This document shows, piece by piece, positions 1 to 64,000 of a stretch of 64,000 nt of DNA. The notes under the pieces were generated by a model, which had not been told where the DNA came from, did not search any database, and worked only from the letters and a program-made list of their open reading frames with translations. Both the position numbers and the translations under genes were made by a program. Origin of the DNA: Fimbriimonas ginsengisoli Gsoil 348 (lineage in GTDB: Bacteria > Armatimonadota > Fimbriimonadia > Fimbriimonadales > Fimbriimonadaceae). How positions within the stretch are numbered: the first letter of the stretch is position 1; every line of letters begins with the position of its first letter. The stretch spans positions 124,001-188,000 of the forward strand of contig NZ_CP007139.1 in assembly GCF_000724625.1 (NCBI RefSeq), read 5' to 3'.

Positions 1-524
1 ACCAAGGTGCCTTCCGGACCCTTGACCCGCTTGACGATCTCTGTCACGTCCAGCCCCGCGACCGACTTCCCTTCAACCGACACAATGACGTCGTCTTTGC
101 GAAGCCCGGCCGCGTAAGCGGGCCCGTCATCGAACACCACCGCCACTTTCGCGCCCCGAGGGTCCGAAGAGAGTTTCGCTCCCACTCCGAAGAAGTTGGC
201 CCGCGTTTCGTCAGCAAACTCCTGCGCCTGCGCTGGCGGGAGGAACAGGGTGTGCGGATCGCCCAGGGAGGCCATGAGGCCGGACATGCCCGCGTACTTG
301 AGGTCCTGCGCCTTTACCGGATGCACATACGAGGAGAGGATCCGCTGGTAAGACTGCTTGAACACCTGCTCGGGGCTGGTTTTGGCGGTCGTCTTCACGC
401 CGAACAGCATGTTCACCGACCGGATCGGCGGCAATTGACCCTGTTGAAGATCCCGATAGGAAAATCCTAAAACGAGGCAGCCGGCGATGCCGAGGATGGC
501 GGCGATGTTCTTGGATGTGTTCAC
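1..524 (-). CDS. S41-family C-terminal processing peptidase, N-terminal part (cut by window edge)
   Basis: Reading the minus strand from a GTG at 524-522 gives an open frame to the left edge. It encodes a membrane anchor (AAILGIAGCLVLGF), then the CTP N-terminal helical region with the family motif GLMASLGDPHTLFLPP, then a PDZ domain (GPAYAAGLRKDDVIVSVEGK). The S41 catalytic core lies beyond the window. The GTG overlaps the TGA of the upstream gene (GTGA at 521-524), so the two are translationally coupled. Family knowledge: such proteases cleave C-termini of periplasmic or envelope proteins, which the N-terminal anchor fits. The substrate is unknown. Confidence 0.85.
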   Translation of the reverse strand, partial: MNTSKNIAAILGIAGCLVLGFSYRDLQQGQLPPIRSVNMLFGVKTTAKTSPEQVFKQSYQRILSSYVHPVKAQDLKYAGMSGLMASLGDPHTLFLPPAQAQEFADETRANFFGVGAKLSSDPRGAKVAVVFDDGPAYAAGLRKDDVIVSVEGKSVAGLDVTEIVKRVKGPEGTL

Positions 525-1861
525 TTGCGGCCTCCGTTCTTGGCGAGTCGCGCGGACTTGGTGTCGAGGCTTGGTTTGAAATGAGAGGTCACCAGCGTGT
601 AACCGGTCCCATCTGGGAGCTCGACGATATCGTAGATATCCCGGTCTCCACCGGTTTCACTTCCGCTCAGCTTAGCCAGCCCCTTCGACGAAAGTGCGAG
701 CGCGAAGATCTCCGCCGCGCCACGCGTCGTTCGGTCGGTAATCAATGTGATCTTAGGCGGGTTCGCGTTACCTTGGCCGATCGCGAACGGAGTTGTTTTG
801 TCGCTCCGGTTCGTCGTGAGGACTCCGTATTGGCCGGCGGGAGCGAGGACGGCAAGGCACTGCCGCATCGCTGAGAAGTCGCCCAATGTATTGTTGCGGA
901 GGTCGAGCGTCACTTCCGGCTTGCCCGCGATCGCCTGCTTCAGCGCCTCTGGGGAGCCGGGCGTAAATGGGAGCTGGATAACCCCGTTTGCGGCTTGGAA
1001 CCCGGTCCGGCTAGAGGGCGCCCGCTGAATCGTGGTCGCGCGCTGCTCTCCGTTTCGCTCCCAAACGACTTTAACGTTCCCGGCGGTTCCGGCAAAGAGC
1101 CGATCCCGGGCGCGCAGAGGGAGGATCATTCGCTCCCATTTATCGCGGACTTCCTTGCGAAGCGCGTTCAAATCCGCCAGCGGAAGCTTCTTCTGATCAT
1201 AAAGCTTTCGCGCCTTCATGAAGCGGATCGAGAGGTCGGCGTTCAGCAGCCAGTGGCCGTCGATGGAGTAGACGATGTCGCCCGGCTTGACTCCGGCTTT
1301 GTCGGCGGGTCCGCCCGGAACCACGCTCGTGACGGTAAGGCGCGGAAACGAGGCTTGGTCGGGAGCCGAGTCGGTGGAGAGGGCCTGCTGCCGGGGATCG
1401 GCCCCTTCTTCGGTAGGCGTAGGCTGGAGAGCCGAGCGGTTGGCCTTCTTGTTAGATGAAGGAAGAAGAAGGGCGAGGTCGGCGCCGATCCCTTCGTACT
1501 TCCCTTGGCGAGCGTTGAGGAAGACGCGGAAAGCGTCCTTGTCCATGTAAACCGATTTGGGGTCGGCGAGATAGCCAACCATGCCTCGAACCGCGCCGGA
1601 AGCAAGCTTCTGCTCGTCGTTGATCGGCTCGACGTACTCCTTTTTCAGCTTTTCGGTAAGAGAATAGAAAAAGTCTCCGGCCGGGATCTCGTCGCCGCCC
1701 TGCGGAGCGCCGCCGTTCCGGGAGGCGACGAGGTTGTCCAACTTAGTCGTTGGCGCGGCCGAGAGGTCGGCTCGGTCACGCAGATTCGACCCGATAAGGA
1801 ACGCTCCGCAGGCGGCGACGATCCAGCCGGCCGCGATTAAACTCTTCTTCGTTTCGCTCAT
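521..1861 (-). CDS. S41/PDZ-type protein with degenerate catalytic residues (probable pseudoprotease)
   Basis: 446 aa from the ATG at 1861. An upstream in-frame GTG (1957) would add 32 basic residues before the membrane helix, so I prefer the ATG. Order: N-terminal anchor (residues 6-25), CTP-like N-domain with a GMVGYLADPKSVYMDKDAF motif, a PDZ domain (VPGGPADKAGVKPGDIVYSIDG), then an S41 fold ending in TDRTTRGAAEIFA. In active family members this last block reads about DRxSASASEIFA, with a later GKG lysine. Here the serine position is Thr (about residue 379) and the lysine position reads GGDRD. I infer an inactive paralogue of the downstream protease, perhaps a regulator or partner, since the two overlap by 4 bp. 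Confidence 0.75.
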   Translation of the reverse strand: MSETKKSLIAAGWIVAACGAFLIGSNLRDRADLSAAPTTKLDNLVASRNGGAPQGGDEIPAGDFFYSLTEKLKKEYVEPINDEQKLASGAVRGMVGYLADPKSVYMDKDAFRVFLNARQGKYEGIGADLALLLPSSNKKANRSALQPTPTEEGADPRQQALSTDSAPDQASFPRLTVTSVVPGGPADKAGVKPGDIVYSIDGHWLLNADLSIRFMKARKLYDQKKLPLADLNALRKEVRDKWERMILPLRARDRLFAGTAGNVKVVWERNGEQRATTIQRAPSSRTGFQAANGVIQLPFTPGSPEALKQAIAGKPEVTLDLRNNTLGDFSAMRQCLAVLAPAGQYGVLTTNRSDKTTPFAIGQGNANPPKITLITDRTTRGAAEIFALALSSKGLAKLSGSETGGDRDIYDIVELPDGTGYTLVTSHFKPSLDTKSARLAKNGGRK

Positions 1862-1981
1862 CAGAAAAAATGTCCGCTTATTAAGCCTACGCCGCCTAGC
1901 CGCTCCAGTGCGCCATTTGGGTCGTTTCTGTTCCTTAGTAGGGTAGCCGGGGCTCACCGTTCCCTGGGTGAGATGATTGGC

Positions 1982-4426
1982 CTATCGATTCAAATCCGTA
2001 GCCGGTAAATCCTTCATTGCAGCCTTAACCCGTTCGTCGGGACTGGAGGCCATCAATCCTTTCGTAGCGTCCGAAAGCTTCATACCGTGGCGTTTGGCGA
2101 GGTCGATCAACGCCAACTGGACGGAAGGATGGCGGTCATCGAGGACATTCGCGATCTCGTCCGGTTCCGCTCCCTTTTCCAAAGCGGCAAAACCCCGAAG
2201 CGCGGCCGCCCGGACTTCGGCAGACCGGTCGGTGACCGCCAATCGGAGCGCGGCACGGTGCGCCTCGTCCGGGTGAGCGGCCAGGCTTTCCAGCACGATC
2301 AGCCGGGTCGTTCGGCTGTCGTCGCGAACCCCTTTATAACCTTCGGTTCGGAATTGCGGATTGGTGGAAGAGATCAGCTTGATGTCGCTGGCAGCGCGAA
2401 CGGCGTCGCTCGGCTCGTTGACCGCCGACCAAAGCAGCTTCCGCATCTGGTATTCGTCGTTCGGATCGGCGGTCGTGGTGACCGCGAGCTTGATCTCTGG
2501 GTCTTCCTGCTCCAAGAATTGCATCCGCAGCAGCGCCGCCGTCTTTCCCGGCATGTTGGCCAGCGCCTCGGCGGCGGCAACCCTCGTCCGCGCGCTACGG
2601 TCGGTCAGCAGGATCTGAAAATCGTTGACATAGCGGGCCTCTTTGGTCTCTCCCAAGATCCGGGCCGCCGCCTCCCGAGTGTACGAAGTAAGGCCCAAGC
2701 GCATCGCCTGCTCCACCGTCGTCATCGCAATCTGCCCACCTTGGTGGGCAAGCGCTCGAAGCGCGGTAGCCCCGACCACCGGATCCAACCCCATCGCCGT
2801 CTTGATCAGGTTCGGCTGAGCGAGGTCGTCTTTGATTCTCAGGTAGGCGTCCGCGGCGTTGAGGCGAACCAAGGAGGAGGGGTCGACGATGAGGGCGACG
2901 AGCTCAGGCGAGCTGGCGGTCGCTTTCGCGGCAAAGAGGGCTCGCTCCTCGCTGTCCGGCGAAGTTGCGCTGGGCTGGAGATCGGCGTAGGGAGGGGTCG
3001 GCGGGTCGCTGGTAAACCGAATCTCGTCCAGGTCGAAGACGATCGGCTCCTGGATGCGCCGGTCGCGCATCACCGAAATTGGAGCCGGTTCGATGGAAAT
3101 ACCGGTTACGGAGTCGAACCCGGCCGCCGCGGCGAGCGGCTTGAGGTCGATACCGACCTTCTGCCACGTTCCGTCGGTCTTGAGCGGAACCGGCATCGCA
3201 CTAGCCGAGGGCGCGGCTTGGCGGTAATTGACATCCCGGCCAAGGGTGACGTAAGCGGTGTGGCCGTTATTCCCATGAATCGCCAACCCGATGGTGTCTT
3301 CGGCCTTGGTCCGGATGGAGAAGCTGAGCGTGGGGGTGTCGGCAACCCGTGCTAACGGCTGGCCGTCTTTCCGTACCGGCAACGCGACTCCGGAATTGCG
3401 CCCGAACGCCTTTTCTGTCACGTGAAGCACCTGGCCCCTTTCCGGGTCAGGCGCCAGCTCGACGTCGGTTAAGTCGTATTTCCATGTGGAAACTGGCGCG
3501 GCTACGGGCACGCCTTGCCAAAGGCTGGCCGTTTTCCGCGTCCCAAGTCGTTCGAGAAGGGTCGAAGTGGGGAGTTCGGTGGTAGCTGTGACTTCGGCCC
3601 AGTCCTCTGGTTTTGGCCCCTCGTCGACCTCGACCCCATAGCCGCGCGGCGCTAGGCGCAGCAGCATCTGTTTTTGAAGTAGGTCGTGCAGCCGAACGTC
3701 CAAGTCGCCGGGCGCCCAAGGGCGACCCAATTGCGTGTTGGAGATCCCTTGCACGGGCGTTCCGTTAACCCAGGTGGGCTCCGTCGGCGCGCTGTCCGCG
3801 CCGGGGAGAATGTAGATGGCCGACTGATACGGACCGCGGAAGATCTTGTCCTCCGCCTCATAACCGCCGCCGTTGATTCGGGGGCCAAAGTAGCGCCGGG
3901 CAAAGGCGGGGCCGAAATCGTCGGAACGCTCGATTTCGTGCTCGACCGAGATTTCCGGTACGAGCTTGACCTTTCCGCCGGTTTCCGCGGCGACCCAGAG
4001 GGCAAGGCGCGCGATCGACTCGTAAGTTCGCCGGAGGTAATACTCGGGCGTCCAACGCTGGTCGAGCCGCAGGACGCCCGCGGCGTCGCGGAACTCGGTT
4101 TCCGTCCGCTCGAAGACGACGAAACGGACGCGAAGCGTTGTGGTAGGCGTTATCGCCTTGGTTTGCTCGCCGAATTTTTCGAGCGAGGTCAAGTTGTATC
4201 CGGCGAGATATCGAGCCGGCGCCTCGGCGGCAGCTCCGTTCAGATAACCCCAACCGTGCCACGCAAGGATCTCGGCGGATGGAGGCGTTGGGGCCGGAGC
4301 CGGAAAGGTAAGATCGACGCTCTTTTTCTCGACGATCAGTCCGCTCGGGGTTTGAGGCGTTGCGGCAGGCGGCGTGCCTTGGAAGCCGAAGAGCGAAGAA
4401 GCGACGAGAGCGAAAGCGAGCGTCAT
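1982..4426 (-). CDS. Secreted HEAT-repeat protein of unknown function
   Basis: 814 aa starting with a signal peptide (ALVASSLFGFQG). Residues of about 50-290 are of unknown type. About 300-470 resembles a beta-sandwich, carbohydrate-binding-like segment (SFSIRTKAEDTIGLAIHGNNG, then VFDLDEIRF). From about 490 to the end there are successive HEAT-like helical pairs (for example DRSARTRVAAAEALANMP and DRSAEVRAAALRGFAAL). It is likely exported and acts as a binding scaffold. The start lies 16 bp after the mtnP stop, consistent with one operon with the lipoprotein and mtnP. No catalytic motif was recognised. Confidence 0.7.
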   Translation of the reverse strand: MTLAFALVASSLFGFQGTPPAATPQTPSGLIVEKKSVDLTFPAPAPTPPSAEILAWHGWGYLNGAAAEAPARYLAGYNLTSLEKFGEQTKAITPTTTLRVRFVVFERTETEFRDAAGVLRLDQRWTPEYYLRRTYESIARLALWVAAETGGKVKLVPEISVEHEIERSDDFGPAFARRYFGPRINGGGYEAEDKIFRGPYQSAIYILPGADSAPTEPTWVNGTPVQGISNTQLGRPWAPGDLDVRLHDLLQKQMLLRLAPRGYGVEVDEGPKPEDWAEVTATTELPTSTLLERLGTRKTASLWQGVPVAAPVSTWKYDLTDVELAPDPERGQVLHVTEKAFGRNSGVALPVRKDGQPLARVADTPTLSFSIRTKAEDTIGLAIHGNNGHTAYVTLGRDVNYRQAAPSASAMPVPLKTDGTWQKVGIDLKPLAAAAGFDSVTGISIEPAPISVMRDRRIQEPIVFDLDEIRFTSDPPTPPYADLQPSATSPDSEERALFAAKATASSPELVALIVDPSSLVRLNAADAYLRIKDDLAQPNLIKTAMGLDPVVGATALRALAHQGGQIAMTTVEQAMRLGLTSYTREAAARILGETKEARYVNDFQILLTDRSARTRVAAAEALANMPGKTAALLRMQFLEQEDPEIKLAVTTTADPNDEYQMRKLLWSAVNEPSDAVRAASDIKLISSTNPQFRTEGYKGVRDDSRTTRLIVLESLAAHPDEAHRAALRLAVTDRSAEVRAAALRGFAALEKGAEPDEIANVLDDRHPSVQLALIDLAKRHGMKLSDATKGLMASSPDERVKAAMKDLPATDLNR

Positions 4427-4442
4427 ATCAATCCAGTACGCG

Positions 4443-5288
4443 TCAATCCAATACGCGGAAGAGCCGGATATCCTCCGGGCTCATCGCGTGGCCGTCGCCA
4501 CGGGTGTATTCGAGATCAGCGACGGTGCTCACCTGTTCCAAATCGGCGGGAATTTTCCCGATCAAGTCGAGCACAACCTGTTTGATCTTTTCCGAATTCG
4601 ATCGGAAGACCTCGAGGACGTTATGGGCGTTCACCGCCTCAGTGCCGGCGTGAACGCCGCTGTCGTAGTCGGTGATCAGGGAGATATTCACCACTCCCAT
4701 TCCCAGCTCTCGGCATAGGTACGCCTCTGGATACTGGGTCATGTTGATTACTTCCCAGCCGGCGTCGTGAAACCACTTGCTTTCCGACTTGGTCGAGAAG
4801 CGCGGGCCTTGGATCACCACGACGGTTCCGGTCTCGTGGCAGGTGATTCCATTTTCGCGAATCGCCTCGATCGCGAGCTTTCGCAGGATCGGGTGGTAGG
4901 TGTCCGCGGGGGAGACGTGGGTGACGATCGGTCCGTCGAAAAAGGTGTCTTTACGACCGCTCGTTCGATCGACGAATTGGTCGCATACCACGAAATCGCC
5001 TGGGGCGACCTCCAACTGGAGCGAACCCGCCGCGCACGGCGAGATGATGCAGCGGCAACCGAGCGACCGCATCGCCCAGACGTTCGCCCGGTAATTGATC
5101 ATGTGGGGCGGAATCGTGTGGTGCCGCCCGTGCCGAGGAAGAAACGCCACCTTTCGGCCGTTCACCGTCGCCAAGAAAACCGCGTCGCTAGGGGGGCCGT
5201 AAGGGGTATCGACCTTAACTTCGCGAACGTCTTGCAGCAGGCTATAAAAGCCCGAACCGCCGAATACTCCGATTTCTGCGCTATTCAT
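4443..5288 (-). CDS. mtnP: S-methyl-5'-thioadenosine phosphorylase
   Basis: 281 aa from the ATG at 5288 (MNSAEIGVFGGSGFY). A 13-residue longer start is possible but would overlap the upstream gene by 29 bp. The PNP/MTAP fold is clear: the phosphate loop GGSGFY, PRHGRHHTIPPHMINYRAN, the GPRFSTKSESKWF block and NMTQYPEAYLCRE. The purine-site motif TDYDSG has two Asp residues, which in this family select 6-aminopurines (adenine) over hypoxanthine/guanine. It cleaves methylthioadenosine with phosphate to adenine and methylthioribose-1-phosphate (methionine salvage, cytosol). The start lies 10 bp after the lipoprotein stop. Confidence 0.93.
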   Translation of the reverse strand: MNSAEIGVFGGSGFYSLLQDVREVKVDTPYGPPSDAVFLATVNGRKVAFLPRHGRHHTIPPHMINYRANVWAMRSLGCRCIISPCAAGSLQLEVAPGDFVVCDQFVDRTSGRKDTFFDGPIVTHVSPADTYHPILRKLAIEAIRENGITCHETGTVVVIQGPRFSTKSESKWFHDAGWEVINMTQYPEAYLCRELGMGVVNISLITDYDSGVHAGTEAVNAHNVLEVFRSNSEKIKQVVLDLIGKIPADLEQVSTVADLEYTRGDGHAMSPEDIRLFRVLD

Positions 5289-5298
5289 TTTTGGAAAC

Positions 5299-6162
5299 CT
5301 AACCAGAAATTGCCCGATAGAGCCCACTGATAAGCAGGTCGACCCGGCTACCGCGCCGTAAGAGGACGTCCGCGTCGAGGGCGCGGATCTTCCGATTCTT
5401 GATCGCGTTGATCGACTTGATCCGCGGATCGTTCAAAAGCGCGACGACTCCCGATTGGTCTTTCTTTGCCACACCCACCACGATCACGTCCGGGTTGAGG
5501 GCTACGAGCGACTCCGGATTTGCCTTGACGAACGTGGTGCCCGCCGGTCCGATCGGCTCGCCGCCGACGGCGCGGATCATATTCGCGTCAAATGAGTCGG
5601 TTCCGGCAATGTAGTGATCGCCGGATGCGCTCGGCATCATCACGGCAACCCGCGGCTTCGGCGTGGGGAGGGCGCCCTGAGCGGTGTTTTGGGCGATATA
5701 GATCTTGTCGATATAGTCGCTGGCGCTGGTTTCCTTTCCGGTGAGCGAGCCGAGCTCGAACACCTGTTTTCGGAACGTGTCCAGATCGTTCGCGTCGATC
5801 TTGAACTCATCGGCGCCCAAGGTTTTGAGCTTGGCGAGATCCTGCTCGTTGAAGAGCGAGGCATCGTAAACGATGAGGTCGGGGCGCAACGCGGCAAGCT
5901 TTTCGTAGTCCGGCTTTACCGAGGCAACGACCGGGACCTTGTCGACCGACATCTTGGGCCAGTCGTCGTACGCGGTCCTGCCTTTCAGGTCGTACATCGA
6001 AAGACCCGCCATCAGAAGCTCGGTCGTGCCTGGAGACAGGCTGACGACTTTGCTGTACCGTTTCGGACGGACCTTGAGCGCAACGGAATTGTCGTCCTGC
6101 CGACACCCGGTAAGACCGAAAACGAACGCAAACAACAGAAGCAAGGACGCAGCCCGGCGCAT
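5299..6162 (-). CDS. BtuF/FepB-type ABC transporter substrate-binding lipoprotein
   Basis: 287 aa. It begins with a lipoprotein signal (LLLLFAFVFGLTGC; the Cys is about residue 20). The helical-backbone metal/corrinoid-binding fold follows: SLSPGTTELLMAGLS, a first lobe ending in LRPDLIVYDASLF, a long connecting helix, and the second lobe with ALNPDVIVVG. This is the solute receptor of an ABC importer for cobalamin, haem or a siderophore. The ligand cannot be told from sequence, and no permease or ATPase gene is nearby. It heads the minus-strand run 6162 to 1. A GAGG sequence lies a few bases before the ATG. Confidence 0.85.
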   Translation of the reverse strand: MRRAASLLLLFAFVFGLTGCRQDDNSVALKVRPKRYSKVVSLSPGTTELLMAGLSMYDLKGRTAYDDWPKMSVDKVPVVASVKPDYEKLAALRPDLIVYDASLFNEQDLAKLKTLGADEFKIDANDLDTFRKQVFELGSLTGKETSASDYIDKIYIAQNTAQGALPTPKPRVAVMMPSASGDHYIAGTDSFDANMIRAVGGEPIGPAGTTFVKANPESLVALNPDVIVVGVAKKDQSGVVALLNDPRIKSINAIKNRKIRALDADVLLRRGSRVDLLISGLYRAISG

Positions 6163-6291
6163 AGAACCTCATTTTGCCCGAAGCGACCAACGCAACGCTG
6201 AAATCACCGTCACAAACGCCTTTCGGACCCGGATCATCGCAACGCGGGAGACAGGGCGGCGGTTCCAGGTTGAACCTAATTCGAGTCGGTT

Positions 6292-6329
6292 TTGTACCTT
6301 TTGTACACTGGTGAGGGGGGTGTACAAAA
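6292..6329. promoter_or_regulatory. TTGTAC half-site cluster in the gap before tRNA-Trp
   Basis: The 290-bp gap 6163-6453 has no gene. It contains TTGTAC at 6292-6297 and 6301-6306 and the inverse GTACAA at 6322-6327. The outer two form an inverted repeat TTTTGTACAC / GTGTACAAAA (6299-6308 and 6320-6329). This looks like a binding site for a dimeric regulator of the divergent lipoprotein operon or the tRNA. The regulator is unknown. Confidence 0.4.
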
Positions 6330-6415
6330 ACGTACGACGAGCGATCTCTCGTTGGGGAGGCAAAGATCGGTGGAGTGATGGTTGACGAGGGCTCGGCGGC
6401 AACCAGGGCGTGCGG

Positions 6416-8053
6416 TCATCTCCGATTCTGGTAAATTATCGTGTCTGCCACGCAGGGGTGTAGCTCAGTTGGTAGAGCAGCGGTCTCCAAAACCGCAGGT
6501 CGCGGGTTCGAATCCTGTCGCCCCTGCCATTTCTCGAAATCGGTCTCCAAGGTGGGGTTTTCGATCAATTCGAGGTTCGCCTGTAAGATCAAATTGAATT
6601 CGGGACGCATGGTTAGAATGACCTTCCCGTCAAGGATTTGCGATTTCGAAAGTAGGCTTTTCAGCATCGCGCGCCGGAGCTCGATCGAGGCGGTTTTGAA
6701 CCTAGCGGCGGAGTTCGAAACTAACTCCAACATTTGGACGTTGTCCTCCCACGTCGCTCGGTTCGCACGGCCGTACGCGGCGATCTGCTCGTCGACGGTG
6801 GCGAGCTCCATTTCCCACTTGGCTTTGAGCTTGGGATAAGCGGCGGCGGGCACATTGCCGGCCACGCTGTCGAGATAGAGCCGCTCGAGGGATCCGGCCA
6901 ATCGTTTGGCTTCGGTCCGCAGGTCCGCGAGGCGCGCCTCGCTTTCCGTCTTTACGTCACGGTAGCTGAGCCGGAGCGCTTCCCGTAGCATATCCATCAC
7001 CGTTGGCCGAATGGTGAGCCTCTCCAAATGGGCGGCAATTTGGTCGGTGATGGCGGCTTCGCTCACCGACAGGCGCGGGCAGCCCTTGAACCCCGTGCAG
7101 GAATAGTAAACGTACCGACCGTCCTTTTTGCTTTCGGGCGTCATCGCGCATCCACACCGGCCGCACGTGAAAATTCCGCGATAGGCGTACTCGCGTCGAC
7201 CGAAGCCGGCGCAATTCACCGCCCGGCCGCCAAGAACCTGCTGGACTTTGGCCCACGTTGCCTCGCTGACGAGCGGAACGTGCTTTCCGGGGTATGTAAC
7301 CCCTTTCCACATGATTTCGCCCTTGTACAGCGGATTTTGAAGCATCTGATGCAAAGCACTGACCGCGACGCGCGCGCCCTTGCGACTCCTGAGCCCGATC
7401 GCCTGAGCGACAACCGCCGCAGTCTTAATGCTATGGTCGCCGGTCGCATAGGCTTCGAAAAACGCCGTTACCTGCTTTGCGGACATCGGGTCCGGCTCGA
7501 TGGTTCGCACGGCGCCGACCGAGACGTTTCGGTAGCCCAGCGGAGCGCTTGATGGCCAGATGCCCTGCGCCGCCTTTTCCCTCATTCCTTTACGAGCTTC
7601 TTCACTGAGGTTGTCGCTGAAGTTCTTGGCGACTACGGTCCGGATGTCATGGACGAACTTCTGATAGGCGGGCGAATCTTTGTGAAGAATCTCGCGCTCA
7701 GTGGCGAGGTGGAGTTGTAAACCGTCCTCGATAAGGTCGCCGATCGTGACCCGATCCCGGAAATTTCTGTACATGCGGTCGGTCTTTTCAGCAACCAAGT
7801 GCCGAATCTCACCGCCAGAAAGAGCCTTGACCATCTCGCGAAACTCGCGCCGGCCAGCTTTCCGCGCGGTCTCATCTTCGACGAACACCGCCTCGGTCTC
7901 AAAATCTCTTTCCGCTACGTAGGCGCGAAGGGCGCGGAGCTGGGCGTCGAGCGAGTATCCCTTCGCCTGATCTTCGCTTGACACCCGGCAATAAATAACG
8001 CAGCGTTCGCGCTCAAGCGGCTTTGCGATCGTCGATTTTCTCGGTCTGGGCAT
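6416..8053 (-). CDS. Large serine recombinase (integrase), C-terminus altered by integration
   Basis: 545 aa from the ATG at 8053 (an AGGA lies 8 bp upstream; a GTG at 8086 is possible but has no ribosome-binding site). Resolvase domain at about 17-155 with the catalytic serine in YCRVSSEDQ (residue 25), then the recombinase domain (about 170-280), a zinc ribbon (CGRCGCAM ... CTGFKGC) and a coiled-coil tail. It catalyses site-specific phage integration and excision. In the integrated state, residues 512-545 are the antisense translation of host tRNA-Trp (RQDSNPRPAV...). In the circular phage the frame would instead continue through the attR-side bases 52044-52005 and end VAETFRMLAQAA, giving 523 aa. 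It is the last gene of the leftward early operon and overlaps the preceding gene. Confidence 0.93.
   Translation of the reverse strand: MPRPRKSTIAKPLERERCVIYCRVSSEDQAKGYSLDAQLRALRAYVAERDFETEAVFVEDETARKAGRREFREMVKALSGGEIRHLVAEKTDRMYRNFRDRVTIGDLIEDGLQLHLATEREILHKDSPAYQKFVHDIRTVVAKNFSDNLSEEARKGMREKAAQGIWPSSAPLGYRNVSVGAVRTIEPDPMSAKQVTAFFEAYATGDHSIKTAAVVAQAIGLRSRKGARVAVSALHQMLQNPLYKGEIMWKGVTYPGKHVPLVSEATWAKVQQVLGGRAVNCAGFGRREYAYRGIFTCGRCGCAMTPESKKDGRYVYYSCTGFKGCPRLSVSEAAITDQIAAHLERLTIRPTVMDMLREALRLSYRDVKTESEARLADLRTEAKRLAGSLERLYLDSVAGNVPAAAYPKLKAKWEMELATVDEQIAAYGRANRATWEDNVQMLELVSNSAARFKTASIELRRAMLKSLLSKSQILDGKVILTMRPEFNLILQANLELIENPTLETDFEKWQGRQDSNPRPAVLETAALPTELHPCVADTIIYQNRR
6454..6529 (+). tRNA. 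tRNA-Trp (anticodon CCA)
   Basis: A full cloverleaf can be drawn. The acceptor AGGGGTG pairs with CGCCCCT (one G-U), the discriminator is G, and CCA is encoded. The D arm is GCTC...GAGC, the anticodon stem GCGGT/ACCGC surrounds CT-CCA-AA, and the T loop is GGTTCGAATCC. The CCA anticodon reads UGG, giving Trp. The 3' end is the prophage attachment site. The recombinase frame of the prophage runs antisense through the whole tRNA. Confidence 0.97.
6522..6541. repeat. attL core
   Basis: The 20 bases starting CCCTGCCATTTCTC are identical to 52045-52064. After one mismatch the next five bases (GTCTC) also match. The core comprises the last eight bases of the encoded tRNA end plus 12 bases beyond. 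Read on the minus strand it is also codons of the recombinase gene (DFEKWQG), in frame at both ends of the prophage. Confidence 0.92.
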
Positions 8054-8189
8054 TCTTGAAATCCTGATCGGCTTGAATGAGAGCACGGAAGAACGTGAGC
8101 ACGTGCCCCTCAGCGTCGGCGGCGCTTGCCTCGTCGCATTGTAAACCGTCGCACAAGTACTCGCGAAGAGCTCGTTTAGTGAGGCTCAT
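8013..8189 (-). CDS. Small hypothetical prophage protein
   Basis: 58 aa (MSLTKRALREYLCDGLQCDE...). The start at 8189 is chosen because a strong GGAGGTGG lies 6 bp upstream. Charged and helical, with two Cys near the N-terminus. It overlaps the 3' end of the 8364 gene and the start of the recombinase gene, so it is co-translated with them. Unrecognised. As the gene just before the integrase, an excision or directionality factor is conceivable but not shown by sequence. Confidence 0.6.
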   Translation of the reverse strand: MSLTKRALREYLCDGLQCDEASAADAEGHVLTFFRALIQADQDFKNAQTEKIDDRKAA

Positions 8190-8364
8190 TCGCCACCTCC
8201 GGACGGGGCGTCGTGAACAAGTCATATTGCCGCCAAGCCTCTTCGACTCGCGGATCGCAATAGACGATTCCCTTTCGCGGCCGGCCGGCGATTACCACCG
8301 TGCGGGCCTTGGGACCGTAATCGACCTCGCCTTGCGACCGATCGTAAACCGGAGGCTCAGCCAT
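8176..8364 (-). CDS. Small hypothetical prophage protein
   Basis: 62 aa, ATG at 8364, overlapping the stop of the upstream gene by 8 bp and the next start by 14 bp. The sequence is polar (VYDRSQGEVDYGPKARTVVIAG then VEEAWRQYDLF) with no membrane segment or known motif. Supported by its place in a chain of overlapping genes. Function not recognised. Confidence 0.6.
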   Translation of the reverse strand: MAEPPVYDRSQGEVDYGPKARTVVIAGRPRKGIVYCDPRVEEAWRQYDLFTTPRPEVANEPH

Positions 8365-8785
8365 CGACCCTCCGCGGCTTAGGTGGCAGGATGGCCGTCA
8401 ATTGGCGCTGGTAAAACGCGAGCGATCGGAGCGGCCAGCTTTCATCGTCTCCTCGCGCGCGCGCGCGAGAAAGCAGGGCAAGGGCATGATCGCGGTGCCG
8501 GGTGAGCGCTTCGCGCGCCATATCAACGCTCGAGCAAACGACCGGGCGATCGGGAAAGTAATGGAACGCGAACCCGCTCTCTGGCTCTTTGGGAAAATCG
8601 AATATTTTATGTTCGGCTTTTCCAAGCGGCTCAATCGACACCGCGATCGGCTCGATTGGCGCCGCAATACAGGCGGCCGGGAGATCCCTAACGACGATCG
8701 ACGCCGACTCCGGAGCGGGCACCGGCGCAGGATCGAAATCAAAGGTGAACGACGGCTGAAGGGCGTTTCGCCTCCAACTTTTCAT
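8357..8785 (-). CDS. Hypothetical prophage protein
   Basis: 142 aa from the ATG at 8785, with GAGGTG just upstream. The longer frame back to 8950 lies inside the upstream gene and is an artefact. A Pro-rich N-terminal third (PAPVPAPESAS) is followed by a C-terminal helical segment (DMAREALTRHRDHALALLSRARARG...SLAFYQRQL). The start overlaps the previous stop by 4 bp. Unrecognised. Confidence 0.6.
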   Translation of the reverse strand: MKSWRRNALQPSFTFDFDPAPVPAPESASIVVRDLPAACIAAPIEPIAVSIEPLGKAEHKIFDFPKEPESGFAFHYFPDRPVVCSSVDMAREALTRHRDHALALLSRARARGDDESWPLRSLAFYQRQLTAILPPKPRRVDG

Positions 8786-9033
8786 GCGAGCACCTCGCTT
8801 GGTTCGACCCAAGCGATCCGGCCGCCCAGGTCGTCGATCCGCGGCCACGAGTAGGCCACTTCCGCGATCCGGACGGCGACGTGCTCGCTCGGTCCACGGG
8901 CATCGAGCGGACGCATGATTGCGCTCGGGTCTTGGACGTCGTAAACCCACATATGCCGGCCACCGCCAGGCTCTTGATGCACGTCGCCGAGGCGAAGGTA
9001 TCGACGTTCGGATCTCACCGATACCCCCCCCAT
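8782..9033 (-). CDS. Hypothetical prophage protein with a G8 tract at its start
   Basis: 83 aa from the ATG at 9033, chosen because AGGAAG lies about 9 bp upstream. Alternatives are GTGs at 9042 and 9018. Codons 2-3 lie in a run of eight G, so any change of tract length would throw the frame. The protein appears to be a compact beta-rich domain (MWVYDVQDPSAIMRPLDA ... EVAYSWPRIDDLGGRIAWV). Unrecognised. Confidence 0.55.
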   Translation of the reverse strand: MGGVSVRSERRYLRLGDVHQEPGGGRHMWVYDVQDPSAIMRPLDARGPSEHVAVRIAEVAYSWPRIDDLGGRIAWVEPSEVLA

Positions 9034-9070
9034 TTGCACCACTTCCTAAGGCAGCGAAGCACGGCCGAAA

Positions 9071-9244
9071 TCACGCCAACCCCCTCCGGGCGAGCTCGTC
9101 CTCAAACGGTTGGAGTAGCGATCGCCGTCGCGAGACTTCCTCTTCTGCTTCGGCGACGCGGCGGCGATGGACCTGAGCAAGTTGCTGCAATCGGTCGTCG
9201 TCGATCTCCGCATAGGTCTCGAAAACCTCGCGCTCGACGGTCAC
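9071..9244 (-). CDS. Small coiled-coil prophage protein
   Basis: 57 aa from a GTG at 9244 that overlaps the TGA of the upstream HD-domain gene (GTGA). Highly charged and helical: YAEIDDDRLQQLAQVHRR then VAEAEEEVSRRRSLLQPFED, likely a short coiled coil. Unrecognised function. Confidence 0.6.
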   Translation of the reverse strand: MTVEREVFETYAEIDDDRLQQLAQVHRRRVAEAEEEVSRRRSLLQPFEDELARRGLA

Positions 9245-9900
9245 TGTTGCACCGCCTTGAGCTCTGGCGTCCATGTGTCGGGACGACCGTCAGCGTGTTC
9301 ATATGCCCAGGCGCGAAGGTAGACGCCCATCGTCTCAAACCACGCGCGAGGCGAAGTCGTATTCATCTGCATCGCGGAATACTTGCTTCCTTCCCTGTGT
9401 CGGGCGAGCGCCATGTACTCCCGGATCTCTCCGGTGGCGATCACTCTCGGGAGATATAGCCACCACGGCTCAAGAGCTACGGCGAGCTTGTCGGCGACGC
9501 AAAGCCGGGAGAACGGCTGCCGGTCACGCTTGGCATAGAACCGGGAGTGGTACAGGCAGAAGTTTCGCCACTCGTTAAACTGACTGATGCAGCCGGGGCA
9601 CCACCTGTGGCCCACCGCGTGGCGGATACGGTCGCATTCCGGCGTGCGAGTTGGCTCCGAAACATCAAACCAACGGTGCATGAGGTTCGCGCCAAACTCA
9701 ACGTGCGTTTCACCTTCGGGACCGTCCATGTTAGGTTTTCCCAAGTAGCCGAGGTCGTGCACGAAGAACGCGACCCATAGCCGGTAATCCTTCGGAAAGC
9801 CGTAGAGTTTGGTCCATGCCCTCGCAACGAACCAGGGATGGATGAACCAGCAGTGAGCGCCAAATAGAACGCTTTTCGTGCCTATTTCCATTCCATCCAT
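9241..9900 (-). CDS. HD-domain phosphohydrolase-like protein
   Basis: 219 aa. The HD-superfamily metal ligands can be picked out: H21 (HCWFIHPWFVARAW), H48-D49 (FFVHDLGYLG), H118 (LYHSRFYAKR) and D137 in PFSRLCVADKLA, the usual H...HD...H...D order. HD proteins hydrolyse phosphate esters, often nucleotides. The neighbours here are a deoxyribosyltransferase-like and a DUF3310 gene, which hints at phage nucleotide-pool work. The substrate is not predictable. A second ATG at 9891 is equally plausible as start. Confidence 0.7.
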   Translation of the reverse strand: MDGMEIGTKSVLFGAHCWFIHPWFVARAWTKLYGFPKDYRLWVAFFVHDLGYLGKPNMDGPEGETHVEFGANLMHRWFDVSEPTRTPECDRIRHAVGHRWCPGCISQFNEWRNFCLYHSRFYAKRDRQPFSRLCVADKLAVALEPWWLYLPRVIATGEIREYMALARHREGSKYSAMQMNTTSPRAWFETMGVYLRAWAYEHADGRPDTWTPELKAVQQ

Positions 9901-9909
9901 CCCTTCGCG

Positions 9910-10209
9910 TTAAAGGCCAACGACCTCTCCTTTCTCCATGTTGGAGATGGCGCGATCGAGATACCAGCGCGCCTTTTTCAGGTCCTCAACACCGGCTTTA
10001 TCAGCGTGCCTAAGAACGTATTTGGCAACGTTGCCTAAGCAAAACCCGAGCCGGTACCGCTCGATGATGCACATGACGTCATCGCCCCTGTAGTGGGCGG
10101 GGTTGATCGGCTCCGAGTTCTCCGGTGCGGCGGGCGCCTCAATCTGTTTTGGTAATTCGCCGAGCAACATCGGTCGCGGCACCACGGGTCCTTTCGTTTC
10201 GATTTGCAT
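9910..10209 (-). CDS. DUF3310-family protein
   Basis: 99 aa. A variable N-terminal linker is followed by the family core NPAHYRGDDVMCIIERY...FCLGNVAKYVLRHADKAGVEDLKKARWYLDR (residues about 36-90). DUF3310 proteins are common in phage early regions and have been linked to nucleotide kinases. No P-loop is visible here, so the catalytic role is uncertain. Confidence 0.85.
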   Translation of the reverse strand: MQIETKGPVVPRPMLLGELPKQIEAPAAPENSEPINPAHYRGDDVMCIIERYRLGFCLGNVAKYVLRHADKAGVEDLKKARWYLDRAISNMEKGEVVGL

Positions 10210-10437
10210 CTAGGCAACCTCACCGTCGAGAGTCGTTTCAGCTTCGATCGTTCGATTGATGCTTTCCGCAGGAATGACGACGCGAGTAACCGGGATAACC
10301 GGCTTCGCAAAAACGGAATCGGGGACCTCGATCTCCATCCGAACGACGCACTCGCCCGATTTCAAATCGAACCTATCGGTTTTGAGGAGCCGGTCGATTC
10401 CGCGCCGATTGAAGATCACGTAATAGCTATCTTTCAT
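10210..10437 (-). CDS. Small hypothetical prophage protein
   Basis: 75 aa, predicted beta-rich (YYVIFNRRGIDRLLKTDRFDL then VVRMEIEVPDSVF). It directly abuts the DUF3310 gene and overlaps the deoxyribosyltransferase-like gene by 4 bp. No family recognised. Confidence 0.6.
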   Translation of the reverse strand: MKDSYYVIFNRRGIDRLLKTDRFDLKSGECVVRMEIEVPDSVFAKPVIPVTRVVIPAESINRTIEAETTLDGEVA

Positions 10438-10922
10438 GGAACCTCCGCGGAGATGGGCTCCATGTACGCATGAACGGTTGATGCGCCGCGATGGCGGAAG
10501 GCGTCAAGCCAAGTCAAGAGATCGTCGACGGAAAGGCACACGTCTTCCGCCATCGCGTACATCAACTCCGGTTCTTGGGGCTCCTCCATGAGCACGAACA
10601 GCAACTTCCCCGCCCCGGCCGCGAATCCGGCTTCAAGATGAGCAGAGCGCCCGCTCGGCAACAGCAATACGCACGCGTCGCATTGCTCTAATGCGTTCAT
10701 ATCCAGAGAAAACCCGGCTTCAGCGACTGGATTTTTGAGACAATCGCGGTAAGTGGCCGGGTCCCAACCCTTCCACTCCGGATCGACTGCCGACCATTGG
10801 AAGCCGGTGTTACCCGGCTCCGGATTCCGAAAATCGTAAACGAGATGCCCCGCTTCGCGAAGAGCATTAAGCACCCTCGGTTGATGAGGGTTGCGCCACG
10901 ATGATGCTAGGTAAATTTTCAT
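10434..10922 (-). CDS. Nucleoside 2-deoxyribosyltransferase-like protein
   Basis: 162 aa. The N-terminal Rossmann strand KIYLASSWRN, a middle LEQCDACVLLLPSG and the nucleophile-region motif GRSAHLEAGFAAGAGK match the family pattern, in which a Glu attacks the sugar. Family members exchange bases on deoxynucleosides or hydrolyse nucleosides. In phages they serve nucleotide salvage or base modification. The substrate here is unknown. Confidence 0.75.
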   Translation of the reverse strand: MKIYLASSWRNPHQPRVLNALREAGHLVYDFRNPEPGNTGFQWSAVDPEWKGWDPATYRDCLKNPVAEAGFSLDMNALEQCDACVLLLPSGRSAHLEAGFAAGAGKLLFVLMEEPQEPELMYAMAEDVCLSVDDLLTWLDAFRHRGASTVHAYMEPISAEVP

Positions 10923-10945
10923 GGTAGTTCGGTTAGAGGGCCTTG

Positions 10946-13342
10946 CTAAGCAAGCGCCGAAGCATTGCGCTTGACGGCAACCGCTTCGGGTTTAGGGACG
11001 CCGCAGAATTCCCGTACGCGATCGTTAACGATCAGGTCGTCGGCATTAAGGCCACGGCGAAGGTAGAGCCCCGCCAGCGTGCGTACACGGCTAAGGGCAA
11101 CGTAGAGCTGTCCATGAGCGAACGCCTTCATTTCGAGCTCTAGGAGCGCCGAATCGAGCGTTTGACCTTGGGCTTTGTGGGTTGTGATCGCCCACGCCAA
11201 TTTAAGCGGCACCTGGGAGAATGAGCCGGCTACCTCTTCGGTGATCTTCTCTCCCTCTTTCAGGTCGATCGCGTAGCGGATCTTCTTCCACTCAAGCGGC
11301 GTGGCCACGATCTCATTGCCGTTACGAAGCTTGATGCGAGGGCCATTCCGCTCGAAGCCAACGACCTCGCCCACCGTGCCGTTGCTAACCTGAACGCCCC
11401 ACTCATCGACGGTGTTGCGAGCGAACATCACCTGAGCGCCGATCTTGAGAGTGATCTCATTGTCGACCGGCATATCCCGCTCGTCGAACTCGCCGCCGAT
11501 CGCCGCCGTGTAGACCTTCGATTCCGTCGTAAGGCTTGCCAAGCGACTCCTGTTGATCGCCGCCGCTTTCGCGTTGCCGAACGTGAGAACGACCGGCTCT
11601 TCCCCCAAAGGGGCTTGGATGCCAACACGCTGGTTGAGAAACGCAAGACCCGATGGATCGCCGATCCGAATCGCGTTGAGCGCGGTGATCAGATCCGGAT
11701 CGCCGATTTGGCGGAACACCTGCGTGAGCTCACAGGTCTCGATCGAGATGCCTTCCGATGGCGCTTCGCCAAGCTCGCCTTGCGCGGGCAGCGCCCGGAA
11801 AACCTCCGCGTCGAACCAGAATGGAGAGCCGAACTTCTTCTCGATCCATTCCCTTTCGTCTTCTTTAACCACGGGCTCGAGCTGCCACATATCGCCGATC
11901 GCGACAACCGTCTTGCCACCGAAAGGCAGCTTGTTTCGAAGCGACTTTTGGAGGCAAACATTGATGGCGTCGAGCACGTCGGCGCGAACCATCGAGATCT
12001 CATCCAAGACGATCAGATCGGCTGCCGCAGCGATTTCGGGGTGCCGCATGGCGTTGACCTTGTTTCGCGACTGAGGGCCGATCTTGAGCCCAAAGAGCCG
12101 GTGAATGGTCATGCCGCCGACGTTGACGGCCGCGAGCCCGGTCGGCGCCGCGACGAGGCATCGAGCGCGATCGCGGATCTTCTTGAGAACCGTCGATTTA
12201 CCCGTGCCCGCCTTACCGGTCACGAAGATGAAGCGACCCTGCTTTTCCTTGGCGGCTTCCATGATCAAGTCGATCGCGCGCTGCTGATCTTCCGAGAGCA
12301 CGATCTCCGGCTCGCGGTTGACCGGCGTGACGTCGAACTCGTCGCTGGTGTCGATTTGCGGTCCGCGCTCCTTGAAGCGGTTCGCGATTTCGTCGGCGAG
12401 GGCTTTGGTAGCGGGAGTAAGTCCGCTAGCGAGCTCGGCATCGAGATCGGCGGCGCTTCGCAAAATCGCCTCTTCGATTTGCCGGCCGGCTTCCTCCGGA
12501 GTGGCGCCGTTCGGGCTTGGCTCCGATGCCGGCTTCGGCTCAAGGCCCATCTCCGCCACAACCCGCGCGATTTCAGCGCTTACGGCATTCGTGGCGGGGT
12601 CCTGGGGGCGGATCGCGTTAGCAAGTTCGGCCACGTTTTCAGGGCGCGCCTGTTCAAGCCACGAGAGAACGATATGGGCGTCGGCCTTGCTTAGATCGCG
12701 CGTGCTGGAAACCTCATCAATCACCGCGGCTGTCGGTAGGTCGCCATACTCGCTGAGGATCGCGAAGCAAGCCGCGTGCCGCCTAGCACCGCCGAATCCG
12801 ATCGATGTAAGGCCGGCGTTTAGGGCGGTGAGCTGGCCGGCGCCACCGTTCACCCCGATCTCCGTGATCGCCTCGTAGTTCCATTCCTCAGGCGGGTAAG
12901 GAATGAAGATCCCGAACGCTTCCGCGCCATCTACGCGGAGATCTTCCTCACGCGGAATTGCGGCAACTACCGGCGCTGTCGGAGCCGGATCGATGGGCGC
13001 GAGATTAGGCGTTGCGGGAGGTTCCTTGGGAAGGTCGTCGATCGTCTCTTCGCGGTCATCGTCCTCTTCGTCGATGTCGAGCTCACCGTTCAGCGGCTCG
13101 TCGGCCAGCGCGTCGACGTTAACGAAAAGCGGCCGCGGCGGGCGGGTCATGTTCCGGGCGCGATCTTCGGCCTCGGCGAGGATCAAAGCGAGGCCGGTGG
13201 TGGCTCGCCCCATCATGCTCGTGATAAGGCTGTCGCTCGCCGTGGCCGGGATCCGCGAAAGGTTGATCGTGATTCGAGCGACCTGGCCATCCGGGAGGCG
13301 GAACGGCCGCTCGACGCCAACATGGATCTGGGGTTCTTCCAT
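10946..13342 (-). CDS. PIF1/RecD-like SF1 helicase with long N-terminal extension
   Basis: 798 aa. Residues 1-about 350 are an acidic, low-complexity extension of unknown role. The helicase starts about 360: Walker A GKAGTGKST, motif Ia APTGLAAVNVGG, Walker B LIVLDEISMV, then GDMWQLEPV. The C-terminal 2B region has TTHKAQGQTLDSALLEL and YVALSRVRTLAGLYL, hallmarks of the PIF1 family (5'-3' DNA helicase). Probably used in phage replication or recombination with the Gam-like protein. Its ATG shares one base with the preceding stop (TGATG). Confidence 0.9.
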   Translation of the reverse strand: MEEPQIHVGVERPFRLPDGQVARITINLSRIPATASDSLITSMMGRATTGLALILAEAEDRARNMTRPPRPLFVNVDALADEPLNGELDIDEEDDDREETIDDLPKEPPATPNLAPIDPAPTAPVVAAIPREEDLRVDGAEAFGIFIPYPPEEWNYEAITEIGVNGGAGQLTALNAGLTSIGFGGARRHAACFAILSEYGDLPTAAVIDEVSSTRDLSKADAHIVLSWLEQARPENVAELANAIRPQDPATNAVSAEIARVVAEMGLEPKPASEPSPNGATPEEAGRQIEEAILRSAADLDAELASGLTPATKALADEIANRFKERGPQIDTSDEFDVTPVNREPEIVLSEDQQRAIDLIMEAAKEKQGRFIFVTGKAGTGKSTVLKKIRDRARCLVAAPTGLAAVNVGGMTIHRLFGLKIGPQSRNKVNAMRHPEIAAAADLIVLDEISMVRADVLDAINVCLQKSLRNKLPFGGKTVVAIGDMWQLEPVVKEDEREWIEKKFGSPFWFDAEVFRALPAQGELGEAPSEGISIETCELTQVFRQIGDPDLITALNAIRIGDPSGLAFLNQRVGIQAPLGEEPVVLTFGNAKAAAINRSRLASLTTESKVYTAAIGGEFDERDMPVDNEITLKIGAQVMFARNTVDEWGVQVSNGTVGEVVGFERNGPRIKLRNGNEIVATPLEWKKIRYAIDLKEGEKITEEVAGSFSQVPLKLAWAITTHKAQGQTLDSALLELEMKAFAHGQLYVALSRVRTLAGLYLRRGLNADDLIVNDRVREFCGVPKPEAVAVKRNASALA

Positions 13343-14190
13343 CAGGAGTTCACCCCGGTCGTGACCGTGACCTTTTCCGATGGCGGCTTAACCTCGAATC
13401 CACCGGGCGCGACTTCGCCTTTCCGCACCGCTTCGGTCAGCGCCGCCTTTTGCTCCGCGGTGAGCTTCGAGATTTGGAACTCTTCGCTCGTCTTGACCGC
13501 GTTCGTGAAGCCAAGCTTCTTGGCGATCTCGAGCGCGGTCGCCTCGCCCTTTTTGACCACGGCAAGTCCGCCCGCGTTAGCCACGAGCGAAATCGATCCG
13601 AGCAGCGTTTTGAATGTCTTGGACTTCTTGCCCTTGAGTTCGTTGCGCGCGTACTCGCCGAGCTCGGCATCGAAGCGAAGGTGCAGCCAATTGAGGCGGC
13701 CTAAGCGATCCCGCTTCATTCGCTCGGCGTTTGTAAGCACCGCGCGGGCGTGAATCACCAGCGCCGAATTGTCGATCGCCGCAACTTCGGCTTCCGCTTG
13801 AAGCATCTTGCCAAGAACCCAGTTCGCCGAGTCGGCGTCGGTCACCGCGAATTTGGGCGCCATATCGACCATGCCGACCACCTCGCCCGTCTCGACGTCG
13901 ACGATGTAATCGCCGTGGATCTCGGTTTCGCGCGGCACCTCGGATTCCGGAGCGACTTCGCCCTTGAGTTCGGCGATCGCGCCGGCGAGGTGGTCGGCAG
14001 TCTCTTGGTTGATAGGAGTGGCGGATTGGGGCATGGCGGGTTCCTGGGGTTTAGGGAGCTCGATCTCCCGGTAGTCGGGGCCAAGAACCGCGCCGTCGCG
14101 GGTGCGGCGATAATGCCGACCCTTGGCGGTGATTCCTAGCTCAAGAAGCTCGGCGGGTTCGATGACCGAATACGGCATGATCATCGTCAT
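13342..14190 (-). CDS. Gam-like host-nuclease inhibitor (tentative)
   Basis: 282 aa. A variable N-terminus (1-120) precedes a helical pair and the segment LRFDAELGEYARNELKGKKSK then TFKTLLGSISLVANAGGLAVV. This resembles the Mu Gam-like pattern, where a helical hairpin precedes a K-rich turn and a G-x-I strand. Gam proteins coat DNA ends and block RecBCD-type nucleases. The match is by eye and moderate; the alternative is an unrelated recombination accessory. It sits directly upstream of the helicase. Confidence 0.45.
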   Translation of the reverse strand: MTMIMPYSVIEPAELLELGITAKGRHYRRTRDGAVLGPDYREIELPKPQEPAMPQSATPINQETADHLAGAIAELKGEVAPESEVPRETEIHGDYIVDVETGEVVGMVDMAPKFAVTDADSANWVLGKMLQAEAEVAAIDNSALVIHARAVLTNAERMKRDRLGRLNWLHLRFDAELGEYARNELKGKKSKTFKTLLGSISLVANAGGLAVVKKGEATALEIAKKLGFTNAVKTSEEFQISKLTAEQKAALTEAVRKGEVAPGGFEVKPPSEKVTVTTGVNS

Positions 14191-14429
14191 GGCCGGTCAC
14201 CGATGGTCGCTCCCGCCTCAAGACGCGCGTTCTCGGTGCGCTCTTTGATGAGCGTGCCGAGCAGCGCGGTTAAGACGAGAAGAAAGCAAATCGCAATAAA
14301 CCAAAGGACCCCGCGAGCGCGGCGGTCCATCGTGTAAACCCATCGGTGAATTTCCGATTCGATCGGGTCATCGGGGAGAACTGGGTCCTCAACCCGTTTT
14401 TGCCTCGCGGCGATGAAGCTGCTAGGCAT
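14187..14429 (-). CDS. Small single-pass membrane protein
   Basis: 80 aa from the ATG at 14429, which overlaps the upstream stop. The first half is soluble. One hydrophobic helix (VLWFIAICFLLVLTALLGTLI, about residues 41-61) has basic residues before it (MDRRARG), giving a likely N-in orientation. The C-terminus is short and acidic. Function unknown; superinfection exclusion is one possibility for early phage membrane proteins. Confidence 0.6.
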   Translation of the reverse strand: MPSSFIAARQKRVEDPVLPDDPIESEIHRWVYTMDRRARGVLWFIAICFLLVLTALLGTLIKERTENARLEAGATIGDRP

Positions 14430-14976
14430 GAATGCCCACCTTCCCCGTCTCAACGTAGATGCGCGGGCACATCGGAATATCCGTGTCGGCGATCCAGACG
14501 ACGTTGAAGCGGTCCGTTTCGCTGGGATCGACTTGCTTCCGGCTCAGCGCGGCGCGGATGGCATCGTCAGGCGTCGCGCCCGCCATCCAAGGGCCGGGAA
14601 TCGTTCTCCGGTCGCACGATGCTTGCCAGAACCCATCTCGGGTGCAGAACTGAAGCCTGACCAGGCACTCGCGCTCTTGAATTCGCTTGCCTACAAAGTG
14701 AAGGATGAAAGCCGATTCGGGAAGTTGCAGGGTGCGCGCCTCGCGCTCCATGTCGGCGATGATCTTGAGCGCGTCTCGCTCCGCCAGTTTCCCCGTCGCC
14801 ATCGTCAGGAAAGCGAGCAAGGCGCCAGAGTACGTGGCCTGAGCGCGCATCTCGGCGTCGATCGGGCTCGTGGGAAATTCCCGGGCGGTGTCGGCCCGGT
14901 ATCGCTCGCGCATCGCCTGGGCAGCGTCCCGGAGCCGGTTCGCTCGGCCGGCGCTCGAATAGTGAGTGGCGACCAT
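14422..14976 (-). CDS. Hypothetical prophage early protein
   Basis: 184 aa. Helical N-terminal half (YSSAGRANRLRDAAQAMRERY, ALLAFLTMATGKLAERDALK), then a more beta-rich C-terminal half with three Cys (LQFCTRDGFWQASCDRRT, DTDIPMCPRIYV). No family recognised. It starts 1 bp after the stop of the 15136 gene. Confidence 0.6.
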   Translation of the reverse strand: MVATHYSSAGRANRLRDAAQAMRERYRADTAREFPTSPIDAEMRAQATYSGALLAFLTMATGKLAERDALKIIADMEREARTLQLPESAFILHFVGKRIQERECLVRLQFCTRDGFWQASCDRRTIPGPWMAGATPDDAIRAALSRKQVDPSETDRFNVVWIADTDIPMCPRIYVETGKVGIHA

Positions 14977-14977
14977 C

Positions 14978-15136
14978 TTAGGCGTACCTCACAACCGGAC
15001 CGGCCGGGAAGAGGGTGTGCAAGAGGTCGAGGATGGCGCGGTAAGCACTATCGGCGATCTGTTCGCGCCAAAGTGGCCTACGGAAGAGCGCTTCCGCCTT
15101 GGGGGTTTCAGGTCGAATGTAGCGTCGTGGTCTCAT
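14978..15136 (-). CDS. Small basic protein, first gene of leftward early operon
   Basis: 52 aa (MRPRRYIRPETPKAEALFRR...). AGGAG sits 6 bp before the ATG at 15136. Basic N-terminus and a helical C-terminal half (WREQIADSAYRAILDLLHTLF). It is the first frame after the predicted leftward promoter, about 26 bp from the expected transcription start. Function unknown. Confidence 0.65.
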   Translation of the reverse strand: MRPRRYIRPETPKAEALFRRPLWREQIADSAYRAILDLLHTLFPAGPVVRYA

Positions 15137-15168
15137 GATCTCCTGCCCGGTGGTTGGGCTTAGAGACC

Positions 15169-15198
15169 ATCTTACGGCAATCCTACGGGAAACCGCAA
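15169..15198 (-). promoter_or_regulatory. Predicted leftward early promoter
   Basis: On the minus strand there is TTGCGG (15198-15193), an 18-base spacer, and TAAGAT (15174-15169). Transcription would start near 15162, just ahead of the 15136 gene. The whole promoter lies inside the left operator array, so repressor binding would block it. Confidence 0.55.
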
Positions 15199-15219
15199 GT
15201 ATTCCGTAGAAAAACCGTA
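15173..15219. promoter_or_regulatory. Left operator array (four hexamers, dyad symmetric)
   Basis: TACGGC (15173) and TACGGG (15184) are 11 bp apart on the plus strand. TCCGTA (15203) and ACCGTA (15214), the same motif inverted, are also 11 bp apart. Both the inner and outer pairs are centred on 15196. The array lies between the repressor stop and the leftward genes. The same hexamer forms the right array. Confidence 0.7.
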
Positions 15220-15222
15220 CAG

Positions 15223-15972
15223 TTAACGACGCTTAAGCGAACGGAATTTCCAGTGGGTTGGATACTCGCGGGTGTCGCGGAGTCCACCGTCGAGATAACG
15301 GATCCTCAGTACAAGCGTTCCAATGATGTCAAATCCGGACGCGCTAAACGGGTCGTAATCTTCGTTCAGCGGCCAAAGCTCATAGCGGCCAACATCTCCT
15401 TTAAGAATCTTGAACGTCTGCTCGCCATCCTTAATGGCGAGCACTGCTTGGCCTGGCATCGGCATGCGATCTTCAAAAATCACGCGATCCCCATTTAGAA
15501 ATTCCGGCGACATGGACTCGCCGGAAACAAAAGTGCCCCAACGCTGAAAATCTCCAATCCAGTCGGGAAGGAGTTCGACATCCTCGGCTTGACTGTAGTC
15601 GTATCCCGGTGGACCTGCTGGCACAGAGCCGTATATTGGCACCGCTGTTACGCCAGTGGGAACAATGACCATCTTTCCCCGCACATTCACGGTGCCCAGC
15701 GGACCTTTATCCTGGGTCGCTTCCGTTCGGCTAGGTGGCTTCCTGAGGGGCCGGGACGTCAACTGCTTCAGTAGTTCGGCCTCGCTCATGCCGAGAATAG
15801 ATGCCATCGCCGCGCGACGGTCCTTCCTGAGCCGAGTTACGCCTCGGCAAAGGTTGCTAAGAATATCGTCGCTGCAATCCAAAAGCCGGGCAACTTCCTT
15901 GCGTTCATAGCCCGTTGCATCGATCAATTCTCCTAGCACTCGTCCCTCCGCTGCCCACTTCGGCGAATCCAT
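15223..15972 (-). CDS. LexA/cI-type phage repressor with S24 autocleavage domain
   Basis: 249 aa. The N-terminal helix-turn-helix (about residues 10-60: GELIDATGYERKEVARLLDCS) binds DNA. The C-terminal S24 domain has a cleavage-site motif VPAG (Ala119-Gly120), catalytic Ser153 in SGESMSP and Lys188 in QTFKILKG. This predicts RecA-stimulated self-cleavage and induction by DNA damage. The gene is flanked by operator arrays on both sides, and its own start codon lies in the outermost half-site of the right array, so autoregulation is likely. It is transcribed on the same strand as the early leftward genes. Confidence 0.9.
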   Translation of the reverse strand: MDSPKWAAEGRVLGELIDATGYERKEVARLLDCSDDILSNLCRGVTRLRKDRRAAMASILGMSEAELLKQLTSRPLRKPPSRTEATQDKGPLGTVNVRGKMVIVPTGVTAVPIYGSVPAGPPGYDYSQAEDVELLPDWIGDFQRWGTFVSGESMSPEFLNGDRVIFEDRMPMPGQAVLAIKDGEQTFKILKGDVGRYELWPLNEDYDPFSASGFDIIGTLVLRIRYLDGGLRDTREYPTHWKFRSLKRR

Positions 15973-16054
15973 ACGGAAACTTTGCGGAAAAGATGCGGGC
16001 TCCCACTATGCAAGGACCGTAGACCTACCGTATATTAACCGTATGTTTTCCGCA
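15972..16054. promoter_or_regulatory. Right operator array (seven hexamers on an 11-bp grid)
   Basis: TACGGA (15972), TGCGGA (15983) and TGCGGG (15994) on the plus strand face ACCGTA (16016, 16027, 16038) and TCCGCA (16049). Spacing is exactly 11 bp within each side. The pairs 15972/16049, 15983/16038 and 15994/16027 share one dyad at 16013. The array covers the start codons of the repressor (15972) and of the rightward gene (16043). A TATATT at 16031-16036 is a likely -10 for a rightward, leaderless transcript. Confidence 0.75.
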
Positions 16055-16255
16055 GAAACGGCAATCAGCCTTCCGGAACGTCAGCGCGGGCCGCATCCAT
16101 TTTTCACTGGCCAAAAGCTTTCCGACCTTGCCGCGTACTTGAGCGAACCTGGCTCTACTCTCGATGGAGCCGCCGAACGATTTGGCTGCTCGACGTCATG
16201 CGTGGAAAAGACCGTCGCCCGGATTCGCAAGGCTCAGCGGGGCGAAGCGGCGTGA
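16043..16255 (+). CDS. Small HTH protein, Cro-like position
   Basis: 70 aa. Its C-terminal half is a helix-turn-helix (STLDGAAERFGCSTSCVEKTVARIRKAQ). It is divergent from the repressor and its start lies within the right operator. No ribosome-binding site precedes the ATG, and the -10 placement predicts a leaderless message. By position it may be the lytic switch (Cro-like) regulator; its sequence is not a classic Cro. Confidence 0.65.
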   Translation: MFSAETAISLPERQRGPHPFFTGQKLSDLAAYLSEPGSTLDGAAERFGCSTSCVEKTVARIRKAQRGEAA

Positions 16256-16280
16256 TGCGTAACTGCAAGTTTGCCGACCT

Positions 16281-16302
16281 AAAAAACGCCCCTTTAGGGG
16301 CG
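16281..16302 (-). terminator. Intrinsic terminator acting on the minus strand
   Basis: A 7-bp stem CGCCCCT/AGGGGCG (16287-16302) is followed on the minus strand by six T (complement of 16281-16286). It would stop leftward transcription entering the control region from the right arm and so insulate the repressor. Confidence 0.65.
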
Positions 16303-16363
16303 ATCCCGCCGATACCACCCGACGGGACCATTGCAAAAGCCGCGGAGACCAGCTCGCGGCCCG

Positions 16364-16383
16364 CCTGGTGATTCTACACCAGG
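16364..16383. other. Hairpin in leader of the SSB-like gene
   Basis: CCTGGTG (16364-16370) pairs with CACCAGG (16377-16383) around a 6-base loop. It lies 58 bp before the 16442 start and has no T-run, so it is not a standard terminator. It could shape the leader RNA. The rest of the 186-bp gap 16256-16441 shows nothing else. Confidence 0.4.
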
Positions 16384-16441
16384 TCAACCACCTCGCCGCC
16401 TGAGATGGCGCCCCAACCCTGCAACGGAGAAATCGAAAACC

Positions 16442-17398
16442 ATGTCCACCACGGAAACCCGTCCCGCCCTTCCTAACGAGTCCGATGTTAAAGTCGCCAG
16501 CGGCGGCAAAGCCTGGCGCTTCTCGAAGGGCCGCATCATCAGCGGCCGCGAGGAAGACGGCACGCTCGTCGAGCGCACCTCGATTATTGGCCGCATCCAA
16601 CGCGTCGGCATTCACGAAGGGGTTACAACCGATCAATACAAGAAGCCGTACCGCCAGGTCGAAGCCGACATCGAGACCAACGACGGCGTGATCCACGTCC
16701 ATGCCGGCTTGCTCGATAACGAAACGTTCGAGCTGCGTCCCACGCAAGCCGCGCTTACCTTTGGATGGATCCTGACTCAGGTCAAGTCGAGCGACGAGAT
16801 CGTTCGGATTACAACCGCCAAAGGCGAGCCTTGGACCGACGACAAGGGGCGCGCCCGCGAAGCCTCTACCTACGTCAATCTCGCCCTTGTCGGCGCCGAC
16901 ATGATCGCCCGACCCGTGTATCGCCCGAAGACGAACCCCAACGCGCCAAAGGTTTCGTCGGTCGACAAGTGGCGCGCGATCGAGGCTGAGCTGCGCGGCG
17001 ATCCAATCGAAGGCGTCGCGGCTCACCCGCTCTGGGCGGAACGACCGGCCCGCGAGGATGACGGCGCCAGCGACGCGAGCCTTCCGCCGTCACTGCAGAC
17101 CCTATTTGCGGTCTGCAATAAAAAGGGTTGGCCGACCCCGCGTGAGGCGCCGGAAGAGTGGAAGAAGCTCTTTGCCGCCTATTTCCAGCGCGGCGCCGGC
17201 GAGATCGGGGAGTACAGCGAAGACGAATGGAACGATCTCGCGCTCGCCCTAAACGGCAAAGAGAATCCACCCGCGCTCATTAAGCCGGCGGTCGAACGCG
17301 CCGCCGCGGCCAAAGCTCAGGCGGCTACCGCTACGCCGGCCCAAGCGAAGAGTAACGCGCTCGACGACGACTACGACCCGTTCAAAGATACGGAATAG
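16442..17398 (+). CDS. Single-strand DNA-binding-like protein (acidic C-terminal tail)
   Basis: 318 aa from the ATG at 16442, with GGAG 14 bp upstream. Residues about 30-160 look like a beta-rich, OB-type domain (IIGRIQRVGIHEGVTTDQYKK ... VHAGLLDNETFEL ... STYVNLALVGADM). A helical middle part and an Ala/Lys linker lead to the terminus NALDDDYDPFKDTE. That acidic, PF-containing tip resembles the protein-interaction tail of SSB. It sits before nuclease and helicase genes. The role is inferred from tail and context. Confidence 0.5.
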   Translation: MSTTETRPALPNESDVKVASGGKAWRFSKGRIISGREEDGTLVERTSIIGRIQRVGIHEGVTTDQYKKPYRQVEADIETNDGVIHVHAGLLDNETFELRPTQAALTFGWILTQVKSSDEIVRITTAKGEPWTDDKGRAREASTYVNLALVGADMIARPVYRPKTNPNAPKVSSVDKWRAIEAELRGDPIEGVAAHPLWAERPAREDDGASDASLPPSLQTLFAVCNKKGWPTPREAPEEWKKLFAAYFQRGAGEIGEYSEDEWNDLALALNGKENPPALIKPAVERAAAAKAQAATATPAQAKSNALDDDYDPFKDTE

Positions 17399-17400
17399 CT

Positions 17401-17973
17401 ATGCCGAATCTCGCCGCCCTAGATTCGGTCGAGCCGGTCGGATCCGAAATCGCTCCCCTCGCGCCATCCGTGGCCGAGGGGCTCTTTCGCGATCAAGGCC
17501 CGGTCGATGCCGACGGCTTGGTCATCCCAGAGTTTTGGCGGCCCTGTCCCCGGCGTTGGGCGGCAATCGCGCTGTCCGTGCGGCAGAAGTGGTCGGCGGA
17601 ATATCTGGCCAAGGTCGCAAACACGCCCCCGCCAAAAGCAAAGCGATCAGGATCGGGCGCGACCCGGTTTACGACCGATTACGCCGTGCGGTGGGGTCGC
17701 GATCAGGGATGGAAGCTCATCGAGCGCGAACGCTTCGACCACCTGACCAAGCGCCACCACGATTTAGAGTTCGGCGTCGATGCGATGTTCATCAATCCCG
17801 CTGGCGGCCGCATCGGCGTTCAGGGCGCGGGCAAGAGCGAAAAGGCGCCGCACTATCAACGATTTATGGATGCCGGCGGACCGGCAAAAGCTCGCGATCG
17901 GGCCGTAACAGTCGTTTACGTCGAGTTCGTCCGCGGCAACTACACACCCGTTTTGGAGGAGAAATGGACCTAA
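17401..17973 (+). CDS. PD-(D/E)XK nuclease-like protein
   Basis: 190 aa. A Pro/acidic N-terminus is followed by a helix with TTDYAVRWGRDQGWKLIERE, then DLEFGVDAMFINPAGGRIGVQG and AGKSEKAPHYQRF. A conserved-looking Asp in FGVD and Q-G-A-G-K two strands later would fit a PD-(D/E)XK core with Gln in place of Glu, as in some resolvases and exonucleases. The match is by eye. Junction resolvase or RecB-like exonuclease would fit between SSB-like and helicase genes. Confidence 0.45.
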   Translation: MPNLAALDSVEPVGSEIAPLAPSVAEGLFRDQGPVDADGLVIPEFWRPCPRRWAAIALSVRQKWSAEYLAKVANTPPPKAKRSGSGATRFTTDYAVRWGRDQGWKLIERERFDHLTKRHHDLEFGVDAMFINPAGGRIGVQGAGKSEKAPHYQRFMDAGGPAKARDRAVTVVYVEFVRGNYTPVLEEKWT

Positions 17974-18168
17974 TTCAGGGGCCAGAAAATGGGGGGGGGC
18001 TGGATGTTCGATCCTGACGCAAGACGCGGCTCAAGGTGCATCCACGGGTACCCCGGCGTGTGCGCGGTATGTGCCGTGCCGCTTCGTAAGCAAGCGATCC
18101 AGGCCGATCTAGTTCGTCGCCCGTGGTCCTCACGGTGGCGAAAGGCGGAGGTGTTCGCCGGTGGCTAA
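17964..18168 (+). pseudogene. Small zinc-finger-like gene interrupted at a G9 tract
   Basis: An ATG at 17964 has a strong GGAGGAG upstream and overlaps the nuclease gene. The frame meets a run of nine G (17991-17999) and then stops after 17 codons (TGA at 18015). With eight G the frame stays open to TAA at 18166-18168, overlapping the helicase GTG, and adds a CIHGYPGVCAVCAVPLRK segment with three Cys. A separate start at ATG 18004, using the G-tract as ribosome-binding site, would give the same 54-aa C-terminal part. The cause may be a sequencing error, true loss or phase variation. Confidence 0.55.
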
Positions 18169-19762
18169 CCCAACCGTGACCATCGAGCGCGGGATCGCGA
18201 GCGTCGAATTCTCCGCATTCGACCTAAACGAGTACGACACGTTTTTGCGAGCCAAGAAGCTGCCCGAAAGCAAGCTCGTTTACGACCGCGATCGAGACGT
18301 TTACGTGCTCACGACGGCGGCAAGGTTCGCCCCGCAGCTCGACGAGCGCATCGTTATTCCGCCGGTTGAGATCCCCGATCTTGCTGACTGGCTATTCGAC
18401 TATCAAGAGTTCGTCACTCACCGCGCCCTCGATCGCAAGCGGTACGCCGTATGGGCCGACTGTGGCCTAGGCAAGACGCCGATGGGGCTGGAGTTCGGAC
18501 GGTGCGCGAACCTCATGACGGGCGGCAAGGTCCTGTTCGCGGCGCCTCCGAGCGTAATCCCTCAGTGGCTTGGCGACGCCGAAAAATTCTACGGCGGCGG
18601 GATGCCGATCAAGCGGATAGACAGCCGGGAAGCGTTGATCGAGTGGCTTCAGGATCCGAGCGACCTCGATTTCGCGATTTGTAGCTTCTACCTCTTCGCC
18701 GGCGAGCCGATCTCCGAAATGCGGCTGCTTGCCGCATTTATCCTCGACGAGAGCTCGATCCTCAAAAGCGGTGGCGGCAAGATCAAATGGGGGCTCATCA
18801 AGAGCGCCCGCGGGATCGAGTACAAGCTCTCCCTGACCGCGACTCCCGCTCCCAACGATACGATGGAGTTCGCAAGCCAGTTCGGCTTTCTGGAGATGCT
18901 CCGGAGCGAGAACACGAACGAAATCCTTTGGACGTTTTTCGAGCGCAAGGGCGACGACGGCGAGTGGCAGCTCCGGCCCCACGCCCGCGAAGCCTTCTTC
19001 CGGTTCATGGCGTCGGGCTCGATTTTCGTGCGCGACCCGTCGCGATTTGGCTTCAAGGACAACCTCAAGAACGTCCCCGCGCCAGTCTATCTGGCGTCGC
19101 ATGTCGCGATCACCGAGGATCAAATCAAGCGAGCGGAAGCCGTCATCAAGGCGCCGCTGAATGCGATGGATCCGCCAAAGCTCGATGCCACCCAGCGCAT
19201 GAAGCTGAGCGAGATCGCCAAAGGGTTCTTGTTGGTAGGCGGCAAACCGATCGGCGTTCACAGCCTCAAACCCGCGGCGGTCGCCAAGGTCGTAGCCGAA
19301 GAGGTCGCAGCCGGGCTAAAGGTCATCGTTTGGACGACGTTCAACGAAGAGGCGGCCATGCTGGCCAGCCTCATCCCGGGCGCTGAGCGAATCGACGGAT
19401 CGGCAACGGAAAGCGAGCGCGAGCGAATCCTCGATCGGCTCGAGCACGGCGACACGAACGTCGTGATCTCCAAGGCGAGCGTTCTCGGCTTTGGCCGCAA
19501 CCTGCAGTTCGTCGGCGCCATGGTTTGCTCCGGCTTCAATGATTCGAACGAACAGTTCTATCAGATGGTCCGGCGCGCCTACCGCTACGGCCAAACCCGC
19601 TCGCTACGGGTCCATATCCCCTACATTCCGGAGCTCGAGGGGCAGATGTGGGACAACCTGCTCAGCAAAGCCGCCCGATCGGAATCCGACGCCAGCGAAC
19701 AAGAGCACTGGTACCTAACCGCCCTTCGCGAAGAGGGGCTTAACCTGGCGGTGGCAGCGTGA
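18161..19762 (+). CDS. SNF2-type DEAD/DEAH helicase
   Basis: 533 aa, GTG start. Walker A WADCGLGKTPMGL (about residue 97), motif Ia FAAPPSVIPQW, motif II ILDESS in place of DEAH, motif III LSLTATPAPND, and a C-terminal helicase lobe with VIWTTFNEEAAML, VISKASVLGFGRNLQF and QMVRRAYRYGQTRSL. The double-stranded DNA translocase fold of SNF2 proteins is clear. Such phage genes often stand beside a DNA methyltransferase, as here (20222). Roles in replication or DNA modification are both possible. Confidence 0.88.
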   Translation: MANPTVTIERGIASVEFSAFDLNEYDTFLRAKKLPESKLVYDRDRDVYVLTTAARFAPQLDERIVIPPVEIPDLADWLFDYQEFVTHRALDRKRYAVWADCGLGKTPMGLEFGRCANLMTGGKVLFAAPPSVIPQWLGDAEKFYGGGMPIKRIDSREALIEWLQDPSDLDFAICSFYLFAGEPISEMRLLAAFILDESSILKSGGGKIKWGLIKSARGIEYKLSLTATPAPNDTMEFASQFGFLEMLRSENTNEILWTFFERKGDDGEWQLRPHAREAFFRFMASGSIFVRDPSRFGFKDNLKNVPAPVYLASHVAITEDQIKRAEAVIKAPLNAMDPPKLDATQRMKLSEIAKGFLLVGGKPIGVHSLKPAAVAKVVAEEVAAGLKVIVWTTFNEEAAMLASLIPGAERIDGSATESERERILDRLEHGDTNVVISKASVLGFGRNLQFVGAMVCSGFNDSNEQFYQMVRRAYRYGQTRSLRVHIPYIPELEGQMWDNLLSKAARSESDASEQEHWYLTALREEGLNLAVAA

Positions 19763-20229
19763 CGCGGGGAGACGGAAGTCGCCTCAAGGGGCGATGGTCG
19801 CTTCGGTTCGACCGCTGCCAAAAATGTGGCGGAACCGACCGACGCCACATGGCCCGCGGCCTCTGCTTGGCGTGCTACGAACGCGTCACCTATGCCGAAA
19901 ACGCAGAACAGCAGCGACGTAACCGCAAAGCTCGCCGACTCGCCGGGAAAGCCGATAAGGACGCCGAAAGAGCGCGCGCTTACCTTCGCGAGCATCCGGA
20001 TAAGCGCCGCGCCTATGCCCGGAAATGGGTCGAAAAGAATCAGAACAAGTGGCCCATCGGCCTTACAGTTTGGATCAAATACGCCGGCTTTTGGTGCGAA
20101 AGGACGATCGCCGAGCGGCTTAACAACATTTGCGTTTTGGTACGCCTCAAGGGCGGAACCGAGCTTAAGACCGGCACTCGCCACGGCCAACTCAAGCGGC
20201 AATGCCCGGTGGAGATTCCATATGCCTAG
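19759..20229 (+). CDS. Zinc-finger protein, unknown
   Basis: 156 aa. The N-terminal zinc ribbon is CQKCGGTDRRHMARGLCLACYER (C-x2-C ... C-x2-C). A long basic helix (QQRRNRKARRLAGKADKDAERARAYL) and a compact C-terminal domain (ICVLVRLKGGTELKTGTRHG) follow. Probably nucleic-acid-binding. It overlaps both the helicase (4 bp) and the methyltransferase (8 bp) frames, so the three are translated together. Confidence 0.65.
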   Translation: MTRGDGSRLKGRWSLRFDRCQKCGGTDRRHMARGLCLACYERVTYAENAEQQRRNRKARRLAGKADKDAERARAYLREHPDKRRAYARKWVEKNQNKWPIGLTVWIKYAGFWCERTIAERLNNICVLVRLKGGTELKTGTRHGQLKRQCPVEIPYA

Positions 20230-21313
20230 CTTCAACATCCGTCTTACCGATTGCGTCACCGGCCTGCGGCAGTATCTCGCCCCCGGCGCCGCAAAGCTCG
20301 TCGTGACCTCGATCCCGTTCGGCGCCCTGTTCATGTACAGCGGCAAGGTAGCCGATATCGGCAACTGCAGCGACGGCGTCGACATGCGCGCTTCGGAGTT
20401 TGGTCTCCATATGCGGTTCTTTGTCGAATCGCTGTGGCCGGCGATGATGCCCGGCCGGATCGCCTGTATCCATATCCAGCAGCTTTTGCGCTACAAAAAC
20501 CAGCACGGGTACGCCGGCCGGCGCGACTTCCGCGGCGCGGTGATCGACCTGTTTACCGAGCGCGATCGTTTCGAGTGGGTCGGCGAAGTGGTCATTCCTA
20601 AAAACCCGCAGGTGATCGCCAAGCGGCTCTCTCTGCACTCGCTCCAATTCATGACCGGGCGCGAACGCGACGCTTGCAAGCTCGCGCCCGCCGTTAACGA
20701 TTACGTGCTCTTCTTCCGCAAGCCGGGCGAGAATCCGGAGCCGGTGAAGGCGATTCATGACGCGAGCACGAACCGGCAAGGTTGGCTCGAATCGGAAGAA
20801 TGGATCCGCGACGCGTACGGCGTGTGGCGCTGGGACGATCTTGTTCTCAACGGCCAAAAGGGCCAGCGGATCGTTCCCGGCCTCGGTTCGAAGTTCGACG
20901 AAAACTTCGCCTTGGAAGGCTTCACCGACGCGTACGGCGGCGCCCTGATCCAAGAATGGCAAGAGTCCGGGATCTGGGACGACATCATGGAGGGAGACGT
21001 CCTCCAGAATTGGCGATCGGCCCGGGCGAGCAAAGATGAAAAACACGTCTGCCCGCTCCAGCTCGAGGTAATTCGCCGGTGCGTTCGGCTCTATTCGAAT
21101 CCCGGCGATCTCGTCGTCGATCCGTTTATGGGCATCGGCTCGACGGCCGTCGTCGCCATAGAAGAAGGTCGCGACGCGGCCGGATTCGAACTAAAGGAGA
21201 GCTACCACGCCCAGGCGAATCGTAACGCCAAAAAAGCAGTTGAAGCGTATCAGCCGAACTTGCTAAGAGTCCTAACGGGGGGGGGTAAACGGTGCCTGAC
21301 GGTCAGCGCTTAG
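20222..21313 (+). CDS. DNA (N4/N6) methyltransferase with variant catalytic motif
   Basis: 363 aa from the ATG at 20222; the frame extends upstream to 19826 only as a shadow. Motif IV comes first (VVTSIPFGALF, residues about 27-37) and the SAM-binding motif I is C-terminal (VVDPFMGIGSTAVVA, about 300), the beta-class order. The usual TSPPY is TSIPFG, so the second-position Pro is missing. It is likely still a methyltransferase because motif I and the end helix (GFELKESYHAQA) are intact. The last 13 codons contain a G9 tract (21277-21285). Confidence 0.82.
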   Translation: MPSFNIRLTDCVTGLRQYLAPGAAKLVVTSIPFGALFMYSGKVADIGNCSDGVDMRASEFGLHMRFFVESLWPAMMPGRIACIHIQQLLRYKNQHGYAGRRDFRGAVIDLFTERDRFEWVGEVVIPKNPQVIAKRLSLHSLQFMTGRERDACKLAPAVNDYVLFFRKPGENPEPVKAIHDASTNRQGWLESEEWIRDAYGVWRWDDLVLNGQKGQRIVPGLGSKFDENFALEGFTDAYGGALIQEWQESGIWDDIMEGDVLQNWRSARASKDEKHVCPLQLEVIRRCVRLYSNPGDLVVDPFMGIGSTAVVAIEEGRDAAGFELKESYHAQANRNAKKAVEAYQPNLLRVLTGGGKRCLTVSA

Positions 21314-21479
21314 GGAACGGAGGCTGCGGTCGTCCCGCTAGCGCCCATTGTTCGTACAGCCACCGCATCAGTTGCGATGCCGCTTGGCCTCGGTCCCGCG
21401 CGTCGTCCTCGATCTGGCCTTTCAGCTTAGAGGGAAGCCGCAATTCTAGCCGAGCATCCGAAGGCGCCTTAGGCTGCAT
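21303..21479 (-). CDS. Ribbon-helix-helix (Arc/CopG-like) small protein
   Basis: 58 aa, ATG at 21479. The N-terminal strand ARLELRLPSKLKGQIEDDA then helix GQAASQLMRWLYEQW matches the RHH pattern of antitoxins and small repressors. Its ATG overlaps the stop of the upstream 136-aa gene by 11 bp, and its 3' end overlaps the end of the methyltransferase gene on the other strand by 11 bp. Part of a two-gene minus-strand insert in an otherwise rightward region. Confidence 0.75.
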   Translation of the reverse strand: MQPKAPSDARLELRLPSKLKGQIEDDARDRGQAASQLMRWLYEQWALAGRPQPPFPKR

Positions 21480-21879
21480 CCACGTCCCTCAGGGGAAGTG
21501 CAAGCCAATCCATAACCGTCGTGATAGTCGCCCTGTCGAAGTCTGCCCCTTCAAGCGCCATCGCTTCCTCGCGCATCGCCTCGACGATCGCGGGACGAAT
21601 CTCCGGGTTTCGAAGCCAGTGAAGCGTAACAGCGGCAACGTCACCACCGCACATCCAATTCCAAACCCGCTCCATCTCAGGCGTCCATTCGCGCTCATCG
21701 AGAAGAATGACTTTCGGTTCCAGCACTTGCAAGCCTTCAACGGTTTCGAGGTGGGTCGCCCAAGTTTCGCATTCATCTGGAGTGTAGCGAGAGCAAGGCA
21801 AGGTGAAGTCAAGCCAGCCCCGTCGATTGTCGTAAAAGCGAATCGCAAACCACTCTTCCATGCTCATATTGTACGGCAT
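21469..21879 (-). CDS. Hypothetical protein paired with the RHH gene
   Basis: 136 aa (from ATG 21879; 21867 and 21861 are alternatives and none has a ribosome-binding site). Beta-rich start (WFAIRFYDNRRGWLDFTL), then ETWATHLETVEGLQVLEPKV and several acidic helices. Not recognised. TTGTAC occurs twice in its promoter/start region (21869 and 21879), 10 bp apart, perhaps an operator for the RHH partner. The arrangement resembles a toxin-antitoxin or autoregulated moron, unproven. Confidence 0.6.
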   Translation of the reverse strand: MPYNMSMEEWFAIRFYDNRRGWLDFTLPCSRYTPDECETWATHLETVEGLQVLEPKVILLDEREWTPEMERVWNWMCGGDVAAVTLHWLRNPEIRPAIVEAMREEAMALEGADFDRATITTVMDWLALPLRDVDAA

Positions 21880-21933
21880 TGTACGTACATTTTAAAGATG
21901 TTTTTGGGGCGAGTTTTGGGCGGTGCACCCTAA

Positions 21934-24051
21934 GTGGCCCACACCCTCTCCGATGCTCACCGGCACATGTTAGAGATCGAGTCGGGCATCCCGACCGAGC
22001 TCATCGAACAGCGTGGCTATTGGACGGCGACCAAGCGCGTCGAGCTCGAGCGGCTCGGTTTCGGCGCGACCCAGCAATCGGTGCCGGCGCTCGTTATCCC
22101 GCAATGCAGCGTCGGCGATGGCCACGTCGTGCGCTACATCGTGCGTCCGGATAACCCCCGAATGCTCTCCGGGAAGTGGGTCAAATACGAATCCCCACGC
22201 GGCGCCGCGAAGACGCTCGATTGCCATCCGAGCCAAGTCGAAAGCCTGAAAGATCCGCTCATCCCGCTATGGATCGGCGAGGGGACCAAAAAAGGTGATT
22301 GCGGCGCCGCTCATGGGCTTTTGGCGCTAAACCTCGACGGCGTAAGCGCCTGGCGCGGCAAGAACGACCAGGGCGGCATTACCGTTCTCGACGACTGGAA
22401 CTACATCGCGCTCAACAATCGGCGGGTTTATATCGCCTTCGATTCGGACGTGATGACCAAATGGGAGGTGCGCGAAGAGTTGCGCAAGCTCGGCGAGTTC
22501 CTCTCCAAAAAGGGCGCCAAGGTCCGTTTCGTGATCATCCCAAGCGCCGACGGCCGCAAGGTCGGCCTTGACGATTTCTTTGTCGCCGGCGGCACCGTCC
22601 CCGAACTGATCGCCGCCGCGATCGACCGGCTTCCGAATCCCGCATCGCCCGCCGCGACGCTATGCGACAAGAAGGTTTACCCCTGCACCGAGCTCGGCAA
22701 CGCGGAGCGCTTGGTCGACGCCCACGGCGCCGATATCCGCTACTGTGCCACCACAAAGAAATGGATGGTTTGGGACGGCCGCCGCTGGCTGATGGACGAT
22801 CACGAGGGGGCGCCCGTCTCCCGGCTCGCCCAGGGCATCGTGCGCTCCATGTACGCCGAAGCAAGCACGATCGCCGACGATGCCGACCGTAAGGCGTTCC
22901 TGCGGTGGGTGACCATTTCCGAAGGGAAGCGCGCGATTGAGAACATGCTCGCGCTCGCCAAAACCCAGCCGGGCATCGCGGTTTCGCTCGACGAGTTCGA
23001 CACGCAGCCGTATCTACTGAATCTCGCGAACGGCACCTACGACCTTGAGACGTTCGTGCTCCGGCCCCATTGCCGAGACGACAAGCTCACGCGCTTTGTC
23101 GATATCCCGTTCATCGAAGACGCCTACTGTCCGCTTTGGCTTGACTTCCTCGCGACGATCTTTGAAAACGACGAAACCCTCATGCGCTATATCTGGAAAG
23201 CATGCGGCTACTCGCTCACCGGCGACGTGAGCGAGAAGTGTTTCTTCTACCTCTACGGTCACAACGGCGACAACGGCAAGAGCGTCTTTATTCGCACGCT
23301 GCTCGCGATTCTAGGCCCGTACGGCCGTGCAATGCCGACCAGCTCGTTTCTTGCCAAGCGAGACGGATCTGACGCCGCAAACAACGATATCGCACGGCTC
23401 AAGGGCGCCCGCGTCGCCAGTGCTTCTGAGGTCGGCGAGGGCCAGCGGCTCGACGAAGAGCTCATCAAGCTGCTGACCGGCAACGACGTTATTACCGCGC
23501 GATTCCTGTATCAAGAGCACTTTGATTTTCTGCCCGAATTCAAAGTTTGGTTTACGGGAAATTATCGCCCCATCATCCGGGGCCAGGACCGGGCAATCTG
23601 GAATCGACCGCGCCTCATCCCGTTCAATTACTCGGTTCCAAAAGAAGCGCAAGACACCAAGCTTTCGGTAAAGCTCCGCGCCGAATATCCGGGCATCCTC
23701 GCGTGGATGATCGCCGGTTGTAAAGCTTGGCAATCGGAAGGGCTTGGGCGTCCCGACGTTATCGCCGCCGCCGTCGAAGAATATCGCGAAGATATGGACG
23801 ACTTAGGTGATTTCCTAGAGCAATGCACTACGCAAGGTAAAGGCTTTAGCGCGAGCGCTCATAAGCTTTATGAAGCGTTCGAGAAGTGGTGCAAGATGAA
23901 CGGCATGAAGGTCATGACTTCGACGTCGTTCGGGCGCAAACTCACGGCGAGAGGTATCGCGAAAGTCAAGACAAACACCGGCGCAATCTATCAGGAAATC
24001 GCCCTTTTATCGGACGAAGCGCTCCAAAACGTGTATCGAGGGGGAAATTGA
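21934..24051 (+). CDS. Primase-helicase: TOPRIM/DUF3854 domain plus D5/P4-type SF3 helicase
   Basis: 705 aa, GTG start. Residues about 90-230 form a DUF3854/TOPRIM domain with LWIGEGTKKGD (Glu) and AFDSDVMTKW (Asp-x-Asp). About 380-450 is the D5_N region (CGYSLTGDVSEKCFFYLY). The SF3 ATPase has Walker A GHNGDNGKS (about 445), motif B region VASASEVGEGQRLDEELIK and arginine-finger-like WNRPRLIPF. A C-terminal winged-helix segment follows (ALYEAFEKWCKMNG-type). It unwinds and primes phage DNA. Directly downstream is a large inverted repeat, a candidate origin. Confidence 0.9.
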   Translation: MAHTLSDAHRHMLEIESGIPTELIEQRGYWTATKRVELERLGFGATQQSVPALVIPQCSVGDGHVVRYIVRPDNPRMLSGKWVKYESPRGAAKTLDCHPSQVESLKDPLIPLWIGEGTKKGDCGAAHGLLALNLDGVSAWRGKNDQGGITVLDDWNYIALNNRRVYIAFDSDVMTKWEVREELRKLGEFLSKKGAKVRFVIIPSADGRKVGLDDFFVAGGTVPELIAAAIDRLPNPASPAATLCDKKVYPCTELGNAERLVDAHGADIRYCATTKKWMVWDGRRWLMDDHEGAPVSRLAQGIVRSMYAEASTIADDADRKAFLRWVTISEGKRAIENMLALAKTQPGIAVSLDEFDTQPYLLNLANGTYDLETFVLRPHCRDDKLTRFVDIPFIEDAYCPLWLDFLATIFENDETLMRYIWKACGYSLTGDVSEKCFFYLYGHNGDNGKSVFIRTLLAILGPYGRAMPTSSFLAKRDGSDAANNDIARLKGARVASASEVGEGQRLDEELIKLLTGNDVITARFLYQEHFDFLPEFKVWFTGNYRPIIRGQDRAIWNRPRLIPFNYSVPKEAQDTKLSVKLRAEYPGILAWMIAGCKAWQSEGLGRPDVIAAAVEEYREDMDDLGDFLEQCTTQGKGFSASAHKLYEAFEKWCKMNGMKVMTSTSFGRKLTARGIAKVKTNTGAIYQEIALLSDEALQNVYRGGN

Positions 24052-24245
24052 TGGTTTTTCGGCTCAGTGACGGGTTTGTGACGGGTTCGGTGACGGGTTT
24101 TAGGTTCAAATTGAAAAAATCCCAGAAAACCCCCTTACGCGCGCGCGCTCACACGCAAAGGTTTCATTTTTTGATTTTGGGTTCAAAACCCGTCACTGAA
24201 CCCGTCACAAACCCGTCACTGAGCTTTGAGGGGGTATTTCGGTGA
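24051..24245 (+). CDS. Possible 64-aa protein encoded across the inverted repeat
   Basis: The ATG shares one base with the primase-helicase TGA, with GAGGGGGAA upstream. The frame reads through the whole inverted repeat (LSDGFVTGSVTGF ... KPVTEPVTNPSLS), so the peptide repeats VTG and PVT units simply because of the DNA repeats. It may be a real coupled gene or only an open frame over a cis element. I cannot decide. Confidence 0.35.
   Translation: MVFRLSDGFVTGSVTGFRFKLKKSQKTPLRARAHTQRFHFLILGSKPVTEPVTNPSLSFEGVFR
24063..24223. repeat. 39-bp inverted repeat built of GTGACGGGTT units; candidate replication origin
   Basis: The arms 24063-24101 and 24185-24223 are complementary with one mismatch. 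Each arm carries three copies of the GTGACGGG unit at about 10-11 bp spacing (direct on the left, inverted on the right). The 83-base loop is A/T-rich at both ends with an alternating (CG)n stretch. Iterons flanking A/T-rich DNA next to the primase-helicase gene suggest an origin; a strong RNA hairpin is the alternative. Confidence 0.6.
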
Positions 24246-24667
24246 CCCAATTTACCGGCCCTTTCGCCCCGGCTCCTCCGGTTCCCGTTCGGAAGTGGGT
24301 CGGTACTCTGCTACACGCGCAACTTACCGAGATGCTTGAAATCACGCGTCTCGCCCAATCTAGGGGACTCGGTAAAGAGTGCGAGTTGCTTATCGTTATG
24401 CTAAATGAAATTCTGGTTTCTGGATCAAAAAGCGAAGAGGGATTATCGGCCATGGTGTCGCTCTATAAAGCAGATGCACTGAGACTCGCTATCTCCATCG
24501 CAAGACGTATGGGCGCTAACCGAATACTTGAGGATATCGAGCTCTATAGCGCTGCACGCCGAGTGTTTAATGTCTCGCCTAATAAGGCTCGAAATTTAAA
24601 TGCTTTGGACGATGAAATTGAAGATCCGTCCGCGCCTGGGCTCGTTGGTCAGGGAGCATTGTTGTGA
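24242..24667 (+). CDS. Hypothetical prophage protein
   Basis: 141 aa from a GTG that overlaps the preceding stop (GTGA). Pro-rich first 16 residues, then helices (TLLHAQLTEMLEITRLAQSRG, GLSAMVSLYKADALRLAISIA). Ends with an acidic tail (NALDDEIEDPSAPG). Codons look more A/T-rich than in neighbours. Not recognised. Confidence 0.55.
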   Translation: MTQFTGPFAPAPPVPVRKWVGTLLHAQLTEMLEITRLAQSRGLGKECELLIVMLNEILVSGSKSEEGLSAMVSLYKADALRLAISIARRMGANRILEDIELYSAARRVFNVSPNKARNLNALDDEIEDPSAPGLVGQGALL

Positions 24668-24735
24668 GAAATTTTTTATTTCCGTCATTGATTAGTCTCG
24701 TAATGCGCGCGGGCGTGGCCGGGGAGGTGCCTTAG

Positions 24736-25455
24736 ATGGCGCTGCATCGCCGCCTAATGACTGAGGAGGAGATTCGGCGAGTTCGGGCACTTCGGAACGC
24801 CGCCCCGCTCGATCCCCAAGAGGCGGTTGTCGTCGAGTGCCTGGTCCTCCGCGCCAATGGGAGTCGCATGATCGACGCATGTCACGGGGATACAATCGCG
24901 CGGCTCGTAAATCGACACTGGGTCGCCGTTGAGCCACTCTTGCGCCCCAGCCGGTTTGTGGCGAGTGAGCGACGGGCGATCGACTTCATCGAGGTTTGGG
25001 GGCTCCGGACGTCCGGACGGCTACAGACCGCGAAGATGATCTCTCCCGCCAATGGTCGACCGGGGATCGATGAGGCAGAGAGCATTGCTGAGTATGTCGA
25101 GAGTGTGCCGGAAGGCGGTGCTTACGGCATGGCGTTCCAGCGAGCGCACCCGGCTCTTCTGTGGCGATTTGGGCGCGGCCTGGAGCCGGAATCGATGTTC
25201 TACCGATACGCCGGCGAACCGCTTTCTCAGGCGCTTGTTCGGCTCGGCTGGTTTGAGTTTCGCCTCATGCCCGAGAGGCGCATTCCCGCCGCGGTGATCG
25301 ATCGGTTCGTCGCCGAGCTCACGAGCCACATGGCGACGACTCCATATCGATCGCCACAGGAGATCATTGACCTTGATGTTTTGGAGCTCGCCGACCAGGC
25401 GAGTGACGAGCTGGCGGGGATCTCTGGCCGACGTCGACGGCGAAAGAGCAAGTAA
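24736..25455 (+). CDS. Hypothetical prophage protein, end of replication block
   Basis: 239 aa, GAGGTG upstream of the ATG. Mostly helical with a basic C-terminal end (GISGRRRRRKSK). EEEIRRVRALRNAAPLDPQEA and PSRFVASERRAIDFIEVWGL could be DNA-contacting helices, but I see no defined family. It is followed by two terminators, so it closes the replication transcript. A late-gene regulator would fit the position, but this is inference. Confidence 0.55.
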   Translation: MALHRRLMTEEEIRRVRALRNAAPLDPQEAVVVECLVLRANGSRMIDACHGDTIARLVNRHWVAVEPLLRPSRFVASERRAIDFIEVWGLRTSGRLQTAKMISPANGRPGIDEAESIAEYVESVPEGGAYGMAFQRAHPALLWRFGRGLEPESMFYRYAGEPLSQALVRLGWFEFRLMPERRIPAAVIDRFVAELTSHMATTPYRSPQEIIDLDVLELADQASDELAGISGRRRRRKSK

Positions 25456-25543
25456 ATATACTGAATGGCTTTTATGCGATCCACGAAGCAATTTTTACTT
25501 AACACCGAAAATGCTTGCAATTATTGAAAATACTGATTGTGCT

Positions 25544-25598
25544 ACCGGTGGATCAGAGCGCGTGATGCGACCGCTTGATCGACCGGTTTTTTGTTTTT
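25544..25598 (+). terminator. Intrinsic terminator after the replication block
   Basis: ACCGGTGGATC (25544-25554) pairs with GATCGACCGGT (25577-25587) with one mismatch. It is followed by a T-rich tail TTTTTTGTTTTT. Lies 89 bp after the 25455 stop. Nothing else was seen in 25456-25543. Confidence 0.7.
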
Positions 25599-25618
25599 AG
25601 GTTCAAATATCCACTCAT

Positions 25619-25653
25619 GCGGCCCGGAATTCTTCTGAAGAATTCCGGGCCGC
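25619..25653. terminator. Second hairpin terminator, 16-bp perfect stem
   Basis: GCGGCCCGGAATTCTT pairs perfectly with AAGAATTCCGGGCCGC around a CTG loop. The tail TCCATTTTA is a weak T-run. With the preceding terminator it separates replication genes from the late operon. Confidence 0.6.
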
Positions 25654-25669
25654 TCCATTTTATGCCGCC

Positions 25670-25948
25670 ATGCCCATCAACTCCGATCTGCAGCTCGCGT
25701 CGTCATATATCGCCACTTTCGGCGCGGGAGTTGCGGCGATCCTCGCGTTTCTCGATCGGCGAGATAGCGTGCTCAGCGATCGGATCCGAAAAGAGACCCG
25801 CGAGCGACTCTCGGAGCTAGAGGCGAGGATCGTGAGGCTCGAAAGTAAGCACGACGAGGCGCGGAACATCGCGCTCGACGGCGTGATGGAAACCACCGAA
25901 CCCCAGGCTAAGGATAGGTTCAAACGGATCGCTCAGGTTCTCGATTGA
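25670..25948 (+). CDS. Small membrane-anchored coiled-coil protein (lysis-region candidate)
   Basis: 92 aa. One hydrophobic helix (SYIATFGAGVAAILAFL, about residues 12-28), a basic turn (DRRDSVLSDRIRKETR) and then a long coiled coil (LSELEARIVRLESKHDEA). The topology resembles holin-like or spanin-like phage proteins just before the terminase genes. No homology claimed. First gene of the late region. Confidence 0.6.
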   Translation: MPINSDLQLASSYIATFGAGVAAILAFLDRRDSVLSDRIRKETRERLSELEARIVRLESKHDEARNIALDGVMETTEPQAKDRFKRIAQVLD

Positions 25949-25958
25949 GGCAATCGCA

Positions 25959-26177
25959 ATGATCATTCACCCTAACACTGTCAAGCGCATTTTGGCCGGC
26001 ATCGCGGCGGTTGTAGCGATGGCGACTGCGTTCAATTTCGTTTCTGCCGATCAGGCGAAAGCGATCACCGATAACTCCGACGATGCGGTTCGCCTGTTCA
26101 TCTTGGCTGTTGGCTTTTGCGGGACGGTTTGGCATCCCAAGCATCGGGACGCGCCGACCAAAGAGGACGCGAAGTGA
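25959..26177 (+). CDS. Small two-helix membrane protein (holin candidate)
   Basis: 72 aa with two hydrophobic segments (ILAGIAAVVAMATAFNFVSA and LFILAVGFCGTVW) separated by a polar loop, and a short charged C-terminus (HPKHRDAPTKEDAK). The size and two-helix layout suit class II holins. Context: adjacent small membrane-protein genes before the terminase. No endolysin is seen nearby. Confidence 0.55.
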   Translation: MIIHPNTVKRILAGIAAVVAMATAFNFVSADQAKAITDNSDDAVRLFILAVGFCGTVWHPKHRDAPTKEDAK

Positions 26178-26437
26178 ATACCTCGATTAGATTGCACATC
26201 CGGGTTAAGTTCCGAGCGCTCTTTGTCACGCTCGCGACGGTCGACAAGACGATCGACATCACGGCCTTTCTAGTCATTTTTGGCCGCATGATCCTGTCTC
26301 GCTTCACTGCCGGATTTGGGATCGATCCAAGGTCCGTTACGACGTCGGTTTTGCTCTCCATGAAGAGCGATTTGCTCGGCGGTAAAGACTCCCATGCCTT
26401 CGTTGACGACAAAGGGATCCTGATCGAGCTGGTGTAA
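26174..26437 (+). CDS. Hypothetical small protein
   Basis: 87 aa from a GTG overlapping the previous stop (GTGA at 26174-26177). Moderately hydrophobic middle (DITAFLVIFGRMILSRFTAGF) that could be a membrane helix or core helix. Not recognised. Ends 5 bp before the small terminase. Confidence 0.55.
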   Translation: MNTSIRLHIRVKFRALFVTLATVDKTIDITAFLVIFGRMILSRFTAGFGIDPRSVTTSVLLSMKSDLLGGKDSHAFVDDKGILIELV

Positions 26438-26442
26438 CGACG

Positions 26443-26919
26443 ATGCCACGCGGAGGAAAACGAGAGGGCGCCGGACGCAAGTCGAAAGACGAGCTCTACG
26501 GCCGTAAGGTCCGGATCGCCGAAAATAAGATCTCTGATCGGCTGCCGACCATTCGCGAAGATCTCGAGATCATCGCTCATGGCGCCGAGCAGGTTGAGGA
26601 AGAGTGGGTTGAAGCGTGCACGGTGACCGTCGACGACGTACGCCAAATGGCTGGCGGCCAGTTTGCCAAGATTAAGCGCCCTGCATTTCCCGATGCTAAG
26701 CCGGGCGAGCTGGTGATGATCCGTCGAAAGATCATTAAGCTCCCTCCGGACTACCGGGCGAATGCCTATTTGTTTGACCGCGTAGGCGGCAAGCCGACCG
26801 AAAAGGTCGAGGTTGATACCCCCGCCGAGTCGCCGCTCGTCGCCGCGTTCGGAACGGCGATCGCCAAGATCTATGGCCCCACTGACGACACATCCAACGT
26901 CGACCCTCAGGGCAGTTGA
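26443..26919 (+). CDS. Terminase small subunit-like protein
   Basis: 158 aa. It begins MPRGGKREGAGRKSKDE, the basic GGxREGAGR motif common at the start of phage small terminases. Helices follow (DLEIIAHGAEQVEEEWVEA), then YLFDRVGGKPTEKVEV, again typical. It recognises phage DNA for packaging. It overlaps the large subunit frame by 47 bp. Confidence 0.75.
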   Translation: MPRGGKREGAGRKSKDELYGRKVRIAENKISDRLPTIREDLEIIAHGAEQVEEEWVEACTVTVDDVRQMAGGQFAKIKRPAFPDAKPGELVMIRRKIIKLPPDYRANAYLFDRVGGKPTEKVEVDTPAESPLVAAFGTAIAKIYGPTDDTSNVDPQGS

Positions 26920-28402
26920 GAACTATGCGAGGGCCGGGCGCGATGCGGGATGTCCCCAGGACCAAATTCTCAGCTTCATCCGCGGCGGCGCGGTGCTCCA
27001 AGCGACTCAGCTTAGGGCGAGCGCCCTTGCTCGGCTGTGTGACCTTCCCAATGGCCCAACTGAGATCGGTTACGGTGGCGCCCGCGGCGGCGGTAAGTCG
27101 CACTGGCTGTTGGTTCAGGTCGCGATCGACGATTGCCAGCGCCGGCCTGGGCTCAAGGTCCTTGTCCTCCGAAAGGTCGGCAAGGCGAATAAAGAGAACT
27201 TTGAAGATCTGCGAACCCGGCTATTGGGAGCGACGCCGCACCGCTACACCCAACAGGGGCATCTGCTCTTTCCCAACGGCTCGCAAATCATTCTTGGTCA
27301 CTTCAAGAATGAAGGCGACATCGATGCCTACCTGGGCCTTGAATACGACGTCATCGCGATCGAAGAGGCGACCACCCTATCGAGTTCCAAGGTCGACGCC
27401 ATTCGGACCTGTTTGCGAACCAGCAAGCTCGACTGGCGCCCGCGGATGTACTTCACCACGAACCCCGGAGGCGTTGGTCATACGTGGTTCAAAGATCGCT
27501 TCATCGTTCCCTTTAAGCGCCGAAACGAGACCACGACGCGCTTTGTGCCGGCGACGATCGACGATAACGCGTTCGTTAACGAAGAGTACAAAACCGAGGT
27601 TCTTGACAAGCTCGTCGGCTGGCAATACAAGGCTTGGCGGCTTGGCGATTGGGATATCGCGGCCGGGCAGTACTTCACTAATTTCCGCGCCGACGTCCAT
27701 GTCATTCCGGCTTATGAGTGCCCGATCGAGTGGGATGCTTGGGCCGCGCTCGATTACGGATTTACGCACTTCACGGCGTCCCATCTCTTTCGAAAGGATG
27801 GTGACGGGAACGTGCTGATCACCGCGGAGCACGGCGAGCGAAAGTGGCTTCCGGAGCATCACGCAAGCTCGATTCATGCGATGCTTGGGCGCCACAACCT
27901 TACCGTCGATCGTCTCGAGACCTTCGTTGCCGGCGCCGACGTTTTTGCGAAGCGCGGCTATGGCTTGACGATCGCCGAAACTTACGATCAATACGGCATT
28001 ACCCTCTCGCCGGCGAACGATGACCGTGTGAACGGATGGGGCGAGATGCTGACCCGCTTCGGCGATGTAGAGCCCGGCGGCGGCCGCGAGCCGATCGAGC
28101 CGAAGCTTTTCATCTTCAATACCTGCGTTCGGCTCATAGAGCAGATCCCCACGCTCGAGCACAACCCTCATAAGCCGGAGGATGTTCTCAAGATCGATTG
28201 CGATGAGCGCGGCCGTGGTGGTGACGACTTTGCCGATTGCGCTCGCTATGGCGTGATGGAAGCCGCGCACCGGGGCGTGGTTTCGTCGGAACCCTTCGTC
28301 ATGTCGACGCCATCGTCTCACCTGGTTGCCAAGCCTCGATCGGATCATGGGTCCGGCTTCGACAATTTCGGGCGGTTCGTTCCGCCTCCTCGCCGCCGCT
28401 GA
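26873..28402 (+). CDS. Terminase large subunit
   Basis: 509 aa from the ATG at 26873; an ATG-like start at 26813 adds only basic shadow residues of the small-subunit frame. ATPase: YGGARGGGKSHW (Walker A), LVLRKVGKANKENFEDL, YDVIAIEEATTL (Walker B) and MYFTTNPGG coupling motif. The C-terminal nuclease has AALDYGFTHFTAS, VAGADVFAKRG and DCADCARYGVMEA-type acidic residues (FADCARYG). It packages DNA into the prohead. Stop is 1 bp before the portal ATG. Confidence 0.93.
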   Translation: MAPLTTHPTSTLRAVENYARAGRDAGCPQDQILSFIRGGAVLQATQLRASALARLCDLPNGPTEIGYGGARGGGKSHWLLVQVAIDDCQRRPGLKVLVLRKVGKANKENFEDLRTRLLGATPHRYTQQGHLLFPNGSQIILGHFKNEGDIDAYLGLEYDVIAIEEATTLSSSKVDAIRTCLRTSKLDWRPRMYFTTNPGGVGHTWFKDRFIVPFKRRNETTTRFVPATIDDNAFVNEEYKTEVLDKLVGWQYKAWRLGDWDIAAGQYFTNFRADVHVIPAYECPIEWDAWAALDYGFTHFTASHLFRKDGDGNVLITAEHGERKWLPEHHASSIHAMLGRHNLTVDRLETFVAGADVFAKRGYGLTIAETYDQYGITLSPANDDRVNGWGEMLTRFGDVEPGGGREPIEPKLFIFNTCVRLIEQIPTLEHNPHKPEDVLKIDCDERGRGGDDFADCARYGVMEAAHRGVVSSEPFVMSTPSSHLVAKPRSDHGSGFDNFGRFVPPPRRR

Positions 28403-28403
28403 T

Positions 28404-29870
28404 ATGGCACGAAAGAAGCCGACTCCGCAGCCGTTTCGCCTAAGCGATGGCACGTTCCTTGTCGCCGACAGCGGCATGGTGAGTGCCTTCCGCCCGGCTC
28501 AAACGACCAAGCCACTCAGCCGACTCCGGCGGGCGATTTCGGCGTTCATGAGCGGATGGATAAAACCGCCCGCATCTCAGACGAGCGAGCAGGGGACGGC
28601 CGGCACCGCGAGCCCGTCAACCTACGCTTTCTCGCTCCAAACCCAGAGGTACGAGCGGCAACAGATCATTGCCGATTGCCGATCGCTCATCCTTGACGAA
28701 CCGAGGGCCAGACGCGCGACGCTTATGACCGCCCGTGAATCCGTTCGGAAGGGCGCTCAAGTCCAATTCGAGGGGTCGAACCGACTTGCAAAACGAGCCA
28801 GCGGAATCGCGGAGGATGTGCTCAGGATTGCGCGTCCGAAGTTGGTTAGTTGGGCTTGGATGCTTCCGATCGAGGGCGATCTTTTCGTTCAGGCGATCAT
28901 CGCGGGCGATCGCATTGTAGATGCCAAGCGGATGCCCGCGGCTTCCATGGAGCGACTTACCGACGACGCCGATGAGTTCATCGATCCGATCAGGGCGTTC
29001 GCCCAAATCGACGTCAATACCAACGAAGAGGTGGCGACCTTCCCGCTCGCCCTGATGGCCCATGAGCGGTGGGACCATATCGACGGCGATCGGTACGGCA
29101 TGCCGGGAATCGTAGCGGCTCGGCGGATGGCCAGGCGACTCGAAATCCTGGAAGAGGCGCAATGCGTCAGGCGCATGACCCGCGCGCATTCCCGAACCCT
29201 CTGGAACATCGGAACAGAAGAAAAGCCAGGCAAGCCGGACGATGTCGACAAATTCAAGGCGACGAATGGGTTCAACGAAGGACGACGAGAGATCTTTGAT
29301 CCCACCGAAGTCGCAAAGGACTTTTTCGGCAACGGCCCGGTGAACGCCGAGGTGATCGAGGGGGACCCCAAGGTTCATGAAGTCGACGATCTCAAGTACG
29401 CCCAAAACGTTTACGCTAGCTCCGGACTTCCGACTCCGCCGCCGCTTTACAACCTTGATGCCGAAGCCGTAAATCGAGACGTTCTTGACGATCTCCGGAG
29501 CGAGTGGCTCAAGGAAACCCAAACCCTCGCCGAGCCGATCGAGCGCGTGCTCCGATACCTGATCGACCTCGCGCTGCTGCTCGCCGGCATCCTGCCTGAG
29601 ACCGTTCCGTATTCGGTCCATCTCAGCGAAAGCTCGATCGAGAAGCCGAGCGAGGTTGTGAAGCGGATCATCGATCTTCGCAACGCTGGGCTACTTACCG
29701 AGCGCCAGGCGTTGACCTTGCTCCAACCCTATACCGATGTTGAGGACGTCGATACGGAGCTTACCGAGCTCGAGGGTGAGCGACAGCGCGACGCCGATCG
29801 CGAGACCGCGAAAGCCGTGGCGATGGCCGCGATCAAGCCTCAGAACGATTTAGCCGGCGCGCCCGGCTAG
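28404..29870 (+). CDS. Portal protein
   Basis: 488 aa from the ATG at 28404. Follows the large terminase and has portal features: RYERQQIIADCRSLILDEPRA, a WMLPIEGDLFVQAIIAG strand region, KYAQNVYASSGLPTPPPLYNL (typical of phage portals), and a C-terminal helical crown (SSIEKPSEVVKRIIDLRNAGLLT). Forms the dodecameric DNA entry ring. Confidence rests on these motifs and gene order. Confidence 0.85.
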   Translation: MARKKPTPQPFRLSDGTFLVADSGMVSAFRPAQTTKPLSRLRRAISAFMSGWIKPPASQTSEQGTAGTASPSTYAFSLQTQRYERQQIIADCRSLILDEPRARRATLMTARESVRKGAQVQFEGSNRLAKRASGIAEDVLRIARPKLVSWAWMLPIEGDLFVQAIIAGDRIVDAKRMPAASMERLTDDADEFIDPIRAFAQIDVNTNEEVATFPLALMAHERWDHIDGDRYGMPGIVAARRMARRLEILEEAQCVRRMTRAHSRTLWNIGTEEKPGKPDDVDKFKATNGFNEGRREIFDPTEVAKDFFGNGPVNAEVIEGDPKVHEVDDLKYAQNVYASSGLPTPPPLYNLDAEAVNRDVLDDLRSEWLKETQTLAEPIERVLRYLIDLALLLAGILPETVPYSVHLSESSIEKPSEVVKRIIDLRNAGLLTERQALTLLQPYTDVEDVDTELTELEGERQRDADRETAKAVAMAAIKPQNDLAGAPG

Positions 29871-29880
29871 GAACCCCACT

Positions 29881-30492
29881 ATGGAAAATCAGAACGCCCA
29901 GGGGCAGCTCAGCGCGCCCGAAACCGACCTTTCTACGTTGAAGCTCGCCGAGCTGATCGCGGTTGCCGCAACTCACGGACTCAGCTTTCCCGCCGTCGGG
30001 ACATCCAAGCAAACGGTGATCGATGCGATCGTCGCAAAGCGGCTTGAGGAAGGCGCCGGGAACACGTCCGGAGCGCCTCAAAACAGCGATCAAACGCCCA
30101 AAGATGGCAATGAAACCGAGGGAACCGGCGATAATGCCGCGGAAAGCAACGGCGACGAACCAGAGCGTTGGCGCTGGTTAAGTCGCGAAGTTGGTACGGG
30201 CCCGGCGAGCGCGGAAGATCCGGACGGCTGGTACGACGCTCAAGTCTTTCCCGACGGAAGTGCCGAAGTGCTCGTCTACGCGAATACGAGCCGGTTAAAT
30301 CGGCCGGCTCATCACCGGGAGAGTCAGGACCTTTTCATCAAGGTCACTTCGCTCGACGATTTCATCCACCGGCTCATCTCGCTCCGCTATGGCGCGCTGG
30401 ACATCTTCCTTGAGAAGATCGGCGCTCAAGTCCCGATGGATGGCGATTGGGCCGACGTGATTGAGGAGGCGAATCGTGCGGCTTCGCTCTAA
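29881..30492 (+). CDS. Hypothetical head-region protein with SAP/LEM-like N-terminus
   Basis: 203 aa. Residues about 17-56 (LSTLKLAELIAVAATHGLSF, KQTVIDAIVAKRL) look like a SAP/LEM-type helix-extended-helix. A low-complexity Asn/Gly/Glu linker (60-95) follows, then a compact C-terminal domain. Sits between portal and protease, where scaffold or head accessory genes occur. It overlaps the next start by 17 bp. Confidence 0.55.
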   Translation: MENQNAQGQLSAPETDLSTLKLAELIAVAATHGLSFPAVGTSKQTVIDAIVAKRLEEGAGNTSGAPQNSDQTPKDGNETEGTGDNAAESNGDEPERWRWLSREVGTGPASAEDPDGWYDAQVFPDGSAEVLVYANTSRLNRPAHHRESQDLFIKVTSLDDFIHRLISLRYGALDIFLEKIGAQVPMDGDWADVIEEANRAASL

Positions 30493-33400
30493 GGTTTGGC
30501 AGCTCGCCGCGGATAACGCGCAAGAGGTGATCAACGACCAGGCGCCTGTTTTCGGCGACGATTTCGAGATCCTGGAAGCCGATGCCGCGAAAGGCGGTTT
30601 GATGCGAATCCGGCAACGGGCGACCCGTGCCGACGCTCGAAATAAGAACCGGCGCATCTACCCCCGCGAAGTACTTCAGCTCGCGATCGACACCGCCAGG
30701 GAGCATGCCGCCGCGGGGGCGATGCTTTGCGAGATGTCGCATCCGGAAGTAGCTCAGGTGCGGGGGCGAGACTTCTATACCCACAACCCGGAGCGCACGA
30801 CCGCTCGCGTAGATGAGATTAGCGACGTCGCCGACGACGGATGGGTTTATGTGACCCGGACCATCCTCGACACCCCCGAAGGTCGCAAGCTCGCGGCCCG
30901 CTACAAAGCCGGCCGCGCGCCGGGGATCTCCACTCGATTCCGCATGAAAGCGCGCCAGGCGCGGCTTGGCGCCGATCAGGTCGTCGTTGCGGAAACGATG
31001 CAGATTTTCACCTGGGACGACGTTGAAAACCCCGCCGTCGACGGCACGACCGATTTCGAGCTGCTTTCCGATGCAGACCTCGCCTCGCTTTCCGATCCAT
31101 TCGTTTCGGACCCTCCGAACCCCACAGGTAAACCCATGAAACTCAAAGCACTTCGCCAGGCATTCCTGGCACTTATCGTCGCTCAGGCGGCCGCCGACGA
31201 GGTGTTGACGGCCCGCTCTAACTATCACGCTGCTTTCACCGCCGCATCGGACGCCGATCGCGCCGCTGAGCAGCCATTCTTGCTTCAAGCCGACGCCACC
31301 TTGATGGCAACGGATGGGTACGACGTCACCACGCCGGCGCCGGTCGCTGCCCCGGCTGCCCGCCAAAACAACGGGCTGAGCGCGGACGAAATCGAGCGAT
31401 TCCGCCGGATTGCCGACCGTGACCAGGCGCGCGAAGCAGCTGAAGTAAACCGGCTCGCCCTTGATTCGGCGATTACTGCGATCGAGGGACATGCGAGCCT
31501 TACGGCGCTCGCTCAGGACCAACGGGAGCACGTTCTCGGACGCGTCCGGACGCTCGCTCGGATTCCCGAGGATGTGGAGCGACTGGTCACTGACGAGATC
31601 GATTCGATGAACCGATTGCTGAGCGATGAGCGGCTTCGCGGTATGGGTTTCGTGCGCGGTACGACCACCATCGATCCCGCTAATCCAACGGGTCAGACTC
31701 GCGTAACCCGCGAAATTCCGAAGTGGATGGAAGGTGTCGACCGGCTCAATTTGGCGGCTGACGACTACCGCCGATCGGTCGGCGGTGACGTCAATCCCGA
31801 CGATCACGCGACCCAGCGCCGGCGCGCCTTCAACATGGAGCGATTCATCAACCCGCTCATCGAGCAGGTCGCTCAGGATCGCGGGCAGTATCGAACCGCC
31901 GAAGAGTGGTTCCGGGCGAGCGACGCGCTCTTCACGGGCGGCGAGCAAGCGTTTGGCGATGCCATCAGCGGCATGGCACGGGACAACACGACGACGTCCC
32001 AGCTCTTCAACCAGCCGACGATCATGACCTTCCTCTTGGTTCAGCAGTTCCAGGACATGAAGGGTCTTCAGTTCGTCTCGAGCTTCGGTCCGGGCGCGGG
32101 AAGTGGCGCCGGAGGATTCGAACAGGCGAGCGGCGGGATCGGATCGGTTCTCCGGATTCCGGTTGAGTACTACACGCCTCCGACCGGTTACGGCACATTC
32201 AGCGGCACGTACGATGCGGGACTCTTGACTCCGGAAAACACGGGGATCGACGAGATGACCGTTCAAACGGCATGGCTCCCCTTTGCGCCGTCTTGGCGAC
32301 GCATCGCCGCATCGCTCACCCGTGACACGGTTCAGGCGATGGGGAACGGCCCGCTTAGCTATATGGCGATCGCCCGGTCGTTGCTTCATATGGCCATGGA
32401 TAAGAGCCGCCGCATCGATAAGGCGATCTTTGATGAGATGCTCGCGATCTCAGACGAATACACAGCCGTTACCGCCGCCGGCGACTCGGCGACCACCGGC
32501 AACAACAAGCTGCCGAACAACTCGGTCTACAACGGTGGCGGCTCGATCAGCGTGAATCTCAACACCACAAAGACCGCGGCTACGGCGATTGCGGCGACGG
32601 ATCCGGGCGTCACTTATGGCGCGACGGTCGTTGGGGCGCTTCGGCTGCTTACTCGTGGTTCCAACACGGCGGCCAACTATTGCGGCACTGCGAACGGCCC
32701 CGATCCGATCGTTCGGCCTCGAGCGGTGGTTGACCTCAACGCCGCTGGTCAGGTCACCACGACGACGAAAAACCCGTTCACGGTCACCGCACCGGCGGCC
32801 CAGGTCATCGGCTATCTCGACGCTAATGGCGACATTCAGGCAATCCCCGGAGTGCCGAATCCGACGTGCGCGATCGACTGGGAGAACGGGATTCTCGTTT
32901 TCAATGCCGCATCGGGCATCACGGGCGCGGCGGGAGTGATGACCACGACGGTCACGGTCACCTACGCTTACGCGGTGAACTTCGATAACTTCATCGTCAA
33001 CAACCCGAATCTCGCGGCTGGGCAGAGCTTGGAGAACTACCTGAACGGGTTGTTCCTTCAGTTCGATCGAACCGCCGCCCTCATGGGCAGCGCGCCTCGG
33101 TTCAAAGCGCCGAATCTCGGCATCATGAGCCTGAACGCGGCGCCGAATATGACGGCCGCGCAAATCTTCTACAACTACCAATCGCCCAAGGGGACGAACC
33201 TCTTCCCGACGGACGACTATTTCGCCGAACGAACGGGCGTCGCGTTTGCGCGGCATAACTCGCCCTGGAACGGAAAGGATCGCCGGATCCTGTTCACTTC
33301 GCTTGGCACGACCAAATACGGGATCGATACCCCGATGGAGCTCCGAGGTCCGTATCCCGCTTACGACACCAACGGCAAGATCGTTGCCCGCGACATCTAC

Positions 33401-33496
33401 TATGCCGAGGAGAACTCGGTCATCTGTACGCCTCAGGTCCAAAACCAGGCGGGCACCGTCCTCAATCCGGTTTCGCGAACCGTCATTCTCCGCTAA
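30476..33496 (+). CDS. Prohead protease-major capsid protein fusion
   Basis: 1006 aa from the GTG at 30476, chosen because GAGGAGG lies 6 bp upstream. Residues 1-about 205 are a protease-like domain: RRIYPREVLQLAIDTAREHA, MLCEMSHPEV (candidate catalytic His), RTTARVDEIS and GRAPGISTRFRMK (candidate Ser) and TWDDVENPAVDGTTDFELL. About 210-430 is a helical scaffold-like part, with ATG 221 (31136) preceded by a weak AGG. About 440-1006 is the capsid part (FLLVQQFQDMKGLQFV ... APSWRRIAASLTRD). An uninterrupted frame joins all three. Confidence 0.78.
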   Translation: MRLRSKVWQLAADNAQEVINDQAPVFGDDFEILEADAAKGGLMRIRQRATRADARNKNRRIYPREVLQLAIDTAREHAAAGAMLCEMSHPEVAQVRGRDFYTHNPERTTARVDEISDVADDGWVYVTRTILDTPEGRKLAARYKAGRAPGISTRFRMKARQARLGADQVVVAETMQIFTWDDVENPAVDGTTDFELLSDADLASLSDPFVSDPPNPTGKPMKLKALRQAFLALIVAQAAADEVLTARSNYHAAFTAASDADRAAEQPFLLQADATLMATDGYDVTTPAPVAAPAARQNNGLSADEIERFRRIADRDQAREAAEVNRLALDSAITAIEGHASLTALAQDQREHVLGRVRTLARIPEDVERLVTDEIDSMNRLLSDERLRGMGFVRGTTTIDPANPTGQTRVTREIPKWMEGVDRLNLAADDYRRSVGGDVNPDDHATQRRRAFNMERFINPLIEQVAQDRGQYRTAEEWFRASDALFTGGEQAFGDAISGMARDNTTTSQLFNQPTIMTFLLVQQFQDMKGLQFVSSFGPGAGSGAGGFEQASGGIGSVLRIPVEYYTPPTGYGTFSGTYDAGLLTPENTGIDEMTVQTAWLPFAPSWRRIAASLTRDTVQAMGNGPLSYMAIARSLLHMAMDKSRRIDKAIFDEMLAISDEYTAVTAAGDSATTGNNKLPNNSVYNGGGSISVNLNTTKTAATAIAATDPGVTYGATVVGALRLLTRGSNTAANYCGTANGPDPIVRPRAVVDLNAAGQVTTTTKNPFTVTAPAAQVIGYLDANGDIQAIPGVPNPTCAIDWENGILVFNAASGITGAAGVMTTTVTVTYAYAVNFDNFIVNNPNLAAGQSLENYLNGLFLQFDRTAALMGSAPRFKAPNLGIMSLNAAPNMTAAQIFYNYQSPKGTNLFPTDDYFAERTGVAFARHNSPWNGKDRRILFTSLGTTKYGIDTPMELRGPYPAYDTNGKIVARDIYYAEENSVICTPQVQNQAGTVLNPVSRTVILR

Positions 33497-33525
33497 CCCC
33501 CCTCTCCCCGCCCCGAGCGTTCTCT

Positions 33526-34515
33526 ATGGCGCTTGGGGCTCGATTTCTCATGGATATCGCTCGATTCGATCTGGAGCTCAAGAGCGCGCTCGGCGACGTA
33601 GATGGGGCGCTTTACGACGCTACGGCCCGTACGGCGGCGATGTGGCGCGCGGTGCGCGAGTATTCGCGGTATCACCCTGTGCAGCGCCAGTACGGCACAG
33701 GCGCCGTCGCTTTGGAAGCGGCGCCTGGCTCAAATACGATTTCTCTCGTCGGCGGTCCGGTTCGACCGGGCGACGTGATCCAGCTCGATCCCTTTTTCTC
33801 TCCGGAGACGGTGACGGTGCAATCGATCGCCCTTCCCGCGGGAACGGATGGATCGGCGTCGACGGTCACGGCCACCCTTACCGCTCCAACGGCCGTCAAG
33901 CACCTCGCCGGCGTTTCGTTCGCCAGGTCGACCACCGGACTCGCGATCGCGATCGGGACCGGCGCCTATGCCCTTCCCCTCGATTTTCAGCAACCGAACC
34001 AAGAGAGTTTCGATCTTGCGGTCGGCGATCGCGCTCAGGTGAGCCGCACGAACGCTTACTACGATGCGGTTTACGGCGTCACGATGGCCCAAAGCGGCGT
34101 TGGTTTCGGCTATCGCCAGGGATTCGGCACGGGATACCTCAACTACGGACGTAACCCGAACGGCGGCGGTCAGAGCTCAAGCTCCCAAACGATCTACCGG
34201 TTCGTGCCGGGCGTTCCGCCGGTGCTTACCGTCACCCCCACGCCGGCGGCGGCGCGAACCCTCGATTTTTACTATTTGGGCCAACACGTGCCGGCGACGG
34301 TTCCCGATTCGGAGATCGATGCCCTGCTTGTTTTCGCGAGCTATGCTGCGATGACGGCTCGCGCGGCATCGAGCTCGGCAATGCTCCCCTTCAAGCAAGC
34401 GGGAGTGGAAGAGGAGTGGGACAAGGTCGCCAAAGCGCTCAACGAAACGGCAGCGATGGCGCTTCAAGACTGGGAGCGCCGGATCGCCGGCCGACCTTAC
34501 GCAACCAGCGGCTAA
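33526..34515 (+). CDS. Head-tail connector-like protein
   Basis: 329 aa (MDIARFD at 33550 is an alternative start). Helical N-terminus (LKSALGDVDGALYDATARTAAMWRAVRE), a beta-rich middle and a C-terminal helical part (SEIDALLVFASYAAMTARAA, FKQAGVEEEWDKVAKALNE). The position directly after the capsid gene and the helix pattern suit a gp6-like adaptor. No motif is decisive. Confidence 0.55.
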   Translation: MALGARFLMDIARFDLELKSALGDVDGALYDATARTAAMWRAVREYSRYHPVQRQYGTGAVALEAAPGSNTISLVGGPVRPGDVIQLDPFFSPETVTVQSIALPAGTDGSASTVTATLTAPTAVKHLAGVSFARSTTGLAIAIGTGAYALPLDFQQPNQESFDLAVGDRAQVSRTNAYYDAVYGVTMAQSGVGFGYRQGFGTGYLNYGRNPNGGGQSSSSQTIYRFVPGVPPVLTVTPTPAAARTLDFYYLGQHVPATVPDSEIDALLVFASYAAMTARAASSSAMLPFKQAGVEEEWDKVAKALNETAAMALQDWERRIAGRPYATSG

Positions 34516-34518
34516 GAA

Positions 34519-34959
34519 ATGCCCCTCAATCCCCGCCAGCTACGGATGTATCGATTCAAAGTCGACGTCTACCGGCTCCTTCCTGCCCCCTCTCAGGGCG
34601 CGATGGGGCTATATGCCCCGGACCCTCATCAAGCCGGAGTGCCGTGTTACTTCGATCCAACGCCCGAATACGATCAACCGAGCGCGGTGGGACGAAACAA
34701 GGTCGAAAACATTTTCACTCTCGACGGGTTTTGGTTTCCGGGGGAGTATCTCCCGGAAGGCGGAGACGCTGACGTTCCCGTTGACGTGGTCGATACCGAC
34801 ATGCTGATTATGCGGAGCGTGGTTGGGCCTATGACGTCCCTGATCGGCATCTGGTGGGCCGCAAAGGGCAATGCTCAACCTCACCCCTACCTACTTGACG
34901 ATTACATGGTCTACGCCAAGCGGACCGGGACCAAACCGCCCCCCGGGGTGAGCGCCTGA
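34519..34959 (+). CDS. Head completion (stopper-like) protein
   Basis: 146 aa, predicted beta-rich (YRFKVDVYRLL, ENIFTLDGFWFPGEYLPEGG, DTDMLIMRSVVG). Second gene after the capsid, where stopper/neck proteins are encoded. Assigned only by order. Its stop shares bases with the next start. Confidence 0.45.
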   Translation: MPLNPRQLRMYRFKVDVYRLLPAPSQGAMGLYAPDPHQAGVPCYFDPTPEYDQPSAVGRNKVENIFTLDGFWFPGEYLPEGGDADVPVDVVDTDMLIMRSVVGPMTSLIGIWWAAKGNAQPHPYLLDDYMVYAKRTGTKPPPGVSA

Positions 34960-35486
34960 TGGCTGGTTTCGATCGCGCGGCAAAGCTCGAGCTCGATGAC
35001 CTAATTGTGTCGATTTGGACCGATGTGACAGTCGACAAGATTTTCCAGTCGCAAAGTCTGAACCGGGCCAACTGGGAGAATCTGCAGAACTCCGGCGCCC
35101 TGATCGGGCCGTTCGTCGTTGTGGCGGTCGGCAGCTCTCAGGAGGTCGATGCGGTGCCGGTCGGGATCACCGCTTACGATCACAGCGTCTCGATCATTTT
35201 GGTTCGCGAGCTTGACGATCCTGCGTTCCTAGTCGATCCCCTCGCCCCCGCCGACGGGATCGACTACGTCTCGGCGATGAGTGGCGATTTGGAGGCACTC
35301 AGAACCCCGCTTGCCCGCTACGACGGCTCGCGGTTTCGGTGCGCATGGGTGGGCAAGCCAACCGCCAACGTTTCCGAATTCTCGCCCCCGAACGCGGTTT
35401 ATTACCAGCTGCTCGACGGCAAGTTCGCTGGCCAGCTCGTCTGCAACTTGCGAACGGCAACCCTTTATGACCCGAGAAACCCGTGA
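34959..35486 (+). CDS. Tail terminator/neck-like protein
   Basis: 175 aa. KLELDDLIVSIWTDVTVD, GPFVVVAVGSSQEVDAVPVG and HSVSIILVREL alternate strands and helices as in gp10/gp11-type minor tail proteins. Assigned by position between head completion and tail tube. Overlaps the next GTG by 4 bp. Confidence 0.45.
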   Translation: MAGFDRAAKLELDDLIVSIWTDVTVDKIFQSQSLNRANWENLQNSGALIGPFVVVAVGSSQEVDAVPVGITAYDHSVSIILVRELDDPAFLVDPLAPADGIDYVSAMSGDLEALRTPLARYDGSRFRCAWVGKPTANVSEFSPPNAVYYQLLDGKFAGQLVCNLRTATLYDPRNP

Positions 35487-35941
35487 GCTCGACGATGCAT
35501 ACCGCGGCGGGCGACCTCCGCAAGATGGCCGAAAATATGAAGCGGGCCAGGACAGTGGAGCTTGCCGCGATGGCCGACGACACGCTCCAAACGGCGATCG
35601 TGATTTCGAGCGGCATGACGCCGACTTCCGAGATTTCGGGGGAGCTGAACCACCCGTACGGTCACGGCCCATCGAACGCCCGCGGCCCACGCGGACCGAT
35701 CCCTAACGCTGGCAATCCGGCAATCGTCAACGAGCAGGATGGCGATTTTCTCGCCCATTGGCGGCAACACGTCGGCGAGCGCGAGTTCGAAGTTTTTAAC
35801 GATTCGCCCATTGCGGAATACCTCGAAGACGGCACCGAAACGATGGTGCCCCGACAGTTCCTCGAGCTCGCTCAATCGATCGCGCTCCCCGACCCGGATC
35901 AGCGCCTCAGTGAGGCTTTGGACCGCTGCATACCCTCATGA
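35483..35941 (+). CDS. HK97 gp10-like tail completion protein
   Basis: 152 aa, GTG start. N-terminal helix LRKMAENMKRARTVELAAMADDTLQTAIVIS, a Pro/Gly loop (YGHGPSNARGPRGPIPNAGNP) and then EVFNDSPIAEYLEDGTETMVPR, a pattern typical of gp10-like proteins (N..PYA..lE.GT). Acts at the head-tail joint. Confidence 0.6.
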   Translation: MSSTMHTAAGDLRKMAENMKRARTVELAAMADDTLQTAIVISSGMTPTSEISGELNHPYGHGPSNARGPRGPIPNAGNPAIVNEQDGDFLAHWRQHVGEREFEVFNDSPIAEYLEDGTETMVPRQFLELAQSIALPDPDQRLSEALDRCIPS

Positions 35942-36114
35942 ACGAAAAAATCGAACCCAAAGAAGAGCTCCTTACCGGGCTTGGCGGAAATCCGCACCTT
36001 CATACGTTCGGCGCCGTTCCGGTGGCCACCGAAGCCGTGGCGCCCGAAACCCCGCCCTCGCCAGCCGCAGGAACGGCTGGCGATACTACCGCAGAGGAGG
36101 ATGATCACCAGTGA
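35938..36114 (+). CDS. Small acidic/proline-rich protein
   Basis: 58 aa (MNEKIEPKEELLTGLGG...), overlapping the neighbouring genes by 4 bp on each side (ATGA and GTGA). Low complexity Ala/Pro/Glu C-terminal half. No fold predicted. Supported only by the tight overlaps and by GAGGAGGATG near its end, which supplies the ribosome-binding site of the next gene. Confidence 0.55.
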   Translation: MNEKIEPKEELLTGLGGNPHLHTFGAVPVATEAVAPETPPSPAAGTAGDTTAEEDDHQ

Positions 36115-36665
36115 GCGGATTCGCAACCCTTAACGTCGCGGTCGGTCAGGACGTCGTCATCCTGATCACCCCCCAGGTCCGAAGCGGCGACGGCGTGACC
36201 ATGACTGCCCATGCGGTCGGAACACTGTCGTTTGTCGGCCGTATCGAGAATTTCGCGGGCGAATTCACGCTTGAAACCGACAACCTCTCACCGGTCGGTT
36301 CGTTCAACGGGAATCCGGTTCCCCACGAGCAGAACGGGCAATACACGATCGGCGAGTTCGTTATGGCTAGCGGCAACGTCTACGCGGCCGGATCTGGCAG
36401 CACCGCTTTCCCTAAAGGAAACGTGATCCGGAAAGTGACTCAACTCTCCTTCGAGCATAAGATTGAAGTCCAGCTCTGGGATCACCAGCTTGCTACTCCG
36501 GCGCAAGTTGACAGCATCGTCGCTTATATGCGGGCCATCACGCCGTTCCGGCGGAACATGACCAAACCTCGCGTCATGGATGAAGCCGTCTTCGCCCTTA
36601 TCCCTCTATTTGACGCCACCACCGGGGCGGCCCTTCCCAATCCTAGCTTCGGGAGTTCTTACTAA
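36111..36665 (+). CDS. Major tail tube-like protein
   Basis: 184 aa, GTG start with GAGGAGGATG upstream. Beta-rich (SFVGRIENFAGEFTLETDNLS, NGQYTIGEFVMASGN, VTQLSFEHKIEVQLWDHQL). It directly precedes the frameshifted tail chaperone, which is where tail tube genes lie in siphoviruses. No sheath gene is present. Identity is inferred from order and predicted structure. Confidence 0.6.
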   Translation: MSGFATLNVAVGQDVVILITPQVRSGDGVTMTAHAVGTLSFVGRIENFAGEFTLETDNLSPVGSFNGNPVPHEQNGQYTIGEFVMASGNVYAAGSGSTAFPKGNVIRKVTQLSFEHKIEVQLWDHQLATPAQVDSIVAYMRAITPFRRNMTKPRVMDEAVFALIPLFDATTGAALPNPSFGSSY

Positions 36666-37114
36666 TGAAAGTTAATTTTTTCGACGTCGCGCCTTATGAA
36701 ATGCCAAGGCTCTCGCGAGAGCTCGAAGATCCGGAAAAAGGGCTGAAAATCACCGTCGAGATGAAAGCGCTCGACGAAACGGAGACGCATTTCGCGGGCG
36801 ACTTGGGCGACCGATTAACCACTCAATACATCGGTGATCCAGAAACCGGTATTCGGCCGAAAGAAGCGTTCCCTGTGATCCGAGGGAAGCGCGTCACCCT
36901 AAGCCGCCGGTTAATGTATTCGGTTGCTCAGATTGCGGTGCAACAGACTGCCCAGGGGGATGATGCGTATACCCCCGAACAACTCATCGTTGCGGCGTTT
37001 GTCTCAAAGCCGCTCTACCGAGGAATGATCGAGCTTGCTCGTGATGTCCAAAAACTCGCGGAACCAGCAGGTAAAGACGCAAAAAACGACTCAGAGGCGG
37101 ATACGGCCGTTTAG
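36665..37114 (+). CDS. Tail assembly chaperone, short (G-like) form
   Basis: 149 aa ending at TAG 37112-37114. Acidic N-terminal half (LSRELEDPEKGLKITVEMKALDETETHF), then EQLIVAAFVSKPLYRGMIELARDVQKLA. It lies between tail tube and tape-measure genes, the position of lambda G/GT. Near its 3' end is a -1 slippery heptamer in the right phase, so a longer fusion product is predicted (separate entry). Confidence 0.65.
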   Translation: MKVNFFDVAPYEMPRLSRELEDPEKGLKITVEMKALDETETHFAGDLGDRLTTQYIGDPETGIRPKEAFPVIRGKRVTLSRRLMYSVAQIAVQQTAQGDDAYTPEQLIVAAFVSKPLYRGMIELARDVQKLAEPAGKDAKNDSEADTAV

Positions 37115-37383
37115 TCGGATCCGCCTTCAATGCAAACCAAGAGCATCCGGCGCTGGTTTTTCATCGGGTCCGGGCGCTCAATTCCATTAACGATCGACTT
37201 GGCGCGATCGTTTTCCTGTTGACGGTTCTCGCCTTACCGGCGATAGGGCGCCGACGAGTTCGGAAGCTGAGAGGGTCAGGGGAGCACGTACCAGGCCTCG
37301 ATCGCGGATGGTTGCTCGACTGCTACCAGTTCGATATAAACACCCGGCGCGCGATGAAGGACCCAGACCCAGCGGGGGATTGA
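36665..37383 (+). CDS. Tail assembly chaperone, -1 frameshift (GT-like) form
   Basis: A -1 slip at A AAA AAC (37081-37087) leaves the 149-aa frame after residue 141 and adds 98 codons, ending at TGA 37381-37383 (239 aa total). The extension includes NQEHPALVFHRVRALNSIND and ends FDINTRRAMKDPDPAGD. The -1 frame is open for its full length and fills the gap that otherwise has no gene. Known from lambda-like phages: the long form binds the tape measure during tail assembly. Confidence 0.65.
37081..37126 (+). promoter_or_regulatory. -1 ribosomal frameshift signal
   Basis: Slippery heptamer A AAA AAC in zero-frame phase (37081-37087), a 7-base spacer, then a perfect 8-bp stem AGGCGGAT/ATCCGCCT (37095-37102 and 37119-37126). 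The 16-base loop contains the zero-frame TAG stop. All elements of a classical signal are present. Confidence 0.8.
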
Positions 37384-37398
37384 AACCCCTGCTGGGTC
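37366..37398. other. Hairpin at the end of the chaperone gene
   Basis: GACCCAGCGGGG pairs with CCCCTGCTGGGTC with one bulged base. No T-run follows, so termination would be inefficient. The -35 box of the moron promoter (TTGAAA) lies in the loop. Confidence 0.5.
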
Positions 37399-37408
37399 GT
37401 ACTGTAAT
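37380..37408 (+). promoter_or_regulatory. Promoter of the zinc-ribbon moron
   Basis: TTGAAA (37380-37385), a 17-base spacer, TGTAAT (37403-37408), near consensus for the housekeeping sigma factor. Transcription would start about 37415, two bases before the ATG at 37417, which has no ribosome-binding site: a leaderless message. Confidence 0.65.
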
Positions 37409-37416
37409 ATTCAAAA

Positions 37417-37749
37417 ATGGACCCTTGGAAGGAATGCCCGGTGTGCGCAGCTCAGCATCCGCTCACGGCCCGGCAATGTCCATGCGGCCATCGATTTCGA
37501 ACATCGTTTTATCCACCCAAACCATTCCCGCTTCCCGACCCCATTCCGATCCCGCCGATGCCAACGCAGGCTTTTTACCCGCCCATGCCACCGGGCGCGG
37601 TTCCGCCCATCGCCAGGGTTTCGGCACAAAAGAGTGGAAGGGCAAGGTTCGACTCCATTGCATTGATATTAGCGTTCGTACTACTCTTGGTCCTTATGGG
37701 AACGGTCGTTTTGGACGCTTTGGCAATTCTCCTGGGGGCGGCACGGTGA
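37417..37749 (+). CDS. Zinc-ribbon, proline-rich, single-pass membrane protein (moron gene 1)
   Basis: 110 aa. N-terminal zinc ribbon CPVCAAQHPLTARQCPCGHRF, then RTSFYPP and a Pro-rich stretch with PMPTQAF (about 30-60), then one hydrophobic helix (SIALILAFVLLLVLMGTVVL). The zinc ribbon would be cytoplasmic or periplasmic depending on topology. It is a paralogue of the next gene (shared FRTSF and PMPTQAF). With its own promoter inside the tail operon, it is likely expressed in the lysogen. Role unknown; superinfection exclusion is a natural guess. Confidence 0.75.
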   Translation: MDPWKECPVCAAQHPLTARQCPCGHRFRTSFYPPKPFPLPDPIPIPPMPTQAFYPPMPPGAVPPIARVSAQKSGRARFDSIALILAFVLLLVLMGTVVLDALAILLGAAR

Positions 37750-38315
37750 TAAACGAGCCGACTCCGACACATAAACAGTGCCCCACTTGCGGAACGGTGT
37801 CGTTGGTGGCGGCAGCGGTGTGCCCGAACTGCAATCATCATTTTAGGACTTCTTTCAATCAGGGTCAACCCAGCCAAGCATCTGGGCCAATGCCAACACA
37901 AGCTTTTGGTCAGGCACCCCAGCAAGTCGCAAATTACCAGCAACCTTCCGGTTATCCGCCTGGCACCGTTCATCAGATCAACGTTGTTCAGCAAAACAAT
38001 AACGCGGCGCTTTGGATAATTCTTGCTATTGTTTTTGCCGGTCCGCTCGCGTGCATCGGTTTACTTGCGATATCGATGCTGCCCATCACAATGGTTCTCG
38101 TAGGCTTTGGGCTCACGGTTTGGGGATGGGCGGAGACATCTAGGCTCAAAGGGTTGGGCTATCCGGTGCCAGCCGCCGCGACGACGAAAGTGGCCGTGGG
38201 GCTGGCAGTATTGATTACTGGCGCTATTTTGTGGGGATTTATCGCTTCCGGCTCGCGTTCAACGCCGGAAAAGACATCTCCTCGATATGATTCACAAAGA
38301 AACTTCAACAATTAA
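37746..38315 (+). CDS. Zinc-ribbon multi-pass membrane protein (moron gene 2)
   Basis: 189 aa from the GTG at 37746, which overlaps the previous stop (GTGA). Zinc ribbon CPTCGTVSLVAAAVCPNCNHHFRTSF, a Gln/Pro-rich linker with PMPTQAF, then about four hydrophobic stretches (ALWIILAIVFAGPLACIGLLAI, MVLVGFGLTVWGWA, KVAVGLAVLITGAILWGFIA). The N-terminal third parallels moron gene 1, so the pair arose by duplication. Layout resembles bacterial zinc-ribbon membrane proteins rather than phage structural proteins. Function unknown. Confidence 0.75.
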   Translation: MINEPTPTHKQCPTCGTVSLVAAAVCPNCNHHFRTSFNQGQPSQASGPMPTQAFGQAPQQVANYQQPSGYPPGTVHQINVVQQNNNAALWIILAIVFAGPLACIGLLAISMLPITMVLVGFGLTVWGWAETSRLKGLGYPVPAAATTKVAVGLAVLITGAILWGFIASGSRSTPEKTSPRYDSQRNFNN

Positions 38316-38332
38316 GCGCTGATCAAAGATAA

Positions 38333-38374
38333 CCAAAGAGAGCCTCTCGGCAATTGCCGAGAGGCTCTCTTTGG
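38333..38374. terminator. 42-bp perfect palindrome ending the moron
   Basis: Bases 38333-38353 are exactly complementary to 38354-38374 (CCAAAGAGAGCCTCTCGGCA and mirror). An RNA copy would form a 19-21-bp stem followed by TTTGCG. It ends the moron transcript. The tape-measure gene starts 16 bp later, so late transcription must pass through it. Confidence 0.7.
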
Positions 38375-38389
38375 TTTGCGTGTGCTGCC

Positions 38390-40198
38390 ATGAATCCAAT
38401 CACCCTAAAAGTCAAAGAAGAGGGGCTTGACGAGTCTCTTGGAAAGGTGCTTGAGCTTGCCGACGCCCTTGAAACGGGCTACGGCGCTCAAATGGAACTT
38501 AACAAGCAGATGCGCGCCGGCGGGAATGCCGCGCGTGAGCTCGCCCGTGGGGTCGACGTCGCGCATCGGTCGTTGCAGCGGATGTACTCGGCGATTCCCG
38601 ATAAGCCGCTCGTTTTGGAGGCGCGAGGGGTAGGGCAGCTCGCCCGCGACGCCGGGTCGCTGGGGGTCGCGCTCCGGAGCCATAGCGGCGCGGCGCTGGC
38701 GGCAACCAAGCGAACCGACGCCTTGGCGGCGGCTACCGATCGAGTCATGCTTAGCGTGCAAAAAGCGGTTCCCGCGCTCGCGGTCCTGACCCAGCAATAC
38801 CAAACGATCGCGGCGGCTTCCCAGCAAGTGAAGCCGATCCCGCTTTCGCGCGCAATGACGGCCGGCGTCGGGCCGGGTCAGCGCCAAAAAGCGGCCGCGC
38901 AATCGGTGGGCATTAAAGCGCCCCCAAAGTATTACGTCCCTCAAGGGCCGTGGGCGCGGCAACAGAAAGCCATGCAGGGGCTCCAAAACGCTTATGCGAC
39001 CGGCAATCCGATCGCGATCGCGGACGCTCATCACAACTACCTTCAGGCGCGCGCCGCAGCTCAAAAAGCCGCAAACTTCGGACAGCCGAAGTCGTTCGGC
39101 TCGCAACTCGCAAACGCGATCGGAACCTCCCGGATCGGCCTTGGTGGTGGGGGCGGCGGAGTGCAACTCATGCCGTTGGTGAACAAGATCCTTCCCCTTG
39201 CTGAGAGCCTAATGGGCGCGGAAGCGGCCGCACTCGCCGGGCCGGTTGGTGTCGCTGCCGCCGCCGTAACTGGCCTTGCTTCGGCGGCCAAGATGGCCGA
39301 AGAGCGCTTAACCCTGATCGGGAATCTGACCGCAGGAAGCACGTCGGCACACGCCACGAGCGCTCTTGTTGCGGCTCAGATTGCGGGAATTGACCCCAGT
39401 CGAATCGGCGCTCAGGATAACGGTATTCATAGCCCCGGCTCCGACTGGTATTGGGCTCAGCGTGCCGGCGTATCTCCCTATCGAAATGGCTATGGGCAAG
39501 GAAACTTTGATGATGCAGCGAATTTCATCAAGGAATTGAAGTTCGTTCTAAGTTCACAGATTTCCGACAGAGAAGCTAAGGCGGCTAGCCAAGCCTTTGG
39601 GATGCAGGATTTGCTCTACATGCGCAACGCTTCTCCTGGCCTTCGAAACGAAATGATGCGTCGGATTGATGGCGCGGAGAAGACTGATCCCGCTGCACTT
39701 AGGGCGGGCGCCGACGCTCAAATCAAGTTCAACATGGGCCTGATGGATACTCAGAAATTATTGACCGACTTGGGGACTTCCATCATGCCGGGCGTTGATA
39801 CGATCTTAGATCAGTTCAATAAGAACCTCAGGGAAGGTAAACCCGCCATTCAAGAATTTTCGAATGAGATCGCTAAATTAGTTGTAATGCTAGTTGACTA
39901 TGTTAAATACATTGACGACTTAACGCATGGCCGATTCGGAGACGCAGGGAAAGATTTAAAGAAGCTGTGGGAAGATCTTAGGACAAGCCCCGCGGATATG
40001 GTCCGAGACCACCAGAGAGACGCGACCCGCGAAAACACCCGTGCCACGAGAGAAAACACCGAAGCTATTCGAAACGGCACCTACGGCGGCGGAGATCGAA
40101 CCCGCCAATCTCGCGCCTACGGCGGTCAATCAAGGGATAGTTGGGATCAAGCCGAACAGGCGGTGCGCCAAGACGCCATTCGATTCGGAAGCCTGTAG
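38390..40198 (+). CDS. Tape-measure protein
   Basis: 602 aa from the ATG at 38390; the frame reaching back to 38354 lies in the palindrome. Long helical protein with an Ala/Gln-rich coiled first half, a hydrophobic segment (ALAGPVGVAAAAVTGLASAA, about 285-305) and a C-terminal part with the repeat-like DATRENTRATRENTEAIRN. It sets tail length and is the scaffold for tail tube assembly. Tails scaled by this length would be short to medium. No ribosome-binding site is evident. Confidence 0.7.
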   Translation: MNPITLKVKEEGLDESLGKVLELADALETGYGAQMELNKQMRAGGNAARELARGVDVAHRSLQRMYSAIPDKPLVLEARGVGQLARDAGSLGVALRSHSGAALAATKRTDALAAATDRVMLSVQKAVPALAVLTQQYQTIAAASQQVKPIPLSRAMTAGVGPGQRQKAAAQSVGIKAPPKYYVPQGPWARQQKAMQGLQNAYATGNPIAIADAHHNYLQARAAAQKAANFGQPKSFGSQLANAIGTSRIGLGGGGGGVQLMPLVNKILPLAESLMGAEAAALAGPVGVAAAAVTGLASAAKMAEERLTLIGNLTAGSTSAHATSALVAAQIAGIDPSRIGAQDNGIHSPGSDWYWAQRAGVSPYRNGYGQGNFDDAANFIKELKFVLSSQISDREAKAASQAFGMQDLLYMRNASPGLRNEMMRRIDGAEKTDPAALRAGADAQIKFNMGLMDTQKLLTDLGTSIMPGVDTILDQFNKNLREGKPAIQEFSNEIAKLVVMLVDYVKYIDDLTHGRFGDAGKDLKKLWEDLRTSPADMVRDHQRDATRENTRATRENTEAIRNGTYGGGDRTRQSRAYGGQSRDSWDQAEQAVRQDAIRFGSL

Positions 40199-40201
40199 AC
40201 A

Positions 40202-42994
40202 ATGTTATTTCCCACCGGAATCAGCTCGGCGATCGGGCTTCACCCCCCTACGCCTGGCCATCGAGCCGTCCTCAAGTTCGACACGCCTTGCCGCGTGCTA
40301 ACTGAGTCGCCATTCTCGCTGACTCGAAAGGCGGAAAACATGGGGCGCGGCTCTAACGCCCATTGGAAGGGCACCCGGTACGTTCAGGGCATCGGGATTC
40401 AGCTCACGCCGCTCGCCCATCAAATCGGCAACGCTCACGAGCAGACCGACGCGACGGATCCGATGCTCAGCACGGACGACGGTGGCGATCTGCAGATGGC
40501 GGCGGGGATGGCGGGAGAATACGGCTACCGGTCTCCGGAAACGGATCAACCGGGATCGACCACCGGCGGAAGCGTCGCCGCGAACTCGATGCTGATGTAC
40601 GCCAAAGGGGTCGATGCGGCCGATAATTACGATAACGCCGCTTACCGGCTCGACGCCGATCAGACCGCATTTCCCGGGCCGACCGTGCTCACCGACACGT
40701 TGGTTATGGACCGCGTTGCGGTGGGGCAGAACCCGCACAACGAAAAGGCACTAACCTTCACCCTTGAAACCGGTGGACCGGGAGCCAAGGCGTCGGCGAA
40801 GCTCTCGGAACGGTTTTTCTCCGGGCCAGCATCGGAAACGCAAGGGTTCACCGGCTACGGCAATTATTGCCTCGATCTGATGGGCGATGGCCAGCTGCAG
40901 CTTTGGGAAAAGGGCAAGTTCGCCGGCGAGCGGATTGGGTGGCGGAGTTGTCTCATTGGCCGATGGTGCGAGCCGAATCGAGCGTTTGGGACGACGGTAA
41001 CGATCGACGTCAATATCCACCGGTATTCGCGCCCCATCAACGGCAAATCCGGCGCGATCGTGGTTACGTGCGCGGAGAGTGGCAGTGCGCCGGCCGCGAC
41101 GGGGATCTTCATGGCGGTTGGCGCAACCTCCCTTCCGCAAACGCTCACGCTGAAGTATTTCGTTCCGATGCGGCAGGCGACGCCCCCGCCGACGATGCCC
41201 CAGCCGGTCCGTTGGAGCGATCGACGGGACTTGGCGCCTCGCTCTCACGCGTCTACCCCGCGGTATCCGGCAACCGGCTACGTCGACGATGATCCGTTCG
41301 GCTTTGGGAGCATGATCGGCGTCGTTCCAGGCGTCGTGCTGGTTTACGTGAGCTGGTCGGGCGACGTTCCTTCCGGCACGTCGGTTGAGGTGGATCTCAT
41401 GGACGCCGGCGGGGATCCGGATTCCCCTTCATTCTACACGCCGGTGAGCTCGGGCACGATCGCTGGGGTTGGCGGATGGCGAGCCTACGATCCGGCTGAC
41501 CTCGCGCTCTATGGCGTGGAAAGCGGGTCACAAACCGGAGCGTTCCAGGTTAGAACGACTTTGAACGGCACGGCGAGCTCAACGCCCACGGTGTATGCGG
41601 AAGGGATCACCAAACGCGGGATCACTACCGTAACTACACCCGGCGAATGGGAAGCTCAGCTCAAGCTTTTGGAGTGGTCCGCGCCTGGCGCGGCAGCCGA
41701 TCCAACGACGGAATCAGCATCGTTCCGGATCGAGGACGAGACGGTTTCGCTGCCGCTGCTTCGCAACCGGTCGACGATCGCTTACTCGCTCGAGTACGAA
41801 TACCCCGGCGTCGACTGGACTGATCCGTCAAATGCCTGGAAGCGCTCGATCCTTTCCCGTGGGTACACCACCTCGATCGTTCAGACTCAAAAAGGAAGCG
41901 ATCATCCTACCGTCGACGCCAATGGCGATCCCTATGTAGACCCTCGGCATGACTACCCGAGTCCCGATTGGCGCGGATTCCAAATTGAAGCGGCGGGCGA
42001 ATGGCAGCGCGCTAAGTCCGTCCTCGCGCCTTACCTGCACGATTTCTCGGTTAGTTGGGAAAACAGTACTGACACGCCTACGGGCGACCCAGAGAAGGCC
42101 ACTACGGCGCTCAAGCGGATTGCGGGTTGGCTTGGTTTTACCGATCGCCAGATCGATATTCCCGACCTGCCCATCCGGCTTTGGGCGGGGAGTGAGGGGT
42201 TCATTGTCACACCGGGGCAGGACATTCTTGAGCTCGGCAATCGCATTGCTCGCGACTACCTGCTCGGATGGCTTTACTACGATTGGAATTCAGCGACACC
42301 CGACATGGGAGGCGATCCGGCCAATTGGGATGTGATGATCCGGTTCGGTCAACCTCCGTCGACCATCACAAACCTCGCCTATTTCGACAAGCGACCGATG
42401 GCGAGTGCGCTCACTGGTCTCATCTTCGGCGGCCACGCGCTGAACGATTTTGTTCCGGGCGTTGGGCCGAGCGGCGAAACGATGGTCGGCGCGCCGATCT
42501 ATAAGCTTTGGCGCGAAGAGCGCATCCCGCCGGAGTTTAACAAGCTCGTCGTTCAGGGAACAGCGCCGGGCGAAACCGGGCAGAATTCGCACGGTCAAGC
42601 GACGATCCGTCAGACCGTTTACAACTTCCGAAGCTACAATTTTCATCCGGGCGTGCCGACGGCGGATATCACGAGCCCCGACTGGCTCCCCTATCCGAAA
42701 GAAGCAAAAATCATCGATCCGACAATTTCAACGGGTCGGGCTATTGGATTCATCGCCCATCACGCGATGAACTACGCCGGCACGGGGCGCATTCGCCGCG
42801 CCTGGGTCGCCCCGATGGTTTCGGTGACGGATCCGAATGATCCGTTCCAGAAGCGCCCGCGGCGGCTTCGCTATTACGATCCGGTGATGCTTTTGGGCGA
42901 GCAATATTTCATCCGGAGCTGCACGCCGTACAGTCGAAAGGATGGCGTGATCCTCGCTCGCTACGAAGCAGAAAAGCAGGTGGTACCCATATGA
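40202..42994 (+). CDS. Tail tip/baseplate structural protein
   Basis: 930 aa. Large, Gly/Asp/Trp-rich and beta-rich, following the tape measure. Segments such as AVLKFDTPCRVLTESPFSL, DILELGNRIARDYLLGWLYYDW and RPRRLRYYDPVMLLGEQYFIRS resemble the hub/late-domain style of tail tip proteins. I recognise no enzymatic motif. Alternative: distal tail protein fusion. Confidence 0.5.
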   Translation: MLFPTGISSAIGLHPPTPGHRAVLKFDTPCRVLTESPFSLTRKAENMGRGSNAHWKGTRYVQGIGIQLTPLAHQIGNAHEQTDATDPMLSTDDGGDLQMAAGMAGEYGYRSPETDQPGSTTGGSVAANSMLMYAKGVDAADNYDNAAYRLDADQTAFPGPTVLTDTLVMDRVAVGQNPHNEKALTFTLETGGPGAKASAKLSERFFSGPASETQGFTGYGNYCLDLMGDGQLQLWEKGKFAGERIGWRSCLIGRWCEPNRAFGTTVTIDVNIHRYSRPINGKSGAIVVTCAESGSAPAATGIFMAVGATSLPQTLTLKYFVPMRQATPPPTMPQPVRWSDRRDLAPRSHASTPRYPATGYVDDDPFGFGSMIGVVPGVVLVYVSWSGDVPSGTSVEVDLMDAGGDPDSPSFYTPVSSGTIAGVGGWRAYDPADLALYGVESGSQTGAFQVRTTLNGTASSTPTVYAEGITKRGITTVTTPGEWEAQLKLLEWSAPGAAADPTTESASFRIEDETVSLPLLRNRSTIAYSLEYEYPGVDWTDPSNAWKRSILSRGYTTSIVQTQKGSDHPTVDANGDPYVDPRHDYPSPDWRGFQIEAAGEWQRAKSVLAPYLHDFSVSWENSTDTPTGDPEKATTALKRIAGWLGFTDRQIDIPDLPIRLWAGSEGFIVTPGQDILELGNRIARDYLLGWLYYDWNSATPDMGGDPANWDVMIRFGQPPSTITNLAYFDKRPMASALTGLIFGGHALNDFVPGVGPSGETMVGAPIYKLWREERIPPEFNKLVVQGTAPGETGQNSHGQATIRQTVYNFRSYNFHPGVPTADITSPDWLPYPKEAKIIDPTISTGRAIGFIAHHAMNYAGTGRIRRAWVAPMVSVTDPNDPFQKRPRRLRYYDPVMLLGEQYFIRSCTPYSRKDGVILARYEAEKQVVPI

Positions 42995-43254
42995 GCCGGG
43001 CTACGGCTTCGATGATTGAGTTGCGCCGGCGCGTGATGGAAGTTTTCACCGCCCGGCAGCTCGGGACCCTTCCGAGGTCGCCGCGGGGGCTCGTCTCCCA
43101 GCAACGGGCAATTGCGCACCACGGGGAGATTCACGGCTTGCCGGAGGTCCATGTCCCGGCGATTCAGGATCTTGATCCCGCATCGCCGACCTTTGGCGCT
43201 TTCTTTTTCTTGCTCGACGCCTCAGAGTTTGACGGCGGCGACATTCTCGGTTGA
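42991..43254 (+). CDS. Small hypothetical tail-region protein
   Basis: 87 aa, overlapping the previous stop by 4 bp. Helical start (MIELRRRVMEVFTARQLGTL), then VHVPAIQDLDPASPTFGAFFFLLDASEF. Not recognised. Likely part of the tail-tip operon. Confidence 0.55.
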   Translation: MSRATASMIELRRRVMEVFTARQLGTLPRSPRGLVSQQRAIAHHGEIHGLPEVHVPAIQDLDPASPTFGAFFFLLDASEFDGGDILG

Positions 43255-43255
43255 T

Positions 43256-43444
43256 ATGACCGCTCGAAGCATCAAGATCGACGCCGGCGGCGAGGGAGCT
43301 GAGCTCACGATCGTCGTTACCGGCTCAGAATGTCGTTGCGAAGATCTGCAGATGTTCATCGCCGCTAAGGTTCGCGAGTTTCTCGCTAGACCAAAGACCA
43401 CCGGGTCAGCGCCGCGCCCGTGCGGCTGCAAGGAAAATCAGTAA
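43256..43444 (+). CDS. Small CxC-motif protein
   Basis: 62 aa from the ATG at 43256. A beta-strand pair (KIDAGGEGAELTIVVTGSE) is followed by CRCEDLQMFIAAKVREFLA and a terminal CGCKENQ. The two CxC pairs could bind a metal or form disulfides. It ends directly at the GTG of the next gene. Function unknown. Confidence 0.55.
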   Translation: MTARSIKIDAGGEGAELTIVVTGSECRCEDLQMFIAAKVREFLARPKTTGSAPRPCGCKENQ

Positions 43445-46400
43445 GTGCCGATTAACGGGACCTTGCTTCCGGCGACGATCAACGCGCTCGAATTTGCTTG
43501 CCATTCGAGCGGGACGCCAAGCGGTTCCGGTCCAGGTCAGCCGACCTACAGCCATCAGGCAACTCACGACACGTTTTTTGCCCCTAACGCAATCGATTTA
43601 AGCCTCGGACTCTATTTGCATGCTGAGAGCAGCTACGACGGTTCTGCGGGCACGTGGCAAGCCGTTTACGATGGACCTGGCGCGCCGTTCGGTGGATATG
43701 TCCTCAGCGGTTCGGGATTCCAGTCGTCGGTAAAGATTGCGGCCCGGCCGAAGTCGGTGAAGCTATATGGCACGTCCGGAGGGCTCACTTATATCTCGTG
43801 GTCGGAAATCGAGATTTGGCTTAACGACGCGCTGAACATTACATTGCCTAGCTCGGGGATCGCCTCCCTGGGGAACGGTTGCGGGCCGAACTACACGCTG
43901 ATGATCGGAATCCCGAGTTATCTAACTGGCAGTGCTGGCGCCGGCCGGATTGGCGTCGTTTATCCCGCCTATGACAACTGCGACCCTGGCCATGGCCTTC
44001 CGATCTCTTGGTCGACGTCCATCGGATCGACTGCGGCCGGGGGATGGCGGTTTCAGGAGATCGACGGCGGCGCTTGGACCGATCTGCCGGTCGCGCTGTA
44101 TCATGCGACCCCTCCCGCGGGCGGCGACTGCCCATTCGGCCTAGGGTTGGGGACGGTGTCCGGAGGGAGCACGTCAGCCGGCTCGATCGACACGAGCTCG
44201 AGCGTTTCCTCTGACCGTGAGTATGTGACGAGAGAGCTCTTGACCGGCGTCTCAACGGCAACGTGCTACGACAATGACGAAGCAGGAACGGTTCTCGGGA
44301 CCGTGACGACTCACCCGCGCGTTACGTTTCGAGACCCTTGTACAGGCGAAATTGTCGACGCTTACCGGGATGTCTATTCAACGGAAAGCTGGTCGGAGCA
44401 TGCGGGCGGTTCGGTGTGGCTGTATCCCAACCTCGCTACGGCTATCCGCCGGTTCTCCCCCGGCTACCGATGCGCTTGGTACCGGGGGACGCTCCCCGAA
44501 ACGACGGCATCGGCGTCGCGGAGCTGCACGAGCGGCGGCGTCACGGTAACGACCAATTCGAGCACCGTCGTCCATCCGGCCGTGTCCTACATCGCTTCGG
44601 TGGTTGGAAGCGGCGCCCATCCGATCGAAGACGTTTTCACCTACACGGCTTATTCGCCGACGACGGAATCTCGAAGCAAGCATCACAGCAAGACGTTCGA
44701 TTTCGCCGGTCCGGAGGACGTGACCTGCGATCCTCAAGCCGACATCGATTGTCCTACCGGAAACAAAGGGTTTTCGTGCGGCGCCACTGCACCCGATCAC
44801 CCCGAAATTAACGACAGCGAAACCGTGTCCGGCAGGTTCCCGGCAACGGTCGGCCCGATCCCAGGCAATTACCAGTGGCACTACGTCGACGTCGCGCGGT
44901 ATCTCGCGACCTGGCCCAATCGACTATGGCAGTTCGCAAATTGGCGCGAAGATTGGAAGGTCGACGGCTCGCCGGTCGCCTGGCCGCTCTATTGGGGGCT
45001 GAACGGCGAGCAGTGGCTCTACAATCCCGCGTTTCCCGTTTCCGAGCAGCGGCGCACTCGAAACAGCCAGCTAACGAGTTGCTTGGAGCAATCGGGCTAT
45101 ACGCCCTTTCTTGACGCCTTCTTTGGCGGTTTACGGTGGATCGGTGTTTCGCGGTGGCAGACGATGGGGATCGACCCTCCCGACCATCTCGATTTGACGG
45201 CCGCTGGCGCCGATGCTTGGACGATCGAGCACGCGACGCCGACGTACACGAGCACGGGGATCACCCTTGATTCTCCGGACGCGACGACGTTAATCCTCAC
45301 GCTCGACACTACGCGTTGGGACGTGCCACCGCACCTTTATCCAGCCATCTGCGATCGCATTCGTCTAAGTTGGTCTCTTGGTAACGTCGCCCAAGTCCGG
45401 GTCTATTGCGTCGCCGAGGATGGCTCGCTTGCTTTGCTCGAGCAGACCCACGGCGACGGGTTCACCACGTCCGGAGTCACCTACCGGATCCCGGCGATAC
45501 CGCAAAGCAAATCGGCGGGAAGCTGGGCGATCGATAACGGGGATGGCGTCGTCACCGACACCGGGACCGATGTTGGCGGGTCGGGAATTTCGCCTGCCAC
45601 TATGGCCGATCCAATACGAGCGTTCCGCTTCGGGCTGCTTGGCGGCCGTACCGTCAAAGCGCTTCGGTTTGAAGTGGACCTAGTAAGTATGTCGACGGGC
45701 GCCGTCGTGAATTACCCTAGGTGGATTTACGCCGGCGCCCATCCGACACCGATAAACGAAAGCCGTCAAATTGTCGATCTCATCTGGCCGAACGGCCCTG
45801 GCGTCCGCCTGGGGAATCATGAGTGGTGGGACGGCTCGACGCTGCTTAGCGTCCCAAATTGCTTAGGGCTCGGATACACAACCACCGTCATCGATGCGCT
45901 TTGCGCGAAGCGGGAAATCTTCTTTGGCGTCGATCGGATGGCTACCTATCCGGGCGGGGTCGATCTCACTACGGAGCTCGTGCAGCGATACGATGCTTTC
46001 GAAGGGGAGAGCGTTGGGCAGGTCGATCAAAATTCGCTTGCCTTCTTGCTCCCCAAGGGGACGGGCGAGACGATGCGTTGGGCGATCGTCAACACCATGT
46101 CGGAGTTGCCGCCCTTCGCGTGTTGGCCTCGAAAGCGGCGGGACCCCCTGACCTGGGCGGAAACCGGCTCCTATTGCCTCGAGGTTTGGGACATGGCGCA
46201 AGAGGACCGGTTCATCGTCTCCGAGGCGCAAACCGAGCTTTACAGCGATACCGGCGTGCGATTTACGTCGCCGTGGCCAGCGCCGGCCGGTTGGGCGATC
46301 ACCCGGTTCGCTCCCAAGCTCGACAATACCGAGACGGGTTGGCAAGTGCGCCGCGGCGGAACCGTCCTAGCGCACGTGCGTCCTTGGCACGGCTGGTTTT

Positions 46401-47044
46401 GTTTGAAGGGGGTTCCGGGCGATCGGGCGCCCTGGCACTACCAGCATAACGACGGTTCGGTCTATCAATGCTCTGTCGATCGGGACGGCAACCTTTGGGC
46501 GCGATACGCTCGCCACTGGTGGCCCAACGGCGGCTGGATTAACGAACAGAACGTGACCACCACGGGCGACGTCGACGACGGCTGCATTTGGGCGAGTCGC
46601 CTCATTAGCCGCGCCGAGGTGGCGTTCTCTCGCGAGATCACCCCGACTCGATACGACCTTTACACCTCCTATTCGAAGGATCGGGCCAAATCATGGACCG
46701 AACCGGTGCTGCTTATGAGTAATGCTCGCTACCCCCGCGGCTTTCCGTCCCAGGATGGGGGAGAGATCCTCGCCTGGATCGTCTTCGATTCGGGCGCAAG
46801 CGGTCCGGCGACCGTTTACGGCCGCTATCGAGGGCGGGGAGGGAGTTGGAGTGCCCCCGCGCCCTTTAAGGACGCCAGCGGGGCGGATATCCGTGTTTCC
46901 GATGCCACCGGATGGGGGAACCCGGCCGGATCATACACCGCTCATCGCGCGCTCTCTCTCCACCTCGTGATCGAGGGAGAAGTGAGCGCATCTTGGTGGG
47001 AATGCACCAAGCCGTCAACCCTGAAATTCAGGCGAATTCTCTAA
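43445..47044 (+). CDS. Large tail protein with Asp-box (sialidase-like) C-terminus
   Basis: 1199 aa, GTG start directly after the preceding stop. Beta-rich and unusually Cys-rich for a tail protein (for example DVTCDPQADIDCPTGNKGFSC). The C-terminal about 250 residues have Asp-box style blades: SKDRAKSWTEPVLL, RDGNLWARYARHWW, YGRYRGRGGSWSAP. Such propellers bind or cleave glycans, so a receptor-binding or host-surface-degrading role is likely. No catalytic triad identified. Confidence 0.55.
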   Translation: MPINGTLLPATINALEFACHSSGTPSGSGPGQPTYSHQATHDTFFAPNAIDLSLGLYLHAESSYDGSAGTWQAVYDGPGAPFGGYVLSGSGFQSSVKIAARPKSVKLYGTSGGLTYISWSEIEIWLNDALNITLPSSGIASLGNGCGPNYTLMIGIPSYLTGSAGAGRIGVVYPAYDNCDPGHGLPISWSTSIGSTAAGGWRFQEIDGGAWTDLPVALYHATPPAGGDCPFGLGLGTVSGGSTSAGSIDTSSSVSSDREYVTRELLTGVSTATCYDNDEAGTVLGTVTTHPRVTFRDPCTGEIVDAYRDVYSTESWSEHAGGSVWLYPNLATAIRRFSPGYRCAWYRGTLPETTASASRSCTSGGVTVTTNSSTVVHPAVSYIASVVGSGAHPIEDVFTYTAYSPTTESRSKHHSKTFDFAGPEDVTCDPQADIDCPTGNKGFSCGATAPDHPEINDSETVSGRFPATVGPIPGNYQWHYVDVARYLATWPNRLWQFANWREDWKVDGSPVAWPLYWGLNGEQWLYNPAFPVSEQRRTRNSQLTSCLEQSGYTPFLDAFFGGLRWIGVSRWQTMGIDPPDHLDLTAAGADAWTIEHATPTYTSTGITLDSPDATTLILTLDTTRWDVPPHLYPAICDRIRLSWSLGNVAQVRVYCVAEDGSLALLEQTHGDGFTTSGVTYRIPAIPQSKSAGSWAIDNGDGVVTDTGTDVGGSGISPATMADPIRAFRFGLLGGRTVKALRFEVDLVSMSTGAVVNYPRWIYAGAHPTPINESRQIVDLIWPNGPGVRLGNHEWWDGSTLLSVPNCLGLGYTTTVIDALCAKREIFFGVDRMATYPGGVDLTTELVQRYDAFEGESVGQVDQNSLAFLLPKGTGETMRWAIVNTMSELPPFACWPRKRRDPLTWAETGSYCLEVWDMAQEDRFIVSEAQTELYSDTGVRFTSPWPAPAGWAITRFAPKLDNTETGWQVRRGGTVLAHVRPWHGWFCLKGVPGDRAPWHYQHNDGSVYQCSVDRDGNLWARYARHWWPNGGWINEQNVTTTGDVDDGCIWASRLISRAEVAFSREITPTRYDLYTSYSKDRAKSWTEPVLLMSNARYPRGFPSQDGGEILAWIVFDSGASGPATVYGRYRGRGGSWSAPAPFKDASGADIRVSDATGWGNPAGSYTAHRALSLHLVIEGEVSASWWECTKPSTLKFRRIL

Positions 47045-47048
47045 CGCT

Positions 47049-48005
47049 ATGCCTGCCACCACCTATCTACTTCGGGCCGATCAGGTCCCGAGCCCCCTCG
47101 CCATGCCCGCCGGTTTCGATCGGACTGCCGCCACGACGCTCAGCTTCCCCCCTGGCACCGCTTACGCTCAAATGCCGTGGGCGATCAACGGCCGGTTAAG
47201 CGCGGAGCATATGAACCGCCTGCTCGTCGATCTCGCGAACTACGGGATGTACGGCGGCAACGGATTCGGAATATTCGACGGATTCAATGTCGCTGCGGGG
47301 GCCGGGCTCGATGTCACGGTCAGCGCCGGCCACGGCATGGGGCCTGGCCCGATCTATCTGCCCGACACCGCGCACGGCAGCTTGCCCAACAATACGACGG
47401 TCTACCTGTGGCTCGTTCTCGCGCCGGGCGCCTTCCCAGATAGCGCGATCGTCAGCCATGGGACCAACCCAGCCGCTCCACCAGCCGGAACCATTTTCCA
47501 CCTGGCCACCCTCACGACGGCCGGCGGAATTGTGACCGCGATCGACGGCTCCGGAGTGCCCTATTTGCGAGGCGGGTTCGTAGTGCGGACGACGTTCGAT
47601 CGCGGTGCTCCGCTCGACACGCCCCCGGTTCCAATTCGAACGATCACCCAGGCTGGCATGTACGACTGGCATGCCGGAGCGCATCGCCCCCTCGGCAATC
47701 CGGTATTCCAGGGTTCGTTTGGCGCGCACGTGCAGCTCGTTGCCGCCGACGCCCCCACTCAAGTCCTTACCCCCACTGGTGCCGGGCTGCACGTCAGCTT
47801 GCCCGTTTCGCCCATCTACGGAACGCCCCCGCTCGTGATCGTCAACGGCGCGCCAACGGGAGGGAATAGTTTTGATCTCAAGGTGGGATCGACCGTTGTT
47901 GCGACCCTTGCGCCCGGCATGTCGGCCGGGCCGATCGTCACTGTGCCCGACACTACGGGCCACGCCGCCTATTCGAGTTCGACTATCACCCCGAACTCCT
48001 TCTAG
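47049..48005 (+). CDS. Tail fibre/appendage protein
   Basis: 318 aa, Gly/Ala/Pro/Thr-rich. An N-terminal attachment-like segment (MPWAINGRLSAEHMNRLLVDLANYG) is followed by a strand-rich shaft (VTVSAGHGMGPGPIYLPDTAHG) and a terminal domain. Composition and position after the large tail protein suggest a fibre. Assignment by style only. Confidence 0.45.
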   Translation: MPATTYLLRADQVPSPLAMPAGFDRTAATTLSFPPGTAYAQMPWAINGRLSAEHMNRLLVDLANYGMYGGNGFGIFDGFNVAAGAGLDVTVSAGHGMGPGPIYLPDTAHGSLPNNTTVYLWLVLAPGAFPDSAIVSHGTNPAAPPAGTIFHLATLTTAGGIVTAIDGSGVPYLRGGFVVRTTFDRGAPLDTPPVPIRTITQAGMYDWHAGAHRPLGNPVFQGSFGAHVQLVAADAPTQVLTPTGAGLHVSLPVSPIYGTPPLVIVNGAPTGGNSFDLKVGSTVVATLAPGMSAGPIVTVPDTTGHAAYSSSTITPNSF

Positions 48006-48024
48006 CGACCCCTCGGAGAATCCC

Positions 48025-48789
48025 ATGAACAAACCTTTCGCTCTGGTTTTGGGCGGGCTGCTCGCGCTTTCCAGCGCCTTCGGCTCGTCTTTCGCTCACC
48101 CTCACGTGACCCTTACCCACGCGCGTACGCGTCACCCGGCCCGCCTTTCGACACCAGTGCCGGAAACGACCGAGAACTCAACCACCTCGCTAAGCGCTTG
48201 GAAGAGGCTTTTTAGCGGCGGAGTCACCACGGCACGGACGGGAGTCGCTATCCGAAATAAATCGGCCGGCAACATCTACCTGCGAGTCGCGATCGTTCCT
48301 AGAGGGGGCGCAGCTCCGTCCGCGGTCTCGCCCGACGACGATACGCAATACGTGGTTTATGCCGGCGACACCCTTCCGCTTGGAGCGGTCGGCGACGGGA
48401 AGGCCGACATTTATCTTCGTGCTTCCGACGATACGGCCGTCGCGTATCGCGCCTGGGAGTTCGTTGGGTTGTCGGACTCCGCGCACAACGGAGGATCGAC
48501 CACGGTCACGATTCGAAACACCACCTCGGCGCCCGTCTCGACGTCCGACGCTCCGCTCTCCACCCTGTTTGTTTACAACACCGATCACACCATCGCGTAC
48601 ATGGCAGAAGCCGATCCCGCGCTCGTCGCGGCGGCTGAGATTGCCTCGCCCGGCAGCTCGGTAAATGCCGCGATTTGGCGCGTGACCAAGTTCGTCTACT
48701 CGAGCGGAGACCTGCTCCGCACCCAAAAAGCCGGAACGGGAACGTTCACGTTCGTTCAGGCGAATTACGCTTCCCTCACCTACTACTAA
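48025..48789 (+). CDS. Phage-encoded secreted protein (signal peptide)
   Basis: 254 aa from the ATG at 48025, with GGAGA 9 bp upstream. It opens with a clear signal peptide (MNKPFALVLGGLLALSSAFGSSFA, cleavage about residue 24). Then comes a His/Thr/Arg-rich linker and beta-rich repeats (VAIRNKSAGNIYLRVAIVPRGG, TTVTIRNTTSAPVSTSDAPL). Likely exported to periplasm or cell surface. It is the last gene before a strong terminator. Virion part or host-surface modifier are both possible. Confidence 0.65.
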   Translation: MNKPFALVLGGLLALSSAFGSSFAHPHVTLTHARTRHPARLSTPVPETTENSTTSLSAWKRLFSGGVTTARTGVAIRNKSAGNIYLRVAIVPRGGAAPSAVSPDDDTQYVVYAGDTLPLGAVGDGKADIYLRASDDTAVAYRAWEFVGLSDSAHNGGSTTVTIRNTTSAPVSTSDAPLSTLFVYNTDHTIAYMAEADPALVAAAEIASPGSSVNAAIWRVTKFVYSSGDLLRTQKAGTGTFTFVQANYASLTYY

Positions 48790-48801
48790 GGACCGCCAAC
48801 T

Positions 48802-51543
48802 ATGCAAAGATCCCCTGTTTGGGGCCGCTTTATAGCGGCCCTTTTTTTGTTTGTCCTGACCTTTGCCGGCGCATTTGGTCAGGCCACGACCACGTATAAC
48901 CCCTACACGGGGAAGGTTGAGACGTTCCCGGTCCTGAGGGACGCGAGAGCGCTGCTCAATCTGCCGGCGTCATCTCCGACGCTCGCCGAAACTCGGCCGC
49001 TCCTATTCAGGAGCATGCACGCCGGTAAACATCCACTCGCCCGGGCGTATGGCGCGTTCATCGATAAAGGCCAGCGACGGGGACCTCTTTATTGGTTCTC
49101 TGACGCCTCATGGAAGGGAAAGTGGAACCTCATCGGGAAGGCCTACGGCATTCTCGGAAAGTATTACGGATACGGCAACGCCGCCGTGGTGCGTCGCCTC
49201 GCCGGCTCCGGGGTCGGCGTTCAGGGTTCGGTCGGCGGATGGACCCTGTCGAGCGGCACGAACAACGAGCAAAACCTCGGCGGTTTTTGCTCGATCTCCC
49301 AGACCACTAACGAATCGGCCGAATTCAGCTTCACGGGTGACTCCTGCGGATTCGCCGGGGTCTATTTCCGCTCGGATCTCGGCGGGTACGCGATCCTCGG
49401 TCTCGACGGCGACTACACCGCTCCCAACGGGCCGTTCATCCAAACGATTACCCAAGGGGACATTAACGCCGGCCGGTTTCCGTCCACATTCATCGGAGTT
49501 GACGGTACATCGCGAAGCAGCCTGAATTGCAAAGCGCTCAACTTCCGCCGGGCGACCGCTTTTTCTGAGGACGTCCTTGCGTGGCAAAACACCGTCTACG
49601 GCGCGAGCGGCTCCCATACGCTCCAGGTCGTCGTTACGGGTACTAACCTCGCCGCCGACGCCAGCGGCGCGCGGGTGGCATTCTCGGCGCTCTGGGCTTC
49701 CTCTCCAAGCCAAGGGACGGTCCTTAGCCAAGTCGCCACAAACGGCGGCTCCTCCGAGCCGCAAAGCACCGCATCGAGCGGACCATATTGCCTGGCCGCG
49801 CGGACGATCTACCAGCCGTCCGCGGTCGCAAATCAAAACACCAAACCCATCGTTGGTTGGGCGTCGCTCGTAGAAGATTCCGTCTACGAGATGGCCAATT
49901 CGGCCAACGCGACGTCGGGCACTTATTATTTCAACCGACAAGCTCACGCCGACGGAAACGCCTCCGGACCGTGCGAATGCTCCCATGTGCCGACTTACGT
50001 CATGGTCGCGAGCGGCACCAACAACAGCGGCCAACCCGTAATAAACGTCCGTTCCGGAGACGCCGCCGGTGTCGCGAATGGCGATACGATCGTAGCCCTT
50101 TCACGGGCTATCCAGGTGCGGACGATCTCTTCGATCGCGGGCGATGCGATCACGTGCACGGTCAATTTAACGTCCCCGCTCAACCTCAACACAGCTTCGG
50201 AAAAAATTCTTCGCGCGGAAACGACGGTGAACGGCGCGGTGTCGGCATCGACATCGATCACGCTGGCCAGCTCCGCTCACCAGATCGGCGCTTACGACAT
50301 CCTGGTTGCAGTCAAAGACGGCAACATCCCGGTTTGCTTCGCCGCCGCCGCGATCTCCGGAACCTCTCTCACCTCCGACCGAGCGGTTACAATTCCCAAT
50401 GGGGCCGCGATTGTACGGATCTCCCAGCGCGGCTATGACAATTATTGGCTTGCCGACAATCGCTGGCCGCTCTGGCTCTCGCCGGGTGGCTGGTGGACCT
50501 GCACGGACAAGTTAGAGCTGAGGCGCACTTACACATCGAGTTACGCGGGCGAGGGAACCACGGTGGCCGTCGCGGGCAATCGTGGGGATACCACCCTTAC
50601 CGTCACCTCCGACTCGTCCCTAAATGCCGGCGAGCTGGTGACGATCGAGGCGCAGGGCACGCAGATGCGCCGCGCGGTCTCGAAAGCGGCCAACGTCGTC
50701 ACTCTCGATAAGCCGCTCGACTCCTACACGCACTCCGGCGTACGTGTCGCGCGCGGGATGTTCTGGCGCGAGGATATCGTCTCGTGGAATTCCTACGACG
50801 CCTGGGACATGAAAGTCCAGTGGCTCGAAAAGGAGCATCACCCGGGCGACGCGATCAAGAACGGCTACGACTGCATGCTCACCCAAGGATGGGCCGTACC
50901 GCGGATTGCGACCCCGAGCCACTCAATCACGGGCGTTTCAGCTACAACTCCGATCACCGTCACGGATCCGAACCACCCGTTTCGAACCGGGGAGCGCGTC
51001 CGGATAACGAGCAACGCCGCGGCGGCTGGTGACTGGCGGGTTACGGTCACGGGGACCAACACTTACACGCTCGATGGCTCGACGGCCAACGGGGCAGTGA
51101 GCGGCGGCACTTGCGTCGAGATTCCGCTCACCTACGCCGCCACGTTCGATTCTACGGCAGTCCTTCCGCTGAATGCCTCGCCCGTCGTCCAACTCAATGT
51201 CGACGTCCCGAAGACGTACAACAGCGGAACCACGACAACCACGAACGTCGCAAATGCAGAAATCGGCGTTCTCTTCTCCACCCAGCACAACATCATCGAA
51301 GCCGTCCGGATGGGCGACGTCTCGGAGATGAGAGGAACCCTCTGGGGAACCGCTACACTCACAATCCAGAATAGGGCGACCGGCGATAATCCAAAGCTCT
51401 ACTTTCAAATCTCCGGCTCCGATGGCAGTTCCACGGAGCGAACTCTCACGGCAACTACCATTCGGCAGGGCACGTACTACGTGCAAATCCGAGAGGTGCC
51501 GGGATTCACGGCTGCAGTGAATCGCTACTACATCACACAGTAG
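48802..51543 (+). CDS. Large phage-encoded secreted beta-rich protein
   Basis: 913 aa. The start MQRSPVWGRFIAALFLFVLTFAGAFGQA is a signal peptide with cleavage near residue 26. The rest is beta-rich and Ser/Thr/Gly-rich, with segments like CGFAGVYFRSDLGGYAILGL and VTITNSNA-type Ig-like repeats (TPITVTDPNHPFRTGERVRITSNA). No enzymatic motif recognised. Its signal peptide is encoded by an intrinsic-terminator sequence (48822-48848). The nearest later in-frame starts would lose the signal peptide, so I keep this start. Confidence 0.65.
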   Translation: MQRSPVWGRFIAALFLFVLTFAGAFGQATTTYNPYTGKVETFPVLRDARALLNLPASSPTLAETRPLLFRSMHAGKHPLARAYGAFIDKGQRRGPLYWFSDASWKGKWNLIGKAYGILGKYYGYGNAAVVRRLAGSGVGVQGSVGGWTLSSGTNNEQNLGGFCSISQTTNESAEFSFTGDSCGFAGVYFRSDLGGYAILGLDGDYTAPNGPFIQTITQGDINAGRFPSTFIGVDGTSRSSLNCKALNFRRATAFSEDVLAWQNTVYGASGSHTLQVVVTGTNLAADASGARVAFSALWASSPSQGTVLSQVATNGGSSEPQSTASSGPYCLAARTIYQPSAVANQNTKPIVGWASLVEDSVYEMANSANATSGTYYFNRQAHADGNASGPCECSHVPTYVMVASGTNNSGQPVINVRSGDAAGVANGDTIVALSRAIQVRTISSIAGDAITCTVNLTSPLNLNTASEKILRAETTVNGAVSASTSITLASSAHQIGAYDILVAVKDGNIPVCFAAAAISGTSLTSDRAVTIPNGAAIVRISQRGYDNYWLADNRWPLWLSPGGWWTCTDKLELRRTYTSSYAGEGTTVAVAGNRGDTTLTVTSDSSLNAGELVTIEAQGTQMRRAVSKAANVVTLDKPLDSYTHSGVRVARGMFWREDIVSWNSYDAWDMKVQWLEKEHHPGDAIKNGYDCMLTQGWAVPRIATPSHSITGVSATTPITVTDPNHPFRTGERVRITSNAAAAGDWRVTVTGTNTYTLDGSTANGAVSGGTCVEIPLTYAATFDSTAVLPLNASPVVQLNVDVPKTYNSGTTTTTNVANAEIGVLFSTQHNIIEAVRMGDVSEMRGTLWGTATLTIQNRATGDNPKLYFQISGSDGSSTERTLTATTIRQGTYYVQIREVPGFTAAVNRYYITQ
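48822..48848 (+). terminator. Intrinsic terminator inside the signal-peptide codons
   Basis: GGGCCGCT (48822-48829) pairs with AGCGGCCC (48834-48841) around TTAT and is followed by seven T. This is a near-ideal rho-independent terminator, 20 bases inside the 48802 frame. The T-run supplies Leu/Phe codons of the signal peptide. Confidence 0.8.
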
Positions 51544-51949
51544 AGCTTTTTCCGCCAAGGGCGCCCCGTGGTGCAGATAAAGATCTATCTGCACCACGGG
51601 GCGCCCTTTTTGCGTTGAAGCGCCTCAAGATCGCCCAGGCGAGCACCAGCGATCGCGCCGAACAATATCCGACCGTGTCACCGTAACAGGTCATCCGGGC
51701 TCGCTTCCCGGTCGATTGAAGCCCCAGGCCGGGAAGCAATTGGTTCCATTCCCCGCTCCGGACAATAACCTCAAGGTCGCGATCGACACGGGCGCGGACG
51801 GCCCAATACTTGCGGTGCTCCAAGCCGCGATACGATGCCCAGATCAGGCCGCCAGCCGCATCTAGTATCAACTCACCTTCCGGATCGATCGGGAGACAAA
51901 CCTCTAACTCCACGTCGGGCCAGAACCGCCAATCAATATTTTCTCCCAC
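51533..51949 (-). CDS. Hypothetical protein at the right end of the prophage
   Basis: 138 aa, minus strand. MGENIDWRFWPDVELEVCLPI, a central DGEL-type strand (EGELILDAAGGLIWASYRG) and WAVRARVDRDLEVIVRSGEWNQLL look like a real small folded domain. The last about 25 residues are translated from the terminator stem and overlap the end of the plus-strand gene, so the true C-terminus may be shorter in related phages. Not recognised. Confidence 0.5.
   Translation of the reverse strand: MGENIDWRFWPDVELEVCLPIDPEGELILDAAGGLIWASYRGLEHRKYWAVRARVDRDLEVIVRSGEWNQLLPGLGLQSTGKRARMTCYGDTVGYCSARSLVLAWAILRRFNAKRAPRGADRSLSAPRGALGGKSSTV
51557..51613 (+). terminator. Late-operon terminator with 23-bp stem
   Basis: Bases 51557-51579 (AAGGGCGCCCCGTGGTGCAG and three more) pair perfectly with 51586-51608, and TTTTT follows (51607-51611). 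It lies 14 bp after the stop of the last rightward gene. Confidence 0.85.
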
Positions 51950-52004
51950 AACTTAAAGGCGATCGAGACGCCATTAAGTCAACCATGGCCAGCTCATATC
52001 GACG

Positions 52005-52064
52005 TCAAGCAGCCTGAGCGAGCATCCGGAATGTTTCCGCTACGCCCTGCCATTTCTCGAAATC
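52005..52064 (-). pseudogene. Separated 3' end of the recombinase gene (attR side)
   Basis: On the minus strand the att core reads DFEKWQG in the same frame as at attL. It continues VAETFRMLAQAA to a TGA at 52007-52005. On excision these codons would rejoin bases 6542-8053 to rebuild the phage form of the recombinase. In the lysogen they have no promoter or start. The gap 51950-52004 holds nothing else. Confidence 0.8.
52045..52064. repeat. attR core
   Basis: Identical to 6522-6541; the next base differs and GTCTC then matches again (52066-52070). It marks the right edge of the prophage. Confidence 0.92.
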
Positions 52065-52130
52065 CGTCTCAATGTCCGGATTTCGACGAGCGTCAGATTC
52101 GTCTAAGCGATTTTCGAAAGCCTCGACGTA
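52065..52130 (-). pseudogene. Relic of a related recombinase 3' end in host DNA
   Basis: Beyond attR the minus-strand frame leading into the core reads AFENRLDESDARRNPDIETD. The phage gene has LELIENPTLETD in the same place. NP-x-(L/I)-ETDFEKWQG is kept while third codon positions differ (ACC/ACG, CCC/CCG), a sign of diverged coding sequence. I infer an older related element once used this tRNA site. Only about 13 residues align well. Confidence 0.5.
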
Positions 52131-52199
52131 GCGGCACGCGTAGGTGCCGGCTACACGCCTGCGGCGTAAGCAGACCGAACTAACGCGAAGCGTTGTAGC

Positions 52200-52293
52200 C
52201 GCAGGTTGGCTCGTACCTGCGCGGGACGTTCCGTTTTCCGACCAAAGTTTTGGATCGTCGGGGCGTTGTCGCGCAGGTACGAGCCAACCTGCG
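52200..52293. repeat. 24-bp perfect inverted repeat in host intergenic DNA
   Basis: CGCAGGTTGGCTCGTACCTG (plus CGCG) at 52200-52223 is exactly complementary to 52270-52293, with a 46-base loop. Looser copies of GTAGGTGCCGGCTACACGCC-type sequence lie outside it. It looks like a dispersed REP-like element. The rest of 52131-52345 shows no gene. Confidence 0.7.
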
Positions 52294-52345
52294 TCTACAC
52301 GGCTTCGCCGTTGGGGAGGCCGCTCTTGAGAGCAGCGGTCCGGGG

Positions 52346-53026
52346 TCAACTCTGGTGGTACAGGTCTCGTAGGGCTTCGATCTCGTCGTCCGTGTATCCA
52401 ACGCCGCGGAGGAAGGAGTCGGCGAGGTGGGGTACGCAGGCGCGGAGGGTTAGCAGGTCGAGGCAGGAGGGGGCTTCGTTGACCACGGTGTCGAGGCCGC
52501 GGCAGCGGTAGAGGGCGGGGCAATCGGCGAAGACGGTGTGAGATAGGATCGCCCGGGTTAAGTCGGCGTCGGTAAGCCGGGCTCTCAAAAGATTCGTGTC
52601 ACGCAGGCAGGCGCCGGTGAGGTCGGCTCCGGTGAGATTGGCGCGGCTGAGATCGGCGTGCGAAAGGTCGACGCCGATCATTCGGGCATGCCGCAGGTTC
52701 GTGTGAGGGAGGCGAGCGCCGCCCATCATCGCTCCATCAAAGAACGCCCCTTCGCAGTTGGCGTCTTCGAAGTTCGCGCCCGCGAGATTGGCGCCCTGGA
52801 ACTCCGCCGCCTCCACGGTAGCCGTGTAAAAACTTGCGCCAGCCAAACAGGCGCCGACGAAGGATGCTCCACTCACGTCGGCCAGTGCGAATTCGGCTCC
52901 GCGCAGGTCATGTCCCGAGAAGTCGACTCGCTGCAGATTGGCCTGAAAAAACGACGCCTTCTTCAAGGAGGCCACATCGATCTGCAAGACGACGTTTTGG
53001 GTATCCCGGTGACGAAGCTCGATCAT
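52346..53026 (-). CDS. Pentapeptide-repeat protein
   Basis: 226 aa. About 24 tandem A(D/N)LxX units from residue 20 to 160 (for example ADLSRANLTGADLTGACL) form a right-handed beta-helix. The C-terminus (CPALYRCRGLDTVVNEAPSCLDLLTL, then LADSFLRGVGYTDDEIEALRDLY) resembles the linker that in some bacterial proteins joins pentapeptide repeats to a TIR domain. No TIR domain follows here. Cytoplasmic by lack of a signal. Function unknown. Confidence 0.85.
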   Translation of the reverse strand: MIELRHRDTQNVVLQIDVASLKKASFFQANLQRVDFSGHDLRGAEFALADVSGASFVGACLAGASFYTATVEAAEFQGANLAGANFEDANCEGAFFDGAMMGGARLPHTNLRHARMIGVDLSHADLSRANLTGADLTGACLRDTNLLRARLTDADLTRAILSHTVFADCPALYRCRGLDTVVNEAPSCLDLLTLRACVPHLADSFLRGVGYTDDEIEALRDLYHQS

Positions 53027-53273
53027 GGCTCTAGCGATCGCCTTTCCTTAAGCGATCTTTAAAGAGTATCGAAAATCCCAGACCCCTACGACGGCGATTC
53101 ACGCCAAACGTCCCGAACCTGTTAGATCTACTGTCGTCATTTTTCGCAGGTTTTGGGCCTGGCCGACGCTACTAGACGCACGTCGGGCAAAAGCTCCACA
53201 TTAAAGAGCAAGGCTGGTGGTTAATGCTTCTGTATAGGGAGAGTTCCGTACCGCCTACCCAAAGCGATAGCGG

Positions 53274-54221
53274 ATGTCTGGGAAGGACTTACAAGGATTG
53301 GAGCCAGAAGAGCGACAGTTGTCGGACCGAGAGCGCACGGTGTTGCTCTTAGCGGCAGAAGGGCTTACCGACAAGGAAATCGCCAGACACCTGGAGCTAT
53401 CCCAGCGAACGATCGGTACGTATTGGGAAAGGATGCGGCTAAAGCTAGGGCCGTTTTCTCGGACTCAGCTCGTGGCGAGATTCCTCCGGGTCGAGTCGGC
53501 GGACGAGGGTTCGAACTATCGAAACCTCTTCGCCACATGGGAAGACGGGGTTTGGATCTTGAGTCCGTATGGAGCCACGATCTACGCCAACGCCCGGGTC
53601 GCATCGATTTTCGGCTTGACGCCTAACGAATTTCGCGAAACCGGTGCGCACAAGCTCTTGGCGAACCTGGTCGCCCGTCCGGTCGAAGAGCTGCTTGCCT
53701 CGGCTCGAAACGGGATTCAGTCACAAGAATTCCGTTTTGTCCGCCCGGATGGAGCCACAGTGTGGCTCCGGATGAGCGCCTCGGCCGTGAACGATCCTCG
53801 CGGCCGCTGCTCGGCCATCATCTTTTTGTTTAGCGACACCACGGTTCAACGGCGGGTCGTTCAGGCGCTCGAGTCTTGCGAATCGACGTTCGCATTCCTT
53901 TCGGAACACTCCAGCGACATGATCGCACGGTTCGACGCCGAGTTAACTTGCATCTCGATCAACCCTCAGTTTCTGAAGGGATCAAACCACGGCGGCGGTG
54001 AAATCGTCGGACGTCCGATTCACGAGCTGGCGAGCATTTTTCGTCCCGTCGATGAGTGGATCCGGAATCTGACGGCCGTCATCCAAACGGGGGAAGACCG
54101 ATCGTTCGGCTCGGATTGCGCCGCCGGCGAGGGAAGCACCCAAACCTACTTACGGCAGGAGCGGGGTTCCGAGCCAAACCCGGCCGGGATCATAAGCATT
54201 ACGACGGTCGCGAGCACGTAG
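53274..54221 (+). CDS. LuxR-type HTH regulator with C-terminal PAS domains
   Basis: 315 aa. The N-terminal LuxR/GerE HTH (LSDRERTVLLLAAEGLTDKEIARHLELSQRTIGTYWERM, residues about 16-60) precedes two PAS domains (about 80-200, with EDGVWILSPYGATIYANARV and a PAC-like QEFRFVRPDGATVWLRMSAS; and about 205-315). HTH-first order is unusual, since most such proteins have sensor first. No kinase or receiver domain. Ligand unknown. The gap 53027-53273 holds its promoter but no clear box. Confidence 0.8.
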   Translation: MSGKDLQGLEPEERQLSDRERTVLLLAAEGLTDKEIARHLELSQRTIGTYWERMRLKLGPFSRTQLVARFLRVESADEGSNYRNLFATWEDGVWILSPYGATIYANARVASIFGLTPNEFRETGAHKLLANLVARPVEELLASARNGIQSQEFRFVRPDGATVWLRMSASAVNDPRGRCSAIIFLFSDTTVQRRVVQALESCESTFAFLSEHSSDMIARFDAELTCISINPQFLKGSNHGGGEIVGRPIHELASIFRPVDEWIRNLTAVIQTGEDRSFGSDCAAGEGSTQTYLRQERGSEPNPAGIISITTVAST

Positions 54222-54235
54222 GCGGAGGTTTTTAC

Positions 54236-54278
54236 AGGGGCAGGCCCGCCCCTGATACACATGGGCGGGCCACCCATG
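54236..54278. repeat. Two short intergenic hairpins
   Basis: AGGGGC/GCCCCT (54236-54253) and CATGGG/CCCATG (54260-54278) lie between the convergent genes ending at 54221 and 54290. They may act as a bidirectional terminator or a degenerate copy of the REP-like element seen at 56435. Confidence 0.5.
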
Positions 54279-54289
54279 CCACGAACGGG

Positions 54290-55036
54290 TTATTTGCCCG
54301 GAGAATTGAGGGTGATTCGGGAGGCGGTGGTGACCAGGTCCTCGTACGAGCGGTCGGCGACGAGCATCATCGTGTAGCGGCCTTCGGCCCAGGCGATGCA
54401 GTTCCATTGCCCGATGTGCCCCAGCCGGTAAGAATGGTCTCGGCGAACCTCGCCCAAACCGTCCAGTTGCAGCAGGTCGGGGACCATTACCAGTGCGAGG
54501 TCACCCGCGGCGTCTCTAAGCGCAAGCCGGGTGACCGGCCGGCCGTCGACCTCTCCGCGCGCCGAGCTCAGTACGCTCAGCCGATTGGGGTCGAGCGACT
54601 GTCCAGCCTCGATAAGGAGCTGATCGACGTCTTTCTTGGTCGCCGGGTCCATCCCACGCGACGGGCCGAAGTTTGTCACCAGCCGAGCCAGGTCGGCCGA
54701 GTGGATATTGGCGTCCTCGGGAGCGTGTTTAAACATCCCCGCCAACAAAATCACGCCGAATAAACCGCCGGCAAGTCCCCACGCCGTACGGCCGGAGACG
54801 AACCGCTCGACCTTCCGGGTGCGGTTCAGCTCTTTGATCCGGCTTGCGCACGCCTTCCATTCGGCATGGCACTCCACCGGCTTCACCTTCTCTCGGAGGA
54901 GCCGCTTTACGCCGAGAATCGCTTCCAATTCCGCCCGCGACTCGGGCGATTCGGCCAAGGCCGTTCGAATCGCGCTTTCGCGCTCAGGGGCGATTTCCCC
55001 ATCCGCCCATGCATGTAGTTCGATCGGATCGATCAT
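54290..55036 (-). CDS. Anti-sigma factor-like membrane protein, no zinc site
   Basis: 248 aa. N-terminal helical domain (IELHAWADGEIAPERESAIRT ... SRAELEAILGVKRLLREKV) like anti-sigma domains, one membrane helix (GLAGGLFGVILLAGMF, about 88-104) and a periplasmic beta-rich domain (RLALRDAAGDLALVMVPDLLQL). The usual HxxxCxxC zinc motif is absent. It overlaps the ECF sigma gene by 4 bp, a standard sigma/anti-sigma arrangement in which it would hold the sigma factor at the membrane. Confidence 0.75.
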   Translation of the reverse strand: MIDPIELHAWADGEIAPERESAIRTALAESPESRAELEAILGVKRLLREKVKPVECHAEWKACASRIKELNRTRKVERFVSGRTAWGLAGGLFGVILLAGMFKHAPEDANIHSADLARLVTNFGPSRGMDPATKKDVDQLLIEAGQSLDPNRLSVLSSARGEVDGRPVTRLALRDAAGDLALVMVPDLLQLDGLGEVRRDHSYRLGHIGQWNCIAWAEGRYTMMLVADRSYEDLVTTASRITLNSPGK

Positions 55037-55596
55037 TCGATAACTCCGTCCTTCAAATAGCCTTCCCGTTTCGCGTACCCTTCCAGCGCCTTTCGGAGGA
55101 TAGACCGCCCCCGAGCGATTCGCGATCTCACGGTACCGATCGGCACCTGCGTGATATCCGCGATTTCTTGATAGCTCAGACCTTCTAAGTCGCTTAACAT
55201 GACCGCCATTCGAAAATCTTCTGGGACCTTTGACAAGGCCTCTTCGATCTCGGCCCCCACGGCTTCGTCGAAGAGAATCCGGTCTGGGATCTCCGATTCG
55301 GCCGACATCGGTTCGATGACTCCCTCTTCGTCCAAGGATCCTAGCTGCGGGCCTCGCTGACGCTGCCTGTACTTATTAATGTACAGATTCGTCACGATGC
55401 GAAGCATCCAAGCTTTAAAGTTCGCTCCGTCGAAGCGTTCATACGCGTCGAAGGCCCGGACTATCGCTTCCTGTGCTAGGTCCTCGGCATCTTCGCGGGA
55501 GCGTGTCAAACGCAATGCGGTGCCTAAGACCGAGGGAAAGACCTTCTCGGCCTGTCTCTCGAAGGATTCTCGCTTGTCGCGTTTCCCAAAGAGCAT
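55033..55596 (-). CDS. ECF (extracytoplasmic function) sigma factor
   Basis: 187 aa. Sigma region 2 (SREDAEDLAQEAIVRAFDAYERF, NFKAWMLRIVTNLYINKYRQ) and region 4 (LSKVPEDFRMAVMLSDLEGL, SYQEIADITQVPIGTVRSRI) are complete. It directs RNA polymerase to stress promoters and is controlled by the overlapping anti-sigma gene. The target regulon is unknown; autoregulation is likely but I see no clear promoter copy. Confidence 0.93.
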   Translation of the reverse strand: MLFGKRDKRESFERQAEKVFPSVLGTALRLTRSREDAEDLAQEAIVRAFDAYERFDGANFKAWMLRIVTNLYINKYRQRQRGPQLGSLDEEGVIEPMSAESEIPDRILFDEAVGAEIEEALSKVPEDFRMAVMLSDLEGLSYQEIADITQVPIGTVRSRIARGRSILRKALEGYAKREGYLKDGVIE

Positions 55597-55701
55597 GGGT
55601 CGAAGGAGTCTACCCCTCGGGTACGTTCAACGCCTCATCTTGAGGATGCGTTCCCGCCTGGGACCGAATCCCCGATAATCGACTAAACTCGCCTCAACCC
55701 C

Positions 55702-56433
55702 ATGATTCCCACCGTCACCCAAACGCAACGTCGCGAAATGGATGAGAACGGCTTCACGCTGTTCGAGAAGGTTTTCACTACCGAGGAGATGGCGGACCTC
55801 GCGGAGGCGGTCGAGGAATTCGAGCAGCGGATGCACGAAGAGCTCGTCGCGCATGGCGATTCGGGCATCTCCCGGGCGGGTGAAATCACCTTTACCGACC
55901 ATATCGCGGAGCGGGACGAGCGGGTACGCGCTTTCGTATCGCGTCCGGAGTTCGTAGCGCTGACGACGGCGTTTCTCGGCCCCGATACCGATCTTTACTG
56001 GAACCAAACGGTCTTCAAGCACCCGGAAGGGGAGCGGGAGTTCCCGTGGCACCAAGACGACGCTTACACTCCGGTGGTGCCGGCGCCCTATCTCACGCTT
56101 TGGCTTGCGATCAACGACGCGACCGAAGAGAACGGGTGCATCTCCGTGCTGCCGGGTTCGCACTTGGGCGGTCTTCGCCCCCACGAGCAGAGCCCGATCG
56201 GGCTGGTGGGATATCCGAACGACGCGCCGGACCAAGGCGTGCTCGTGCCGGTCGCTGCCGGAAGTATCGCCTGCTTCTGGTCGCTGACTCTTCATCGGAG
56301 CGGGCCGAACCGGTCGAAGGGAATCCGCAAAGCGTACGTGATCCAGTACGCGCCGAAGGACCTCCGGTATGCGGCGAGCGGGGAGATTATTCCGGGGCTG
56401 ATGCCGATCGCCCGAGGCGGGCAACCGGCGTAA
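55702..56433 (+). CDS. PhyH-family Fe(II)/2-oxoglutarate dioxygenase
   Basis: 243 aa. The iron triad is visible: H117 and D119 in FPWHQDDAY and the distal H198 in SLTLHRSGPNRS, followed by Arg204 for 2-oxoglutarate. The family motif CISVLPGSHLGGL lies between. PhyH enzymes hydroxylate small organic acids, lipids or amino acids. The substrate cannot be told. Standalone gene, divergent from the sigma operon. Confidence 0.88.
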   Translation: MIPTVTQTQRREMDENGFTLFEKVFTTEEMADLAEAVEEFEQRMHEELVAHGDSGISRAGEITFTDHIAERDERVRAFVSRPEFVALTTAFLGPDTDLYWNQTVFKHPEGEREFPWHQDDAYTPVVPAPYLTLWLAINDATEENGCISVLPGSHLGGLRPHEQSPIGLVGYPNDAPDQGVLVPVAAGSIACFWSLTLHRSGPNRSKGIRKAYVIQYAPKDLRYAASGEIIPGLMPIARGGQPA

Positions 56434-56434
56434 G

Positions 56435-56538
56435 GTGGCATGGGCTTCCGGCCCATGTGTCCCAAGGGCATCTTGCCCTTGGCCCTTTTCACACGACCCA
56501 TACGGTCGTGGGGTTCATCGGCTGGAAGCCCGTGCCAC
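56435..56538. repeat. REP-like multi-hairpin intergenic element
   Basis: Outer arms 56435-56453 and 56520-56538 are complementary with two mismatches (GTGGCATGGGCTTCCGGCC type). Inside are two more hairpins: CCAAGGGCA/TGCCCTTGG (56462-56482) and CACGACC/GGTCGTG (about 56491-56510). It lies between convergent genes. Confidence 0.75.
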
Positions 56539-56540
56539 GT

Positions 56541-57050
56541 TCAAAGCTCGAATGCCGGCTGCTCCTTTCCCACCGGTACCCCTTCGTGCCTCAACAACCA
56601 CTCCTTGGTCGGAAGGCCGCCGGCGTAGCCGGTTAGGGTTCCGTTGGAGCCAATCACTCGGTGGCAGGGGACGATGATGCCGATCGGGTTGGTGGCGTTG
56701 GCGCGGCCGACCGCGCGGGAGGCGTTGGGGACGCCGAGCTGCGCGGCGAGTTGGCCGTACGAGCGGGTTTCGCCGAACGGAATCTCCATCAAGGCCTCCC
56801 AGACCCGGTGCTGGAATTCCGAGCCGGCGGCACCCAAGGGCAGGTCGAACGTGCGCCGCTTTCCCTCGAAGTACTCCGAAAGCTGGGTTTTCGCGGGTGC
56901 CAACCGCTTGGGATCACGCTCGGCGCCGGGATGACGCGAAAGCCACTTAGAACCCTGGCCGGTGTAAAGATGCGTCAGCTCCCCCGCCTCGTTGGCGATG
57001 AGCAGCAGCTCGCCGATCGGGGTCGAAAGGGTGTCGTAGTAGGTCGCCAT
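56541..57050 (-). CDS. ogt: Methylated-DNA-protein-cysteine S-methyltransferase
   Basis: 169 aa. N-terminal ribonuclease-like domain, then the HTH and active-site region: RSYGQLAAQLGVPNASRAVG, IIVPCHRVIG (nucleophile Cys129) and GYAGGLPTKEWLLRHEG. It removes methyl groups from O6-methylguanine in a suicide reaction. It starts 2 bp after the Ada-AlkA stop. Together they supply the repair functions that are fused in classical Ada. Confidence 0.95.
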   Translation of the reverse strand: MATYYDTLSTPIGELLLIANEAGELTHLYTGQGSKWLSRHPGAERDPKRLAPAKTQLSEYFEGKRRTFDLPLGAAGSEFQHRVWEALMEIPFGETRSYGQLAAQLGVPNASRAVGRANATNPIGIIVPCHRVIGSNGTLTGYAGGLPTKEWLLRHEGVPVGKEQPAFEL

Positions 57051-57052
57051 GG

Positions 57053-58477
57053 TTAGTCACTCTTATGCAACGTCTGCCAAAGGTGGTAGCACGCGTAGCT
57101 TCGGTACGGCCGGAACGGCTCGAGGAGTCGGAGCGTCTCCTCCGGTCCCGGCCTTGCAACGTCGAAGAATCTGCCGAGCGCCGTCGTGATACCGGTATCG
57201 CCGACGGGAACGCAATCGGGGGAGCCGAGGGCTCGCATCATCAGATAATTCGCTGCCCAGGGTCCGATTCCGCGCTGGGCGAGCAGCGTCTTCTCAATCT
57301 CGGATCGAGGGGCGCGGGAGAGGGTTTCGAGATCGAGCCGACCTTCCACTACCGACTGCGCCGCGCCTACCAAATACTCGGCCTTGCGACGCGAGTATTG
57401 CAGTGGGACGAACTCCTCTAATTCTCTTGTTGCCAGCCATTCCGCGGTCGGAGGGGCGAACATCCCCGCGCCGACTGGGATCGCCATCTTTTCCGACAAT
57501 CGGCGGCGAAGGGCGAAGGCGAACGGCAGATTTACCTGCTGCCCCACAATGCACCAGACCAACGCGTCGAACGGGGTCGGGGTGAGCGGAATCCGCATTC
57601 CTTCCCTTCCCTCGATCAGGCGCCCATAGCCGAGCCCGCGCACATGCTCTTCGAACGCGCGCGGGTCCTGCTCCAGCCCAAGTAACCGCGAGACCTGGTG
57701 GTGGACGGCAAAGACGTCGACGGGCCGGTCCGCGTCGATACAAACCCGCATCGATTGCCCCGACACGCTTAGAGAGATTCGGCACGGGACCTCACCAGCC
57801 CACACGGACAGATCTACCCCCTCGTCGGTCAACCGCTCGGTCAAGGAGTTCGGATCGCGGCCCAGATAATGAAAGAGCGGCGTCGGCGCAAAGTCGTCCG
57901 GGAGCTCCACCGCGAAGTCGGTTCGGCCGGCAAGCCTCTGATAGGCCGCGGGCGGCATCCCGGTCCGGCGGCCGAAATTCTCGTAATACGCCGAACTCGA
58001 TTCGAACCCAACCTCTTGACCGACAGCTCCGACCTCCCCGCCTGACTGGAGCAGTCGACGGGCCTGCCGCACGCGCGCAGAGGTAAGTAACGCTCCCGGC
58101 GTCGACTGATATTGGTTTCGAACTGCCGTGAAGAAGACGCTGGGACTCATCACCGCCTCCCGCGCCAGGTCCTCTATGCCCCTGAACCGCCCCGGAGACT
58201 CCCACATCGTAGCCAGCACCGCGGCGAGGCGGTCACGGTCGGCGTCGATTCCCTGTGCCCAATCGTCCGGGCGGCATTTCTTGCATGCCCGCAAACCGGC
58301 CTCGCGGGCCGCCTCGATAGAATCGTAAAAACGCACGTTTTCCGGCTTGGGCCGCCGGGCTCGGCAGGAAGGGAGGCAGTAGATCCCGGTACTGTGCACG
58401 CCGACGATGAACCGGCCGTTGAAGGCCGGATCGCTCGCGGCCATCCGGTCCAACATCACCTCGCGCGTCAGCCTCAT
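57053..58477 (-). CDS. Ada-type regulator fused to AlkA DNA-3-methyladenine glycosylase
   Basis: 474 aa. Residues 1-80: Ada zinc domain with Cys34, Cys38, Cys65, Cys68 (Cys34 is the phosphotriester methyl acceptor). About 85-180: AraC-type HTH (GIEDLAREAVMSPSVFFTAVR). About 190-470: AlkA fold with the helix-hairpin-helix LLAQRGIGPWAANYLMM and a catalytic Asp in VPVGDTGI. It senses methylation damage, activates transcription and excises alkylated bases. The O6-methylguanine transferase part is a separate gene next door. Confidence 0.93.
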   Translation of the reverse strand: MRLTREVMLDRMAASDPAFNGRFIVGVHSTGIYCLPSCRARRPKPENVRFYDSIEAAREAGLRACKKCRPDDWAQGIDADRDRLAAVLATMWESPGRFRGIEDLAREAVMSPSVFFTAVRNQYQSTPGALLTSARVRQARRLLQSGGEVGAVGQEVGFESSSAYYENFGRRTGMPPAAYQRLAGRTDFAVELPDDFAPTPLFHYLGRDPNSLTERLTDEGVDLSVWAGEVPCRISLSVSGQSMRVCIDADRPVDVFAVHHQVSRLLGLEQDPRAFEEHVRGLGYGRLIEGREGMRIPLTPTPFDALVWCIVGQQVNLPFAFALRRRLSEKMAIPVGAGMFAPPTAEWLATRELEEFVPLQYSRRKAEYLVGAAQSVVEGRLDLETLSRAPRSEIEKTLLAQRGIGPWAANYLMMRALGSPDCVPVGDTGITTALGRFFDVARPGPEETLRLLEPFRPYRSYACYHLWQTLHKSD

Positions 58478-58537
58478 ACGTAGAGGTTAGCGCGTGAGCG
58501 GCTTGCAATTCTTCCGGGATCCTACGAAGTAATCGGT

Positions 58538-59287
58538 CTATTTCAGCTTCATCGTAAGGGAGGTGTGGTTCTTCATCGTTTGACCGCTGAAGGCCGTGAC
58601 ACTGTCCATCGTCATCTGAGAATCGGTCGTCATGCCCGTCGCAACTTCCAGGGTCATCGTCCCTTTGCTATTCATGACCGTGTTGATCTTCTGCCCGTTC
58701 ATATTCATCGTCATCGTTCCGGTCGACGAGACTTCGATCTTGGCCGACTTACCGGAATGTCCAAGGCTCAGCAGCCGGAACTTCATCGGGATCTTTCCAC
58801 CCATCTTCATCGCGCTGGCCGCGCCCATGCCGGGCAATTGGGAAAAATCGATCGAGGTGCCCCACGTCTGGCCCACCCGGATTGGATGGTTGGGAAACCG
58901 TATCCCTTGAAATCCCATCGTGCCTACCGAGCCGCTCATCCCCTTGGGATTACCGAACGAGTCCATCGTCATCCGAACCGGCTTCATGGAATTCATTCTC
59001 TTCTCCATGTTCGGAATTGCGGCCGCCATGGGGCCTCCAGCGGGCGCCTTAATCTTCGCGTTCGACATGCGAGTCTCTAGCGTCGTAAGATCTCCCTTCC
59101 GGGAGACCGCCTTGATATCGATGTCCATGGAGGAGGTGTAGCCCTGCGAGCCCATGGCCCCCATCTCCATCTTCATGCTCTGGACCATCCGATATCGATA
59201 CGGATGATTGAGAAGGGGCTGATACCTAAGCCTGACCGCTCCCTGTCCGGCGGTCAGTAGTGGCAAAACTAATGTGAGAGCGACCAT
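58538..59287 (-). CDS. Secreted Met-rich protein of unknown function
   Basis: 249 aa with a signal peptide (MVALTLVLPLLTAGQG). Beta-rich and very rich in Met, Ser and Thr (MKMEMGAMGSQGYTSSMDID, TMTMNMNGQKINTVMNSKGT). The overall pattern (tests for a difference in a squared-sum style beta barrel) resembles DUF6263-like secreted proteins. Likely periplasmic. No partner gene in view. Confidence 0.65.
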   Translation of the reverse strand: MVALTLVLPLLTAGQGAVRLRYQPLLNHPYRYRMVQSMKMEMGAMGSQGYTSSMDIDIKAVSRKGDLTTLETRMSNAKIKAPAGGPMAAAIPNMEKRMNSMKPVRMTMDSFGNPKGMSGSVGTMGFQGIRFPNHPIRVGQTWGTSIDFSQLPGMGAASAMKMGGKIPMKFRLLSLGHSGKSAKIEVSSTGTMTMNMNGQKINTVMNSKGTMTLEVATGMTTDSQMTMDSVTAFSGQTMKNHTSLTMKLK

Positions 59288-59317
59288 AACTCATCTTACT
59301 ACCCAGCAACATTACCG

Positions 59318-60220
59318 TCATGGGTCTTTGCAACCATCCATCGCCTTGGCTGGGTCGTAGGGATCGATGTGCACCACGGTCTGGGCGGGCAACAGCTCTT
59401 CGTTAATCCGCTTCTCGATCCGGTCAGCGAGGCTATGCGCTTGCACCACCGACCAGTCGTTCGGCACAACCACGTGGACATCGACGAAGTGAAAGCTTCC
59501 CGAGTGCCTGGCTCGGAGCCGGTGGTAGCTGAGGACACCGGGCTCGGCGCACAAGATCGTATGAACCGCTTCGAGCTCGTCTTCCGGCAGGCTCTTGTCC
59601 ACGAGCTCGTCGAACGCGATTTTCAGCATTTTCCACGCGCCGAAGGCGATCCACGCGGCCAACGCGAGGGCGAAGGCGGAGTCGATCCAAACCAAGTGGG
59701 TTAGCCGCGTTAGGACGAGGGCGGATAACACGCCGACGCTGGTCCAAAAATCGACCATCAGGTGTTGGCCGTTCGACCGGAGGGCCACGCTTTGAGTCTC
59801 CTGTCCCACCTTCGATACGTAGTGGCCAATGATCAGACTGCTTACCGCGCTCGCGGCCATGACCCAAAGTCCGATGCCGAGGTTCTGAACCGGATGATGG
59901 ACGACCAAGCGTTGGATCGCCTCGAACACGATATAGCCAACGATGGCGAGAAGCAATATCGATTCGCCGAAGCCGGCCATGCTCTCCATCTTCCCGTGGC
60001 CATACGGATGGTCGTGGTCGGGCGGCGCCGCCGCCGCACGCACCGAGACGAGCGCGATACCGGAAGCGACGACGTCGGTGGCCGAGTGGACGCTCTCGGA
60101 AAGCAAGCTCACCGATCCGGTCATTACCGCGGCTACGATTTTCAGAAGCGTAAGGGCGACGTTGTAGCCGAAGGACCACATCGCAGCCGTCCGCTTCCGT
60201 TGCTCTGCCAACACTCGCAT
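59318..60220 (-). CDS. Cation diffusion facilitator (CDF) family transporter
   Basis: 300 aa, six hydrophobic segments in the first 200 residues. Metal-site motifs are SESVHSATD in helix 2 (about 40-48) and HLMVD in helix 5 (about 151-155). The HDHPYGHGKMESMA loop is typical of the family. C-terminal cytoplasmic domain with HFVDVHVVVP. It exports a divalent metal (Zn, Fe, Co or Mn) by proton exchange. The SE..HS..D signature is that of one common CDF branch; the metal is not predictable. Confidence 0.92.
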   Translation of the reverse strand: MRVLAEQRKRTAAMWSFGYNVALTLLKIVAAVMTGSVSLLSESVHSATDVVASGIALVSVRAAAAPPDHDHPYGHGKMESMAGFGESILLLAIVGYIVFEAIQRLVVHHPVQNLGIGLWVMAASAVSSLIIGHYVSKVGQETQSVALRSNGQHLMVDFWTSVGVLSALVLTRLTHLVWIDSAFALALAAWIAFGAWKMLKIAFDELVDKSLPEDELEAVHTILCAEPGVLSYHRLRARHSGSFHFVDVHVVVPNDWSVVQAHSLADRIEKRINEELLPAQTVVHIDPYDPAKAMDGCKDP

Positions 60221-60312
60221 GCGACCGGATTTAACCCGGTGGACGGCTCGGAATTGGGGGTTTGGAAGCCGCGCATACGCATGTCGGCGCGGACTTAAAC
60301 CTGTAGCGTCGG

Positions 60313-60531
60313 CTAATTTCCGGGTTGTAAAGGCTCGTTCTTCGACTCGGCCGGCGGGAACGGGCGGCGAGATGCAACGAGCCGCTCTCGGTAGTCGTTA
60401 AAGGTGCAGATCGACCGAAGACCGAGAACCTGGGCGACCGTTACGGCCGTCTCCCAGGAAGCGGGATTCACTTTTCCGTCACGGCATCGTGCGGAATCAT
60501 CGTCGAATCGTGGACAGTCGCGGCACAGCAC
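60313..60531 (-). CDS. Small Cys-rich protein
   Basis: 72 aa. CRDCPRFDDDSARCRDGKVNP has three regularly spaced Cys and a fourth follows in RSICTFNDYRERL. The four could bind zinc or an iron-sulfur cluster. The sequence reads like a conserved domain rather than a random frame, but I cannot name the family. It lies between the divergent CDF and 60560 genes, so it explains most of that 339-bp gap. Confidence 0.55.
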   Translation of the reverse strand: MLCRDCPRFDDDSARCRDGKVNPASWETAVTVAQVLGLRSICTFNDYRERLVASRRPFPPAESKNEPLQPGN

Positions 60532-60559
60532 GTCTCAAACCTCTGTAGGATGTATTGCC

Positions 60560-61582
60560 ATGTTGGGGATCGCTACACTCCTGCTCTTCGCACAAGTACC
60601 GCCCAAGGTAGACGTTCCTACACTGGAATATTACCAGGAGCAATTCGTGGTGAGAACCCCTAGTAAGGTTCTGTACGTGCCGCTTCGTCCGCCGAAGCCG
60701 GAGGCCAAGCGGTCCGTGGCGTTTCGCCGCAACGACGACTATGCGGTGTGGGACGAACGCGGGCTGACCATCCGACACGGCGACCGAACGCGGACGTCCC
60801 TGCTCGACGACCTTCCTGTCTCTCCTCGCCTTTTTTCTCACGAGCAGATCTTACGCACGGTCGAAATGGTCAATTCCGGCGAACGGAGTAAGAACGCAGC
60901 CGGACTATCGGGAGCGATTCGAATCGGGCGCGACGCTTACTTTCTTGTCCGCTGGGAGGATTCGAAACGGCGACCCTGGATGGAGGCGCTCGTCCGGGTG
61001 CCGCTTTCCGGCAAAGCGCTTTGGCCAGAGGTGGTGGGAAAGTTCGAGGGGATGTCGTTGGCTTACAAACCGATCGACGACCGCTTGATCCCGCTTGGAG
61101 AGGACATCGCGGTGGTCACTCGAAAGCCCGGCGCTTGGGGGGTTGCTACCTTCAACCCGAAATCGAAGCAGTTCGACTTCCATGGCATGGGGGACGACCT
61201 GCTTTCGTACATGTCGACGGGGCGCAAAAGCGCGGTCTATGTCGAGAAGACCGCCTTCGGCCCACTTCAGGCGGGACAAGTCGATTTGGGGACAGGGCAG
61301 AGGAGTCCGGTCTTCGAGGCACGCGCCAATGTCCGATTCCTGGATACCGAACATCCGCTGTTCGTCGTTTCCTCTACGCCAGGCAGCGCGCGCGTTCACA
61401 ACGTGGAAACCGGCGCCGAGTGGAGTATCCCGCCGAACAGCGGCATCGCCCGGGCTGGAGCCAACCTCCTCGTCTGGACCCCCGCCGATGCTCCCAAGAC
61501 CGCCACACTCTATCGGACGGATCGGTGGGGGGTGGTGGCGAGGTGGGGGGAAAAGGGAGAGGCGTTGGGCGTTGGGCGCTAG
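60560..61582 (+). CDS. Secreted protein of unknown function
   Basis: 340 aa from the ATG at 60560; the upstream frame overlaps the small Cys-rich gene. Short signal peptide (MLGIATLLLFAQ), then a beta-propeller-like series of strands (FRRNDDYAVWDERGLTIRHG, DAYFLVRWEDSKRRP, DIAVVTRKPGAWGVATFNP). The last codons (GEKGEALGVGR) run into an intergenic repeat, suggesting the original stop was lost or moved. Not recognised. Confidence 0.6.
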   Translation: MLGIATLLLFAQVPPKVDVPTLEYYQEQFVVRTPSKVLYVPLRPPKPEAKRSVAFRRNDDYAVWDERGLTIRHGDRTRTSLLDDLPVSPRLFSHEQILRTVEMVNSGERSKNAAGLSGAIRIGRDAYFLVRWEDSKRRPWMEALVRVPLSGKALWPEVVGKFEGMSLAYKPIDDRLIPLGEDIAVVTRKPGAWGVATFNPKSKQFDFHGMGDDLLSYMSTGRKSAVYVEKTAFGPLQAGQVDLGTGQRSPVFEARANVRFLDTEHPLFVVSSTPGSARVHNVETGAEWSIPPNSGIARAGANLLVWTPADAPKTATLYRTDRWGVVARWGEKGEALGVGR

Positions 61583-61669
61583 GCGTTGGGTGTTAACCAC
61601 GACCTAGGTTTGTCCTGCTACCTAGGCTCTATCCCAACGCCCAACGCCCAACGCCCAACGCCCAATGCC
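61561..61669. repeat. Tandem GGCGTTGG repeats with inverted copies
   Basis: GGCGTTGGGCGTTGGGCG begins at 61561; the inverse CCCAACGCCCAACGCC is repeated at 61633-61669. Between them CCTAGGT/ACCTAGG forms a smaller hairpin (61612-61625 region). The element lies between convergent genes and overlaps both ends, and could serve as a bidirectional terminator. Confidence 0.6.
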
Positions 61670-62380
61670 TCACAGCTCAAGCACTCTCTTCTGCTCCGCA
61701 ATCAACTCGTTAACTCCTTTCTGGGCGAGCTTCAGCATTCGGCCCAGTGTGTCGATGGCGAAGGGCTCTTGTTCGGCGGTGCCTTGAATTTCCACGAAGC
61801 GGCCGCTTTCGGTCATGACGATGTTCATGTCGGTGTGGGCGGTGGAGTCTTCGTCGTAGTTCAGGTCGAGCAGCTCTTGCCCGCCCTTGACGCCCACCGA
61901 GATCGCGGCGACGGCTTCGCGGAGCGGGTTTCGCTTGAGCATCCGGTTGCGCAGCATGTATTGGACGGCGTCGTACGAGGCCACGTAGGCGGCGGTGATG
62001 GCGGCGCAACGGGTGCCACCGTCGGCGCGAATGGCATCGCAGTCGAGGGTGATCGTCTTTTCACCCATTGCTTCCAAATCGAACACCGACCGCATGCAGC
62101 GGCCGATTAGGCGCTGAATCTCCATGCTTCGGCCATTAGGCTTCATCAAATCGCGCTGATTCCGCTGGCGGCCGGACCGGGGCAACATCGAATACTCGGC
62201 GGTAACCCAACCACTTCCCTTCCCCTTCATAAAGGGGGGCACCCGCTCCTCGACGGTGGCGGTGACGAGCATGTGGGTGTCGCCGATTTTAATGAAACAA
62301 GAACCTTCGGCGAACTTGGCAAAGCCTCGCTCCATCGTCACAGGTCGTAATTGGTCAGGCTGGCGCCCATCGGTTCGCAT
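61670..62380 (-). CDS. rph: Ribonuclease PH
   Basis: 236 aa from the ATG at 62380, with GGAGG about 12 bp upstream (62413 is an alternative GTG-type start). Family motifs: MERGFAKFAEGSCFIKIGDT, GWVTAEYSMLPRS, GRSMEIQRLIGR (phosphate-binding Arg), TLDCDAIRADGGTRCAAI and LDLNYDEDSTAHTDMNIVM. It trims tRNA 3' ends with phosphate. Length and motifs are complete, so it should be active. Confidence 0.95.
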   Translation of the reverse strand: MRTDGRQPDQLRPVTMERGFAKFAEGSCFIKIGDTHMLVTATVEERVPPFMKGKGSGWVTAEYSMLPRSGRQRNQRDLMKPNGRSMEIQRLIGRCMRSVFDLEAMGEKTITLDCDAIRADGGTRCAAITAAYVASYDAVQYMLRNRMLKRNPLREAVAAISVGVKGGQELLDLNYDEDSTAHTDMNIVMTESGRFVEIQGTAEQEPFAIDTLGRMLKLAQKGVNELIAEQKRVLEL

Positions 62381-62527
62381 CGCAAGAGGGTACCTCCGGC
62401 TTGGCGCGGTCACTCACTGGGTTCGGGGCCTAAAAGATATCGATCCGACTTCGGGGCGAAAACGTATCAGTTGGTGAAAATGGCACACGAACATCGAGGA
62501 TGCCGAGGCTTCTTCGAAGTTTGGCCT

Positions 62528-63151
62528 CTAAACCTTCGACCGCACGTACGGCTTTGCTTTCTCTAAGCGATAGCTGAACGTCAGGGAGGGGAGCGGAACG
62601 CTCTCAAGTTTCTCGGTGATCTTTGTTCCGTCGGTTCGTACTTCGCGCTTGATGGCGGAACCCAATACGAAAGGCAGCACCTGCCCCTCTTTGAGGCGAA
62701 AAGTTGTCGACCACTTGCTTCCGGCGCCTTCGACCTCGCAGAAAAACGTGCACGTATTGTCGTCGTTGAGGCGAGGGGAAAGCACCACATTCGTCCCCGT
62801 CGCATCTTCGCTCATCCGCCACTTCTGCCCCGATCGAAGAGAGGTCGTAAGATCGTAGCCGAACCGATCCGCCGGCGAGTCGACATGGATCTTCAACTGC
62901 ATCGTCGGCTTAAGGACGTCGACCAACTTCACGAAATACCGAACCTGAGTGACCTCGTCTGCCGAACCTTTCACGCGAACTATCCAATTCGCATCGTCGG
63001 CCTGGACGACCGAGGGATCAGGCAGTAGAGCCGGCCGCCCTTCGGCTCCCTGGATCATCGCGACGATACGGCTAGGCCGAAGGAACCGGACCGGGATCTC
63101 GAACTGTATGGAAGCGTGGGCAAAGACGGCGGCGCAGGCAAGCGACAACAT
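62528..63151 (-). CDS. Secreted protein with secretin-N-like domain
   Basis: 207 aa with a signal peptide (MLSLACAAVFAHAS). PSRIVAMI...PDPSVVQADDANWIVRVKGSADEV, VTQVRYFVKLVDV, PTMQLKIHVD is the alpha-beta pattern of short secretin N-domains. The C-terminal half is beta-rich. No pore domain is present, so it is an accessory or an unrelated fold. Function unknown. The gap 62414-62527 shows nothing. Confidence 0.5.
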   Translation of the reverse strand: MLSLACAAVFAHASIQFEIPVRFLRPSRIVAMIQGAEGRPALLPDPSVVQADDANWIVRVKGSADEVTQVRYFVKLVDVLKPTMQLKIHVDSPADRFGYDLTTSLRSGQKWRMSEDATGTNVVLSPRLNDDNTCTFFCEVEGAGSKWSTTFRLKEGQVLPFVLGSAIKREVRTDGTKITEKLESVPLPSLTFSYRLEKAKPYVRSKV

Positions 63152-63198
63152 AAGATTCTCCGCCGGGTAGACGGCTTAATGTCGAAATAATGTTCAAT

Positions 63199-64000
63199 CT
63201 ATTCGCCGACTTCTTCCAAGAACGAAGGTGACTCGATCGGCTCGATCCGGAGCTTTAAGATACGGCGGCCATCCGTCTCCAAAACGAGAAACCGGTATCC
63301 CTCGCTCTGGATCGATTCGCCCGGCTTGGGCTGCCGGCCGAAGAGGCCGAAGACGTAGCCGCCGACCGTGTCGAACTCCTCGCTCTCAAACGACGAGCCG
63401 ATCTCTTCGTTCACATCGTCGAGGTGGGTCTTTCCCTCGGCTACGAAGCCGCCGGTATCGGACTCGACAGGCTCCGGTTCCTCCGTGTCGTACTCGTCGA
63501 CGATATCGCCAACGAGCTCCTCGACAATGTCTTCGATCGTCACGATTCCCGCGGTGCCGCCGAACTCGTCTTGCACCACTGCCATCTGGCTTCGGCCTTG
63601 CCGCATCTCGCGGAGCAGCTCGTGCAAGTTCTTCCCTTCCGGAACGAAGAGGGCGGGGCGCATGATGTCTCGGATCGAGATAGGATCGTCGCCAACCATT
63701 CGCATGAGAATGTCCTTGGCGTGGACGATGCCCACGATCTGGTCGTCGGTCTCTTCGTAGAGCGGAATACGCGAGTGGCCGGACTCCTGCATCACGCGCA
63801 CGAGGTCGGCCGGGTCGCTCTTGATCGGCATCGCGTCCATATCTACGCGGGGGGTCATGATCTCGCGGGCGACCGTGTCGGTGAATTCGAAGACCGAGTT
63901 TAGTAGCTTCTTCTCGTCGATCTCGATCTCGCCCGACTCTTGGGCCGACTCGACGATCGTTCGGATCTCCTCTTCCGCCTGGTTCGGCATGGTGAACGAC
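63199..64000 (-). CDS. CorC/HlyC-family CBS-domain protein, C-terminal part (cut by window edge)
   Basis: The minus-strand frame is open to the right edge. The in-frame ATG at 63990 is preceded by coding (SFT), so the gene probably continues upstream into a DUF21 membrane domain. Visible: EEEIRTIVESAQESGEIEID, the MTPR switch region, CBS1 (LVRVMQESGHSRIPLYEET), CBS2 (LLREMRQGRSQMAVVQDEFG, IVTIEDIVEELVGDI) and the CorC_HlyC transporter-associated domain (EIGSSFESEEFDTVGGYVFG). The family is linked to divalent-cation homeostasis and membrane integrity. Confidence 0.9.
   Translation of the reverse strand, partial: SFTMPNQAEEEIRTIVESAQESGEIEIDEKKLLNSVFEFTDTVAREIMTPRVDMDAMPIKSDPADLVRVMQESGHSRIPLYEETDDQIVGIVHAKDILMRMVGDDPISIRDIMRPALFVPEGKNLHELLREMRQGRSQMAVVQDEFGGTAGIVTIEDIVEELVGDIVDEYDTEEPEPVESDTGGFVAEGKTHLDDVNEEIGSSFESEEFDTVGGYVFGLFGRQPKPGESIQSEGYRFLVLETDGRRILKLRIEPIESPSFLEEVGE

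Follow-up and report, generated by a model that had tools for sequence, protein, structure and literature searches.

The window analyzed here is a 64,000-nucleotide stretch of the complete 5.23-Mb genome of Fimbriimonas ginsengisoli Gsoil 348 (NZ_CP007139.1, positions 124,001 to 188,000). It contains a prophage bounded by a tRNA-Trp gene and a 20-bp repeat, with the following features at its two ends.

6416 to 8053, minus strand: large serine recombinase gene as read in the lysogen (545 aa, antisense-tRNA tail)
6454 to 6529, plus strand: tRNA-Trp (CCA anticodon), the integration target, found with ARAGORN
6522 to 6541: left copy of the 20-bp repeat (attL core), of which 6522 to 6529 is the tRNA 3' end including CCA
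6507 to 6512: TTCGAA of the tRNA T-loop, the attB half-site motif, 18 to 23 nt from the antisense CCA
52045 to 52064: right copy of the 20-bp repeat (attR core)
52005 to 52043, minus strand: orphaned phage-form C-terminal tail VAETFRMLAQAA-stop, which would be fused to the recombinase in the circle
52025 to 52030: TCCGGA, at the offset where the attP of relatives carries T[CA]GAAC, only a loose match
52065 to 52082, minus strand: probable stub of the 3' end of an older related integrase (NPDIET, in frame with DFEKWQG)

The recombinase has the Resolvase N-terminal, Recombinase and zinc-ribbon domains of a large serine recombinase (PF00239, 1.2e-24; PF07508, 2.3e-12; PF13408, 2.3e-9). The first-pass annotation described an attP inside this gene, such that integration rewrites the C-terminus of the enzyme, and we confirm this observation, including the repeat, the frames and the lengths. 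The sequence CCCTGCCATTTCTCGAAATC occurs exactly at 6522 to 6541 and 52045 to 52064 (chance about 6e-8 for a given 20-mer in 64 kb), and there is no third exact copy of its GCCATTTCTCGAAATC part in the complete genome. In the lysogen, the frame from the ATG at 8053 crosses the repeat and runs antisense through tRNA-Trp to a stop at 6416, ending in the 34 residues RQDSNPRPAV...YQNRR. At the right copy the same frame runs 12 codons to VAETFRMLAQAA-stop, and joining the two phage halves gives 523 aa, so that the circle would encode a 523-aa protein with a predicted junction of ...DFEKWQGVAETFRMLAQAA. The other best tRNA-like hits of the genome that were typed are Thr, Asn, Pro, Met and Lys, which is consistent with a single tRNA-Trp, although not every hit was typed. 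That mRNA antisense to this tRNA is made, as the first-pass annotation also stated, is inferred from the open reading frame only.

Only the first 8 bp of the repeat, CCCTGCCA, belong to the tRNA, and part of the 20-bp identity is probably not recombination core. The chromosome to the right of attR encodes NPDIET in frame with DFEKWQG, matching NPTLET of the present integrase (tblastn), while the tRNA-Trp loci of congeners (18 fetched, one cut 4 nt after the tRNA) have unrelated DNA after the CCA. The stub of an earlier related integrase is the simplest explanation, but the evidence is modest, because 7 of the 13 matching residues lie inside the repeat. The homologue L021 (we number homologues with L and genomes or contigs with G) shows the same arrangement at its attR (position 31585 of the int-sense string), where PENEKPVD lies next to WWRLVDALRT, suggesting repeated integration of related elements at the same tRNA. 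The G030:C8 region (L071 to L073) contains two attP-like half-sites in tandem, 66 bp apart (positions 44984 and 45050 of the int-sense string), next to a tRNA-Ala element, probably from serial integrations.

We searched relatives for attP within the recombinase gene, as the first-pass annotation had proposed, and found that the arrangement is not restricted to the window. Thirty-two of 151 genomes searched (own genome included) hold a homologue. In 19 fetched relatives besides the window the gene runs into an antisense tRNA found by ARAGORN (Gln, Ala, Glu, Asn, Asp and Cys, making seven isotypes with Trp in the window), and two more show the antisense-tRNA peptide. A Trp codon from the CCA end is invariant in 19 aligned sequences. 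Searches of viral and bacterial collections extended the architecture to Pseudomonadota, Planctomycetota, Melainabacteria, Zixiibacteriota and others; a search of viral contigs with a single protein failed, but a search with the alignment worked. In a clade of Gastranaerophilales type the frame relative to the tRNA differs (NGG instead of W), so the register is fixed per lineage and not universally.

Copies that are not next to a tRNA carry another tail. L115 (phage) and L113 (integrated) are 87% identical and diverge only after the core, and the same holds for L114 and L116. Five phage-form contigs have terminal repeats of 107 to 127 bp, as expected of circular assemblies. In genome G151 the integrated enzyme stops at FLKKSGE and, 37.3 kb away, attR holds NGGDNCSMLELFINGLTSYIDDDFCSLLKLVA (ending LLKLVA), 87.5% identical to the tail of the circular 37,296-bp phage L111. 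Three further prophages hold orphan tails at attR, one ending LIA, found by the DNA motif alone, and two ending KKCA, found with a tail profile and homologous to the tail of L115, hence not independent of it. A chromosomal integrase of Mesorhizobium sp. B2-3-4 (L363) carries a phage-type (attP) tail instead of a tRNA tail, as expected of a tandem or non-integrated element. An exact-repeat search (12 bp or more) for attR in 16 relatives gave almost nothing, because the shared core is short, whereas an anchored search and a motif rule worked; a genome-wide motif scan of 16 genomes was too noisy to be used directly.

In integrated copies, TCGAAC of the T-loop lies 15 or 18 nt after the TGG core (60/67), while in phage forms T[CA]GAAC lies 20 or 23 nt after it (23/28), and the two classes do not overlap. 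This is the 5-bp displacement of the zinc-ribbon-domain motif between attP and attB reported for LI integrase (PMC3783163). It identifies attP independently of the reading frames and shows that the first eight or nine tail codons double as an attP half-site. In the window, TCCGGA stands at the expected place and fits only loosely, and no better attR was found in the window. Folding of the att sites was no better than that of shuffled sequences, ruling out a special stem-loop.

Is the phage tail functional? Beyond the half-site, the pooled pN/pS for five phage pairs is 0.29 (95% bootstrap interval, 0.19 to 0.44) with normal synonymous divergence, so that in the gut clade a DNA-only reason for tail conservation can be rejected. 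Phage-form proteins end in Ala in 23/28 cases (LVA, LAA, KAA, KCA, LCA and the like), compared with 3/68 integrated forms and 6.8% of background open reading frames of the same contigs. Counted by tail cluster, the numbers are 13/17 versus 1/36 (p=3.6e-8), although clusters of the gut clade share ancestry and are not fully independent. Host ssrA tags end similarly, in LAA, KAA or FAA. The tree places most Ala tails in one well-supported clade of 23, mostly gut phages of Gastranaerophilales type, in which the phage-form tail nearly always ends in Ala, with the window, L026 and L118 outside it; L341 is labelled as not Ala in this tree only because its tail, KLIA, was not known beforehand. One of the few phage-form tails that does not end in Ala is that of L122, whose phage contig (G173) carries two adjacent serine recombinase genes at 10678 to 13672. 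However, a universal Ala degron can be rejected. The circle tails of the nearer relatives of the window (TSVSS in its neighbor L006, ALRTR, HVPPR, ERLAC and LRTCP) and of tRNA-Ala-class relatives do not end in Ala, and alphaproteobacterial-type elements carry a conserved tail of 34 to 36 aa without Ala. Hence, a degron is likely for the gut clade and only possible for the window, whose tail ends in the degron-like LAQAA; endings like its AA occur in about 2% of background phage open reading frames.

We favor, with fair confidence, the following explanation. The attachment site is embedded in the last codons of a large serine recombinase gene and strand exchange happens at the CCA end of a tRNA gene, so each integration cuts off the phage-encoded tail, leaves it orphaned at attR and fuses the enzyme to whatever the antisense tRNA encodes, and excision restores the phage tail. 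The sequences themselves demonstrate the frames, the sites, the 5-bp motif shift, the orphan tails at attR and the recurrence across phyla. In contrast, we infer from sequence alone that in the Gastranaerophilales-type clade the phage tail is a ClpXP-type (ssrA-like) degron, which would make the unintegrated enzyme short-lived and the enzyme of the lysogen stable, restraining integration during lytic growth and leaving a stable enzyme ready for RDF-driven excision. In the window the same swap occurs (phage tail ...LAQAA, lysogen tail ...YQNRR), but an effect on stability is only suggested. AlphaFold2 places the folded domains of the window enzyme before the core and predicts residues 505 to 545 of the integrated form to be disordered (pLDDT under 50), so the catalytic core should be unaffected. 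The interpretation of the first-pass annotation, a built-in switch between integration and excision states, is only partly supported: its analogy to integration-dependent repressors was apt in view of the conserved, Ala-terminated, ssrA-like tails in one clade of relatives, but control of integration versus excision by the swap is unsupported or unproven for the window. There, the catalytic and DNA-binding domains are untouched, the circle tails of near relatives are not degron-like, and serine integrases already take their direction from site pairing and an RDF. The antisense reading of tRNA-Trp is a by-product of gene orientation shared by relatives at other tRNAs.

Other explanations appear less likely, although different lineages may differ. 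The attP might sit in the 3' tip of int merely because this keeps enzyme and site together as one compact module, with a tail that has no role and whose replacement is neutral. Integrated tails are indeed arbitrary in length and sequence (from 3 to 34 residues), the integrated tail of the window enzyme is predicted to be disordered, and several circle tails barely extend beyond the attP half-site, for example WWRLVDALRTR and WWRLVDALRTCP. This view is difficult to reconcile with the purifying selection and the excess of terminal Ala in the gut clade and with the conservation of alphaproteobacterial tails over 34 to 36 aa; we consider it unlikely overall but likely right for some lineages. It is similarly unlikely, but not excluded, that the phage tail acts in recombination rather than in turnover, helping attP x attB synapsis or blocking the RDF, so that its loss would lock the integrated state. 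Tails are conserved even where no degron is seen (WLGFLEAFRTFWVAPQPELRVLIG... in alphaproteobacteria), and gut-clade tails are predicted to be helical (residues 495 to 509 and 511 to 523 of L115). However, the conserved Ala terminus is better explained by proteolysis, and tails differ strongly between clades while the enzyme body is conserved.

For the window alone, the repeat at 52045 could belong to an older, partly deleted element, in which case the 523-aa form would never exist. The integrase stub on the chromosomal side, the absence of a clean T[CA]GAAC at the expected offset and the contribution of two homologous integrase ends to the 20-bp identity would agree with this. We nevertheless consider it improbable, because the complete genome has no other copy of the core, the frame closes into a short tail as in relatives, and the 45.5-kb interval holds phage replication and head genes, followed by a strong terminator about 440 bp before the site. 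Four large late genes of this prophage (38354 to 51543; 614, 930, 1199 and 913 aa) match no PHROG family.

The logic resembles that of integration-dependent immunity in mycobacteriophage BPs and its relatives, where attP also lies inside a coding gene, the viral repressor carries 33 extra C-terminal residues with an ssrA-like tag, and integration removes them and leaves a 3' remnant at attR (PMC4557955, PMC9934374). In BPs the gene is the repressor and a separate integrase gene has its own C-terminal proteolysis signal, whereas here attP is inside the serine integrase gene itself and the new tail is antisense tRNA. The archaeal suicidal integrases of SSV1, pTN3 and pT26-2 also have their target within their own gene and in tRNA, but they are tyrosine recombinases split into inactive halves and are described as exclusive to archaea (PMC8371274), while the bacterial serine recombinase loses only a tail and keeps all domains, which lie upstream of the core. 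Large serine integrases with LI/A118-type att sites share the domain order (Resolvase, Recombinase, zinc ribbon with coiled coil) and, for the family although only loosely for the window, the 5-bp motif shift (PMC3783163); here, attP lies inside the 3' coding end and the attB half-site is a tRNA acceptor and T-arm. Literature searches on the location of attP and on degron tails found no paper describing attP inside a bacterial serine integrase gene, which is not proof of absence because most subscription journals were outside the library searched.

The rule that T[CA]GAAC lies 5 bp further out in attP, together with the orphan tail at attR, delimits attP, attB and prophage ends in a large family of serine integrases, and it warns that integrase C-termini annotated from prophages can be tRNA-derived rather than native. 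It is about as likely as not that a class of bacterial phages uses integration itself as a protein-stability switch on the integrase, trading an ssrA-like degron for an antisense-tRNA tail, which would be an independent invention of the logic known from mycobacteriophage repressors. If so, the enzyme would report its own integration state through its C-terminus, linking recombination to proteolysis without a separate regulator, and this would give a directly testable account of how some temperate phages bias the choice between lytic and lysogenic growth.
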